In this document: piece by piece, positions 1 to 64,000 of the stretch
Position numbering within the stretch: position 1 is the stretch's first letter
Layout of the letters: each line of letters begins with the position of its first letter
Source: Lepidurus packardi
Lineage: Eukaryota; Arthropoda; Branchiopoda; Notostraca; Triopsidae
Assembly (NCBI GenBank): GCA_023053545.1
Contig: JAKZAN010000007.1
Location: 10,664,001 to 10,728,000, forward strand
DNA: 64,000 bases
Direction: 5' to 3'
The notes under the pieces: generated by a model
The model's database searches: none
Seen by the model: the letters and a program-made list of their open reading frames with translations, nothing else
Told to the model about the DNA's origin: nothing
Made by a program: the position numbers and the translations under genes

Positions 1-80
1 TTCAGTTCCTTCGGGGGTCCTAGTTTCCGGAGTTTTTGTACACTGTAAAAAAAAACTAACCTCTGTTAATCTTTTTATAG

Positions 81-3000
81 CCGCTCTGACGCAGATCGTG
101 ATGGATTATAATGAACGTGTTCAACTCTGTGAATCCCAGAAGTGGGATTTGGAGTATGAAGTGAGGAAGAGAGATTATGAGGTATAGCTTTCCCCCCTGC
201 CCCCTCTCCCTCACCTCCAAACAAACAAAATAGCCTCTTTTTTTTGGTATTCATTTTTAGGTTTCTGTGACAAACTGCAGTACAAATTAGTGCCTTGGTG
301 TGACAAAAAAAATCACCTCAACTTGGCCAGCCCCTTTTCTCTGGGCAACCAGTCACTGCCCATTTCTTGACTCAAACGCCGTAAATGGGTAGTGGCTGAT
401 TAAAAAGCCCCGCCCCTTTTTTGTTTACCGTGCTGTGAACAATTGCCAGAAACCGAATTGTTTTAACCTTTTTTTTTGCATGATCACTGGTTACGCCTTC
501 AAAGGGTTGACCTCGCACCCTAGTTGCTCCCTTTATTGCCTCCCGGTACTTTAGTCTCATTACTCAAGTCACACACAAACAAATTTCAAAAAGGTAGTTT
601 TAGTATAGGAACCCCTTTTTGTCATTTATGTTAGACTTTTCGTCTCCCATTGTTAGAAAAACGGCCAGGGCTGGCCATGCAGGAGGGTGTTATGACAAAG
701 CTCGTGACTTCTTAGATTTTTTTTGGCTTTGGGTAGATCTTTAGTTCGAGTTTTTTTTATTAGTCGAGCCAATAACCGCAAGCTAGAAACATGATCCAAT
801 CGAGTTCGTAGCCAGCTTTCCAGTAGTTTTTAGATTCACCCTGTAATGAAAAGAAAAAAGAACAGCCCTGAATTTTATTAATGGATTCCTATGTCTTTTT
901 TTTTATTGGGGCTCATGATTTTAGACAAAACCCTACGTTGGAGTTTTTGGCATGGCCGCTATTTTCATCCATTAAAAAAACGAAAGCAGACTTAGAAATT
1001 TCTTTGATTTAAGAAACACTGCGTGGTGGAGGTCAGCCCTTTTTTTTACGAACATCCATTCTTGCTCAAACCCTGATGAGAATAAAGGAGATTTTTGTTC
1101 TCTATCTCTTGGCTAAAAGAAAAAAAACGCACATGGCACTTCGCATGCACGGTGTAATGTCAAAAAAGAAAAGGGGTATTTTTGATATTTTTATTTAGAA
1201 CAAGAATGGGGACCGAAAATAGTTACTGCACCTTTACGGTTGAAAACTTGTAACTTCAGTGCGTCTTAGGGAAAAAAAAAAAACTTTTTCTGCGAAAGGA
1301 CTCTTTGATCAAAAAGTCCCTAGCGCCTTTTTGTACGGGATTAAAACTTATTTATCCAAGGATGTTTCCCCTGAAAGAAAAAGAAAAAAGGCTGTCCTCC
1401 GCCTGTCTACTGGGCTGGACGTAGCTTCAAAACCAAAAGGGAAAAAAAGGATTTTTTCGTGTTTTTTTCATTGTATCTTCCCTTTTTTCTTCATTTTTTT
1501 ACAGTCCCAAAGAGATGCGGTTTGGGTTGAACCAGCATTAACACCATGTTGCACTTGTTCAACACCTTCCAAAGCGTTTCTGTGTTTTTGACATTTTATT
1601 TTTCACCAACGCATGCTGCACTTGTAACTTTCCGGTATTCTTGCTTCCATGCATGCTAGCTAGTATGGGGAATGAAAAGGAAAAGAGCATGGGCTTGTGT
1701 GTGTGTTTCCCTAGCAGAAATTCAACATTCCAAAGTATAACTGCGCTCCCCAAAGAAAGTACGTTAATGTTCGCCTTTTCTCATTCGCCAGATCAACGAG
1801 TTGAACCAGCTGGTTAACGACCTCCGAGGCAAATTGTAAATAATGCAAATCAAATCGGTCGCAATCAAGCATGTTTAAACTGAGACGTGTTCTTTCTTCC
1901 TCTCTCGTTCTCGTGTGGCGTGGACGTGTGTAGCATCAAGCCTACCTTGAAGAAAGTCTCCAAGTACGAAAACAAATTCGCCAAACTACAAAAGAAAGCC
2001 GCAGAATTCAATTTCCGCAACCAGCTTAAACAAGTTAAAAAGAAGGAGTTCACCATGGAAGAAGAAGACAAAGAAGTACACCTATTGCTTGATCATTCCT
2101 GTTCACTGCTCTAATCTAACGCATTCGGTTTGACTGTCTGACAGAAAAAACCGGACTGGTCGAAGAAGGGAGGCGACGAGAAGAAGGTAAAGGATGGCGA
2201 AGAAGCCGATTCGGGGTCGGAAGACGTGAGAGCATAAGAGAGATGTCCATATCCAAATCCTGATCCCGATATCCTTCTCCCAATTGTCCCTTCCACAAAA
2301 AAGACCCATTTTCTTTGGTTTTGTTTCAATGTTGTCTCCATTTTTACGACGTTGTTTTTGGGCGATAGTTTTGGGCTTTAGCAATTTACTGGGCTAGTTT
2401 TACTGTGGTAGTTTGGAAGTTTTGTCAATTTTTGCGGGGACAAGTTTCGGGGCGTGTGTTTTTCCTTTCTCTCTCTTTGTTTACCCTCTGAACACAAATA
2501 CCTTGAACAACAACCACCTCTGTTCCATACCCACACAATCCTAGATTGTTGATGGTTAGCTGTTTACCACCCCAAGGTAAGCGATCCTTGGCGTATTCCT
2601 TTTTCCTTCTGTTTGACGTTTTCTTAAAATGACTAAAAACAAAAAGTGTGCTTTGCGTGCGGCATACTATCACTGTTGACAACTCTTTCAAAGCTTTATT
2701 CATGAAACAACGGGGTAATTCCTAGTATTTAGAATGTGCGTCTGATTATGTGTTTCTTTTTTTCGTCTTTTTATGTTCATTTCATGGGTTACATTCTCAT
2801 CCTAACCTTTTTACCAAAAAAAGAAAACAACTCCCCAGGGTTTTTCTTGGAAGGTCACATGTTCTTTCCGTAGTTTCTCTACTAGCCCTTTTTCCCTTCA
2901 ACATATTTTGCTCATTCCAAGTTCTTGACATCCGTATAGGACGGCGAAGATGGCCCCACCTCAGGACGTCAAACTCCGGTAAACTATCATTTCACGTCAC

Positions 3001-3924
3001 CTTTTTTTTTAACTAAGGATTTTCTTTTGCAACTAATTCGCTCGAGTCTTGTTATCTATTTCGCTCAACAATGAAAAATAAGAAAGTCACCGTTGACCAA
3101 ACATTCATTGTTGAGGGAATGACAAGCCACGGGGATTTGGGCTTAGTCCTCCCCCGAAAAGGGCCTGGAATTTACAAGTTTGTTCTCATTGGTTATTACC
3201 CAATCCCATAGGCTCCTCCTGCTCAGGACACCGAGACTTCCGACGCTGAAGTTGTCGAGACCTCTGCTCCGGAAGAGGAGGCCGCCCCCGAACCAGCCGC
3301 TGATGGTAATGAAAGCTACCTCTATTTTATAAAGGAAAATGTTCATTCCTTCGCTAATCAAGCCTAATGCTGGTTTTCTTTTATTGACTTAAAAACATTC
3401 CCTTACTTAAAAAAAAAACGTGTGGCGCATGCAATTTTATTATTAAAAGGTACTGATGAACTCGCGCATAAAGCAAATCGTTTCTTATAACACTAACCAG
3501 TACCGGTGGCCGAACCCACTGTTGCTTCCGAGGTAACCGAGCCACCGACTGACGCAATAACTGACCCCGTCCCCGCGGAAGCTCCCGCCGACCCCACTGA
3601 GCCATCTCCAGCGCCAGTGGAGGAAAGCTCAGAAGGGGTCACTAATACTAATACGGAAACGACGGAAGAGTCAGCCGCTCCGGCAACAGGTGACTAAGAA
3701 ACGAGAGCTAAGCCCGTTTAGTTGTGTTTTAGTCGTCTTTCCTAACGGTTTAGAGCGTCCTGTCTTTAGCACAACCAACGTCTTGATAGAGTCTCAAACT
3801 GCGAAAAGCAAGGTAAACTAATCTGGTTTTCCTCTTCTTTGTTAAAGAACCTGTCGCCGAAGAAGTTCCCGCTGCTGAACCCGCCCCTGAAGAACCCACC
3901 GCCGAGCCTGTTCCCGCTGAATAG
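81..3924 (+). CDS. wupA: Troponin I (wupA-type), 3' part, with Pro/Ala/Glu-rich C-terminal extension
   Basis: This is the inhibitory subunit of the thin-filament troponin complex in muscle; the 5' exons lie outside the window. Exons seen: 81-183 (ends DLEYEVRKRDYE), 1792-1835 (INELNQLVNDLRGK), 1934-2075 (KPTLKKVSKYENKFAKLQ, the most conserved TnI block), 2145-2225 (KKPDWSKKGGDEKK), then extension exons 2940-2978, 3212-3305, 3501-3689 and 3848-3924. The extension is rich in Pro, Ala and Glu and ends at TAG 3922-3924. Two donors are followed almost at once by in-frame stops (TAA 2235-2237 and TAA 3695-3697). Reading through gives a normal short TnI or an intermediate form, while splicing gives the long tail. 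Long TnI tails of this sort are known as troponin H in the bug Lethocerus. The core identity is very secure. Use of the tail exons is inferred from splice signals and a continuous reading frame. Confidence 0.93.
184..1791 (+). other. Large intron of troponin I
   Basis: A 1.6-kb intron, far longer than the 50-90 bp usual in this window. In insects this part of the gene holds mutually exclusive exons. I looked for a second version of the DLEYEV exon and did not find a convincing one, but a diverged exon could be missed. The rest is A/T-rich sequence with poly-T runs. Confidence 0.6.
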
Positions 3925-4148
3925 ACGAGCTCTCGTTACTGGCCTTTTAGCTGATCACATTGCTTTTTAACCGTCTTTGGATTTTTTTTGTTCTTCTCTA
4001 TTTCACACATATAAAAAACGCAGTGCTTCAATACATGAATGTTCCCCCGGTAACCATTGTGGGACCGACCATTGTGTTTTTGTTGGGTTGGAATTGATTG
4101 ATTGATGATGAAAAGATTGGGCAGGTCTACAGGTGCATCGAATCACGT

Positions 4149-5767
4149 CTAATTTAGCTCAGAAGTTGAGCACGTTATGCTTAAAACATGCACCGTTTGC
4201 AAATCCACATTGGCGACCGAGTAAGGAAACTGACTAAAGCCGTAACAAGCAGCGCCAAATTCGCCGCTGGCTTTGACGGCTACAATAGCTCCTTGGAAGC
4301 CAGGGTAATACTTGACGATCCGCTGTAGCGCTTCCTGGGCGGCCACACTGGCCGTCATTCCATTGCGCATGTTTTCCACCGTAATGAGACTAAGTATAGT
4401 GATTATTGATACGTGAATAAGTAGACGTGATAAGTATAGTGATTAATGATACGTGAGGAGTGAAATGAAAAGCGAAGGAACGAATGCTAAAGTACCTGGG
4501 TAAGAAACGCATCAGCACATCGCCGTCACCGGTGGCAGCCGCAGCCCCAATCTCTTGATCCACATACGCTCCCGAGCCCGGAATCGGCGAGTCGCCCACC
4601 CGGCTAGAAATAATTTAGAAATAGAACTCCCAGTTCCGTAGACAGACACAAGAACCCAACTGTACCCGGGTATTTTAAATCTGGCCCCATTAGTCGAGGT
4701 GGCAGCAGCCATGTTCCCTAAACTGTCTATGGCCAACATTCCGATGGTATCATGGCCCACGTCACTAATATCAGGCCGTTCAGCTGAAAAGGCAGTCCTT
4801 TGTAATTCGAGTGGTACATAAGGACCACACGTGGTATTCGGGGTGGGCTTGACGTTCTAAAAGAAAAGAGAAGAAAGACGCCAATTTGGAGCTGCGGTTC
4901 ATTACTTTTCCGCTTGTATAACCTGCCAAAAGTTGGGCTGGCACCCGTTTTCTTGCCACTTGGACCACATTTCCGTAGAGACAGGCGTGCTTAAATCTTC
5001 TTCCTGGAATCCCATACTTTGCGCAAAACTAGTGGCAGCTTCTCCGACTAGAAAGGTGTGCTTGGTGTGCATCATTACCGCTCGTGCAACCGAAACGGCA
5101 TGCTTCACACGCCGGAGACTGGCCACGGCTCCCATCGCATGTCTAGGCCTATACTAACAATGCATTAACTCCCTCTAGTACATAGAGTATGTATGCACAT
5201 ACTCCTCTGGGAAGAGGAAGTTGTATGTACACATGGATCATGTGTACAAAATCCAAAGCATTCACCCTACCCATCAATGATTAACGCATCCAGCCTAGTT
5301 TCTCCGTTTTCATCAGGACTCCCACCGAAACCCACCGTTCCATCGCATTGTTCATCTTCACAGGCATTGCATCCGAGTTCCACTGCATCCAGGGCCGTCC
5401 CGTTTGCCTTTAAAACATCCCAGGCTAGAAAAACAACAACACAATGAAGAAACTTTCTTTCCTTTACTATTTCTTTCTTTCCTAGACTATTTCTTTCTTT
5501 CATTACACATCAGTTCAATGTTTTACCTTTAACGGTGGCGTTGTAGAAGTTCCAGGTAGTTATCACAACGGGCACCATATGAAAACTTCTTCTGTAATGG
5601 GCCTTTTGCAAGTACTCGGTGCTCAGGCCGGGTACCAATGGAATGACCGTTGTCGGAGAATAAGAAACCGTACAAATTGCAAATCCCAAAAGTAAAGCCA
5701 CTCCAGACACTGCGGCAATTAAAAAGACGCTACTTCTGGTCCTTTTGCTCTGTTTTGTTTCACTCAT
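4149..5767 (-). CDS. AGA: N(4)-(beta-N-acetylglucosaminyl)-L-asparaginase (aspartylglucosaminidase)
   Basis: This lysosomal Ntn-hydrolase cleaves the Asn-GlcNAc bond when N-glycoproteins are degraded. Six exons (5527-5767, 5271-5424, 4923-5142, 4666-4856, 4496-4603, 4149-4389) give 384 residues. Family blocks in order are [38 protein letters not shown], the nucleophile block [12 protein letters not shown] (Thr about 242, where the precursor self-cleaves), [20 protein letters not shown] and [13 protein letters not shown]. The N-terminus is unusual: about 15 polar and basic residues come before one hydrophobic segment ([19 protein letters not shown]), which looks like a signal anchor rather than a plain cleaved signal peptide. 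I chose ATG 5767 for its ACAATGA context; an upstream in-frame Met reaches 5848. The gene is tail-to-tail with troponin I. Confidence 0.92.
5226..5248. repeat. Perfect 10-bp inverted repeat in an AGA intron
   Basis: TGTACACATG and CATGTGTACA flank a 3-base centre, inside the intron between AGA exons 2 and 3. It could form a small hairpin in the pre-mRNA. No function is evident. Confidence 0.7.
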
Positions 5768-6625
5768 TGTGGTAGGAGTTGTGACAGTCTTCGTGTCAGA
5801 GGTTCCTGAGATAACACATAAACAAACAACTGCCAAAGAGATAAACACATGGACCCTACTCGTGCCTTATTTGGCAGCTCCCCAAAACGCCTTTTTGGGG
5901 CAAAAGCCAAATTCTTTGTCCTAAATAGGCGATAACGGATCGTCGTTTGTGATACAAGTACTACATGGATCTTTTTCATCTTAATTGTTTCCCAAAGTTG
6001 GCTTAACCTTTAAGAAATCTGCGCATTTACCAACATGATACTACCAAGCTATGCTGTTAGGGCGGCCTGAGCTCCCTCGTCTCCAAGATGCTAAGAGGTT
6101 CATTTAGACTGGTTGTTCTATGAAGAATACCTAAAATGTTACGGGTTTTTGTTCACAGAATGCACACAGCATAATTTTGAGGAACTACGAGCACAGTGAG
6201 GTTCTTCTGCACAAGAAATGTACCAGTCAAGATTCATACGGTTCATTAAGAACACTTCGATATGTACAAAACGCGAGTCGTGCCAACTCGCACAGAACAT
6301 ATAAAAAAACAGTTCAAAGAAATGAAAGTAACGACATACACACGCCACACATTAGAACAAGAGTCTCTTACAACAAAGTCAACAAGTATTCACAAGCGAC
6401 ACCAAACTTGTACGGAATTCGATCCCTTCCGGCACGTCATTGAATTCTCCAGCGGAAGCCCACTTTTTCGCTCTGCGTTGATTTTTTTCTAGAAACTGGG
6501 CCAAAATCAAGAGTCATTTTTGGCTCCATCCAGAAAACTGGCCTCTCCATCAGCAAGTACAATTCATCCCACAACTGACTCTTGGTATCTAAAAAGACAT
6601 GGTTTTTCTTGTGTGGTGTGCTTTT
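5768..6625. other. Intergenic region between AGA (5' side) and the CSK 3' end
   Basis: It holds the upstream region and probable 5' UTR of AGA, then sequence with only short open stretches on either strand and no recognisable domain. It should include the 3' UTR of the CSK-type gene. I see no RNA gene or mobile element. Confidence 0.5.
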
Positions 6626-8233
<1,608 letters not shown>

Positions 8234-8704
8234 TATCAGCCAGCCAAAAAAGGCAGTGTCTCAAGCGTTATAGGAGCTTCCCAAACTTGAGCTGCAACTT
8301 TCTTTCCCAAAGCCCAATGTTTTTCAAATCAGCCACGTAAAGTTGTCACCCCTCCTCGCAGCCGGTGCATCCAAACAAATATATTGATTTCAGGCTCAGG
8401 GCACTGGCAGGTTTAAAAATTGGCAGACTTCGAGTCGGAGAAGAAGCACGACAAACTCCAAAAAAAACAAGTCCAAATTCTCCACTAAAAATTCATTCAC
8501 TTGCTCTCTTATATGGGCGTTTCTTTGCCCGGCCACAAGCAAGAGATAAAACCTTCCTTGTTAGCCATAAGGGGTCAAACCGTTACACCCACAACTGGCC
8601 CATATGTGCGTGCTAAATTCCCGCACCATGTGTGGATTTAAGCTTTTAGTACGACATCTAGCGGAGAGCCTTTGTACCATTCTCCCGCAACAGTTCATAG
8701 AGTT

Positions 8705-9615
8705 ATGGTAAACAAAGATTTCTCCACACGGAAATTCGCATGGACTTAATTTACTAAGAGGTCTTTTCTTATCTTTTGGCATTTAGAGTTCCGAGGAGCT
8801 GAAGGAGAAAGGAAATGCCTGTGTGAAAAGCGAAAACTATGCGGAAGCTATTTTGCATTACACTCATGCCCTGCAGCTAGACAACGCTAATGCGGCGCTG
8901 CACAGCAATAGATCGCTCGCGTTCCTGAAGATGCAGCAGTATTACTATGCTCTTCAGGATGCAGACACGGCCATAAGCTTGAATCCTCAATGGGCTAAAG
9001 TATTTGCCAGGAAATTCCATATTCTATTAACCCATTTTCTAGGTAATTCGTTTTGCTTCAGGGTTACTACCGGAAAGGCGAAGTTGAGTTCGCGACGTCG
9101 CAGTTCCAGGATGCTCTGACTTCTTACACGCAAGCCTTTGTCCTCGAAAAGCAAGACCCTATGCTAATGGAATGTCTGAAAAAGGCGGCTCGCGAATTAA
9201 AGCGGGATAACACGGTTGAACTCCAAATTCCCTGGGTGGGGGCTGGTATTGGCATTATCATGGGCGTAACACTAGTCTTAGCGGATCGCCTGCTCTACGA
9301 AATTCCAACCGTTCGAAACCCCATGTCCATGGTTGGCTTAACGCTTCTCGCTGCTTTACTGGGTTTCGCCTGCTGCAAGTGTTACCGGTTGTACATAAAA
9401 AGAGAACGCGCGCTGCTTCTAAATCCCCCTGTTGATTTGCTGGGAGGTAAATCCATTTTTGGGAATTAAATAGTGCGTCTAATATCAACGATTCGGTTTT
9501 AGAGTCTCAGGCGGAACAAGAACTGCCAGAAGAGACCGACAAACCTACACAAAGAGAGTATACCAGACACACCAAAGCTCAAGCTCGTCGACGCTACCAG
9601 AAAGGCAAACTCTAG
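8705..9615 (+). CDS. TPR protein with two C-terminal membrane segments
   Basis: I do not recognise an exact orthologue. Exons 8705-8707 (start codon only), 8787-8999, 9062-9446 and 9503-9615 give 237 residues. Residues about 4-110 form three tetratricopeptide repeats very like the chaperone-binding TPR of PP5 and HOP (EELKEKGNACVKSENYAEAI, NRSLAFLKMQQYYYALQDAD, GYYRKGEVEF). Two hydrophobic segments follow (about 128-150, IPWVGAGIGIIMGVTLVLAD; about 161-180, MSMVGLTLLAALLGF), then a short Cys-rich stretch and a basic C-terminus (RRRYQKGK). A membrane-anchored TPR co-chaperone is a reasonable guess but not shown. The start is inferred: ATG 8705 lies directly against a GTAAAC donor and joins in frame to the first TPR exon. 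The gene is divergent from the CSK-type gene, about 470 bp apart. Confidence 0.8.
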
Positions 9616-9766
9616 TTTGACCAGCGATTCTTGTCATTTTTGGACTTGGCATCATTCCGTAAAAAGTTTGTTTCTTTTTTTTTCCTCCGGGGATCTCGTA
9701 GTCAATCCTGTTCTGTGTTTTCAAAAGGCTCTACGTTTTATTGTATTTTATAATGAATTTACAAAG

Positions 9767-10132
9767 CTAATGAGTCAAAACATGTCTCCCTTTCAATAAC
9801 CTACGCATAATAATGAGCCTGCCAATTGGGGTAGACATTTTGGTTTTCCATCCCAGTTTGGTGACTCTTTTGACTTCGTTGGGTCTCGGTAATCGCTTTC
9901 GGATGTTCTCCAAGCAAGGAGTAGTGCTAATCGGTTGGCTGTAAGACGGCAGGTTCAAGAAAGGGCTTTCCACCGTCCGAAGCAGTTCATGATGAAGTTT
10001 TCTCAAGACTTGTCGCCTGTACCAAACCCCCCAAATAAAGGTTTTACAATTTCGTCGATTTACTGAAATTATTTAGGGATCAAGTTTATAGAATCACTTC
10101 TATACTTACATCGGTAGTAGAAAACTCATCAT
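9767..10132 (-). CDS. MRPL34: Mitochondrial ribosomal protein bL34m
   Basis: A structural protein of the mitochondrial large ribosomal subunit. Two exons, 10110-10132 and 9767-10016, give 90 residues. The C-terminal third carries the L34 signature in its mitochondrial form: RPNEVKRVTKLGWKTKMSTP, then GRLIIMRRLLKGRHVLTH at the extreme C-terminus, where bacterial L34 ends in its Arg-rich helix. The first half (LRKLHHELLRTVESPFLN) is a poorly conserved leader, as expected for an imported protein. Two adjacent Met codons (10132, 10129) are possible starts; the short first exon is inferred from a GTAAGT donor. The gene is tail-to-tail with the TPR gene. Confidence 0.88.
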
Positions 10133-10525
10133 GGACGGCTCCAATTAAATATTTATGAGAACGTATGCCCGCTTTGTTGACAACACGTGCACTTTCGTGA
10201 TTGATAATCCTTCGGGAGCGTCATCAAGCGTCAAATGAATAAACGATCAACAGTATGTTTCTACCATCTAGTGGTCGATTTTTTAGTTTTTTACGAAGCT
10301 GAACTTCCTTTAAAGCTCACTAGGTGGCAGTGGCTGGTCGAACACAATTAAAACGCGGTAAAAAGAAACGAGACAAGGAAGAAATTCACTTTCCGAAGAC
10401 GTTTACTTACAAAATTGTATAGCAAATCTAAATGCGACGGTACACAAGAGTGTAAACTGACGATATACATCGTCAGTAAGAGTTTTACTTGAGCGAAAAG
10501 CTTCAGGGGCCTAATCATAGACACG

Positions 10526-11259
10526 CTAGCGAGCTGCAGGAGTTTTTAATCCCAAGCTATTAACCAGTTCTAAATAACGTTTTCTAGCGTCATGATTGTC
10601 AGCTGGACGATAATAGGCTGTCCAAACCGGCTCTCCACGGAAGAATCGTTTGGCTTTAATATAATTCTGCCCCATTTAAAGAGAAAAAAAATACACTGTT
10701 AGAAACACCGGCAAATATCGAATTACAAAAGCTTACGTTGGAGTCGAGAGTAAAACAATGGTAGATGCCCGCAGGAAGAATCAGCAAGTCGCCGACATGG
10801 GCTTCGATACGAATCCAATGATCATGAATATCACGGATATCAAAGTATCCGGAGCCGGCCTCCACATAACGGATTTCTTCATCCGCATGCAAGTGCTCAG
10901 TGCAGAACAGTTTGAGGGTTTCTTCATATTTAGGAAGTGTGCTCGGAGAAAGCTCAACTTGATCTTCATAGTTATAATTTCGCTCTTCTTTGATTTTATC
11001 TAACTTAGCTCGTGTTTCGCCATCATGTTCCAGCTACCAATCCGCCAAGCACCAACATAGAAATTTGAATAAGAAACGTTGAATAAAAATAGGTCATTAA
11101 TAATAATAATAGAAATAATAAAACACGTAGAATTACATGAAGGTATATGACCCCTGATTTTTCGTACAACTGCTTTAAATCCACCCACTCTGACGGATTT
11201 AAATAGTGTTCCGACCGTGGATTTTCCTGAGAATCGTCCCTATACCAAGCACGCGACAT
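10526..11259 (-). CDS. ADI1: Acireductone dioxygenase (methionine salvage)
   Basis: A cupin enzyme that oxidises the acireductone of the methionine salvage pathway to the 2-keto acid (Fe form). Exons 11137-11259, 10737-11033 and 10526-10666 give 186 residues, close to the usual 180. N-terminal MSRAWYRDD matches the family start xxAWYxDD. The metal-binding cupin motif is [11 protein letters not shown] (two His and one Glu), and the fourth ligand is the His of [10 protein letters not shown]. Also present are [22 protein letters not shown] and the C-terminal [16 protein letters not shown]. Exon joins are phase 0 and supported by conservation across each junction. The product is a soluble cytosolic enzyme. 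Confidence 0.95.
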
Positions 11260-12108
11260 TGTCCTAGAGCAAAACATTTATGTATAGCATTTTATCCAAT
11301 TAGAGTTTAATAGTGTAAGATTGTTTAATGAGTTTAACACAAGTTCCTACCTTACGCGAAGAGCTTATATTGACTTTGTTGAAGACACAACGTGCTAAAG
11401 CGACGAATTAACAAAGGGTCTTCTTGTTATAGTGACTGAAGTAGGTCACCGCTTACCCACCAACTAGGCCTACCAACTTAAGGGCCGTGTCGTAAGGCCT
11501 AGCTAAACCATGAACACTAGCTGTCGAAACCCCAATACGAAAAGACTTTGACCTGCTTCTTTTAAGAAAGGGAAACTATGCACTTGTGAGATGATGTGGG
11601 TAGATGTGGGGACTACCCACATCATCACTATCATATACCCAGCGCTTTTCTTGCGAGATGATGTGGGGACTCCGCCAAATTCCAGCGAATGGAGAAATAA
11701 AGGCCGAAGCAATAATAAACTAAGGAACGAGTACACCAATGATAGCTTATTGACACGCTATCTTACGATACTTTAACTTAAGGGCTGACTATGTAATTCT
11801 TTCTATTTTGATATCAACATAAAATGATCCCAATTCTTCATCTTCCAGATACTCTTATACCCTACACGAGAGCAGTGATCTGTGCAGAATTCAGTAGTTC
11901 AATCAATTGGTCCCAGCAATGGCTTCTCTTTACGGGTTACGGAAAACTGTCGTAAAGTTAGCACTGACCAATCTGCAGTAACTAATCAGTAAGCTCCGAA
12001 ATTCATTAAAAATGAAGCATACCCGGTAAATTTTAACCATACGCAAGACATTCAGTCCCTTTAAGCGGCAGTGGCAGCAAGTAATAAAAGACGCCATCTA
12101 GTGACAAC
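11260..12108. other. Intergenic region between divergent ADI1 and SLC25A19
   Basis: About 850 bp separate the two start codons, so this must hold both promoters. The only obvious structure is the inverted repeat at 11590-11626 and a nearby second copy of its arm. No coding sequence is evident. Confidence 0.5.
11590..11626. repeat. Perfect 14-bp inverted repeat (hairpin) with nearby extra arm
   Basis: GATGATGTGGGTAG (11590-11603) and CTACCCACATCATC (11613-11626) are exact reverse complements around a 9-base spacer. A third, partial copy (GATGATGTGGGGACT) begins at 11657. It lies between two divergent genes. It could be a regulatory element or the relic of a small transposon end. Confidence 0.75.
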
Positions 12109-13384
12109 ATGATAAAAAAACAAGGACCATATCTTTCTCAACCTTTGGATTCATACTGTCGATTATTGGCAATGACCCGTCCTTCAAAAGCCGGTCAAGA
12201 AACCCATGTTTACTCTAATACTCTGACCGCTGGGGCTCTAAGTGGTTTCTTTACCCGACTTTGCTGTCAACCTTTGGATGTTTTGAAGATCCGCTACCAA
12301 GTACGGAAACTGCTATGATGAGAAGTATCCTCTTATATTTCTCGCTTCCATATTTATAATTCTAGCCATCTTTGTTTCTTCCCTTTGTGCTTTTTAGTTG
12401 GGAATCCACCGTGTAAACAAGAATAGTACCTTCTTAAAGCGTCTGGCTTATGAAGTCCAAAGCATTGTTCAAAATGAAGGCATCCAGTCCCTCTGGAAGG
12501 GGCACGTACCAGCTCAAGCCCTTTCCATCTCGTATGGAATGTTCCAGGTCTGCAGTACATGTTACAAAACTTTTCTGAACCCAGTTTCCCCGTCTTGTCG
12601 ACAGTTTGCTGCCTTTGACTGGTGCAAATCATCCGTAAAGCTCAGCGTAGAACAGAATAAATCTTATGTCAATGAGGCTCTAGTCAATTTCACTGCGGGA
12701 GCAGTCGCCGGCTGTGCCGCAACCATCGCTTCCTTTCCCTTCGACACAATCAGAACTCGACTCGTAGCACAAACGGAAAAATTGGTACACAATAAACAGT
12801 CTAATCTGCATCTTCTAACCCCCAAAACATCACGTTCCAGGTCTACAAGGGGACTTTGGATACTTTCAAAGCGGTTGTTCGACAGGAAGGTGTTTTCTCC
12901 TTGTATAACGGCTTACTGTCAACCTTGGTCCAGATCGCTCCCTACGTGGGAGTCCAGTTCGCAGTCTACAAATTACTGGATTCCATTTTACAGACCCTAA
13001 GTCCTGGTAATGATCCCCTTGCAAATACAACGAAAACTACCATTTCTTCTGCATTTCTCGTTTGTAGATGGATATCCCAGCCAGATGCATTTCGTGCTTG
13101 GAGCCATTTCAGGTGCCACTGCCAAAACGGCAGTGTATCCTCTAGATCTCATCAAAAAGCACTTGCAGATGCGAGGCGCCAATCATCCGCTCAGCCCACA
13201 CTACATTGAAACTCGAATGAGCAGCGTTGTGTTCTCCGTGTTAGCTAAAAACGGGTATTTGGGCCTTTATAAAGGCCTCTCTTTTGCCTTACTGAAAGCT
13301 GTCATGTCGTCTGGCCTCAGTTTCTATTCATACGAGTCAGTTCTGCGATATATAAGCAGAACTAGAAACGTCGATCGCAGCTAA
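12109..13384 (+). CDS. SLC25A19: Mitochondrial thiamine pyrophosphate carrier
   Basis: An inner-membrane carrier of the SLC25 family that imports thiamine pyrophosphate into the matrix. Exons 12109-12300, 12398-12547, 12605-12784, 12841-13006 and 13068-13384 give 334 residues from the first Met, or 313 from MTRPSK at 12172, which fits the family N-terminus better. The three carrier signatures are QPLDVLKIRYQ, FPFDTIRTRL and YPLDLIKKHLQ, one per repeat. The block LWKGHVPAQALSISYG is diagnostic for this carrier subgroup (human LSIGYG), as are LYNGLLSTLVQIAPYVGVQF and GLYKGLSFALLKAVMSSG. All five exons join in frame. Confidence 0.92.
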
Positions 13385-13627
13385 CTGAATCTATTCAAGT
13401 CCTTCATTTGTGTTCAAGTGAATTCCCAGATCTGTTGTCATTCCGGGTTATACTGGAAGTACAAAAAAGCGATAAACTTGGCTTTAAGCTTATCAAAACC
13501 CACTTTATCTAGGCGCGTGACGCGCTGTATTTGACTGACCACACGAATGTTTCACTAGACTTATGGGCACAACGTCAGGGACCGAAAAAAAAAGAATGTG
13601 ACTTGTGGATAAGGTTTATAAGACTTT

Positions 13628-14711
13628 TCAGTTGGGAGGAATGTTGGGAGCAAAACGCAATGCAGTGCCGATGAGAGTTCTCAACATTCGGGCGGCCACA
13701 GCCGGGCATCGTGGGTGATTCGCAATGAACTCGGTTTGCATTCGCAGTTCACTGAATGCTACTCGCGTATAGGGATTGCGACGCGATGAATAGCGCAGCA
13801 TCAAGAAGCGGTAGTACAAAAATATCGAAAAGATGGAAAATCGACCGCTAAAACGAATGAATCCGTTTACATAAACCAGTTTGAAATGACCAAGTTCCTT
13901 TTCTCCCTCAATATTTACCTAAAGACCAGCAAGACACACGTTGGTAGGAGAAATATTTCGCCGAACGCTATAGAGCGGAATATGAAGACGGCTTGGAGCT
14001 CAACAAACCCGATGGCCGTTCGTAATAGTCCGAGACTTGATGAAGAAATCACCTACGTGGGTTTGAACAGTCATGAAATGAACGAATCATTCAAATGGAA
14101 AAAAAAGGCTTCCCCCCACTTACGTCCAGAAACTTGAGGGTGAAGCTAGACGTGTGCAGGACGGCAAAGAGCAGAATGGGGACAATGGCCACTCCATAGT
14201 TAATGAAACAAACAGTTTAGCTTTGGACAAAGACAACCAATCCACCTAGTAGCAACTTACGACTAACGGGGGCGTTGTACAGGAAAATTGAGGAAAAGAT
14301 CAAGTAGTGGGCGCTATCTTCGAGCAACACCGTGGCGAAGAATTCACGCGATATGGATACTCGAGGAACACGCTGGTGCAGTCGCAGGGCACTTGTTGCG
14401 CAATTGGAAACCAGGGCTTTGTAGTATATGTTGACAGGGTTCCTGAAAGAGAAATCCAATTGGGATTTGAAGAATCAAGACGAAAGGTTGGCTTTTCAAT
14501 GCAACGCTTACCCGAACGGGAAAACGAAATAGGATAAGGAGAAGAAAATGGTCAATATTCTCGTTAACCACAAAAGGCTTTCCACTCTGTGGCTGGATGC
14601 AAATTGCCTTATCTTTGACAGAGTTGAGCCTTGGCCGTTTGGAGGAGGAGAGTTGGGATCTACTCTATCTTGCTCGCTTGCATCTGTATTTGCTTCGTTT
14701 GTGGCAGTCAT
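13628..14711 (-). CDS. TMEM33: TMEM33 / Kr-h2 endoplasmic reticulum membrane protein
   Basis: An ER membrane protein linked in other animals to nuclear-pore/ER shaping and the unfolded protein response. Exons 14512-14711, 14261-14442, 14124-14191, 13919-14052 and 13628-13847 give 267 residues. Landmarks shared with the family are ALVSNCATSALRLHQRVPR, LLEDSAHYLIFSSIFL, APVSLAIVPILLFAVLH (across the exon 2/3 join) and the highly conserved YYRFLMLRYSSRRNPYTR. Three to four hydrophobic segments are visible. The N-terminal 35 residues are polar and poorly conserved. The 68-bp exon at 14124-14191 was placed by homology and phase. Confidence 0.93.
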
Positions 14712-15333
14712 TTTGTCTTAAAAAAGGATTGGCAAATAAGAGACGTTTCATTAGCAATTAACGACTGACTAAGGAATTACAATTTCGCTAAGTTAGTACA
14801 TGACAAAAATAAAACCAACAGTACATACAAAACATTCAAAGGAATAAACCAACAGTACATACAAAACATTCAAAGGAATACTTACAATTTAATCCTCACA
14901 CCAAAGTCAGAAACTTGCGTCACAAATAACTAATTGAATTGTAAAATACCCACCTTCCGGAATAAACGAGCTGTCATTAGGCCATCATGTCTGCAGTGTA
15001 AAAACAAACAGGATCCAGCAATGAGCAAAAGACTCTGCTTTATCGATTTGAGCAGCGGTACAATATGGCTGGGAACGCCATCTGACACTCACTCTACAAC
15101 TAATAATTTGGCCCCCAAAGCTTCCCGAATTCATTGTTGGAAGCATTGGCAAAACGAATCAGGAAATTTGTATCTGAACGTCAAACAATTGTTTACTATT
15201 GTCCAAACTTATTACACATTCCGGCCAAAAAACTATTTCGAGATGCAACAGCCAACAATCCAATAACTTGCAGTTATTTCTCATGAAAAACAAGAAAATG
15301 ACAAAGCATTACATTCTGTAGGCCCTTTTCGTT
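14712..15333. other. Intergenic region between TMEM33 (5') and TP53BP1 (3')
   Basis: About 620 bp with a tandem 34-bp duplication (14812-14879). It should contain the TMEM33 promoter and the TP53BP1 3' UTR. No domain-bearing open frame is seen on either strand. Confidence 0.5.
14812..14879. repeat. Tandem 34-bp duplication
   Basis: Two identical head-to-tail copies of a 34-bp unit beginning AAACCAACAGTACATAC (14812-14845 and 14846-14879), upstream of the TMEM33 start. Exact identity suggests a recent slip or duplication. Confidence 0.85.
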
Positions 15334-18300
15334 TTAAGGCACTTTGCCATAGTCATAGGCAAAGTGCAGACTCTCTTGGAATCCTAATCTTTTCCCAGAA
15401 ATCAAGCACTGGATAACCCATTCCGTGGAAACGATGGGGATTTCGGCTTCCGATACGGTTCGTAAGACTGCCGCAGGACATTGCTGATCCGAAACCACAA
15501 CATCGACACATAAAGCACCAGACGCTACACCATTGCTCTTTTTCCGAGCAGGTAGGCGTTTCACGACACTGGCTTGTGCGTCAAGCAGCAATGGCTGCCA
15601 CAGATCCAAGAATCCAGGACTTTGCGACGTCACCAGGATTCGCATCCCTTTAAAAACCGAAGAATTGCCTCGATGATCCCACGACAGCTCACTGCCATCT
15701 AACGCCAACCCGGCTGACAGCGCATACGACTGCCACGGCAGTAGTTTTCCTTGCTGGCAGCAATGCACTACCCATTGATGGGAAACAGCGCGGATCCCTA
15801 CCGCCAAACAGCGAATATAGCGCTCTGTGCGACAAGGGCGATTGGCAATGAGCAAAGTGATGGGCCTGGACGAGATCTGAGAATAGTTAAAGCGCTCGAG
15901 CACTAAACCCCCGCCTTGGCTGAGCTGCTCAGCCAGGTGCGACTTGACGTACGGTATGCTGTCGTACTCGCATTCCTCTTCGCCCTCTGTCGACAAGATT
16001 TTGCAGGTACGTGTTAGCAAGAAGGCATATTCCACAAACAGCGACGCTTCCGGCAAAGGACCTAGTAATTCAGTCTCTGCTGGATCCCTTACCGTTGCAC
16101 TAGCTTCTTCGGCTTCCTGCTCGACTTGGCCGGTGAATCGTGCTACGATTCGCTGGCGTAAAGAAGCCTCCAAACTGGACAAAACCGATTCGCTGCTTTC
16201 GCTCATGGTACTGGTGTCTAACAACGGGTCATTTTTGCCTCGAATTCGCTTGCCAACGGACGGCCGCGGAGTACGAGGACTGTTTACTGGCACGCCAGGC
16301 GAACTAACCGGTCTGTCACAAGTTCCACGTCTGCGTTTACCCTCTACGATATTATCTAGGGAAACATTGGCTCCGTAGGGTGTAAAAACGGCTTTAACAG
16401 CATTCATAGCCTTAAAAAATAAAATTAATTAAATCCCCGTTCCACGACTCAAACGTATCAGGTATACCTCCATTTCCTTCGCTTGTTCGCTGGTAAAGAA
16501 TACGTTTCTTCGTTCGCAAACCACGGCGTCGCTGCCTTCGCAATCTACCAAGTAGGCTATTTGGTCGCTGACCCGTTTGTAGCCAAGAATACAGCCTGGT
16601 CGGCAGAGACTTTCCGTGTCTTTGTTCTCGGAATCGACGCAGACGGCTTGGCCCACGCGGAGCAGGCCAATGGGCAGGATTTGGTGCTCCGGTATCTTCC
16701 GGACTCGTCCGTCTGCGTATTCCACTAGCCATCGCCCGTCCGATTCTCGCGTTTGGAGTTTAGCTGGGTAATAGTACCCATTAGGCCAGCGTGCATACAC
16801 GTCCAGTCCTTTATAGAAACCAAATGTATTCAAAATAGAGTATTTTAAAATTTACAAGTTTAAAAGAAACCCCAAGGGGAGCTCATACCTTCTTGGAGCG
16901 TTTTGGATCGCAGTTCGTTCCACTGCAACTCGGCCTGCTTCAAGAGATCTTCGGCGCTTTCCATCATGTCTTCTCTCGCAGAAACGTCCACGACTGTTTC
17001 CTCGGGTATTTTGGGCTCCGTCAGTCGTTTTTTGTGCTGGCTTTTACTTGTGCTCGCGCCTTGGGCCTGGTTTTCCGCTTCCAATGATAAAGATTTCGCT
17101 CTCTTGGGGTTTTTACTGGCACTGGCTTTTGGAGATCCCTTTCTGTTCTTTTTGTCAAGCACAAAGTCGTCATCGCTGTTGGTCGCAGTTTCAGACACCC
17201 CGGATAACTGTCTCAGCCTCCTGCCTCGTTTCCGAGCGTTGGGCGTGTCTTTGGATAAAATGCTCGTCATGGCTTCTTCGGTCGGGACTGTGTCCTGCTT
17301 TTCCTCTGGGTTTTCAGCCATAATTTCCATAACTTCTGGTTCAGGCTCTTGTTTCTCCTGTGCAATACCAATGAGTAATACGTGAGTACACAAAAAAAAT
17401 CTACAGAAAGAATTTGTCTACCATTTCAGAATCAACAGGAGTAGTATTCACAGGCACCGGATTGTCTTCTAGAGTAATAACTTCAGGACTGCTCGTAGAT
17501 TTGGGACCAGGACGTGGTCGAACTGGGTGCGACGGCTTGGGGAAATCGACACTAGCTTTATTTTGTCAGGAAAAGAAAACAACGAGTCAATATGGTCCCT
17601 AGACACGTCTTCATTCACGAAATTACCCGCCGAAGCGATGCTCATCCTGGAAGAATGTGATCCCGGATACATGCCTGCTGCAATAGAAGATGCAACCGAT
17701 CCTCTACACAAATCGTAAGAATAACAATGGCTATCAAAATCTGGCCCAAAAATTACTAAACGATTATCAAGATTAGTCAAAAATACTCAAAACTACAGGA
17801 ATCAGTAAGAGCAATGGAGAGGAAAACTGTCTGCTTGCCTGGAAAGTCGCGAAGACTGCTTCGATGAACCAGAGGTATCTGCTAAATAGCCAGTGGAGTT
17901 GACGGTGGTAAAGGAGCAAGAAGTTGAAGTCGCAATGGAACTATCCGTGGGTATATCTTCCACCAATTTCTTCTCGCCACTGCTAACAACGTAATGCAAC
18001 ACCCCTGAAAACTTGGGCAAAACCTACAAAAAATGAATCAAATACAGAAAGAAAAGAAACTACGAAGGGAAAATGAACGAAACAGTTTACTATTCCTACC
18101 CTAACTATCCTACTAGGGTTGACTTCCTTCCCAAAATTGCACTCGATCGTTAGTTTCCAGTACTTGGCCTCATCCACTACAGCTAACGGCTCAGTCTGAC
18201 CTTGACTACTGGGCGTGGTTTCACGCGACGCGGTATGGGCAATGTCGCTATCAGTTAAATGGAGTTCGTCAACATGGGACTGGTTGGGTGTAGATGTATG

Positions 18301-19130
18301 ACCCGCCTAGAAGATTTGAAAGACAATTTTCAACTAAGAACTCGACAAAAGAACAAGAATAAACACGAATAAGTGGCATTACTTTCTCTTTCAGGGTCAA
18401 ATCGGGACACTTGGTCCAATCCGGGGGCGCCAGGACGTTGTTGGCGACGCTACCGGTTCTCCATGAAGTGGGCGTGGTGTTTCCTTCGATTGCGCCCGAT
18501 TGGCTGGACACCGGAATATCTCGTTGGCTTTCTGAGCCGTTTTGAGTGTTTTTATTCGGCGAGAAAATTAAGGAGAAAGCTTGGGATTTGGCGTCGTTTT
18601 GAGTCTTTTGACTTTCCAGCGCTTGAGAAGGGCTCTGTGTGTGCAAGGGGACGTCAAAATTGATTCTGGTACACAGACGAGCTGAAGGACGTTCATGATC
18701 CTTCTCGAAAACGTAGCGTTGGGGACTTAGTTCCAATTCGCGCGTGAGCTGGGCTTCACCGAGCTTGACCGGATTTAAGCTCGCTTCTGGTTTGGCGGAC
18801 AGCGGGGGTGGAGGGAGGAGCGCTTCGTGGGGTACATCGGCTGGCTGAAGCCCGACAAATAGACGATGGGTTCTGGGTGCTTGCTCAGGGGACGGAAGAA
18901 TGATTTCATCATCCGAAGAACCTTCGATTTCTACCACCGCAGGTAAGGCGGCCTCTATTTCAATAGCAGGAGCTTCCAGACGTACAACGCTTTCCACGTG
19001 AGGTCTGTGAACAGAAAATTATACTTTTATCTTCCTTTCCTTTTAGTCTTCCAGGTTGCTTTTCCAAAACGACTTACTCCGCGATTAAAGCGTCATGGCC
19101 TTCTCTTTCATTTCCATCTGTCGATTCCAT
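15334..19130 (-). CDS. TP53BP1: TP53BP1 (53BP1) DNA-damage response mediator
   Basis: A chromatin-binding adaptor that directs double-strand-break repair. Nine exons (19078-19130, 18383-19004, 18100-18306, 17839-18023, 17627-17703, 17422-17555, 16889-17357, 16468-16808, 15334-16410) give 1054 residues. The N-terminal two thirds are low-complexity and Ser/Pro/Glu-rich, with several SQ/TQ sites. Exon 8 encodes the tandem Tudor (LDVYARWPNGYYYPAKL, WLVEYADGRVRKIPEHQILP), which in the family binds methylated H4K20. The last exon opens with SLDNIVEGKRRRG, matching the ubiquitinated-H2A-binding motif, and ends in tandem BRCT domains (LFVEYAFLLTRT, YIRCLAVGIRAVSHQWV, IPIVSTEWVIQCLISGKRLG). The exon 4 donor is inferred to be GC (AG|GCAAGC). 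Exons 4-6 are the least certain joins because conservation is low there. Confidence 0.93.
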
Positions 19131-20002
19131 TTAAAACGCTGAGGCTCTAATGGGGCGAAGTAATGAGATCATTCGATGAACTCTATTTAATAATAGCAAA
19201 ACAAAGCATTCCTTAACATAACGTGATGATTGGGGGATTTCAAATCAACATACCTTTACCGTTTACGTCTCCTAACAATCGAATCGAACCCTTGTATAAA
19301 TTAGCTTTTTAATCAATTGCCACTAGCTCCGAAAAGGTTTAGTTAATAATAATGCACTTTAGGCTTTACAAAAGAAACGAAGCCCAACACTGAGGCCAAA
19401 ACACCACCATGCTTGTTTGCTTGGCTCATGCTACTCAACTGCGAAAGGCGATCGACAAAACAATAGAACCGCGACCTGCAGGGAGCTGCAAGCGGATCGT
19501 TGTTCACTCTCTAGCTCTATCAAGCTTCACCTAAAAACGTGAAATGCATCAAAGACAATTTGCAATGCTCTATTATTTCCTCATCAGTGTCAAATATAAG
19601 AAAAGCAGGCAATTATATATGCAATTATTTTGATTTATTAATTCTAAATTCTCAAACTTAGTCGACTAACCCAGTAACATTGAAAAATACCCCAACTTAC
19701 GAGAAAGGGGTGGAGCTTAGAAGATCCCGCTGCGCAGTCCGTCTCGCGTTGATTTCTAATTATTTATAGCTTCATTAATCCAACTCCCTCTTTCTCATTT
19801 TAACTCTCTATTTTTCTTTTTTTTTTTATGTGCCCCAGTTTATATGATAGGATCCAATGCTCCCTCTTACCGCCATTTTAAATCTCATCTAGCTCACGTG
19901 TGTCCCTCTTGACTGAAATGCGAAAATGCCGAACTAATTGCAACCATAAACTCCGCCCCGGGATCTGTCCTTTGTTATTCTCTCCTTCCTCATTGGCATT
20001 GC
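19131..20002. other. Region upstream of TP53BP1, no gene seen
   Basis: A/T-rich sequence with a poly-T tract near 19820 and no open frame of interest. It probably carries the TP53BP1 promoter. Confidence 0.45.
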
Positions 20003-20399
20003 TCATTGGACAGGAGGCTGTGCTGCTCTAGCTTGAGCGACCACTCTCCGTGCAATGGTGAAAAGCACAGCAAAAAGGGACCATAGAATCCATAGCTCTA
20101 GTATCGAAACATGGATTTTTACCCTAAAACCTTCGGAAAGCAAAAACCATGAAAGGCAAAGCATACTGTATGATACAGCAGTCGCAGTCAGCCCGGATAA
20201 GCGCTTGGTCATCCTCAGTAGTTTGATTCCACAGATACCTTTCCGTATTTTCGGTTCTCAATGGAGGTGAAAAAGTTCCGGCAGCGGAAAACCCATGCTG
20301 GTCGCATCTCCGCTGGACGTACCACTGTTCAAGTGTGTTTTCTGTTGCTGCAAGTATTGACTCCCAGCTCGGCAACCTGGTGGTGAGCTCGCTTTTCAT
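20003..20399 (-). CDS. Possible 3' exons of a small membrane protein gene (unrecognised)
   Basis: Two open stretches in different frames become one reading frame if a 73-bp intron is removed: donor AG|GTATCT near 20243, acceptor ATCATACAG near 20170, with a CTGAC branch-like site. This is the usual intron size here. The joined frame reads through LPSWESILAATENTLEQWYV, then a hydrophobic stretch (SMLCLSWFLLSEG) and a stronger one (LELWILWSLFAVLFTIARRV), ending at TGA 20003. I do not recognise it. A start-like exon at 21118-21155 (MDEFNLAAEPGAS then a GTAATG donor) and a hydrophobic frame near 20740-20890 on the same strand could belong to it, but I could not build one consistent model. It could also be chance. 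Confidence 0.3.
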
Positions 20400-23049
20400 A
20401 ACACACAATTGGCACCTTTTTACTTATTTACATATTAGTGAAATAGGGATTGAATCACTCGTACAGCAGTCAGAGATACGAGTAACCTCACCAACCCCCC
20501 AAGCAGTAATTCTGCATGTACGCGGGCCTTTAGGGAAGTTGGGTAATGCAAGAGTCGTTTGGAAACCCACAGACAACCATTCCCGATAATTAGGGAGCTA
20601 TATAGGATCTCATCCTTTTTAAGGTCTTTTCTAGTGCTTTTTCCCCACCAAAAATGGGTAATTGCGAGCAAGTGTTGTAGAGAGCAGCCCCTTTTGTATA
20701 ATTTGGTCATTAGCCGCGCTCTGCGTGGCAGGAGTAATATTAATATTGTCCCATGAAAACAACTGTCAGAATGATAAGAGCCCCGAAAACAGTGCAAAGC
20801 GCGCCCAAAGCCAAAAGCGAAAGCGAAGAAGGGCCTGGCAATTCTCTACGGTCAAAATGTGTATACGGGGGATCGCGACCACAAATTGTCACTGCGTAGG
20901 ACATTGATGACAAGGGAAAACGAGAGGGGTTGTAACCACTCCTTCGCTTCCATCCATTACAGGCTAAACTGGTCTGCGCGTAAAGGTCCCCCGCTTCAAC
21001 ATCGTTTCTTCCTTTTGGACCAAAAACCTCTTCCCAAAACCAGCAAATAACTCCAAATAACATTTTTGTGGGGAAAAATAGCTTAAACGTCCCCTTAAAC
21101 CGGGGGTCTATACAAACATTACGAGGCGCCTGGTTCTGCAGCAAGATTGAACTCGTCCATCCTGATTGCCAGCTAAATAAACTCAAAACACGTCGTTAAA
21201 TATTTGTATCCAACATGGCTCTTAATTACTGCGGGCCGCCACAGCCAGCAATGGAATCGTTGGCTCGTAGACTTGGAATCGTAGGCACGCCAAAAGAGAC
21301 GCGAAAACTGTTTTCCCAAACCCAAACAAGTCCAAGTTGTCCCTTTTTCCTGATTCTACTCGCCGAATCCTAAGAAATCGGGAAAAGGGACGTAAGGGGG
21401 AAAAAATAAGAAAGAAAGAAAAGGGCCTCGGCATTGTGGCATATAGTGACTCAGAGCAGCACAGAGGGCTATAGAACCGGCCATAAATTCTCGCCGAATG
21501 GCCTATTAGAGTCCACCTGGTGGGGGTGGATATGCATTTATTGCTGCAGCGTTCAAGCGAAAAGTGTGTACTTTTTAAAACTCCCCCCACAGTAATGATA
21601 GAATATATAGCCAAGTTATGTTGCCGAAGAACCGGTTACAAGTGTCTCATATTTTCGCCAGTTTCTGGACAATCTCTTTTTCGACTTAAAAGGACACTGC
21701 TTTTTCATTGTTCGCCTCTTCGATCATAAAGTAAACGCAACGGATTGTCCGGCTGTGGCATTCAAAAATGCCTTAAAAAGACGAGCACTAAATGCCGTAA
21801 AGGCGAAAATACATCAAAAGAGCGAAAATAACTCGAAAATGGGGGTTTCGGTACAGAAAAACGTTCCAACACATAAAGTTACAGCTTTGGTTATATGTTC
21901 TTTCATCAAATAAAAACTGGCTTTGGGGGGGAGATACCAGAATGTGGAATATAGAGAGGAACCATTCCTATACCCATTGCGTATAGTTCTATAATAAAAA
22001 CTGGAATTGTATCGCCGTGGCTTATACAGTCAAGTTAGCAGTCCAAATGGAAACCCACCCTAGAACGTTTCGCGAACATGTGCCTTTCAGCCCTTTTTAC
22101 ACCATAAATTTGCCATTGTAACCGTGACGTACCAACGTAAAAGCGTTGTATTGCGTGTGCTTACGGAAGCGTACCAAATCAAAGCCATGCTGGGGAACCA
22201 AACTTTTGCACAAGCTCCAAACTGTCCATTCACCTTTTTTACGAATCTACGTGATGGGCGCTTCAAAAAGGGGAAAAATAAAACCATTTTATCGAAGCTT
22301 TTCCCGTCCGTAAATGTAGGGCTGACAAAAGGTTATTACCACGGCGAAACGAGAAAAAAAGCATCAGGGAAGGGTTGGCCAAAGGGGGAAATTAGAGCAA
22401 ATCTCGAGACTTCTGAGTTGCAGTCTTTGGCAGAGAGGGAAACTGTGGTCCTCCAATGAAGTCTGCAGCTTATTAGAGGTGAAGAGCCAAACTCCCGTGG
22501 GTTCTCTAAACTAGCTTCATAACGACCTGCTAGCCAAGGTACTTACAGAGTATACCACAGCGGATAACGAAGGTTTTCAGTGCAATACAAAAGAAAGTAT
22601 AAAAACACGTGTACAGGATGCTTTTATGATAGTGGAGAAGAGAGAGAGAAGCACCTCCTTGGGGAACCTCTTTTTCTGGGGGGTGAATCCGAGTTTTGAA
22701 TGGCTGTCAAATACTCATATACGCCAAAAGACCCTCATCGACCATCATTACTAAGGGATCCATACAAAGTTGGATGTGATGGGATGAAATTAAAGCTCCT
22801 TTACGCTAGGCTAATTATAGACGACAGGGGCCTTTGTGTGCTATAGATAGCTTCGATACGGTCCAATTAGTTTCTACAACGACCGTTACAAGGGGTTGTT
22901 GCTTCAAGTTTTTTGGGGTTTGGTTCAAGTTCCAGAGTTCTTGACCAGTAATGCCGTATCGCTTACTTCTGCTTAATATTACGTCCAAACATATTATAAC
23001 TGAGACGGGTGACAGGAACTGATATGACTGCATTGTCCATCTTTTACAG
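20400..23049. other. 2.6 kb without a supported gene
   Basis: Several short open frames on both strands, none with a recognisable domain. The missing signal-peptide exon of the Wnt gene should lie in this interval or beyond it, but I could not identify it. No tRNA or transposon termini were seen. Confidence 0.45.
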
Positions 23050-24529
23050 GGTACTGGGAACACCAAGTATATTCCAAAGCACTTTGGAATTAACTCCAAC
23101 GAGCTACAAAGACCACTGTCAACGGCTCTATTACCTGGTCGAAAAACAGCGCGAACTATGTGGTCTATCGACGAACATCCTTTCAGTAAGTGCCTTTGGC
23201 TTCGGTTTTCTTTCAAGCAAAATCACTGTGACACAGGATACATGTATACTAAAATGAGCGTTCATTAGACGGTGAGCTTAGGAGCTCGCATGGGAATCGA
23301 AGAATGCCAGAACCAGTTCCGAACATATCGTTGGAATTGCTCCACATTTGACGACGATACGGCATCCGTGTTTGGCGGCGTTTTGTCCGTGCGTAAGTAA
23401 CACAGTTGTGGCACTGGAGATTTCATTCAACTGTCAAAGGGTTTCTGTTGCTTTCCAATCTTCAGGCAGTCGAGAAAGAGCCTACGTTTACGCGGTATCG
23501 GCCGCCGGAGTCGCCTATGCGGTGACTCGTGCGTGCAGTAAAGGAGAAATAAATGAGTGTGGGTGCGACGGTAAGATTCGACAAAGACCCACACGCGGTT
23601 GGGAATGGGGCGGTTGCTCGGATGTACGTTGCCCCCAAAAGCCCTGGTTTTAGCTTGGTTTTAAGAACTCGGCAACTTTATCCCCTCTTACCCAGTTATC
23701 AAAGTTATCCCCTGTTCTATAGGACATCTACTTCGGAGAACGATTCAGCAAAGAATTCGTGGACGCAAGGGAAGACCCGGAGCACGTGGAAGGACTAATG
23801 AACATGCACAATAACGAAGCTGGCAGACGAGTACAACATTTTGCTTTGCTTTTCTTTCTTGCCAATCTGACTTACCAAGCGGAACTGTGCTTGCTTTAGG
23901 CTATTCGCAGTCAAATGCAACTCGTTTGTAAATGTCACGGGGTTTCTGGCTCGTGTACGGTCAAAGTTTGCTGGAGAAAAATGTCCACTTTCGAAAACGT
24001 GCGTTGAGTATTGCTTCACCCAAGGATGTTGATCTTGACAATGTATACTAACTAAATGCATTACTTTTGGGCCCAAGGTGGGGAAATCGCTCTTAGAGCG
24101 CTTCGACGGAGCCAGTCACGTAACTTTTTCCAACCGAAGTAAAAAGAAAAAACTGCGAACGGTTGACAAGCGTGCAAAAAGACCCACGAAAAAGGATCTG
24201 GTTTTCTTGGACGAGTCCCCTGATTACTGCCACCGTAATTTGAGGTAAAAATCGATAGATTCACTCTGAAGGCTCAGTCCGTCCTAGTTCTGATCGCACT
24301 AAAACACGTTTACCTAAATCTCAATAGCTTGGGAGTACTGGGCACCAAAGGGAGAGCTTGTAACCGGACTAGCCCAGGGACGGATGGCTGCAGTCTGTTG
24401 TGTTGTGGGCGTGGTTACCAGACATTGATGCAAAGCGTGGAAGATAAATGCAACTGTCGATTCGTTTGGTGCTGCAAGGTGGAGTGCGACAAATGCCACC
24501 AAACTCGGCAGATGCATTATTGTAACTAA
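23050..24529 (+). CDS. Wnt4: Wnt family secreted ligand, most like Wnt4 (first exon not found)
   Basis: A secreted, Cys-rich morphogen. Exons 23050-23185, 23269-23392, 23466-23623, 23723-23830, 23900-23998, 24078-24244 and 24328-24529 give 330 residues without the signal-peptide exon. Hallmarks are RYRWNC-type [21 protein letters not shown], the lipidation motif [16 protein letters not shown] (acylated Ser) and the C-terminal Cys cluster [13 protein letters not shown]...[16 protein letters not shown] ending YCN. Subfamily: [33 protein letters not shown] and [14 protein letters not shown] resemble Wnt4. [21 protein letters not shown] and FVDARE also fit Wnt5 or Wnt16, so the subfamily is less certain than the family. 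A lysine-rich insert ([10 protein letters not shown]) lies between the last two conserved blocks. The upstream exon must end in phase 2. Confidence 0.9.
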
Positions 24530-25053
24530 ATTGCACCAGTCTTAACTGCAGTTTAAAACCTTTGTCTTCAGAATCCCTTTTTGTAAGGAAAAAAATCTGG
24601 ACGCTCGAAGCCAACTACTGCTCATTTACTTTGCTTTTAGTCTTTTTTTCCCCTTTTTTAGGAAAAGTCTTTCTTTGAACAAGTGTCAAAGTAAAAAAAA
24701 AAAAAAAAATGCACCCCAGCCGAATTAAAATGCTGCTCGTCTGTGCTATGCAACCTTTTGAGTATATGTGCGTGTATGTATGTATGTGTGTGCGCGGTGT
24801 TCTTATTTTTAACCCAGTCACGTACCACTCTTTAACTCATAACCTTTGTATATAGAGACCGGGCTATATAATTTTTTACATATACTGCCAATAAAAAAAA
24901 AGTTTCTAAATTTTTTCGACTGTATTTTAATAGACGTGCGGAAAGAGTTATTATTATTATTTACTCGCATTTGAAATCTCAATAAAGTGTAGAAAACGCT
25001 GCAAAAGAAAAAGACACGGCAAGATTTGATCAGCTAGTATATCCCCGATAGTA
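24530..25053. other. Converging 3' ends of the Wnt gene and DDA1, with TG-rich microsatellite
   Basis: This holds the probable Wnt 3' UTR, including a TGTG/TATG microsatellite near 24760-24800 and a CCAATAAAA polyadenylation-like site near 24888. There is no coding sequence. Confidence 0.5.
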
Positions 25054-25566
<513 letters not shown>

Positions 25567-25915
25567 ATTCAAATCAAAAATTAGAATGAAAAATAGCAAA
25601 CTCCACTAGAACGCACCAGTTATGTTTATATTTCATTTGTTCACGTTACTCAAAGTCGTGTATTTTTTGCTCGAATAAACGGAGCAATCTGATTCTCAAC
25701 GCCATCTATCAAGCCTGCCCCAAGCCTAACAGCTGAGCCATCTAGGAATTCTACTAGTAAGCTTCGACAAGGCGGGAAATTGAGCTTCGAAAATACGCTT
25801 CTATTATTATTTCTTCCAAAAATAGTTTTGAATACTGTAATGTTCTATTCTTCTTATAATCGTAATAGTGCGGACATAGAAAGCCATAAGTATAGAAGCC
25901 GTTTACGGGAATTCT

Positions 25916-28702
25916 TCAGAATAAAGTTGAAGGTACTTGAATGCTGGTGAAAATAGTTTGGGTTCCGGAAGTGTCAACGTGACCGTCTGGTAAGACTTCG
26001 CCAATCAATTGTCGCATTTCGAGCCGTCCCAAATCCCCTCTCAAACTCAACATGCTCATGAGGTGCGCTTGCGTAAGATCAGGGAAGGTTTTGGTAAAGC
26101 TATGCAGTTCCAACGTCAGGAACTCGACATCCTCTACCTTGACAATCTCCGAAAGGGCAGTGACAGCAGCCACAGTTTCGTCAGTTCGTTGGTTATTTAG
26201 GCCTTCAAACTGCGACTGGACAAAATCTTCCAAGCGTCTCCCTTCATTTCGCAGTCTTTCCGAGAAGACTCGACGTTCTTCGACTGTCTTCAGGTTGAGC
26301 TTTCTCTGGAAAAAGGCTCCCAAGTACTTTTTCAGAAGCATAGCCTGCGCTTTCGAAAGGACGCAGCGAAGGTTACTGGGACACAAATGAACATAGTCCT
26401 GGAAGTAGTCACTTAATGTAGCAAAGATGGTGTCCATCGCCGTCGAGGAACTCAACCATTTCCGAGTGCAGACGTCTGTAAAATGGGGCTCCAAATCGAG
26501 GAACGCTTCTTCCAGCAGGAAGCCAACAGCGTCGTCCCTTATTTCCTATCCCAACCATATGCAAAACAATCCTAATATAGAAAGGCTTTTGGTAGACAAA
26601 GTTTTACTTGAAAGGTAATTTGCAACTTGTTGTATAGCACACTCGTGTCATCTACACCATCGTAGCGCTGTCTTAGCGAAGATCCCAGCTCTACGTAACG
26701 GTCGCAGTTATTCAAAATGGCGATAATATACTGCGCGAAATAAGGAATCTGGAAAAGAGGAGCCTAATGAGATACCCTAAACAAAAGCTTGTAGCTTTTC
26801 TTTCTACCTGGCTGCGATCCTCAAAATAGCGTAGCTTGTAGTCTTGAACTGCGTTCCTGTATAGAGCTCCATGGACTAGGATTTCTTCGAAGCTTTGAAT
26901 CAAAACTCGGCGGACGAGATCTTTGCCAACAGTAGCTGCGACTTGCAAGTTCTGCTCCACCATTTGGAATACGATAATAGGCGCTTCAGTGTGAAAATAG
27001 CCTTCGGAATCGCGAACGGGTTCTGCGTCTTTTCGCCAATCTTGCGCTTCGGCGGCTAAAGTCTTCTTCAGCCACTCGTTATAGTTGCTACCCATATCCT
27101 GTCCAAATGCATCGAATAGTACTTGGTTAGAATAAGAGAGAAAAAGTCCTCCTTCTCACCTTCAGATGCTTGACAGCAAGCTGTTCGTCCATCTTGGCGT
27201 CTAATAAATGAGCCATTTGGCTCTTTTGGAGGCCTAGGTCAGGGTGACCCATGAGGTCTTTGCCGGGATACACATGACGCGCCCATGCCAGCAACGTGGT
27301 GTACTCGTTGCTCTCTAAACCATCGGCTGACAATTCACATAACTAACCGAATGATATTTTTAGAATGTTTAAAAACGAAACGAAAGGTAAACGTACGTGA
27401 GATTTCAGCACTTTTTCATACATTCCCATGAATAAGACAATGGGATCCCAATGCGGGGGGAAGACTGGAACGCACAGCGTTCGAACCACTCGCAAATCCT
27501 CCAGAACAATCTGCCTCGTGACTTCCAGGTGTCGGACCAACCACAATTTGCTGTCCGACCGCTCTTCGAACTGGTTGCCTTCAATCCGCTCAACAACAGA
27601 CTCTTCCAGGACAGATAAGCATTTGGCTTTCCACTTCTTAGGTCGCCCAGGAGGCGTAAAGCCAGTCACGGCCTGTCGCTAGATCGGAAAGAATAAGAAA
27701 AAAAAGTGCGAATATCCTTTCAAGCCATACGGCCACTCTATTTCCGGGATTTTCTTACTTCCAAAGCAAAGGCATCCGCTTGTTCTTCTCTTTCGATAAT
27801 TCTGAGAGCAGTAACAACGCCATGGGGCTCCTTCCGGACAACGTTTAAAGCTCGTTTCATGATCAGCCAGAGTTGCTTGGCCAGATCAGCGCCTAGCTTC
27901 TCAACATCCACAAAGTACGTCATCAGAGCTATTTGGTTAGCGTTGAGTTCGGCTTCGGAACTGGACTTGACGGGCGTCCGATGCAACTCGAACAACAAGG
28001 CGTCGCGAGCTTGTTCCAAATCCATTAAACTCTGATGGGCGTGAAGCAACTGTCCATCGTTAATCCAAGCCTGGGTTTTCGAGACACTCTCTGGTACCGC
28101 AAACAATTGCTTCATGTTATCCATGGCTGCCGCGTACTGGGAATGCCGGAAATATTCTTGTCTAACGTCCTGAAAAGATTGGACGTAGCTTGCTACAGGA
28201 GACAAAGAAGAGTGCAGGTTTTCTAATCTACCGGGGACAGAAGAGAAAGAAGTAAAGAAAATCATTTGAAATTCATTAGCGTTTTTAAGCAAATCCATTA
28301 GCTGTGTACCGTGGTTTAACATGTTCGACATCGGCCAAGGCCGACTGTAGATTTTGCAAACCAGTGCGAACGCTTTCAATCTGACTTTGCACAACAGTCT
28401 TGAGTAAGGCCTCCATCGAAGCTTTTTTCTGTACCATACGCTTTTTATGGTGATCCAACTATGACAACACGTGAAAGTTTCAATGAGAAAATTTGGTTCC
28501 ATTTGTGGGACTTGTTAAATGAAGACGAAGTGAGTGGTACCTTTTCGAGCTGGTCCTGCCTTTGAAGCATATGTGAAACTTGCTTTGTTGCTAGTGCACT
28601 CATGGCTTTTTCGGCGTTTTCCCACTCCATTTTGGGGGCAACTTTGACAGATTTGCTAGGTATATTTAATTCAATGGTTTTCGTTACACTCAATCTCTTC
28701 AA
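25916..28702 (-). CDS. EXOC3: Exocyst complex subunit Sec6 / EXOC3
   Basis: A core subunit of the exocyst, which tethers secretory vesicles to the plasma membrane. Eight exons (28541-28702, 28310-28458, 27759-28227, 27397-27678, 27160-27342, 26808-27098, 26608-26748, 25916-26545) give 768 residues, near the human 745. Conserved blocks include VSHMLQRQDQLEK, KKASMEALLKTVVQSQIESVR, HAHQSLMDLEQARDALL, LAKQLWLIMKRAL, RIIEREEQADA, QAVTGFTPPGRPKKWKAK, WLVRHLEVTRQIVLEDL, EAPIIVFQMVEQNLQVAA and, in the last exon, FLLEEAFLDLEPHF and HLMSMLSLRGD. The protein is all-helical with no enzyme motif. Phases close exactly over the whole model. Confidence 0.95.
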
Positions 28703-29172
28703 TATTTATATTATGATGGGAGTTTCTGTAAACTATCGGCTGTTTCCCTAGAAACCGGAAGGAGCTTATTCTAAAGCAGCGTCGTACTCCGGACGTAAAC
28801 TCAAAGAAATGTATCTAAGGAGCGCCATCTAGTAGTGCATGTTTAACGAATTTAAACTTTAATTTAACGAATTTAAAATTTAAACATAAATTCTCTGCGA
28901 TCCGAAACAATTTGGGTGAAAATACCCAAGTGCCTCAACAGAAAAATAAAGAATTGAGAACTAGATAAGAAAAGCTCTACGAAAATAAGCCAAATTTCCA
29001 AAAGACAATCAAGTAAAAGTTTATTCTAGTTCCAACAAAATTCCTGCTTATCTTTATTTTCATGGGAACATTGCAATATGGCTAAATCCCGACTATGTCA
29101 TACACGCAGATACGAACGAACCTATCTAGAGATCTCTTCTAAACTTTTCTTTTAACGCATTTATATTTGAAT
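28703..29172. other. Intergenic region between EXOC3 and the takeout-like gene
   Basis: A/T-rich sequence between two divergent genes, with a short direct repeat (TTTAACGAATTTAAA) near 28845-28880. No coding sequence is evident. Confidence 0.45.
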
Positions 29173-30070
29173 ATGGTTTCAACTCAAGACGTCATATTCT
29201 GTCTGGTGCGAATGTTGTACGTAATTCTTTTTTCCGCAGGTTGCGTCCAAAATAAACAGAGTTTTCCCCTTCGCTCGAGCAACCCAATCGATGAAAGCGA
29301 AGCAAACTGGATAAAGCAGGTGAGAAAAAAATGGTCTTTAAAATACACCATTCAGACGTTCTTTTTTTTACAGATGTTCAGTCTTGGAAGGAAAAACTTC
29401 TCCCAACCTTCAGACGCTCGTCTTCTTGATCCGTTCAGAGTTGGGTCACTCTTTACTTCCTTTGAAGAAGGCAACTTACGTTTCAATTTCACTGCCAAGT
29501 AAATTTGTCAAATTGAGGCATACGTACTCTACTTTCAGCGTATTCCCATTAGAGATGTAATTGTGGAACGGTTATCCGACTACCAAGTACTGGGTGTACA
29601 TCAAAGAATGGACGAGAGGGCCATGACGGTACGATTTCATTTTCCTTACCTCAAAGTACGTGGAAATTTCAAGCTTAACGGAAAAAGTCGTCCTTACGAT
29701 GCTACAGCTGGTGGCGGAGAAATGAAGCTGGCCCTACATTACATGGTTACGGAAGCTAACTGCCGAATCAATGATGTCGACGATGTTAACGGTATGCACT
29801 GTCTTCGAAGATTTGAGCACACACTTCCATTTGGTTTCAATTCCTTTGGCTTTGCGGGGATTAGGAACCAGAACGATTGCGATCGAAGGACCGTGTTTTA
29901 ATACCACATACGCGGCTATCGCGGCCCAGTTTTCGAACCTTATCGGAAATTCTGATTTTATTGCAAATACGAAGCCCTTCTCAGTGTTCCTGGGCCGCCG
30001 AGTCTTTCAATCCTTGCAACCAGTGATAGAGCAGGAATTCTCCGAACATCTACGCACGTTTCTTAACTGA
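29173..30070 (+). CDS. Takeout / juvenile-hormone-binding-like secreted protein
   Basis: A member of the arthropod JHBP/takeout family, secreted carriers of small hydrophobic ligands. Exons 29173-29319, 29374-29498, 29553-29791 and 29865-30070 give 238 residues, the normal family length. An N-terminal signal peptide (VIFCLVRMLYVILFSAG) is followed by family blocks: RLLDPFRVGSLFTSFEEGNL, DVIVERLSDYQVLGV, VRFHFPYLKVRGNFKLNGK, and in the last exon FSNLIGNSDFIANTKPFSVF and LQPVIEQEFSEHL. Intron 2 uses the acceptor CCATTAG at 29551-29552 (54 bp); choosing the nearer CAG breaks the frame. Intron 3 is 73 bp. The gene appears intact. Its ligand cannot be predicted. A nearly identical 3' fragment lies 5.6 kb away. 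Confidence 0.82.
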
Positions 30071-30728
30071 AGCTACAGAATCTAATAGCCAGGTGCGAGA
30101 TTTGTCCAGGTTGAAAGAACCCCAGCACAGGGACCCTGTAAACCAAGAGGGGAAGCAATAAATGAACAGCGTTTATTCACAAATGGTACCTAAAAAGAAT
30201 GTATGATTATCATTGTATATTTGCAAACAATATTTCAGTAAAAACTTCTAGCAAAAAGCATAAACAAGTATGGCTGCGGTTTACTCCTAAAATTACCAGT
30301 TCCCTCCACTGGGAGTAGCGAATCCGAGATCTCACGGCGAATCTGCAGTTTCGGAGTACGCTTTGCCAGAGTAGAGTGACACTCTCAGAGTGGCCAGTGA
30401 AAATCGCTATTAGATCAAGCGTTGGGGAGGGACTAACTGGCGAGCTAGCAAGCTGATTGGGCGAGTTATCTTCTCCGTATACATTTGTATTTTTATTCTT
30501 GAAAAGTACTGTAAAACGTTCGAAAAATGCAAATATGTGGGCACCTTTGGCTTTTTATGATTTGAAAATCTTGTTTAGGGAGGCCAGATACTCAGAAATA
30601 ACAAAAAGAAGTTGAAATAGCCGGATAAGTGCTTCATTTACTAGGAAAAACAGACTTTCCTAAGTCTTCAAGATCCAGGTTAAAATCAAAATTATTACCA
30701 AAGTACATGAACATACATAATATAGACA
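30071..30728. other. 3' flank of the takeout-like gene and of the WRN helicase
   Basis: The first 150 bp are shared with the duplicate at 35.2-35.8 kb (the duplicated 3' flank). The rest has no open frame of note. Confidence 0.45.
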
Positions 30729-30793
30729 CTACAAGTTTGGCTTTTTCTTCTTGGTTGGAACTGAATTACCAGCTTTGGCTGCTTGTGGCTGAA

Positions 30794-30813
30794 CCTAACC
30801 TAACCTAACCTAA
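30794..30813. repeat. Four exact telomeric units (CCTAA)4 inside the last WRN exon
   Basis: CCTAA repeated exactly four times (TTAGG on the coding strand), 20 bp. Removing it leaves ...GCC AAA CTT CAG CCA..., which stays open to a TAG at 30729-30731. With it, translation stops at a TAG formed by the repeat itself (30800-30802). Confidence 0.95.
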
Positions 30814-33800
30814 GTTTGGCAATCGGTACAAGCTCCGCAACTCCAATGCCATAAGTGGCACCGTTACTTGGGTTAACTGTGGGCAGTCTGATTTTCAAAG
30901 TATCCTTCGACTTCATCTGCTGCGCTAAATTGGCCAATTCCATAATCCTCTCCTTGGTCAAAAACACTTCCCCCTCTCTCATTTCTGCAAGTGGTGCAGC
31001 CGCAGGCGCAGTAAGAGTCTTTGACGACACAGGAGAAAAAAACGCATCAATCTTGGGCTGGGAAGCCATACTTTGCTGTGCAGTTTGAAACTGGAATGAA
31101 TTCTGGCGCGGCAACTGGGAATCAGGCTCGAAATGGCCCACTACATTCTCGCTGACTGCCTTTGTCTCCTCATTTACTCCAAATCTCTTCTTGAGCAACG
31201 CCAAGACCACATGGATCTGGTCATTACTGATGTCGGGCGGACAGTGTTCTTTAATAGGCTTCAAAAGCGAGATATCTATGAAAAATGATTCAAATTAACG
31301 TCTCTTAAGGTTAAATTGGTGTTAGACTATCGGCTCTTCTTACTAGAATTGATTGGTGGAGAGCGAATTACGTTCGTGATGAGCTCTTCAACTTGTGGCG
31401 TGACGCCCAGACGGTTCAAATCCAACGGTAAGCCAACCTTGATGGCCTCACACAAATGATTAACGACTGTGCCTTGCGTGCAATTCCTGAGATGGCCAAA
31501 AGGCCCAAAAAGGATAAGAATAAAGAAAAAATCCCAAAAATAAGGCGAAAATCACCTCGTAATAGCAATATCTGCCACAATTGTCTTCATTTGAGTGAAC
31601 ATTATGTAAGTTTCCTTCGCCGAAGGCTTTAGCAAGGATAATAAAGATGCATTACAGTCTAATTGGGGCGAACTTGACGTTTCTGCTGCTTTAGCTTCTC
31701 TGGCAGCAGAAAGCTCATCAGTGTCCAGTGCAATGTTGAGTTTCTTGCCCAGAACCGCAATCTGTTTCACAAATTCTTGCCCAAATTGCTTCAAGTAAAT
31801 CGCATTCTGGGCTTCCGATTCAATGGCAGGAGTGGCTGGGGGCGGAGTCAAATTGGTGGTAACAGGTACTAAAGGCAACAAACTATACAAAGGAATTCAA
31901 AAATTCGTTACCATATAAGTAAAACCTTAAAACTCATGAAAAAATCCAATTTTTACGTGATTTGAGGCTTGGAAACAGTTTTACTGGTTCCAATGTGACT
32001 AGTTTGTACGGACTCGGTCCTCAAAACGTGTTTTTCGACCGTCTGACTAGCTTTGGTCAGGCTAATGAACTGCTCGGTGGGTATTAAGGGGGCACAAGTT
32101 TTCCTAAACGGTGAATAGAAGTGCTTTTAACGTTACTTGGGCTTTTTTTCGCTACTTTAAACAAAAAACAGCATCTTAGCTTACTTAGCTAGCGCCATAG
32201 AGCCTTTCTGACTTATCCGAATCACCTCGTAGCTGACACGGCTCCCTTTGCAGGTATGTTCCTCCAAATATTCTTCGGCTAAGAGCATCTTAACTGAAAT
32301 CAGTATATAACGAGTCTGTGATTAGTGAAAGAGAGGGCAATTGAGTTAAATTAAGGTGTCCACGGTACCAAGTTCCTTCCAAAAAGGTTCGCTATGCTCT
32401 TTTCCTTTGCCAAAGAAGGGACTTGAGCAATGTCGCGAGTCAATGCGCTTGCTACTCGATCCTCTGAGAAATAGAATAGGCACCGCTATCCCCGTTTTGC
32501 CTCTAAAGACTTCTATAGCGCTCAAGAGCAAAACTGCTTCTTTGGAGTAATCTTGAGCTTCCACGCTAGGAATCTGGGGCGCTAAACCACTACTATCAAT
32601 GAAAAAAAAAAAAAATGATTAACTAATTGAATATCATAACGAGTGCTTCCAAGTTACCTATGGCGACAGTTATCACAGCATTTTTCGAGAGGAAGACCTC
32701 CAAGCGGTTTCCCATCAAAATGCTTCAATAGGAGCACTCGCCTACATTGGGAGCTGTCCAAGTATTGCTGCAAGACAGGGAGCATCTTCCTCCGATGCAG
32801 GCGAAAAGATTCGTTCTTCAATTTGCTCATAAAGAAGTGGTGAACCCTAAAATCGCACGGGGCGAAGAACACGTGGCATTCTGCAGGTAATCCGTCTCTT
32901 CCAGCACGTCCAATTTCTACATTATTAGAGCAAAGTGAGCGTCTTAGGGGCTAATTAACCTGTAATTACCCTGGTAGTAGCTTTCTATCTCCTTAGGAGA
33001 GCCATAATGGATCACACGACGAATATCTGCAATAAAAAAGGGTTGCAATTACCTGCAATTGAAGTAGGAACAAATTTTGAAGATTTTAGACCATTTAAAA
33101 CCAACCTGGCTTATCAATACCCATGCCAAACGCGATTGTGGCCACGATCACCGTCACTTCATCACGGACGAACATTTGGTGGGTTTCTTTACGTTGATTT
33201 GGTGACCGTTTGGAATGATATGGCATGCAATCCACCCCTTGATCTTCATTCCGAAAAGCCACAATTAAAAAATATAAGATTTGAACAACAAAATGAAAGA
33301 TTACGCTTCAAAACGCGTGTGACTTCTTCGGTATCCTTAATTGTGGGACAATAGATAATAACTGAGCCTTCCACGTGCGCGTCTTTTTGTACTAAAGGGC
33401 CAATATCTTTCCAGATGTCTCCGCTTTTACTGTGCACTGCCAAATAGAGATTAGGACGATCAAAACTCGTTACGGTCTTCAGAGCTTTCCTAAGGAAATG
33501 AAAATAAATAAATATCACTATTTAAAATAAAATAAAAAAATACCAATTTGTAATTCGAAAAACAAAAATCAGTTAATTACTTGAGTCTGAGCTGCGCCGT
33601 AATATCAGCTTGGACTTGGGAAGTTGCGGATGCAGTTAAGGCCAAAATGGGAATATTAGGGAACGTTTTTTTCAATTTTCCCAACGTTCTAAAACGAAAA
33701 AAAAAACAAAAAAAAATTAAGAAAATTTAAAAAAATTATTATGTGCGTCCTTTTTTACCCGTAATCTGTTCTAAAGTCATGGCCCCATTGGCTCACGCAA

Positions 33801-35081
33801 TGAGCTTCGTCGATCGCAAACAATGTGATGGACACTCTCTGATGAAGACACTTCAACACCTCCATGTTGTTTGCTACAAACTCTGGAGTGACGTAAAGCA
33901 CTCGGTATTCGCCTTTCATTAAACCACTCATGACTTCAGTTTTCTTAGTTTGCGTCGATCCTAGGTACGTACCTACGAAGAAAAAGATACATTCATCAAT
34001 CAAGAAACTCTTTTAAAATATTCTTAAATCGGGAAAAGACTCCAAATAACGTCGCATAACTTGTCAGAAATAATTATCGAATTTTAAGATTATTTCAAGA
34101 CGTTTTTTTTTTTTACCCGGAATATTGGCTGCCTGTAAACCCAAAACTTGATCTTCCATGAGCGCAATAAGGGGCGACACAACCACACTCAAGCCGCCGC
34201 TATAAACAGCTGGGTACTGATAACACAAGCTCTTTCCATAACCAGTCGCCATAATGACACACTGATCTCGACGAGCCTTAGGAGAAAGAGGATATTTTTT
34301 AGCTTAAAAAAGTAATTTGAAGGGAAATTAACTTCTAAAACGCTGGAAATGATACGCCATTGCATAGGTCGGAATTCCTTATGACCAAAATACTTGTGTA
34401 AAGCTGCCAAATGAGCACGAGTGGGTTCTGTATACTCATAATCAGAGTCCCCAAAATTCTCTTCTGTGAAAACAAATCAAAGAACACAATACGAGAATAC
34501 ATTTTAAGAATAATTTGATATAATCTTTAACTGAATAAATTTAAATAGTGTTTTTACCCATTTTGGGGGGAAGCACAGGCTCTTGAACTTTCTCAACATC
34601 TGTGTACGCCTAAATAATAAATATAACCATAATCAGTTCATTCAAATTGAAGGTCCATTGGAACTCAAATAAATGTCAAATAAATAAGGCAATAACGCTC
34701 AATAATAATAAAATTATAAAAAATAAAACTAATAAATAAATAAGGTAACAGTACCACAAATACAGTAGTTCAATTTACTGGTTAATTTAGGTTAAATTGT
34801 GTTGGAAAGAGACTTCACTTCTAATAACTGCTGATCCGCCTCGGTGTCAGTTAACTGCTCTTCCTTTACTTGTTCTTGGCTAGCAGCGATGCAAATCATG
34901 GCTGAACTGCTTTCGTAGTCAGACTTCGTTCCTGGCTCGAATGGAAGATGAACCGTTTACGAAAGAGGATAAGACTGGATACCATATAAACTGGCGCTTG
35001 CGACTTGAAAGATGCTATTTCAAATGGTTTCCATCCGTATGTATTTAAGGCTTCCCGAATGAAAATACTGTGAAGGTTCAC
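30800..35081 (-). CDS. WRN: WRN-type RecQ DNA helicase, no exonuclease domain
   Basis: A 3'-5' DNA helicase of genome and telomere maintenance. Seventeen exons give 981 residues; the main ones are 34117-34276, 33759-33972, 33305-33489, 32658-32916, 32369-32592, 31556-31882 and 30800-31275. Helicase motifs are [24 protein letters not shown] (I), [17 protein letters not shown] (II), LALTASAT (III), SVIIYCPT (IV), [13 protein letters not shown] (V) and [10 protein letters not shown] (VI). Zinc-binding and RQC regions follow ([36 protein letters not shown]), then the WRN-type C-terminal helix-turn-helix ([31 protein letters not shown]), which separates it from BLM and RECQL. Only about 120 residues precede the helicase core, so the exonuclease domain of vertebrate WRN is absent. 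The first two exons (34983-35081, 34819-34935) are the least certain. The C-terminus is cut by a telomeric-repeat insertion. Confidence 0.93.
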
Positions 35082-35107
35082 GACATCGTGTTCATTTTAA
35101 AATTGAA

Positions 35108-35216
35108 ATGGGTAGGGGACGAACGGGCCCAGTTCCAAACGGGCCGACCTTGGCCAAACGGGCCCAGTGCCAAAAGGGCTCATCCATTGACCAAACGGGC
35201 CCACTATTTTTGAAAC
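35108..35216. repeat. Short GGGCCCA-containing direct repeats
   Basis: The motif AAACGGGCC(C) and close variants occurs five times in about 100 bp (ACGGGCCCAG, AAACGGGCCGA, AAACGGGCCCAG, AAAAGGGCTCA, AAACGGGCCCAC) at uneven 18-28 bp spacing, next to the WRN start and the truncated takeout-like copy. Confidence 0.7.
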
Positions 35217-35229
35217 ATTGCAAACACCC

Positions 35230-35820
35230 TGTTTTCATTTTCCTTACCTCAAAGTACGTGGGAATTTCAAGCTTAACGGAAAAAGTCGTCCTTACGATGC
35301 TACAGCTGGTGGCGGAGAAATGAAGCTGGCCCTACATTACATGGTTACGGAAGCTAACTGCCGAATCAATGATGTCGACGATGTTAACGGTATGCACTGT
35401 CTTCGAAGATTTGAGCACACACTTGCATTTGGTTTCAATTCCTTTGGCTTTGCGGGGATTAGGAACCAGAACGATTGCGATCGAAGGACCTTGTTTTAAC
35501 ACCACATACGCGGCTATCGCGGCCCAGTTTTCGAACCTTATCGGAAATTCTGATTTTATTGCAAATACGAAGCCCTTCTCAGTGTTCCTGGGCCGCCGAG
35601 TCTTTGAATCCTTGCAACCAGTGATAGAGCAGGAATTCTCCGAACATCTACGCACGTTTCTTAACTGAAGCTACAGAATCTAATAGCCAGGTGCGAGATT
35701 TGCCCAGGTTGAAAGAACCCCAGCACAAGGGACCCTGTAAACCAAGAGGGAAGCAATAAATGAACAGCGTTTATTCACAAATGGTACCTAAAAAGAATGT
35801 ATGATCATCATTGTATATTT
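35230..35820 (+). pseudogene. 5'-truncated duplicate of the takeout-like gene
   Basis: About 590 bp match 29636-30222 at roughly 98% by eye, including the 73-bp intron, so this is a DNA-level duplication and not a processed copy. Homology begins inside exon 3 (FHFPYLKVRGNF) and runs past the stop into 3' flank, ending near CATTGTATATTTGCAAA. There is no signal peptide, exon 1 or exon 2, and no start codon in a suitable place. The remaining frame is intact: of the differences in the coding part most are silent, and one is Gln to Glu in the last exon. It sits between the 5' end of WRN and the 3' end of CNOT7. Confidence 0.85.
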
Positions 35821-35915
35821 GCAAAACAAGCTTGGGTTCTTTCTTTTCGCTTTTCTTTACTTTCCAGTGAATTAAAACATGTCGTCTGCCACGTGTTACA
35901 CATAAAACGTCGTGA

Positions 35916-37221
35916 TCAGGAGGAGTTGTTGTCGCCATTCTCGTGAAAACTGTTGCCATTCACCACAAAGGATGTGCCCAAGCCGTACAAGTGACCGCAA
36001 TACTTGGCGTCGTCAATGTTGTCCTCGAAAAACATCTCAAGAAATAAAGAGCAATCCATGAATAGAATACCTTCTTTAAAAACTAGTGTCATGCTGACCG
36101 CTTACCTCTCTCATTTTAAAAAAAGCCATGCCTGTTAGCAAGGAATCCGAACCAGCTTGGTGCTGTGGTCCCACTCTTTCGAGCTCTAGTTGCTCAGCCA
36201 CTTCTTGCAATCCTCCTTTTAGGTTCTTGCAGCTCTTCATAAGATACTAGGAACAAGTTCTGATTAATACAGGTGTTTCTTACTAGGTCAATGAACTTAC
36301 TTTAACGTCGTAAATGGTTGGGAAATAGATCTTGAGTAATTCAAAGAAATCCCCCTCTTCTTGTGGGAGATTCTGATCTGTTAACAGCTTTAGCAGATAC
36401 CCAAAATCGTAGCCACTATCAAGTATCAGAACAAAATAAGACTTGACCGTGTCATGTAAAGGAGTCACGAGTAGCAGAAATGATACCCCAAGGAGCCACA
36501 AAAGACTCGTTTGACGGAAGAAAATAAGCTTACCTGTGGAATGATAGCCACTTGACGTTCTCCATTAACACTATGCCAGATGTCATAAGCAGCTCGGCGA
36601 AATCCAAAGGGTCAATTCCTTCCTCTTCGTGTTTCTTAAACTGAAGACCGGAATTCTGCAGGAGATCTATGCTGTCTTGAGCATACATATCTTCACTAGA
36701 AAAAGATTCTCAAGTAACAAGTTGTATTTTTGGAAACAAAGGCTTACGTCAGATTAAACTTAAAGTTGAACTGCCATGTGGAATAACCAGGTGGCGATTT
36801 ACCGTTTTTATCCAGAAAGCTTAATCCTAGCTGTATAATCTTCAGGAGGTCCACGTTACATCGCAGAAGTTGATATTGGTAATCGGCCGAGCTGCGGAAT
36901 TCACCAATAGGCCTCGCAACAACGCCCGGAAATTCTGTGTCCTAGAAAAAGACATTAGTTAGGAAAGACAACGAGTGAATTCGAGTTTTAGGCAGAGAAG
37001 AGTTGTAGCGTTTACCATAGCTACGTAATTGTAATTCATGATAACCCTTCGTATTATTCGGAACTCCTCGTCCAAATTGTAAGCCCATACATCGCGAATG
37101 CCACAATCCTCGTTTGAATGACCTAAAGGATCAGCCCAGCATTAGTATTCCGCCAAAAACATACGAGGAAACTTCAAATAACATGGGTTGGACCCGGAAT
37201 ACCTTGATTTGTAGCAGGCAT
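35916..37221 (-). CDS. CNOT7: CNOT7/8 (CAF1/Pop2) deadenylase of the CCR4-NOT complex
   Basis: A DEDD-type 3'-5' exonuclease that shortens mRNA poly(A) tails. Seven exons (37203-37221, 37016-37122, 36748-36941, 36534-36695, 36301-36415, 36106-36246, 35916-36035) give exactly 285 residues, the human length. Catalytic acidic residues appear in MDTEFPGVV (Asp, Glu), [15 protein letters not shown] (Asp) and [19 protein letters not shown] (Asp). Other family blocks are [58 protein letters not shown] and [14 protein letters not shown]. The short C-terminal tail ([14 protein letters not shown]) is variable in the family. No defect is seen. Confidence 0.96.
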
Positions 37222-37840
37222 TATGGCTCACAGCAACCAAATTCCCAATTTTTTGGCTTCAGTTTCACGTGGCGCGAAAATGGAAGCTGTTTTTTCCCAA
37301 TTTTTAAGGTCTAATAGACCCTTATGATTGAAGAGCCGCTATCTGCCCTCGGAGAATCAAAAGTGATTCAATGAACAGGACAATATTTATTGTTTAAGAC
37401 CTGTCATTCTATAACTCAACCGATTATTAAAGCAAAACAAAAGTTAATCACGCCCCGTACTGACATACGCAGAAACCAGAAAAAAAGAAGGAAGAAGAAC
37501 AAGCTTCGGAAATCGATGGATTTTTTTTTAATACTACGCTGTCGCCACCCGTGGCTTCTTTCTACAATAAAGGCGAACTGAAATAAACGCCATGCGTCAG
37601 GTTCTTTTACTGAGTTGTTTATACTTTATAACTGCCAAAACAGTCAGTGATTTTTTTTTTAGTTGAAAACTTGTTAGTGATCCCTTAATTAGTTTAAACT
37701 ATGTAATTCTCGACGAAAAAGAAACCAAAATAAGCCAAAGAAACGCCGCTCACCAAAAAAGTCCTGGTTCGTAAGGCATTCCTTTCGATTTTTTATTACC
37801 ATTATTATTTTTCAGGGACGATACCGTACTCGTAAATGCT
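37222..37840. other. Intergenic region between divergent CNOT7 and PPIP5K
   Basis: It contains the upstream regions of both genes. An acceptor (TTTCAG) at 37810-37815 just before the PPIP5K start suggests an untranslated first exon for that gene within this interval. Nothing else is recognisable. Confidence 0.45.
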
Positions 37841-40800
37841 ATGTCTGATGAGCAGTTGCAGGCCAATTTTACGGATTCGAGAGCGCAGTTTTACATAGGA
37901 GAGGATTGTGATCTCAAGTGCAGATTGTGGCACCCAAGGCCGGTATGTTCGTATACGATCAGCGATATTTAAGAATTTATTTTAGAGTCAATCTGTCTTT
38001 ATGTCTATCTCCTTAAGTCTAGCTGTTTTGTCTTTGATCGAAGCTATGGCAAAAACAAACATGGTTGGCTATTGCTACGCCAGGATAGTATAAACATGAA
38101 CACGATAATCAAATATTCGGTTAGACCTGGATCAGGTTGAGTTTTAGCAAAAGGTTACTTCAACTCGCCCTTTTCGGTTGAAACTACCTGGCGTAGCAAT
38201 AGCTGAACGTCTTCTTTCGTTACACGTCGTAGATCGCCGCAATAGCACCAGTCTTTGTTTGTTTTTTGCAGAATTCGCCGTGTACTTTATGTCGCAATAT
38301 GGAGCAGGAAGGGAAATGCAAACAAGTCGTAGTTGGGGTCTGTGCGATGAACAAAAAGTCACGTTCGAGGCCCATGAAGGAAATCCTCTCGCGCTTGGAG
38401 GAATTTGAGTATATCACGACGGTGGTTTTCCAGGAAGACGTCATTTTGAACGTATGCACGCGTTAGTTAATACAAGTAAAACAACAGCGTTTTAAAGCGT
38501 TCTATTTTTAGTGTCCCATCGAAGAGTGGCCGGTCTGCGATTGCCTCATCTCTTTCCACTCGAAGGGCTTTCCCCTCGACAAGGCCGTCGCCTATGCCAA
38601 CTTGCGCCAGCCGTTCGTCATCAACAATTTGCCAATGCAGTTTGTAATACAAGTAAGCGCGGCGCCGGGGTTAAGAAAACTAACGTACTAGCTCTGTTGA
38701 TAGGACCGCCGGGAAGTGTACGCTATACTGCAAGCAGAAGGGATTGAAATTCCCAGGTTTGCGGTACTTAACCGCGATTCTACCAACCCACGTGGTATGT
38801 CTCTCTTTAGCCCATCTTTGATTCCAAGTGTCCTTTTCTAAAGAAATGGTCCATTTTAGATCACGAGTTTGTTGAATGCGAGGATCATGTCGAAATTCAT
38901 GGGGTGCTGTTCAACAAACCCTTTGTGGAGAAACCAGTCTCGGCCGAAGATCACAACATCTATATTTACTATCCCACATCCGCCGGTGGTGGATCGCAAC
39001 GTTTGTTCCGTAAAGTGAGATGCGCTCTTGAAAATCCTTCAGAAAAATAGCTAGCCAAAAATAATTTGTAACATCTGAAGTATACTTTGTAGGTAGGGAG
39101 CAGGAGTAGCGTTTACTCGCCAGAATCGCGCGTTCGCAAGTCTGGATCGTACGTCTATGAAGATTTTATGCCCACGGATGGGACGGACGTCAAAGTGTAC
39201 ACTGTCGGACCAGATTATGCCCATGCCGAAGCCCGAAAATCCCCTGCCTTAGACGGAAAAGTCGAGCGGGATTCCCAAGGCAAAGAAATACGGTATCCTG
39301 TGATATTATCCAATACGGAGAAACTGATTGCCCGCAAAGTGTGTTTGGCTTTCCAGCAAACTGTTTGCGGTTTCGATTTGCTAAGGTGAAGATGCTTGCT
39401 TTTTCTTGGATGTTACAGGTTGTATGCAAGGAATTCGGTGGAAATAATAATGTACACTACTCTCTTTCAAAGGGCCAATGGAAAATCCTACGTATGTGAC
39501 GTCAACGGCTTCAGCTTTGTCAAGAACTCGAACAAGTATTACGACGACTGCGCCCGGATTTTAGGAAATATGATTCTGAGGGAATTGGCTCCCACGCTGC
39601 ATATTCCTTGGTTCATGCCTTTCCAATTAGATGATCCGCCTATCGTACCTACAACTTTTGGGAAAATGTAACGAACTTGGATAGAGATATATCTTTAGTT
39701 TTCCTTCTGGTCTCAATCGCTCATTTCTGATGTCTCGTTTCGGATTCTCATTTTTTTTTTTTAATTACTCTTAACGGTGTTCCAGGATGGAGCTGCGTTG
39801 CGTAGTTGGGGTAATTCGTCATGGCGATCGAACTCCCAAGCAGAAAATGAAGATGGAAGTGCGGCATCCGCGCTTCTTCGCCCTGTACGAGCAACACAAT
39901 ACTCCAGGTGCAGCTGATAATCACGTCAAGTTCAAACAGCCCAAACATCTGCAAGAAGTGTTGGACATTGCCAGAGCTTTACTTTCCGAGATTGAAGCTA
40001 AAACAGCTGATCCAGCGACTGAGGAAAAGAAGGTCAAGCTGGAGCAGCTGAAGAGTGTCTTGGAAATGCAAGTTTGGTTTTTAGTTTAGGGTTCAGGACA
40101 AGTTTGCAGCTAACTAGTCGACTCTTTCTTGGTTGAAACAGGCATGGCCACTTTTCTGGTATCAATCGCAAAGTTCAGCTAAAGTATCAGCCCAAAGGGA
40201 GACCACGAAATTCCTCCAGTGAAGACGGTAAGGAATTTGCGCCTTATTTATTTTGATATATATTTCAGTTTACATTTTTGTTCCGTGTTTCTTTTTTTTA
40301 ATAGAAATTCCTAAAGAACCGTCCGTCCTACTAATTCTGAAATGGGGAGGGGAGTTGACCCCTGCAGGACGCGTTCAAGCCGAAGAACTGGGTCGAATCT
40401 TCCGCTGCATGTACCCAGGAGGTCAAGGTACGTTCCAATGTATGTATAATATATAACTTGTATTAAACGAATTAAGAACTTGTTAACTTATTATTATTAA
40501 CTTATTTAAGAATGTACAGCTTGTATTATTAGAATTACGATACTAGTGTCTTAAGATACTATGAAGATACTAGCAATTCTCAGGATAAAAGAACCAATAT
40601 AATTAGGAGACTATGCTGGCAACCAAGGACTAGGATTGCTTCGACTCCATTCCACGTACCGACACGACTTGAAAATCTACGCTTCGGATGAAGGACGTGT
40701 ACAGATGACGGCGGCAGCCTTTGCCAAAGGCCTTTTAGCCTTAGAAGGGGAACTGACGCCCATTTTGGTTCAAATGGTCAAGAGTGCCAACACGAATGGA

Positions 40801-43335
40801 CTGCTCGATAACGATTGCGAGTCTAGCAAGTACCAAAATATGTAAAGCCACTTTCCATTCAAACAATAAATCCTATAGCTTGGTTTTTCTCCTGTGTTTT
40901 AAGCGTTAAATCCCGGTTGCACGATCTCATGCGCCAAAACCACGAATTAACACCCGAAGATTGCGCCCAGATTAACCCTTGTGGAGCCAGGTCGATCACA
41001 ACAGCCCTGGATTTTATCAAGAATCCTGTACGCTGCTGCGAGCACGTCCATGCCTTAATCGGCCAGTTGATGGAGCAGATCAAGACTAGACAGCATAGTT
41101 GCAAAGCTAAAGGTGAAAAGACACAGGAAGGAGGAAACAGTTCTAGCTAGGAATGAAATCAAGCTTGCTGTGGGTTACAATACACGTTTTCTAGATACCA
41201 ACTTATACCATGGAGAAACGTGGGAGCTTATGGCCAGACGCTGGAACAAACTAGAAAAGGATTTCAAGCAGCACGAATCCGGGTTTGACATGTCGAAAAT
41301 CCCCGATATTTATGATTGCATCAAGTACGACATCCAGCACAATGCCCTCGCCTTGCAGTTCAGCCATGCAGAAGAACTGTACCTTTCGGCCAAAGCCTTA
41401 GCTGATGTCATCATCCCCCAAGAGTACGGCTTGACCGAAACCGAGAAGGTGACTATCGGCCAAGGCATCTGCACGCCTTTGCTCAAGAAAATCAGGTCCG
41501 ACTTGCTGAGTCATGTGCAGGAAGCCTCCGGTGACGCAGAAAGCATGAATCGCTTGAATCCGCACTACTCGCATGGCGTTTCCAGTCCAGGAAGGCACGT
41601 GAGGACCAGACTGTACTTTACCTCGGAATCCCATGTTCATTCCTTGCTTACCATGCTTCGCTACGGCGGATTAGTGGATGTAAGCGTGAGTTTCCTTCTC
41701 TTTTTGTATCCTATTTTTTCCTGTTGTTTGTCGAGTGATAACCCTGTTGTCGTCTTTTCAACAGGAGGGCTGTCGCGTGGATGAGGAGTGGCGCAGAGCG
41801 TTGGAGTACGTTTCTGCCATTTCGGAATTGAATTACATGGCCCAGATTGTCATCATGCTCTACGAAGATCCCACCAAGCCATCCACGTCTGAAGACCGGT
41901 ACAGTACAGTATTTCCGAGCAAGCCAATGTGTTATTGTTTCTTTTGTTTTTTGTCTAGGTTTCATGTTGAACTTCATTTCAGTCCGGGTGTTAATTGCTG
42001 CGTGCATAAAAATCTGCCACCCGGGCCAGGATTCCGACCTCAGCGAGGAAGCGATCTGGTATATTTTATTTTTACACCAATCCCTTTGATTGATGAAATA
42101 CTTCGACACTACTAAGAGGGCAAATCCATTGTATTCCTTGCAAATCCATTTTTCACAGGTAAGTGGCCAGGCTGACACTGACTGCTTTCACGGGACGTCC
42201 AATCGACCCTCCCCGATCAATGAAGAGGAGGACGCCATCAGTGAAGACGAATTTGCTCGTACAGGCGAAAGTATTCCCGAAAAGGTAAGCTTTTATAATT
42301 CACTCGCACAACGCGACAAGAAAATCGGTAAGAAGACGTAGAATCAGCTGTAAGTCTTAACGCAACTCAATTCGCGAATGTTATAGTAATTATCTTAGTA
42401 ATTTATTTGGCTGACTGTTGTTTATTCTTGGTAGTCCGAAGGGGAAAATCGTACGCCAGTCTCGAGTCCTATAACAATTAGGTAATAATCATGCCTAGTT
42501 CTAAGACTGGAGAGTAAAGAATCGGCGCTACCTTTTTGGGGCTTAGTAATTTGTCAAGGTAAACTTTTGCTTTTTTTGTTCATAGGCCGGATTACAAAGA
42601 GTTGAGCCTGGCGGGATCGCGCGAATTAGCTCGTAGCGGTGAGCCGTTATGGCAAACGCAGGTGTGGGCCCCCGAGTTAACTTGCGATAGTTTGGGACGC
42701 GATACAGGGACTGGGAGGGACAAAGACGTTCGTCCCAAGTCGCTGGAATCGAATGGTGAGGGGATTGATGAGATTCGAAGTGTGAAAGGTAATTGCGGGG
42801 GCTTCCTCTTGTTCAAGAGTCCAACCATATACTTGAGCGAATTACGTGAATTTCTTGTATGCAGATTTTTCACTGCGACACCGCCATTCGATAGCGACGC
42901 ATCTGAATTATTATTTGTCGAGTTCACCGGACCCCAGTGGGCGGTTTCTAGCGGACCGAATTAGCATAAATGGTAAATGAAGAGGATGAGTGGCTTTGTG
43001 TGGCTAAAGGTGGAACTTTTTTTTTAGGTACATTAACGGGTAGTATGTTGTTCAGTACGGCAGTAATTAGTGGTTCTTCTTCGGCTCCGGAACTATCTGC
43101 TGTTTTGCCTGTCGCGTGTTCTTTGACAGGTAAGGCTACTATCAGTCATGAAACGATTGAAATTTATGCTTTAGAAGGTTTCAATGGAGTGCCAACCATA
43201 CGACCCTTAGAAACGCTCCATAATTCCCTATCGCTGCGACAACTGGACTCGTTTTTGATGCGGATAACGAATTCGGCGGACCGGCCGGCAGCTAAAGCTG
43301 CCACGGATTCTACGATAGTGTTCGAAGACTGCTAA
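37841..43335 (+). CDS. PPIP5K: Diphosphoinositol pentakisphosphate kinase (PPIP5K / Vip1)
   Basis: A bifunctional inositol pyrophosphate enzyme: an ATP-grasp kinase that phosphorylates InsP6/5-InsP7 at position 1, fused to a histidine-acid-phosphatase-like domain. Twenty exons (37841-37942 to 43028-43335) give 1200 residues, all phases closing. Kinase blocks are [75 protein letters not shown] and [14 protein letters not shown]. The phosphatase core [13 protein letters not shown] starts near residue 397, followed by [19 protein letters not shown] and [20 protein letters not shown]. The C-terminal tail keeps the family's [16 protein letters not shown] and [16 protein letters not shown] blocks. 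The intron after 40067 has a GC donor (AT|GCAAGT); only this choice preserves ...[15 protein letters not shown] 37841 is the first Met after an acceptor. Confidence 0.96.
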
Positions 43336-43712
43336 TACATGTGCATTTATAGAATCCAAAATTGCCAATAAAGCTAGCAAAGTAATAAGTCGCAAATGTA
43401 CCAAATGATAGAGCTTTTCACGTTTGCGTAGTTACAAATTCATTTCAGCGCCAATCCAAATCCGTAGAGAGTAAGTGACGTTACAAGGAAAAGTCGCAGA
43501 TGACGCTGCAGTCTCACGGCAAGTCCGTCCTCCGTTTGCCTGTTGTTTGCAGTGCCTCTACTCAACGAGACTTGTTGCGCCCATGCGACACTGTCGGGTC
43601 GTATTCTTCTTTCACCACTATCAACTGTTTAAAAGTAAACAAGCACACGTGACAACGGTTTTTTGGGTTGTCAATTCACATTCACTAACAAGAACTTGAT
43701 ACGAAAAAGGGC
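43336..43712. other. Intergenic spacer between PPIP5K and DDX49
   Basis: About 380 bp between two same-strand genes. It includes the PPIP5K 3' end (CCAATAAAGC near 43364, a good polyadenylation signal) and the DDX49 promoter and 5' UTR. Confidence 0.55.
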
Positions 43713-45542
43713 ATGGAATCCTTGGGAATCGAGAAGTGGCTGAATCAACAGTGCAGAACATTAGGTATTTAATAACCCAATCTGTCGAAAAACTCGCTTT
43801 CCGTGTTCTTTCACCCGTTGCTGTAAATTCAGTATATCACATCCAATTCTTGGTAGGCATTACCGAGCCATCGGACGTCCAGAAAAACTGTATTCCTGCC
43901 ATTTTGGAAGGACGTGACTGCATCGGATGTGCCCAGACTGGAAGTGGCAAAACCTTCGCCTTTGCTCTACCTGTGGTTCAAAAGTTATCAGCCAATCCGT
44001 ATGGTGTATTTTGTCTGGTCTTAACACCCACGCGAGAATTAGCATTCCAGGTAAAAGCTTTCTCACACCCGAGTACCTTTGAGCTCGGAGTTCTAAAAGG
44101 TCCGACGTGTGGTTACAGATTGGGGATCAGTTCAACGTGATAGGGAAACCTCTCCATTTGCGAGTAGCTGTCATTGTTGGCGGCATGGACAGCATTAGAC
44201 AAGGAAAGGACTTGGCGCAACAACCACATGTAGTCGTCGCTACTCCGGGAAGGTAATCTAGTGAGCGTGGGAAATCCCAATTGTCCTTAAAATTTGTGTT
44301 TACATTAGGTTGCAAGACCTGTTGGAAACGTCTGGCAATATTTGCTTAAACAGGCTCAAGTTTTTGATCCTAGATGAAGCAGATCGGCTTCTAGAAGGGA
44401 ATTTTGATGAACAGGTATATTAGTATCAAGTTTTCAAGCAATTGCAACATTTTTCTATGACTAATTATCATAAATCCACGACTAGCTTCAAAGTATATTT
44501 GCTATGCTGCCCCGGCAACGGCAAACGCTTTTGTTTAGCGCCACTCTTACGGATACATTACGGAAAATGAAGGAGGTTGGATTGAACAACGTAAGCTGGA
44601 ATTTTTTTTTTTCTAAAATTTTCCTAAACGACCTACTCTTGTTTATTATTACTATCTAGCCATTTTATTGGGAGCAATCGCCTAGCTCAGCAGTTGATAC
44701 GTTGAACCAGTCTTATGTCCTTACACCAGTCAACATGAAAGATGGATACCTGGTTCACCTTATAAAAGAGTTCCGAGCTTCTAATCTCAAAGCCTCCGTT
44801 ATGGTATTTACGGACACTTGCAAGTAGAATGCTGCTGACACCTTCGTGTTGCTGCTTGTTTCACGCTTTTCCCTCCCAATTTGTTACAGGAGTTGTCAAG
44901 TACTTAGTATGACGTTTGCAGAATTGGGGTATTCTTGCATACCAATTCACTCCATGATGTCCCAGAAAGCTCGCTTAACAGCATTAGCCAAGTTCAAATC
45001 CAATCAGATTCGAATTCTGATCGCTACGGACGTTGCTAGTAGAGGTAAACGTTGTTCTATGGCCTACTGGTCGACCAATAAAAGCTTCACTTTGGCTGTA
45101 CTTTCAGGTCTCGACATTCCGACGTGTCAGCTGGTCGTCAATCATAATGTACCTAGCGTACCTAAGGATTACGTTCATCGTGTGGGTCGCACAGCACGCG
45201 CAGGCCGAGGAGGAACAGCCTTAACCCTTATGACTCCACATGAAGTTAAATTGATCCACGCCATTGAAGCTCGGATAGGAAAGCGTTTATCAGAGTATAC
45301 AGTTAAAGGTAAAAAAAAATTAAAAAAAAAAAAACGAGAAGTGTGTTTCCTATTCCAAACTCTCGGTATTTTTAGAAAGTGAAGTGGCTAAGATGGCCAC
45401 CGAAGTGATGGTAACCAAACGAGAGCAACTGATCAAGCTTGAGGAAACTGAATTCGATGAGCGACGCGAAATTAACAAGCGAAAGAAACGCCTGCGGGAA
45501 GATGAAGACTCGGCTATGGAAACAAAACAACAGCGTAAATAA
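43713..45542 (+). CDS. DDX49: DEAD-box RNA helicase DDX49 (Dbp8)
   Basis: A nucleolar ATP-dependent RNA helicase of 18S rRNA/40S ribosome assembly. Nine exons (43713-43764, 43857-44050, 44119-44252, 44309-44414, 44486-44590, 44660-44823, 44890-45044, 45108-45308, 45376-45542) give 425 residues. All helicase motifs are present: Q motif region [25 protein letters not shown] (I), [10 protein letters not shown] (Ia), VGGMDS, ATPGR (Ib), [11 protein letters not shown] (II), [12 protein letters not shown] (III), [32 protein letters not shown] (V) and [15 protein letters not shown] (VI). [18 protein letters not shown] and [14 protein letters not shown] are typical of DDX49. The basic C-terminal tail is shorter than in the human protein. 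Confidence 0.95.
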
Positions 45543-45620
45543 ACAAACTTGGTTCACTGTATTTTCCTATTCGCTTGCGTTGAAAATAGTACAAAAAAGA
45601 TTTGAGGCCACAACTTAGCG

Positions 45621-47983
45621 TTAGCAAGTAGTCAGCAAGCTCAGTAACTTTTCCTTTTCCTTGGTGTAATTAGCCAGGTACGGGTTGGGTCTATGAGAAA
45701 AACCGAGTTAGCAGATGGCTCGGGGGATGAGCTTCCTTTCTTTAAAGTCGAATTTCACCTGACAAGAAACTCGTGCAAGACGTTCACCGTGTCCTTGTTG
45801 AAGTAATGCTGCTGGGCCACGTATTCCAAGACCAAAAATGCGCTGCCTAAGGACCAGGCCAGTTTGAAGCTTTTGTCTTCACTCTTTGAACACAAGTTCA
45901 TTTTCATTACTACATGTCATTAACAATAGGCAGTGTTTGTCAGCAATTTTAGGTTTACCTTGATCAGTCCCAGGTAAACAAGCAGGATATTGGTGAAGAA
46001 GGCTACTTTCCCTTTCTTGACAGCGAATTCAAAAGCAGCCTTCGTACAGGCATTTCCAGCCCGTTGTGCAGCTTCCACATCAGCTGGGGCCGAATCCACA
46101 CTCGCAGTGGAGGCGATCTTCATCGCTGCTTCAATCAACAATCGGAGCACCTCGTCTTCATCAACTCTAAGGCTCTAATGGATCAATTCTTAAGTCTTAA
46201 CATCTCAGACAAAAATGAAAGCCAAACCTCAATTGAAGCGACAATTGACGAGCCAGCGGCTGCTCCCAGGTATCGTAACTTGCCAATGGTGGGTTCCTTG
46301 ATGAATGCTTGCGGAGTGCACTGGAGTTAACAGAGAGATTAATACGTTATTAATCAGTATAAAGTACAGTTATTGTTGGATAGTATATACGTTCTCGCTG
46401 GTCTCGGACACACTACCATTCAACTTCAATGGCTCCAGCGCTGTGGCACTTTCGTCCTCGGACTCTTCTTCGTCGCCCTCGTCTTCACTGCAAATGACAT
46501 CTTACTAATAAGCAGATTGCGGATAATGTTTTCTTTTTTTAACCTTAAACTCGAAAGGGCTTCCTGCAAGCCCATATTCTTCAATGTAGTGACGACTGTG
46601 TCGCAGCCACGTGTGCCCAGTTGGTTTCCATTCAAATCCAACACTTTGAGGTTCTTTTTATCTCCAAGAACTTTCGCTACGCATAGTGCTCCTTTGACGT
46701 CGATTTCATTGGATCCCAGATGAAGCTCCTACAGTAGACAGCAGCCTTGAGCTTTAGAAGTGGTGAAAGACTTGCTTTTACCTGAAGATTTTCCTGTCCG
46801 TGGCTTAAAGCGTCTGCCAAAAGCATGGCTCCTTGTCGTTTCAACAAGCAATCACCAAAATTCAAGACTTGGATATTCCGTAGGCCCTTTAAAGCAGCCC
46901 CCATGGCAGCCGCTCCCTTTTCCGTGAAGGTATTGTCATTTAGGTTGATAATACGCAAGTTCTTGTTGCATTCAAAGGCTTGGGCCAGGGCAGTGATGCC
47001 TGGATAGTAGATGCCGTTCTGAGGCATGGCCACGTGTTCCAATGTCCCTGCTGCCTATAAAACAGTACTTAATTTTGGGCCGTCTATAGAGAAAATGAAT
47101 AACATAAATGAAATAAGAACAGATACCTTGAAAAAGGCAGAGAGAGCTGTAGCTGCTTCATTTTCCAACCGATTTCTCCCACAAATGAAAACACGTAGGC
47201 TCATTGGTTGACCATGGGCTTTACTAGCCTCGAAACCTTCCAGCAGTGTTTTCGCTAGTATCTGCCACATGATTTAAGAATCCAATTCATACACAACTAT
47301 TCGATTAAGACCCCCCAAATGTACCTTTCCGCCCGTGATCCCCAGTCCATTGTTGTTTAGCCTTAGTTCCTGCAGAGAATAGCAAACGGGGCTTTTCAAC
47401 AGCCCCACGACACCTTCTATTCCAACCGGGCCAAAGGCATTGTCGCTTAGGTCTAACTCAACGAGCCGAGCTTTCGCTAATATCAATCCAGAGCTTAAGA
47501 ACGACTAAAAACGAGCGTGCGTTGAAAATGGCAGTCAAATGCATTCTCAGATCTTACCAAGGCTTGTGGAATCTCATTCTTCATGCGACCAGTGAATAAA
47601 TCTTTCCATAGAGCTTTCGACAGAAAAGGCTGGGACTCGAGACACTTGGCAATGGCTTTGGCAGCCTCAACTCCTAGAGTATTTCCTTCCAAGTTGAGGC
47701 AGACGAGTTTCTTGCATGCCGTTATGGCACCAGTTATTGCTTTGGCTAGATAGAAACAAGGGGACAATTAAGACATTCATTTAATTTCCAAGAAACCGTA
47801 AATATATGCTCAAGCTCATCCGGTCAAACTTCCGTTTTATAATCGTATTTATTCTTTCTAAGAAAAGTACCTACCGGAGCTTTCATTATCAAGTTTAAGT
47901 GCTCTCCCACTAAAGTCAACAGTATCAATATTATTGTCACTTGTATCACGTAGACTAAGAGACGCCAAATCAACACTTCCCAT
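45621..47983 (-). CDS. RANGAP1: RanGAP1, Ran GTPase-activating protein
   Basis: It stimulates GTP hydrolysis by Ran at the cytoplasmic side of the nuclear pore. Eleven exons (47875-47983 to 45621-45690) give 556 residues. The body is leucine-rich repeats ([83 protein letters not shown]), with the catalytic-arginine loop [15 protein letters not shown] short acidic stretch ([14 protein letters not shown]) replaces the long Glu-rich tract of vertebrates. A C-terminal domain follows ([20 protein letters not shown]). Its IKSE lies where vertebrate RanGAP1 has the SUMO-acceptor LKSE. A tandem 38-bp duplication lies in the presumed 5' UTR. Confidence 0.95.
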
Positions 47984-47999
47984 ATTTATGTCACTTTTC

Positions 48000-48075
48000 G
48001 TTCCAATTTTTAAACACAAGCGAAAAACACCAACAATGTTCCAATTTTTAAACACAAGCGAAAAACAGCAACAAC
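48000..48075. repeat. Tandem 38-bp duplication upstream of RanGAP1
   Basis: Two nearly identical copies of a unit beginning GTTCCAATTTTTAAACACAA (48000-48037, 48038-48075), differing at two bases near their ends. They lie just before the RanGAP1 start codon, probably in the 5' UTR or promoter. Confidence 0.85.
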
Positions 48076-48187
48076 GTGTGCGTTCGGTTTTAGTAACAAT
48101 ACTCAGGTGGCGTAACGAGCGCAATATTGGGTGTACACTGTGCAGGAAGGCGGGGTTCTAACTTAGGGTGCGTTCCAGTTGGCGGCT

Positions 48188-48221
48188 CAACCCGGGTTGA
48201 AGTGGGTTTTCAACCCGGGTT
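48188..48221. repeat. Two copies of a self-complementary CAACCCGGGTT motif
   Basis: CAACCCGGGTTG (48188-48199) and CAACCCGGGTT (48211-48221), both palindromic, 23 bp apart and about 200 bp upstream of the RanGAP1 start. They could be paired protein-binding sites; no known factor is assigned. Confidence 0.55.
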
Positions 48222-48884
48222 CCAGAACTCGCCTATTTCAATTCGCCAAACGTTATTACTTAACAACATCTCTATGACATTGTGCCTTAATGTTGTTAAA
48301 TGCCGTCCATTAGAAGAAAGCGAAGACACAAGTAAGTGGCTCGTTTCTGGTCCTTTACCCACGTCGTAGTAGAATTCGCGAGAAGTTTCGGTTTGGCAAG
48401 CCGTTCTCTAATTCGCTACCATCGATTGACGAACCCGAACCGAAGCTGCGCAGCACTGCGTGTGTTTTTCTTATAAACACCAAACCGTGTCCGGATAGGT
48501 TCAAGAGCGCGAATCCCCAAGTGTGTTGCCTTTGAACGGATTTGCACCCTGAAGAACCCCTATAACGTCAGTTGCTCCCTAGCAAGCATTTTCAGTGTAG
48601 ACCTGCTTTTCTCCAGCGATGTTGTGAAAGCTAGTGGTGAGTTTATAGTTAAACATTACCAAGCATGTTGAACATTACCAATCGGATTAAGCGTTATCTT
48701 CGAAAACATTACCAATTGGATCTTCGAAAACCTGGAGTCAATTCAAGTGCGCGTTTAAAGTGTGGTGTTTGGCAAAAGGCTGGTCATGCCTACGCCAGTA
48801 AAAAAAAAATGTGTTGGTGTTATGTGTGCTCTCTACTTCATCCCTGCCTTACATCAGACTTCGCAGTCGACACAATTCACAACT
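48222..48884. other. Intergenic sequence between RanGAP1 and the hAT-like element
   Basis: No gene seen. Around 48650-48725 the 11-mer AACATTACCAA occurs three times and ATCTTCGAAAAC twice, suggesting local short duplications. Confidence 0.45.
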
Positions 48885-48892
48885 TTATCTGC

Positions 48893-51433
48893 CAGTGTTG
48901 TGTAATTATTACAAGTAATGGTAATTTGTAATGCCAACTACTTTTCTTAAAGCAACTGTAATGGACTCGTTACATTTTTCGCTCAGTTGAAATGTAATGT
49001 AATGTAAATCAATACATTTTACTTTATCGAAAATTGTAATGTAATTTACTAGTAAATTTAAAAAGGCCAAATAACGTTACAATTACAATTACTTTGGTCG
49101 CTTAGAGGAAAAGTAGAAAACATGTAAAGAAATGGGGAAGGGAAGAAGTTGTGCTTTGGAACTTGGCTGCTTTAGGTCGACTAAATGGTGTTGTGAAGGG
49201 AGGAGGCGGGGGGGAGTGACGGGTTGGCCAAGAGAATTTTTTGCAAGTTGAGCTACGGAAAGGCAAACCTTATCGTTGACCTCTGTTTCAGCTTCGTTAT
49301 TCTTTCTTTACCCGTTTCTTCGCGTAGGGAAGGGGAGACAGTTTTGTTAGGGGTTGAAGAAAAGAATACGCAAAACTTGGTATTTTCGGATGTCTTACCC
49401 ACACCAGACGTGTGTTGGTAACAAGTAACATTGTGAACGAAAGGTTTAAGCCGTGTTCCGTGTTCGTTTCTCCGCACCATATTTACGGAAGAATAACTTT
49501 TATAATTAAAATGTTTAGTAGAAGAGGGTAGGGATAATATTAAAATTTCACGCTTTGACTTTTTCTCTCGTAGCAAGAATTAACCAGTCGTATAATTATG
49601 TAACTAATAGACTCGGGTGTGTCTGTTCTCTGTTTAGCAATTGTATGATGCTTAACATCTTAAGATAATGTAAAACAAGCCTTCGAACTAGAAGTTGTTT
49701 GTTTTCTTACTACCGTCTAACCCGAGGAGACAAAAGTTACGTCGTGTTTAACGCGCGTTTTCTCGTTAGAAAATTTACAGCCACATTTTTAACGATACAC
49801 TACAAGGCCACGAAAGTTTGTAGTTACATTCTCAAGCTATTGGAAGATTATAGATTCATCTCCTGCTATAAAAGAAACTACCTGAAGAATTGCTCTATAA
49901 TAGCAAATGCACGTTGTAGTGCAGTGCGCTGCACTGGGAACTCAGTTCTTTAGCTCTGTGACGTAACGCCTATAGGACGCAATGGCACACCGGCTCAGAT
50001 AAGGACGTTTAATGTACTCGGTGCGAAACAGTGAAGCGCTACACTTCCACCTGAATTCACTAGAAGTAAACAGATAAACGCAACTACGTGTTGTGGAGGC
50101 ACCTATTTAAAGCGCCAGATTACTACCATGACAAAGTACTATAAACATGTAGTCCGCCTGTCTTTGGACACAATATAGTTGTTTAGCTTAGAATCATTTT
50201 TTTTTCTTTTTTTTTTTAATTATCTCAGCATGAGCACTGCTCGTTGCCGCCTATTTATTGGGTCTGAAGTTACCTAATCAGTGAACAATTTTACAAACAT
50301 ACATTCATTTACGCTATTCCTCGAAAGGAGAGCGTAGCCATACTATAGCAAAGATATGGTAATAGCTTCTTTCCTTATTCTAAAAAAGTCAGATAACTCG
50401 TACGTCAGGGAGAAGTCAGTGTCACTTCTGGTTAGTGGGTTAGTTGGGATGTAGGGTTATTAGAGCCGAGATGCCGAAAGTATTTATTGCTTTGTAAGCG
50501 GTTGGGTTTGTGAGTATAGTCTGTGGATTAAAGTGGAGTCGAAGTTTTGATAAGTCTCTTAGCAAAATAGCTCTGGATCTATTTAAGAGTCTGCAGTGGG
50601 AAAAGATGTGTCTGAGGTCTTGTTTCGAGTGATTGTTATAGGTGCAATTTGAGTCTTGTGTCTTTTTAATGCGGTAGAGGAATGACTTTGTCCGGAAATG
50701 TAAGGTTCTAAGTCTGATAAGTGTAGAAATAATTTTTTGTTAGTTTTGCATATAAAGATATGCAAAACTAACAAAAATTTTTTGTCCCTACCCTCTGGAA
50801 TGTTACAGACAGCTAATATATTTCCTAACCTCATACAGATCTCATTTCCAGCTACGGGCTTTTGATGCTCGTCGGCATTGGCAATACAGCACGCTCAAAG
50901 AAATGAAACGCTTTCTTTTACCGAATAAGGGTCTTGTGGACGAATCCTCCACTGACTGCAATGTGCCTGAAGGGCACGTTCTTTCACCTTTCACCTGAAC
51001 TATTTGAAAATTTTTTAATGTTCCAGAGCAATTACATCGCATTAAATGTTTAATCATTTTAAGGAAAACTTTTAATTCCTTTTCGTTCGCTTTCGAAATG
51101 TTAACCAAGTAAATAAATGGCTTCCAGTACGTAAAGAATGAAGTTCTCATTTGTCATTAAAAATTGATTTGTAATTAATCTACTATCTTTTTCATACCAG
51201 CTCGTGTAGGTAGACTTACTTTACTTTTCGTATAGTTAAATATTTAGAAAATTGGAATAGTTTTCAACGTAAAAAAACACATTTTTACAGAAAGTAATGC
51301 ATTACTTTACATATGTAATTGTAATAAACGATTATTTTCGTTAGTCAATGTAATTGTAATGTAATAGTAAGTTTTAAATAAAAAGTAATTGCAATGTAAT
51401 AATATTCATTTTTTGAAAAATTACACAACACTG
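48893..51433. mobile_element. hAT-like DNA transposon, probably non-autonomous (2,541 bp)
   Basis: The left end CAGTGTTGTGTAAT (from 48893) is the exact reverse complement, over 14 bases, of the right end ATTACACAACACTG (to 51433). Perfect 8-bp direct repeats TTATCTGC flank it (48885-48892 and 51434-51441). An 8-bp target duplication with CAGTG-type termini is characteristic of the hAT superfamily. Both subterminal regions are packed with TGTAATGTAAT-like repeats (48900-49100 and 51280-51430), as in many hAT elements where transposase binds. I do not see a transposase: the inner open frames (for example near 49699-49953 +, 50583-51150 -) are short and lack any hAT motif I recognise, so it is likely a deletion derivative or heavily decayed. 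Confidence 0.88.
50734..50777. repeat. Perfect 20-bp inverted repeat inside the hAT-like element
   Basis: TTTTTGTTAGTTTTGCATAT (50734-50753) and its exact reverse complement (50758-50777) around a 4-base loop AAAG. A transcript would fold into a tight hairpin on either strand. Confidence 0.9.
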
Positions 51434-51441
51434 TTATCTGC

Positions 51442-52210
51442 TAAGCTGATACTCTGCTACTCGGAGGTAGCTACTTACCTTCGGTGGGAATCAGGAGAAC
51501 CAGAACGAACAGGTATGCCAGGAGTTTAAGTGTTGTTGGCCGGTTAGGTCTTTTGCCGCAACTTTTAATATCCTGGGCGGCGAAAAGTCTTTGTTGTTGC
51601 CATTCATTAGGTCTTTAATGGTAACAACGAAGCTTTTCTATGGTTAACGGGTGGTCAACGGATTTGGGGAGCCTCTACTGATGAACGCAGCCCAGGCAGG
51701 GATGGAAGTTTCGCCTGTGGAAGCATTTGCCTGATCCTTTTTCATTTCTTCATGCCCCTTTCTTCAAATCCCAGTGTTTTCAAGAGCGAAAAGTGCACAT
51801 GGAAGTTTCTTCTGTGGAAGCATTTGCCTGATCTTCGGGATTCCTTCATGCCCCTTCTTCAAATCCCAGTGTTTTCAAGAGCGTAAAGTGCATTGATGGA
51901 CCGTTGCTTTGGGTTGGTCCCTTGGTGAGCTTTCTTCGCATTCAGCGGTGCTTCCAAGATTGCCTGCGAAGCAAAAGTCAACTTTTGTAAGTCGGAGTGT
52001 TCGCGAGGTCGAGGTAAAAGATAATCCTTTTCTTTATTTTGTATCTTGTTTCCCTTCCAATGCATCCTTATTCCGTGTCCGTGGTGTTCTGTAGCTTGCT
52101 AGAAGCAAAACTACTTGCTAAAAATCGAACGTTTTGAATCGAACGTTAAAAACTTGAAAACTACCGTGACTGTAATGTAGGTCGAAATATTTAAGAAAGT
52201 TTTTTTTTAA
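51442..52210. other. Spacer between the hAT-like element and the satellite
   Basis: Non-coding as far as I can tell, with a tandem duplication (51702-51895). Near 52100 the 13-mer GCTAGAAGCAAAA is the reverse complement of part of the satellite monomer (TTTTGCTTCTAGC), perhaps a short inverted satellite fragment. Confidence 0.45.
51702..51895. repeat. Tandem duplication of a 97-bp unit
   Basis: Two diverged head-to-tail copies beginning ATGGAAGTTTC (51702 and 51799), sharing GTGGAAGCATTTGCCTGATC and AAATCCCAGTGTTTTCAAGA with scattered differences. Confidence 0.85.
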
Positions 52211-55200
52211 GATGTTTATTTTGCTTCTAGCAGATTTGTTTGAAGTCACAGGGAGAAAAGTCAGAGAGAATAACTGTCTTAAATTGTTCAAAGAACATGA
52301 CTGTCACGGTATTTTTTCAAGTTCTCAACCTAACCGCGTAGCCTAACCTCGTAGCCTAACCTAACGTAGCCGAACCTAACCGCACCGAAGATGTTTATTT
52401 TTTGCTTCTAGCAGATTTGTTTGAAGTCACAAGGAGAAAACTCAGAGAGAATAACTTTCTTAAATTGTTCGAGGAACATGACTGTCACGGTATATTTTCA
52501 AGTTCTAAACCTAACCGCGTAGCCAAACCTAACCGCACCGAAGCTGTGTATTTTTTGCTTCTAGCAGATTTGTTTGAAGTCACAGGGAGAAAAGTCAGAG
52601 AGAATAACTGTCTTAAATTGTTCAAAGAACATGACTGTCACGGTATTTTTTCAATTTCTCAACCTAACCGCGTAGCCTAACCTAACCGCACCGAAAATGT
52701 GTATTTTTTGCTTCTAGCAGATTTGTTTGAAGTCACAGGGAGAAAAGTCAGAGAGAATAACTGTCTTAAATTGTTCAAAGAACATGACTGTCACGGTATT
52801 TTTTCAATTTCTCAACCTAACCGCGTAGCCTAACCTAACCGCACCGAAGCTGTGTATTTTTTGCTTCTAGCAGATTTGTTTGAAGTCACAGGGAGAAAAG
52901 TCAGAGAGAATAACTGTCTTAAATTGTTCAAAGAACATGACTGTTACGGTATTTTTTCAATTTCTCAACCTAACCGCGTAGCCTAACCTAACCGCACCGA
53001 AAATGTGTATTTTTTGCTTCTAGCAGATTTGTTTGAAGTCACAGGGAGAAAAGTCAGAGAGAATAACTGTCTTAAATTGTTCAAAGAACATGACTGTCAC
53101 GGTATTTTTTCAATTTCTCAACCTAACCGCGTAGCCTAACCTCGTAGCCTAACCTAACGTAGCCGAACCTAACCGCACCGAAGCTGTGTATTTTTTGCTT
53201 CTAGCAGATTTGTTTGAAGTCACAGGGAGAAAAGTCAGAGAGAATAACTGTCTTAAATTGTTCAAAGAACATGACTGTCACGGTATTTTTTCAATTTCTC
53301 AACCTAACCGCGTAGCCTAACCTAACCGCACCGAAAATGTGTATTTTTTGCTTCTAGCAGATTTGTTTGAAGTCACAGGGAGAAAAGTCAGAGAGAATAA
53401 CTGTCTTAAATTGTTCAAAGAACATGACTGTCACGGTATTTTTTCAATTTCTCAACCTAACCGCGTAGCCTAACCTAACCGCACCGAAAATGTGTATTTT
53501 TTGCTTCTAGCAGATTTGTTTGAAGTCACAGGGAGAAAAGTCAGAGAGAATAACTGTCATAAATTGTTCAAAGAACATGACTGTCACGGTATTTTTTCTA
53601 TTTCTCAACCTAACCGCGTAGCCTAACCTAACCGCACCGAAAATGTGTATTTTTTGCTTCTAGCAGATTTGTTTGAAGTCACAGGGAGAAAAGTCAGAGA
53701 GAATAACTGTCTTAAATTGTTCAAAGAACATGACTGTCACGGTATTTTTTCAATTTCTCAACCTAACCGCGTAGCCTAACCTCGTAGCCTAACCTAACGT
53801 AGCCGAACCTAACCGCACCGAAGCTGTGTATTTTTTGCTTCTAGCAGATTTGTTTGAAGTCACAGGGAGAAAAGTCAGAGAGAATAACTGTCTTAAATTG
53901 TTCAAAGAACATGACTGTCACGGTATTTTTTCAATTTCTCAACCTAACCGCGTAGCCTAACCTCGTAGCCTAACCTAACGTAGCCAAAGCTAACCGCACC
54001 GAAGATGTGTATTTTTTGCTTCTAGCAGATTTGTTTGAAGTCACAGGGCGAAAAGTCAGAGAGAATAACTGTCTTAAATTGTTCAAAGAACATGACTGTC
54101 ACGGTATTTTTTCAAGTTCTCAACCTAACCGCGTAGCCTAACCTCGTAGCCTAACCTAACGTAGCCGAAGCTAACCGCACCGAAGATGTGTATTTTTTGC
54201 TTCTAGCAGATTTGTTTGAAGTCACAGGGCGAAAAGTCAGAGAGAATAACTGTCTTAAATTGTTCAAAGAACATGACTGTCACGGTATTTTTTCAAGTTC
54301 TCAACCTAACCGCGTAGCCTAACCGCGTAGCCTAACCTAACGTAGCCGAAGCTAACCGCACCGAAGATGTGTATTTTTTGCTTCTAGCAGATTTGTTTGA
54401 AGTCACAGGGCGAAAAGTGAGAGAGAATAACTGTCTTAAATTGTTCAAAGAACATGACTGTCACGGTATTTTTTCAAGTTCTCAACCTAACCGCGTAGCC
54501 TAACCTCGTAGCCTAACCTAACGTAGCCGAAGCTAACCGCACCGAAGATGTGTATTTTTTGCTTCTAGCAGATTTGTTTGAAGTCACAGGGCGAAAAGTC
54601 AGAGAGAATAACTGTCTTAAATTGTTCAAAGAACATGACTGTCACGGTATTTTTTCAATTTCTCAACCTAACCGCGTAGCCTAACCTCGTAGCCTAACCT
54701 AACGTAGCCAAAGCTAACCGCACCGAAGATGTGTATTTTTTGCTTCTAGCAGATTTGTTTGAAGTCACAGGGCGAAAAGTCAGAGAGAATAACTGTCTTA
54801 AATTGTTCAAAGAACATGACTGTCACGGTATTTTTTCAAGTTCTCAACCTAACCGCGTAGCCTAACCTCGTAGCCTAACCTAACGTAGCCGAAGCTAACC
54901 GCACCGAAGATGTGTATTTTTTGCTTCTAGCAGATTTGTTTGAAGTCACAGGGCGAAAAGTCAGAGAGAATAACTGTCTTAAATTGTTCAAAGAACATGA
55001 CTGTCACGGTATTTTTTCAATTTCTCAACCTAACCGCGTAGCCTAACCTCGTAGCCTAACCTAACGTAGCCAAAGCTAACCGCACCGAAGATGTGTATTT
55101 TTTGCTTCTAGCAGATTTGTTTGAAGTCACAGGGCGAAAAGTCAGAGAGAATAACTGTCTTAAATTGTTCAAAGAACATGACTGTCACGGTATTTTTTCA

Positions 55201-58200
55201 AGTTCTCAACCTAACCGCGTAGCCTAACCTCGTAGCCTAACCTAACGTAGCCGAAGCTAACCGCACCGAAGATGTGTATTTTTTGCTTCTAGCAGATTTG
55301 TTTGAAGTCACAGGGCGAAAAGTCAGAGAGAATAACTGTCTTAAATTGTTCAAAGAACATGACTGTCACGGTATTTTTTCAAGTTCTCAACCTAACCGCG
55401 TAGCCTAACCTCGTAGCCTAACCTAACGTAGCCGAAGCTAACCGCACCGAAGATGTGTATTTTTTGCTTCTAGCAGATTTGTTTGAAGTCACAGGGCGAA
55501 AAGTCAGAGAGAATAACTGTCTTAAATTGTTCAAAGAACATGACTGTCACGGTATTTTTTCAATTTCTCAACCTAACCGCGTAGCCTAACCTCGTAGCCT
55601 AACCTAACGTAGCCAAAGCTAACCGCACCGAAGATGTGTATTTTTTGCTTCTAGCAGATTTGTTTGAAGTCACAGGGCGAAAAGTCAGAGAGAATAACTG
55701 TCTTAAATTGTTCAAAGAACATGACTGTCACGGTATTTTTTCAAGTTCTCAACCTAACCGCGTAGCCTAACCTCGTAGCCTAACCTAACGTAGCCGAAGC
55801 TAACCGCACCGAAGATGTGTATTTTTTGCTTCTAGCAGATTTGTTTGAAGTCACAGGGCGAAAAGTCAGAGAGAATAACTGTCTTAAATTGTTCAAAGAA
55901 CATGACTGTCACGGTATTTTTTCAATTTCTCAACCTAACCGCGTAGCCTAACCTCGTAGCCTAACCTAACGTAGCCAAAGCTAACCGCACCGAAGATGTG
56001 TATTTTTTGCTTCTAGCAGATTTGTTTGAAGTCACAGGGCGAAAAGTCAGAGAGAATAACTGTCTTAAATTGTTCAAAGAACATGACTGTCACGGTATTT
56101 TTTCAAGTTCTCAACCTAACCGCGTAGCCTAACCGCGTAGCCTAACCTAACGTAGCCGAAGCTAACCGCACCGAAGATGTGTATTTTTTGCTTCTAGCAG
56201 ATTTGTTTGAAGTCACAGGGCGAAAAGTCAGAGAGAATAACTGTCTTAAATTGTTCAAAGAACATGACTGTCACGGTATTTTTTCAAGTTCTCAACCTAA
56301 CCGCGTAGCCTAACCTCGTAGCCTAACCTAACGTAGCCGAAGCTAACCGCACCGAAGATGTGTATTTTTTGCTTCTAGCAGATTTGTTTGAAGTCACAGG
56401 GCGAAAAGTCAGAGAGAATAACTGTCTTAAATTGTTCAAAGAACATGACTGTCACGGTATTTTTTCAATTTCTCAACCTAACCGCGTAGCCTAACCTCGT
56501 AGCCTAACCTAACGTAGCCAAAGCTAACCGCACCGAAGATGTGTATTTTTTGCTTCTAGCAGATTTGTTTGAAGTCACAGGGCGAAAAGTCAGAGAGAAT
56601 AACTGTCTTAAATTGTTCAAAGAACATGACTGTCACGGTATTTTTTCAAGTTCTCAACCTAACCGCGTAGCCTAACCTCGTAGCCTAACCTAACGTAGCC
56701 GAAGCTAACCGCACCGAAGATGTGTATTTTTTGCTTCTAGCAGATTTGTTTGAAGTCACAGGGCGAAAAGTCAGAGAGAATAACTGTCTTAAATTGTTCA
56801 AAGAACATGACTGTCACGGTATTTTTTCAAGTTCTCAACCTAACCGCGTAGCCTAACCTCGTAGCCTAACCTAACGTAGCCGAAGCTAACCGCACCGAAG
56901 ATGTGTATTTTTTGCTTCTAGCAGATTTGTTTGAAGTCACAGGGCGAAAAGTCAGAGAGAATAACTGTCTTAAATTGTTCAAAGAACATGACTGTCACGG
57001 TATTTTTTCAAGTTCTCAACCTAACCGCGTAGCCTAACCGCGTAGCCTAACCTAACGTAGCCGAAGCTAACCGCACCGAAGATGTGTATTTTTTGCTTCT
57101 AGCAGATTTGTTTGAAGTCACAGGGCGAAAAGTGAGAGAGAATAACTGTCTTAAATTGTTCAAAGAACATGACTGTCACGGTATTTTTTCAAGTTCTCAA
57201 CCTAACCGCGTAGCCTAACCTCGTAGCCTAACCTAACGTAGCCGAAGCTAACCGCACCGAAGATGTGTATTTTTTGCTTCTAGCAGATTTGTTTGAAGTC
57301 ACAGGGCGAAAAGTCAGAGAGAATAACTGTCTTAAATTGTTCAAAGAACATGACTGTCACGGTATTTTTTCAATTTCTCAACCTAACCGCGTAGCCTAAC
57401 CTCGTAGCCTAACCTAACGTAGCCAAAGCTAACCGCACCGAAGATGTGTATTTTTTGCTTCTAGCAGATTTGTTTGAAGTCACAGGGCGAAAAGTCAGAG
57501 AGAATAACTGTCTTAAATTGTTCAAAGAACATGACTGTCACGGTATTTTTTCAAGTTCTCAACCTAACCGCGTAGCCTAACCTCGTAGCCTAACCTAACG
57601 TAGCCGAAGCTAACCGCACCGAAGATGTGTATTTTTTGCTTCTAGCAGATTTGTTTGAAGTCACAGGGCGAAAAGTCAGAGAGAATAACTGTCTTAAATT
57701 GTTCAAAGAACATGACTGTCACGGTATTTTTTCAATTTCTCAACCTAACCGCGTAGCCTAACCTCGTAGCCTAACCTAACGTAGCCAAAGCTAACCGCAC
57801 CGAAGATGTGTATTTTTTGCTTCTAGCAGATTTGTTTGAAGTCACAGGGCGAAAAGTCAGAGAGAATAACTGTCTTAAATTGTTCAAAGAACATGACTGT
57901 CACGGTATTTTTTCAAGTTCTCAACCTAACCGCGTAGCCTAACCTCGTAGCCTAACCTAACGTAGCCGAAGCTAACCGCACCGAAGATGTGTATTTTTTG
58001 CTTCTAGCAGATTTGTTTGAAGTCACAGGGCGAAAAGTCAGAGAGAATAACTGTCTTAAATTGTTCAAAGAACATGACTGTCACGGTATTTTTTCAAGTT
58101 CTCAACCTAACCGCGTAGCCTAACCTCGTAGCCTAACCTAACGTAGCCGAAGCTAACCGCACCGAAGATGTGTATTTTTTGCTTCTAGCAGATTTGTTTG

Positions 58201-61200
58201 AAGTCACAGGGCGAAAAGTCAGAGAGAATAACTGTCTTAAATTGTTCAAAGAACATGACTGTCACGGTATTTTTTCAATTTCTCAACCTAACCGCGTAGC
58301 CTAACCTCGTAGCCTAACCTAACGTAGCCAAAGCTAACCGCACCGAAGATGTGTATTTTTTGCTTCTAGCAGATTTGTTTGAAGTCACAGGGCGAAAAGT
58401 CAGAGAGAATAACTGTCTTAAATTGTTCAAAGAACATGACTGTCACGGTATTTTTTCAAGTTCTCAACCTAACCGCGTAGCCTAACCGCGTAGCCTAACC
58501 TAACGTAGCCGAAGCTAACCGCACCGAAGATGTGTATTTTTTGCTTCTAGCAGATTTGTTTGAAGTCACAGGGCGAAAAGTCAGAGAGAATAACTGTCTT
58601 AAATTGTTCAAAGAACATGACTGTCACGGTATTTTTTCAAGTTCTCAACCTAACCGCGTAGCCTAACCTCGTAGCCTAACCTAACGTAGCCGAAGCTAAC
58701 CGCACCGAAGATGTGTATTTTTTGCTTCTAGCAGATTTGTTTGAAGTCACAGGGCGAAAAGTCAGAGAGAATAACTGTCTTAAATTGTTCAAAGAACATG
58801 ACTGTCACGGTATTTTTTCAATTTCTCAACCTAACCGCGTAGCCTAACCTCGTAGCCTAACCTAACGTAGCCAAAGCTAACCGCACCGAAGATGTGTATT
58901 TTTTGCTTCTAGCAGATTTGTTTGAAGTCACAGGGCGAAAAGTCAGAGAGAATAACTGTCTTAAATTGTTCAAAGAACATGACTGTCACGGTATTTTTTC
59001 AAGTTCTCAACCTAACCGCGTAGCCTAACCTCGTAGCCTAACCTAACGTAGCCGAAGCTAACCGCACCGAAGATGTGTATTTTTTGCTTCTAGCAGATTT
59101 GTTTGAAGTCACAGGGCGAAAAGTCAGAGAGAATAACTGTCTTAAATTGTTCAAAGAACATGACTGTCACGGTATTTTTTCAAGTTCTCAACCTAACCGC
59201 GTAGCCTAACCTCGTAGCCTAACCTAACGTAGCCGAAGCTAACCGCACCGAAGATGTGTATTTTTTGCTTCTAGCAGATTTGTTTGAAGTCACAGGGCGA
59301 AAAGTCAGAGAGAATAACTGTCTTAAATTGTTCAAAGAACATGACTGTCACGGTATTTTTTCAATTTCTCAACCTAACCGCGTAGCCTAACCTCGTAGCC
59401 TAACCTAACGTAGCCAAAGCTAACCGCACCGAAGATGTGTATTTTTTGCTTCTAGCAGATTTGTTTGAAGTCACAGGGCGAAAAGTCAGAGTGAATAACT
59501 GTCTTAAATTGTTCAAAGAACATGACTGTCACGGTATTTTTTCAAGTTCTCAACCTAACCGCGTAGCCTAACCTCGTAGCCTAACCTAACGTAGCCGAAG
59601 CTAACCGCACCGAAGATGTGTATTTTTTGCTTCTAGCAGATTTGTTTGAAGTCACAGGGCGAAAAGTCAGAGAGAATAACTGTCTTAAATTGTTCAAAGA
59701 ACATGACTGTCACGGTATTTTTTCAAGTTCTCAACCTAACCGCGTAGCCTAACCTCGTAGCCTAACCTAACGTAGCCGAAGCTAACCGCACCGAAGATGT
59801 GTATTTTTTGCTTCTAGCAGATTTGTTTGAAGTCACAGGGCGAAAAGTCAGAGAGAATAACTGTCTTAAATTGTTCAAAGAACATGACTGTCACGGTATT
59901 TTTTCAAGTTCTCAACCTAACCGCGTAGCCTAACCTCGTAGCCTAACCTAACGTAGCCGAAGCTAACCGCACCGAAGATGTGTATTTTTTGCTTCTAGCA
60001 GATTTGTTTGAAGTCACAGGGCGAAAAGTCAGAGAGAATAACTGTCTTAAATTGTTCAAAGAACATGACTGTCACGGTATTTTTTCAATTTCTCAACCTA
60101 ACCGCGTAGCCTAACCTCGTAGCCTAACCTAACGTAGCCAAAGCTAACCGCACCGAAGATGTGTATTTTTTGCTTCTAGCAGATTTGTTTGAAGTCACAG
60201 GGCGAAAAGTCAGAGAGAATAACTGTCTTAAATTGTTCAAAGAACATGACTGTCACGGTATTTTTTCAAGTTCTCAACCTAACCGCGTAGCCTAACCGCG
60301 TAGCCTAACCTAACGTAGCCGAAGCTAACCGCACCGAAGATGTGTATTTTTTGCTTCTAGCAGATTTGTTTGAAGTCACAGGGCGAAAAGTCAGAGAGAA
60401 TAACTGTCTTAAATTGTTCAAAGAACATGACTGTCACGGTATTTTTTCAAGTTCTCAACCTAACCGCGTAGCCTAACCTCGTAGCCTAACCTAACGTAGC
60501 CGAAGCTAACCGCACCGAAGATGTGTATTTTTTGCTTCTAGCAGATTTGTTTGAAGTCACAGGGCGAAAAGTCAGAGAGAATAACTGTCTTAAATTGTTC
60601 AAAGAACATGACTGTCACGGTATTTTTTCAAGTTCTCAACCTAACCGCGTAGCCTAACCTCGTAGCCTAACCTAACGTAGCCGAAGCTAACCGCACCGAA
60701 GATGTGTATTTTTTGCTTCTAGCAGATTTGTTTGAAGTCACAGGGCGAAAAGTCAGAGAGAATAACTGTCTTAAATTGTTCAAAGAACATGACTGTCACG
60801 GTATTTTTTCAAGTTCTCAACCTAACCGCGTAGCCTAACCTCGTAGCCTAACCTAACGTAGCCGAAGCTAACCGCACCGAAGATGTGTATTTTTTGCTTC
60901 TAGCAGATTTGTTTGAAGTCACAGGGCGAAAAGTCAGAGAGAATAACTGTCTTAAATTGTTCAAAGAACATGACTGTCACGGTATTTTTTCAATTTCTCA
61001 ACCTAACCGCGTAGCCTAACCTCGTAGCCTAACCTAACGTAGCCAAAGCTAACCGCACCGAAGATGTGTATTTTTTGCTTCTAGCAGATTTGTTTGAAGT
61101 CACAGGGCGAAAAGTCAGAGTGAATAACTGTCTTAAATTGTTCAAAGAACATGACTGTCACGGTATTTTTTCAAGTTCTCAACCTAACCGCGTAGCCTAA

Positions 61201-64000
61201 CCTCGTAGCCTAACCTAACGTAGCCGAAGCTAACCGCACCGAAGATGTGTATTTTTTGCTTCTAGCAGATTTGTTTGAAGTCACAGGGCGAAAAGTCAGA
61301 GAGAATAACTGTCTTAAATTGTTCAAAGAACATGACTGTCACGGTATTTTTTCAAGTTCTCAACCTAACCGCGTAGCCTAACCTCGTAGCCTAACCTAAC
61401 GTAGCCGAAGCTAACCGCACCGAAGATGTGTATTTTTTGCTTCTAGCAGATTTGTTTGAAGTCACAGGGCGAAAAGTCAGAGAGAATAACTGTCTTAAAT
61501 TGTTCAAAGAACATGACTGTCACGGTATTTTTTCAAGTTCTCAACCTAACCGCGTAGCCTAACCTCGTAGCCTAACCTAACGTAGCCGAAGCTAACCGCA
61601 CCGAAGATGTGTATTTTTTGCTTCTAGCAGATTTGTTTGAAGTCACAGGGCGAAAAGTCAGAGAGAATAACTGTCTTAAATTGTTCAAAGAACATGACTG
61701 TCACGGTATTTTTTCAAGTTCTCAACCTAACCGCGTAGCCTAACCTCGTAGCCTAACCTAACGTAGCCGAAGCTAACCGCACCGAAGATGTGTATTTTTT
61801 GCTTCTAGCAGATTTGTTTGAAGTCACAGGGCGAAAAGTCAGAGAGAATAACTGTCTTAAATTGTTCAAAGAACATGACTGTCACGGTATTTTTTCAAGT
61901 TCTCAACCTAACCGCGTAGCCTAACCTCGTAGCCTAACCTAACGTAGCCGAAGCTAACGGCACCGAAGATGTGTATTTTTTGCTTCTAGCAGATTTGTTT
62001 GAAGTCACAGGGAGAAAAGTCAGAGAGAATAACTGTCTTAAATTGTTCAAAGAACATGACTGTCACGGTATTTTTTCAAGTTCTCAACCTAACCGCGTAG
62101 CCTAACCTCGTAGCCTAACCTAACGTAGCCGAAGCTAACCGCACCGAAGATGTGTATTTTTTGCTTCTAGCAGATTTGTTTGAAGTCACAGGGCGAAAAG
62201 TCAGAGAGAATAACTGTCTTAAATTGTTCAAAGAACATGACTGTCACGGTATTTTTTCAATTTCTCAACCTAACCGCGTAGCCTAACCTCGTAGCCTAAC
62301 CTAACGTAGCCAAAGCTAACCGCACCGAAGATGTGTATTTTTTGCTTCTAGCAGATTTGTTTGAAGTCACAGGGCGAAAAGTCAGAGTGAATAACTGTCT
62401 TAAATTGTTCAAAGAACATGACTGTCACGGTATTTTTTCAAGTTCTCAACCTAACCGCGTAGCCTAACCTCGTAGCCTAACCTAACGTAGCCGAAGCTAA
62501 CCGCACCGAAGATGTGTATTTTTTGCTTCTAGCAGATTTGTTTGAAGTCACAGGGCGAAAAGTCAGAGAGAATAACTGTCTTAAATTGTTCAAAGAACAT
62601 GACTGTCACGGTATTTTTTCAAGTTCTCAACCTAACCGCGTAGCCTAACCTCGTAGCCTAACCTAACGTAGCCGAAGCTAACCGCACCGAAGATGTGTAT
62701 TTTTTGCTTCTAGCAGATTTGTTTGAAGTCACAGGGCGAAAAGTCAGAGAGAATAACTGTCTTAAATTGTTCAAAGAACATGACTGTCACGGTATTTTTT
62801 CAAGTTCTCAACCTAACCGCGTAGCCTAACCTCGTAGCCTAACCTAACGTAGCCGAAGCTAACCGCACCGAAGATGTGTATTTTTTGCTTCTAGCAGATT
62901 GTTTGAAGTCACAGGGCGAAAAGTCAGAGAGAATAACTGTCTTAAATTGTTCAAAGAACATGACTGTCACGGTATTTTTTCAAGTTCTCAACCTAACCGC
63001 GTAGCCTAACCTCGTAGCCTAACCTAACGTAGCCGAAGCTAACCGCACCGAAGATGTGTATTTTTTGCTTCTAGCAGATTTGTTTGAAGTCACAGGGCGA
63101 AAAGTCAGAGAGAATAACTGTCTTAAATTGTTCAAAGAACATGACTGTCACGGTATTTTTTCAAGTTCTCAACCTAACCGCTTAGCCTAACCTCGTAGCC
63201 TAACCTAACGTAGCCGAAGCTAACCGCACCGAAGATGTGTATTTTTTGCTTCTAGCAGATTTGTTTGAAGTCACAGGGCGAAAAGTCAGAGAGAATAACT
63301 GTCTTAAATTGTTCAAAGAACATGACTGTCACGGTATTTTTTCAAGTTCTCAACCTAACCGCGTAGCCTAACCTCGTAGCCTAACCTAACGTAGCCGAAG
63401 CTAACGGCACCGAAGATGTGTATTTTTTGCTTCTAGCAGATTTGTTTGAAGTCACAGGGCGAAAAGTCAGAGAGAATAACTGTCTTAAATTGTTCAAAGA
63501 ACATGACTGTCACGGTATTTTTTCAAGTTCTCAACCTAACCGCGTAGCCTAACCTCGTAGCCTAACCTAACGTAGCCGAAGCTAACCGCACCGAAGATGT
63601 GTATTTTTTGCTTCTAGCAGATTTGTTTGAAGTCACAGGGCGAAAAGTCAGAGAGAATAACTGTCTTAAATTGTTCAAAGAACATGACTGTCACGGTATT
63701 TTTTCAAGTTCTCAACCTAACCGCGTAGCCTAACCTCGTAGCCTAACCTAACGTAGCCGAAGCTAACGGCACCGAAGATGTGTATTTTTTGCTTCTAGCA
63801 GATTTGTTTGAAGTCACAGGGCGAAAAGTCAGAGAGAATAACTGTCTTAAATTGTTCAAAGAACATGACTGTCACGGTATTTTTTCAAGTTCTCAACCTA
63901 ACCGCGTAGCCTAACCTCGTAGCCTAACCTAACGTAGCCGAACCTAACCGCACTGAAGATGTGTATTTTTTGCTTCTAGCAGATTTGTTTGAAGTCACAG
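52211..64000. repeat. Tandem satellite array, 181-bp monomer (153-bp variants), about 66 copies, running off the window
   Basis: The monomer starts ATGTGTATTTTTTGCTTCTAG and contains GAAGTCACAGGG, AGAGAGAATAACTGTC, the 13-bp palindrome TGTTCAAAGAACA and then a block of telomere-like units (CAACCTAACCGCGTAGCCTAA, AGCCTAACCTAACGTAGCC). From about 54,000 on, monomers repeat every 181 bp with very few changes. Between 52,400 and 53,900 many monomers are 153 bp, lacking 28 bp of the CCTAA block, and carry more substitutions, as expected at the edge of an array. A few monomers have single changes (AGTGAATAAC, GCTAACGGCACC, one 1-base deletion at about 62,900). It is non-coding: 181 is not a multiple of 3 and stops fall in every frame across monomers. 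Confidence 0.98.

Follow-up and report, generated by a model that had tools for sequence, protein, structure and literature searches.

A short telomeric tract in place of predicted Ku-binding codons in one of two WRN-type helicase copies of Lepidurus packardi: a probable scar of double-strand-break repair

The window, the 64,000-nucleotide stretch of Lepidurus packardi DNA analysed here (C6:10664001-10728000 of a 108.6-Mb genome in 344 contigs), contains a helicase gene on its minus strand. Comparison with a sister copy on the same contig gives a 17-exon model (30800-34899; exons 14 and 15 are joined into one, and the first exon and start codon are placed tentatively), with GT and AG at every boundary of the 15 remaining introns. 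Intron 14 is gone with a 230-bp deletion relative to the sister, the joint of which lies at 31794/31795; this deletion removes the HRDC domain together with the intron, joins two codons exactly across the lost intron and keeps the frame. In a domain search, the 936-residue model contains DEAD, Helicase_C, zinc-binding, RQC and HTH_40 domains, and no HRDC. Comparisons of the helicase part gave 1.9e-162 for human WRN, 8e-97 for bacterial RecQ and about 1e-80 for BLM, and human WRN is the best solved relative. The assignment to a WRN-type helicase made in an earlier note on this DNA is confirmed by these comparisons, the core, RQC and C-terminal HTH_40 of the predicted RecQ helicase being nearest to WRN.

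An N-terminal exonuclease domain is present in neither the window nor the sister model, the starts of which are uncertain. A minus-strand neighbour at about 36.0-37.1 kb was considered as the missing WRN exonuclease and rejected, as it is a CAF1-family ribonuclease. Two DNA_pol_A_exo1 matches at C6:9930907-9931366 might represent a separate WRN-type exonuclease gene. Direct repeats of 594 bp, sharing 98.5% identity, flank the window WRN copy on both sides (29635-30227 and 35233-35825); the repeated stretch looks like the 3' portion of an adjacent gene, and the piece of it that was tried has no Pfam match.

Exon 17, the last exon, is open on the minus strand and spans 30800-31275 according to frame and model, ending at a TAG (30802-30800) that lies within a telomeric tract. 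Direct reading and a repeat scan place this tract at 30792-30813, where the plus strand reads AACCTAACCTAACCTAACCTAA. It comprises (CCTAA)4 at 30794-30813, four perfect units with no mismatch, and its phase reaches 30792, which gives 22 bp or 4.4 units at a 100% match; on the coding strand these are four full TTAGG units plus AA/TT. The tract is the sole run of at least two exact units on either strand of window positions 1-52000, and the sole run of at least three in the whole window. A 15-mer search allowing up to two mismatches returned 133 matches, against 0.17 expected on shuffles, three of them from the tract and the other 130 in a satellite at 52-64 kb. This satellite array (52329-64000) consists of 153-bp and then 181-bp units with CCTAACCTAAC-like pieces and continues as far as the last base of the window, beyond which about 16 kb of the contig remain.

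The four-unit repeat inside the terminal exon and the truncation of the predicted protein by a stop within it are thus as the earlier note had described them. In general, a perfect TTAGG tract of at least 17 bp is computed to stop every frame and phase. The arithmetic by which the frame would continue without the 20 bp of the tract also holds: on hand reading, 20 further codons lead to PTKKKKPNL and a TAG at 30731-30729. In alignment, this former coding tail (minus strand, 30729-30791; QPQAAKAGNSVPTKKKKPNL, TAG), which now lies beyond the stop, is still near-identical to the sister.

The sister copy was the sole other match in a DNA search (C6:10473790-10474175, 85% over the query including the gap) and lies on the opposite strand, 220 kb from the window copy on the same contig. 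The two copies align with 94.9% identity over 3165 columns and 92.2% over 1232. The sister model comprises 17 exons and 1026 amino acids with DEAD, Helicase_C, zinc-binding, RQC, HRDC and HTH_40 domains, and all of its 16 introns have GT and AG boundaries. A tandem duplication of roughly 600 bp (C6:10468844-10470073, 91.8% identical) affects the 5' exons of the sister. A wider search revealed a third, partial copy immediately downstream of the sister (L003:6360-7660); it covers the WRN C-terminal part and is truncated and diverged (66% identical). Since the gene is one of two near-identical copies, accompanied by this truncated third, the genome still encodes a predicted WRN with the C-terminal end in question, NVISPADKRKLPDWIKTGVNSQPQAAKAGNSVPNKKKKPNL, via the sister copy. 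Uninterrupted RecQ, COX1 or Ku matches on the small contigs C43, C52, C67, C187 and C216 look like bacterial or other contamination, and a nuclear copy of mitochondrial COX1 reads with the invertebrate code.

At the site of the tract, the sister contains no telomeric unit. Its coding strand reads GCTAACGTTA, 56 nt and CAGCCACAAG, and that of the window copy reads GCCAAACTTA, GGTTAGGTTAGGTTAGGTT (19 nt) and CAGCCACAAG; the split point between the shared flank and the replaced part may move by one or two bases. A clean insertion of exactly 20 bp had been proposed and is not supported, as the sister has 56 other bases there; on this alignment, the event appears better explained as a replacement of about -56/+19 nt. 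The sister still ends in NKKKKPNL, in line with the proposal that the lysine tail was present before the event.

A TTA before the tract is common to both copies and in register with it (three nucleotides), although nearby bases differ; because several flank bases beside the tract differ from the sister, both the precise junction and the number of bases in register carry some uncertainty. The 9-mer at the junction (minus strand, 30812-30820 in the alignment with the sister; AAGTTTGGC on the plus strand) contains three bases that differ from the sister and make it identical to 30733-30741, 79 bp off, and it occurs in the window at those two places only. This identity, noticed post hoc, hints at local templating during the same repair. 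A genome-wide search for tract plus flank, allowing up to one mismatch over 18 bp, yielded no donor, the sequence in the window itself being the only match. The satellite at 52-64 kb was likewise rejected as a donor; its units carry CCTAACCTAAC pieces, with no run of three units.

The tract is built from the telomere repeat of this species: the end of contig C3 is exactly (TTAGG)13, the one contig end of this kind seen, C86 holds long internal TTAGG arrays, and a telomerase RNA-binding domain is encoded on C2. Exact (CCTAA)4 has 155 matches genome-wide, including overlaps, versus 0 for a backwards control. Internal tracts are not rare in this genome, because at least 43 separate (CCTAA)4 sites, including the C3 end, were counted by eye among the matches listed. 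All 12 sites examined, which are all on C1, have another run of at least two units within 1.5 kb; the window tract has no companion run of that kind. A terminal telomere near the window is ruled out by the absence of any two-unit run from the last 16 kb of its contig.

In the sister, the 56 replaced bases encode KRKLPDWIKTG, which is similar to the Ku-binding motif of human WRN, KRRLPVWFAKG (residues 1404-1414; human residues 1404-1432 were confirmed in a deposited chain). The 11-residue match scores 35. When the last 56 residues of the sister were shuffled, 27 of 10000 shuffles reached this value, 13 of 10000 contained R..P.W and 0 of 10000 contained [KR]3LPxW. The Ku-binding motif has the published core R-X-X-P-X-W, which is short and turned up in more than 600 proteins in a published search (PMC4831024). 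Read in six frames, R-x-x-P-x-W is absent from window positions 28001-38000 and occurs four times in a 19.8-kb sister stretch, once in the gene frame and in the expected place near the C-terminus, where it constitutes a predicted Ku-binding motif. Human WRN was not among the results of a plain phmmer search that used the last 56 sister residues as query. As human WRN has the same kind of motif at its C-terminus, the presence of the motif is likely ancestral. The third copy ends without motif or lysine tail and gave no answer on the direction of change at the motif.

With the stop in the tract, the product of the window copy also lacks the KKKKPNL tail, but the loss of KRKLPDWIKTG is more telling than that of the lysine tail, a putative nuclear signal. 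An XLF-like motif in KKKKPNL was considered and ruled out, as the tail contains no phenylalanine. Deletion of the C-terminal tandem region of human WRN lowers Ku co-precipitation by more than 95% (PMC4831024). Loss of the motif may nevertheless have a small effect, because the role of WRN in end joining is stated to be marginal, if any (PMC13377182). On the Ku side, a Ku80 vWA exon was found on C5 (alignment threshold 0.001). By hand count over the five pocket positions named in PMC4831024 and PMC13377182, L68, D106, D109 and I112 are kept and Q119 is changed. C5 was listed by the Ku family search and not by the Ku_N family search; Ku-search matches on C216, C187, C43 and C344 were left out because they might be contaminants.

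The tract is probably a short interstitial telomeric sequence that arose by double-strand-break repair and replaced predicted Ku80-binding codons, its repeats supplied by telomerase or by fragment capture. The break-repair pathway fits because of the sudden appearance of the tract, the deletion at the site and the three nucleotides in register; that the tract is perfect and solitary adds support. The earlier note had suggested healing of a break by telomerase or a telomere fragment that added four clean units; break repair stands as the best fit, and the clean addition is not supported, as 56 bp are replaced. In the course of events that we infer, from break and telomerase through the direction of change to Ku binding and the effect on the protein, a break would have occurred in the last exon of one WRN paralogue, with about 56 bp lost. 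TTAGG repeats would then have been placed on the 3' end of the coding strand that the break had exposed; their simplest source would be telomerase primed by TTA, the other a captured telomeric fragment. The repeat-bearing end would finally have been joined to the far side of the break. The predicted product would be a 936-aa helicase with core, RQC and HTH_40, lacking HRDC, the Ku-binding motif and the lysine tail. Because the stop sits in the last exon, nonsense-mediated decay should spare the mRNA.

Whether the window copy is merely a decaying duplicate, in which the tract has no functional consequence, is evenly balanced on the available comparisons. HRDC and the C-terminal end are both gone in the window copy and neither is in the sister, and the ratio of dN (0.033) to dS (0.048) between the two copies over 931 codons is 0.69, which is not significantly below 1 (Fisher p 0.14). 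Against decay, the modelled exons of the window copy show no other frameshift or stop, although the 11 indel events in 1281 aligned intron bases, which differ at 49 sites between the copies, lead to an expectation of about 16 exon frameshifts. The exon indels relative to the sister number three, namely 9 bp, the 230-bp frame-keeping HRDC deletion and the telomeric replacement. Changes polarised by the third copy, moreover, are about equal: of 46 differences in exons 15-17 plus introns, 31 could be polarised, 16 to the window copy and 15 to the sister, and 15 could not. The window copy is therefore not visibly faster than the sister, although the losses are all on the window side. Since about 16 frameshifts are expected and no other is seen, both copies were probably under coding constraint for a large part of the period after duplication, and gene conversion may have played a part in this pattern.

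The same break repair might have used a captured telomeric fragment or an RNA copy as the source of the repeat, instead of telomerase acting at the end, a possibility of some substance that we regard as somewhat doubtful. The three flank bases beside the tract that create the 9-mer found 79 bp away hint at templated end joining, and alternatives of this type are discussed in PMC7215372. The in-register TTA favours priming, however, and the donor search returned no copy of tract plus flank elsewhere. An unlikely alternative history consists of two events, an in-frame 57-bp (19-codon) deletion followed by a clean 20-bp insertion of four units. The reading frame is indeed kept exactly without the 20 bp, because the net loss relative to the sister is then 19 whole codons, and the window copy contains two other frame-keeping deletions, of 9 bp and of HRDC; yet two hits at one point would be needed, deletion and repeat are common in one event, and the frame is kept by chance one time in three anyway. 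Microsatellite growth by slippage, for which the sole argument is the short and perfect form of the repeat, is highly improbable, since the sister's 56 replaced nucleotides hold no CCTAA or TTAGG unit and the process does not remove 56 bp.

The preferred reading, repair of a double-strand break with telomeric repeats, has counterparts in mammals, where break-site inserts likewise contain at least four units, are absent from the related locus and come with deletion and in-register nucleotides (PMC2246262, PMC7215372). Here, in contrast to the mammalian inserts, the unit is the pentamer TTAGG, the empty comparison site is a paralogue, not an orthologue, and the insert lies in a coding exon. Among the changes at mammalian telomeric inserts, deletion is the commonest (65 of 130 rodent loci); in the horse, deletion alone is reported at 20 of 66 loci and deletions plus additions at 14 (PMC2246262, PMC7215372). 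In-register nucleotides are found at 31 of 40 informative horse loci, with three or more in register at 14 of the 40 versus at most 1.56% expected, and none of 229 human inserts lies in an exon, which is explained by the stop codons that inserts bring (PMC2246262, PMC7215372).

As in the WRN Ku-binding motif described in PMC4831024 and PMC13377182, the conservation of which is stated there for vertebrates, the sister has R-x-x-P-x-W within KRKLPDWIKTG near its C-terminus, followed by a basic patch. This final patch, however, lacks phenylalanine and so contains no XLF-like motif by the paper's description, and Ku binding by the sister is predicted only. Zokor Aplf is likewise a truncated break-repair protein discussed together with interstitial telomeric repeats (PMC12412657); its truncation results from a splicing mutation, whereas in the window WRN copy the stop codon is part of the telomeric repeat. 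A small literature sample, mostly titles and abstract openings, contained no description of a protein truncated by a telomeric repeat.

The kind of event is thus known, but two things about it are unusual, namely that it struck a coding exon and that it removed a likely Ku-binding motif. A further reading, improbable on present comparisons, is that a telomeric repair scar severed the link of one WRN paralogue to Ku after duplication and that this paralogue has been retained as a working helicase, independent of Ku and devoid of HRDC; if so, a scar made by telomerase would have given rise to a novel version of a protein of telomeres and break repair, with the intact sister alongside. At this locus the tract sits in a coding exon and the sister reveals which bases disappeared; they encode the segment by which WRN is expected to be tethered to Ku. 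The two copies would provide a natural full-length/truncated pair for testing the WRN tail outside vertebrates.
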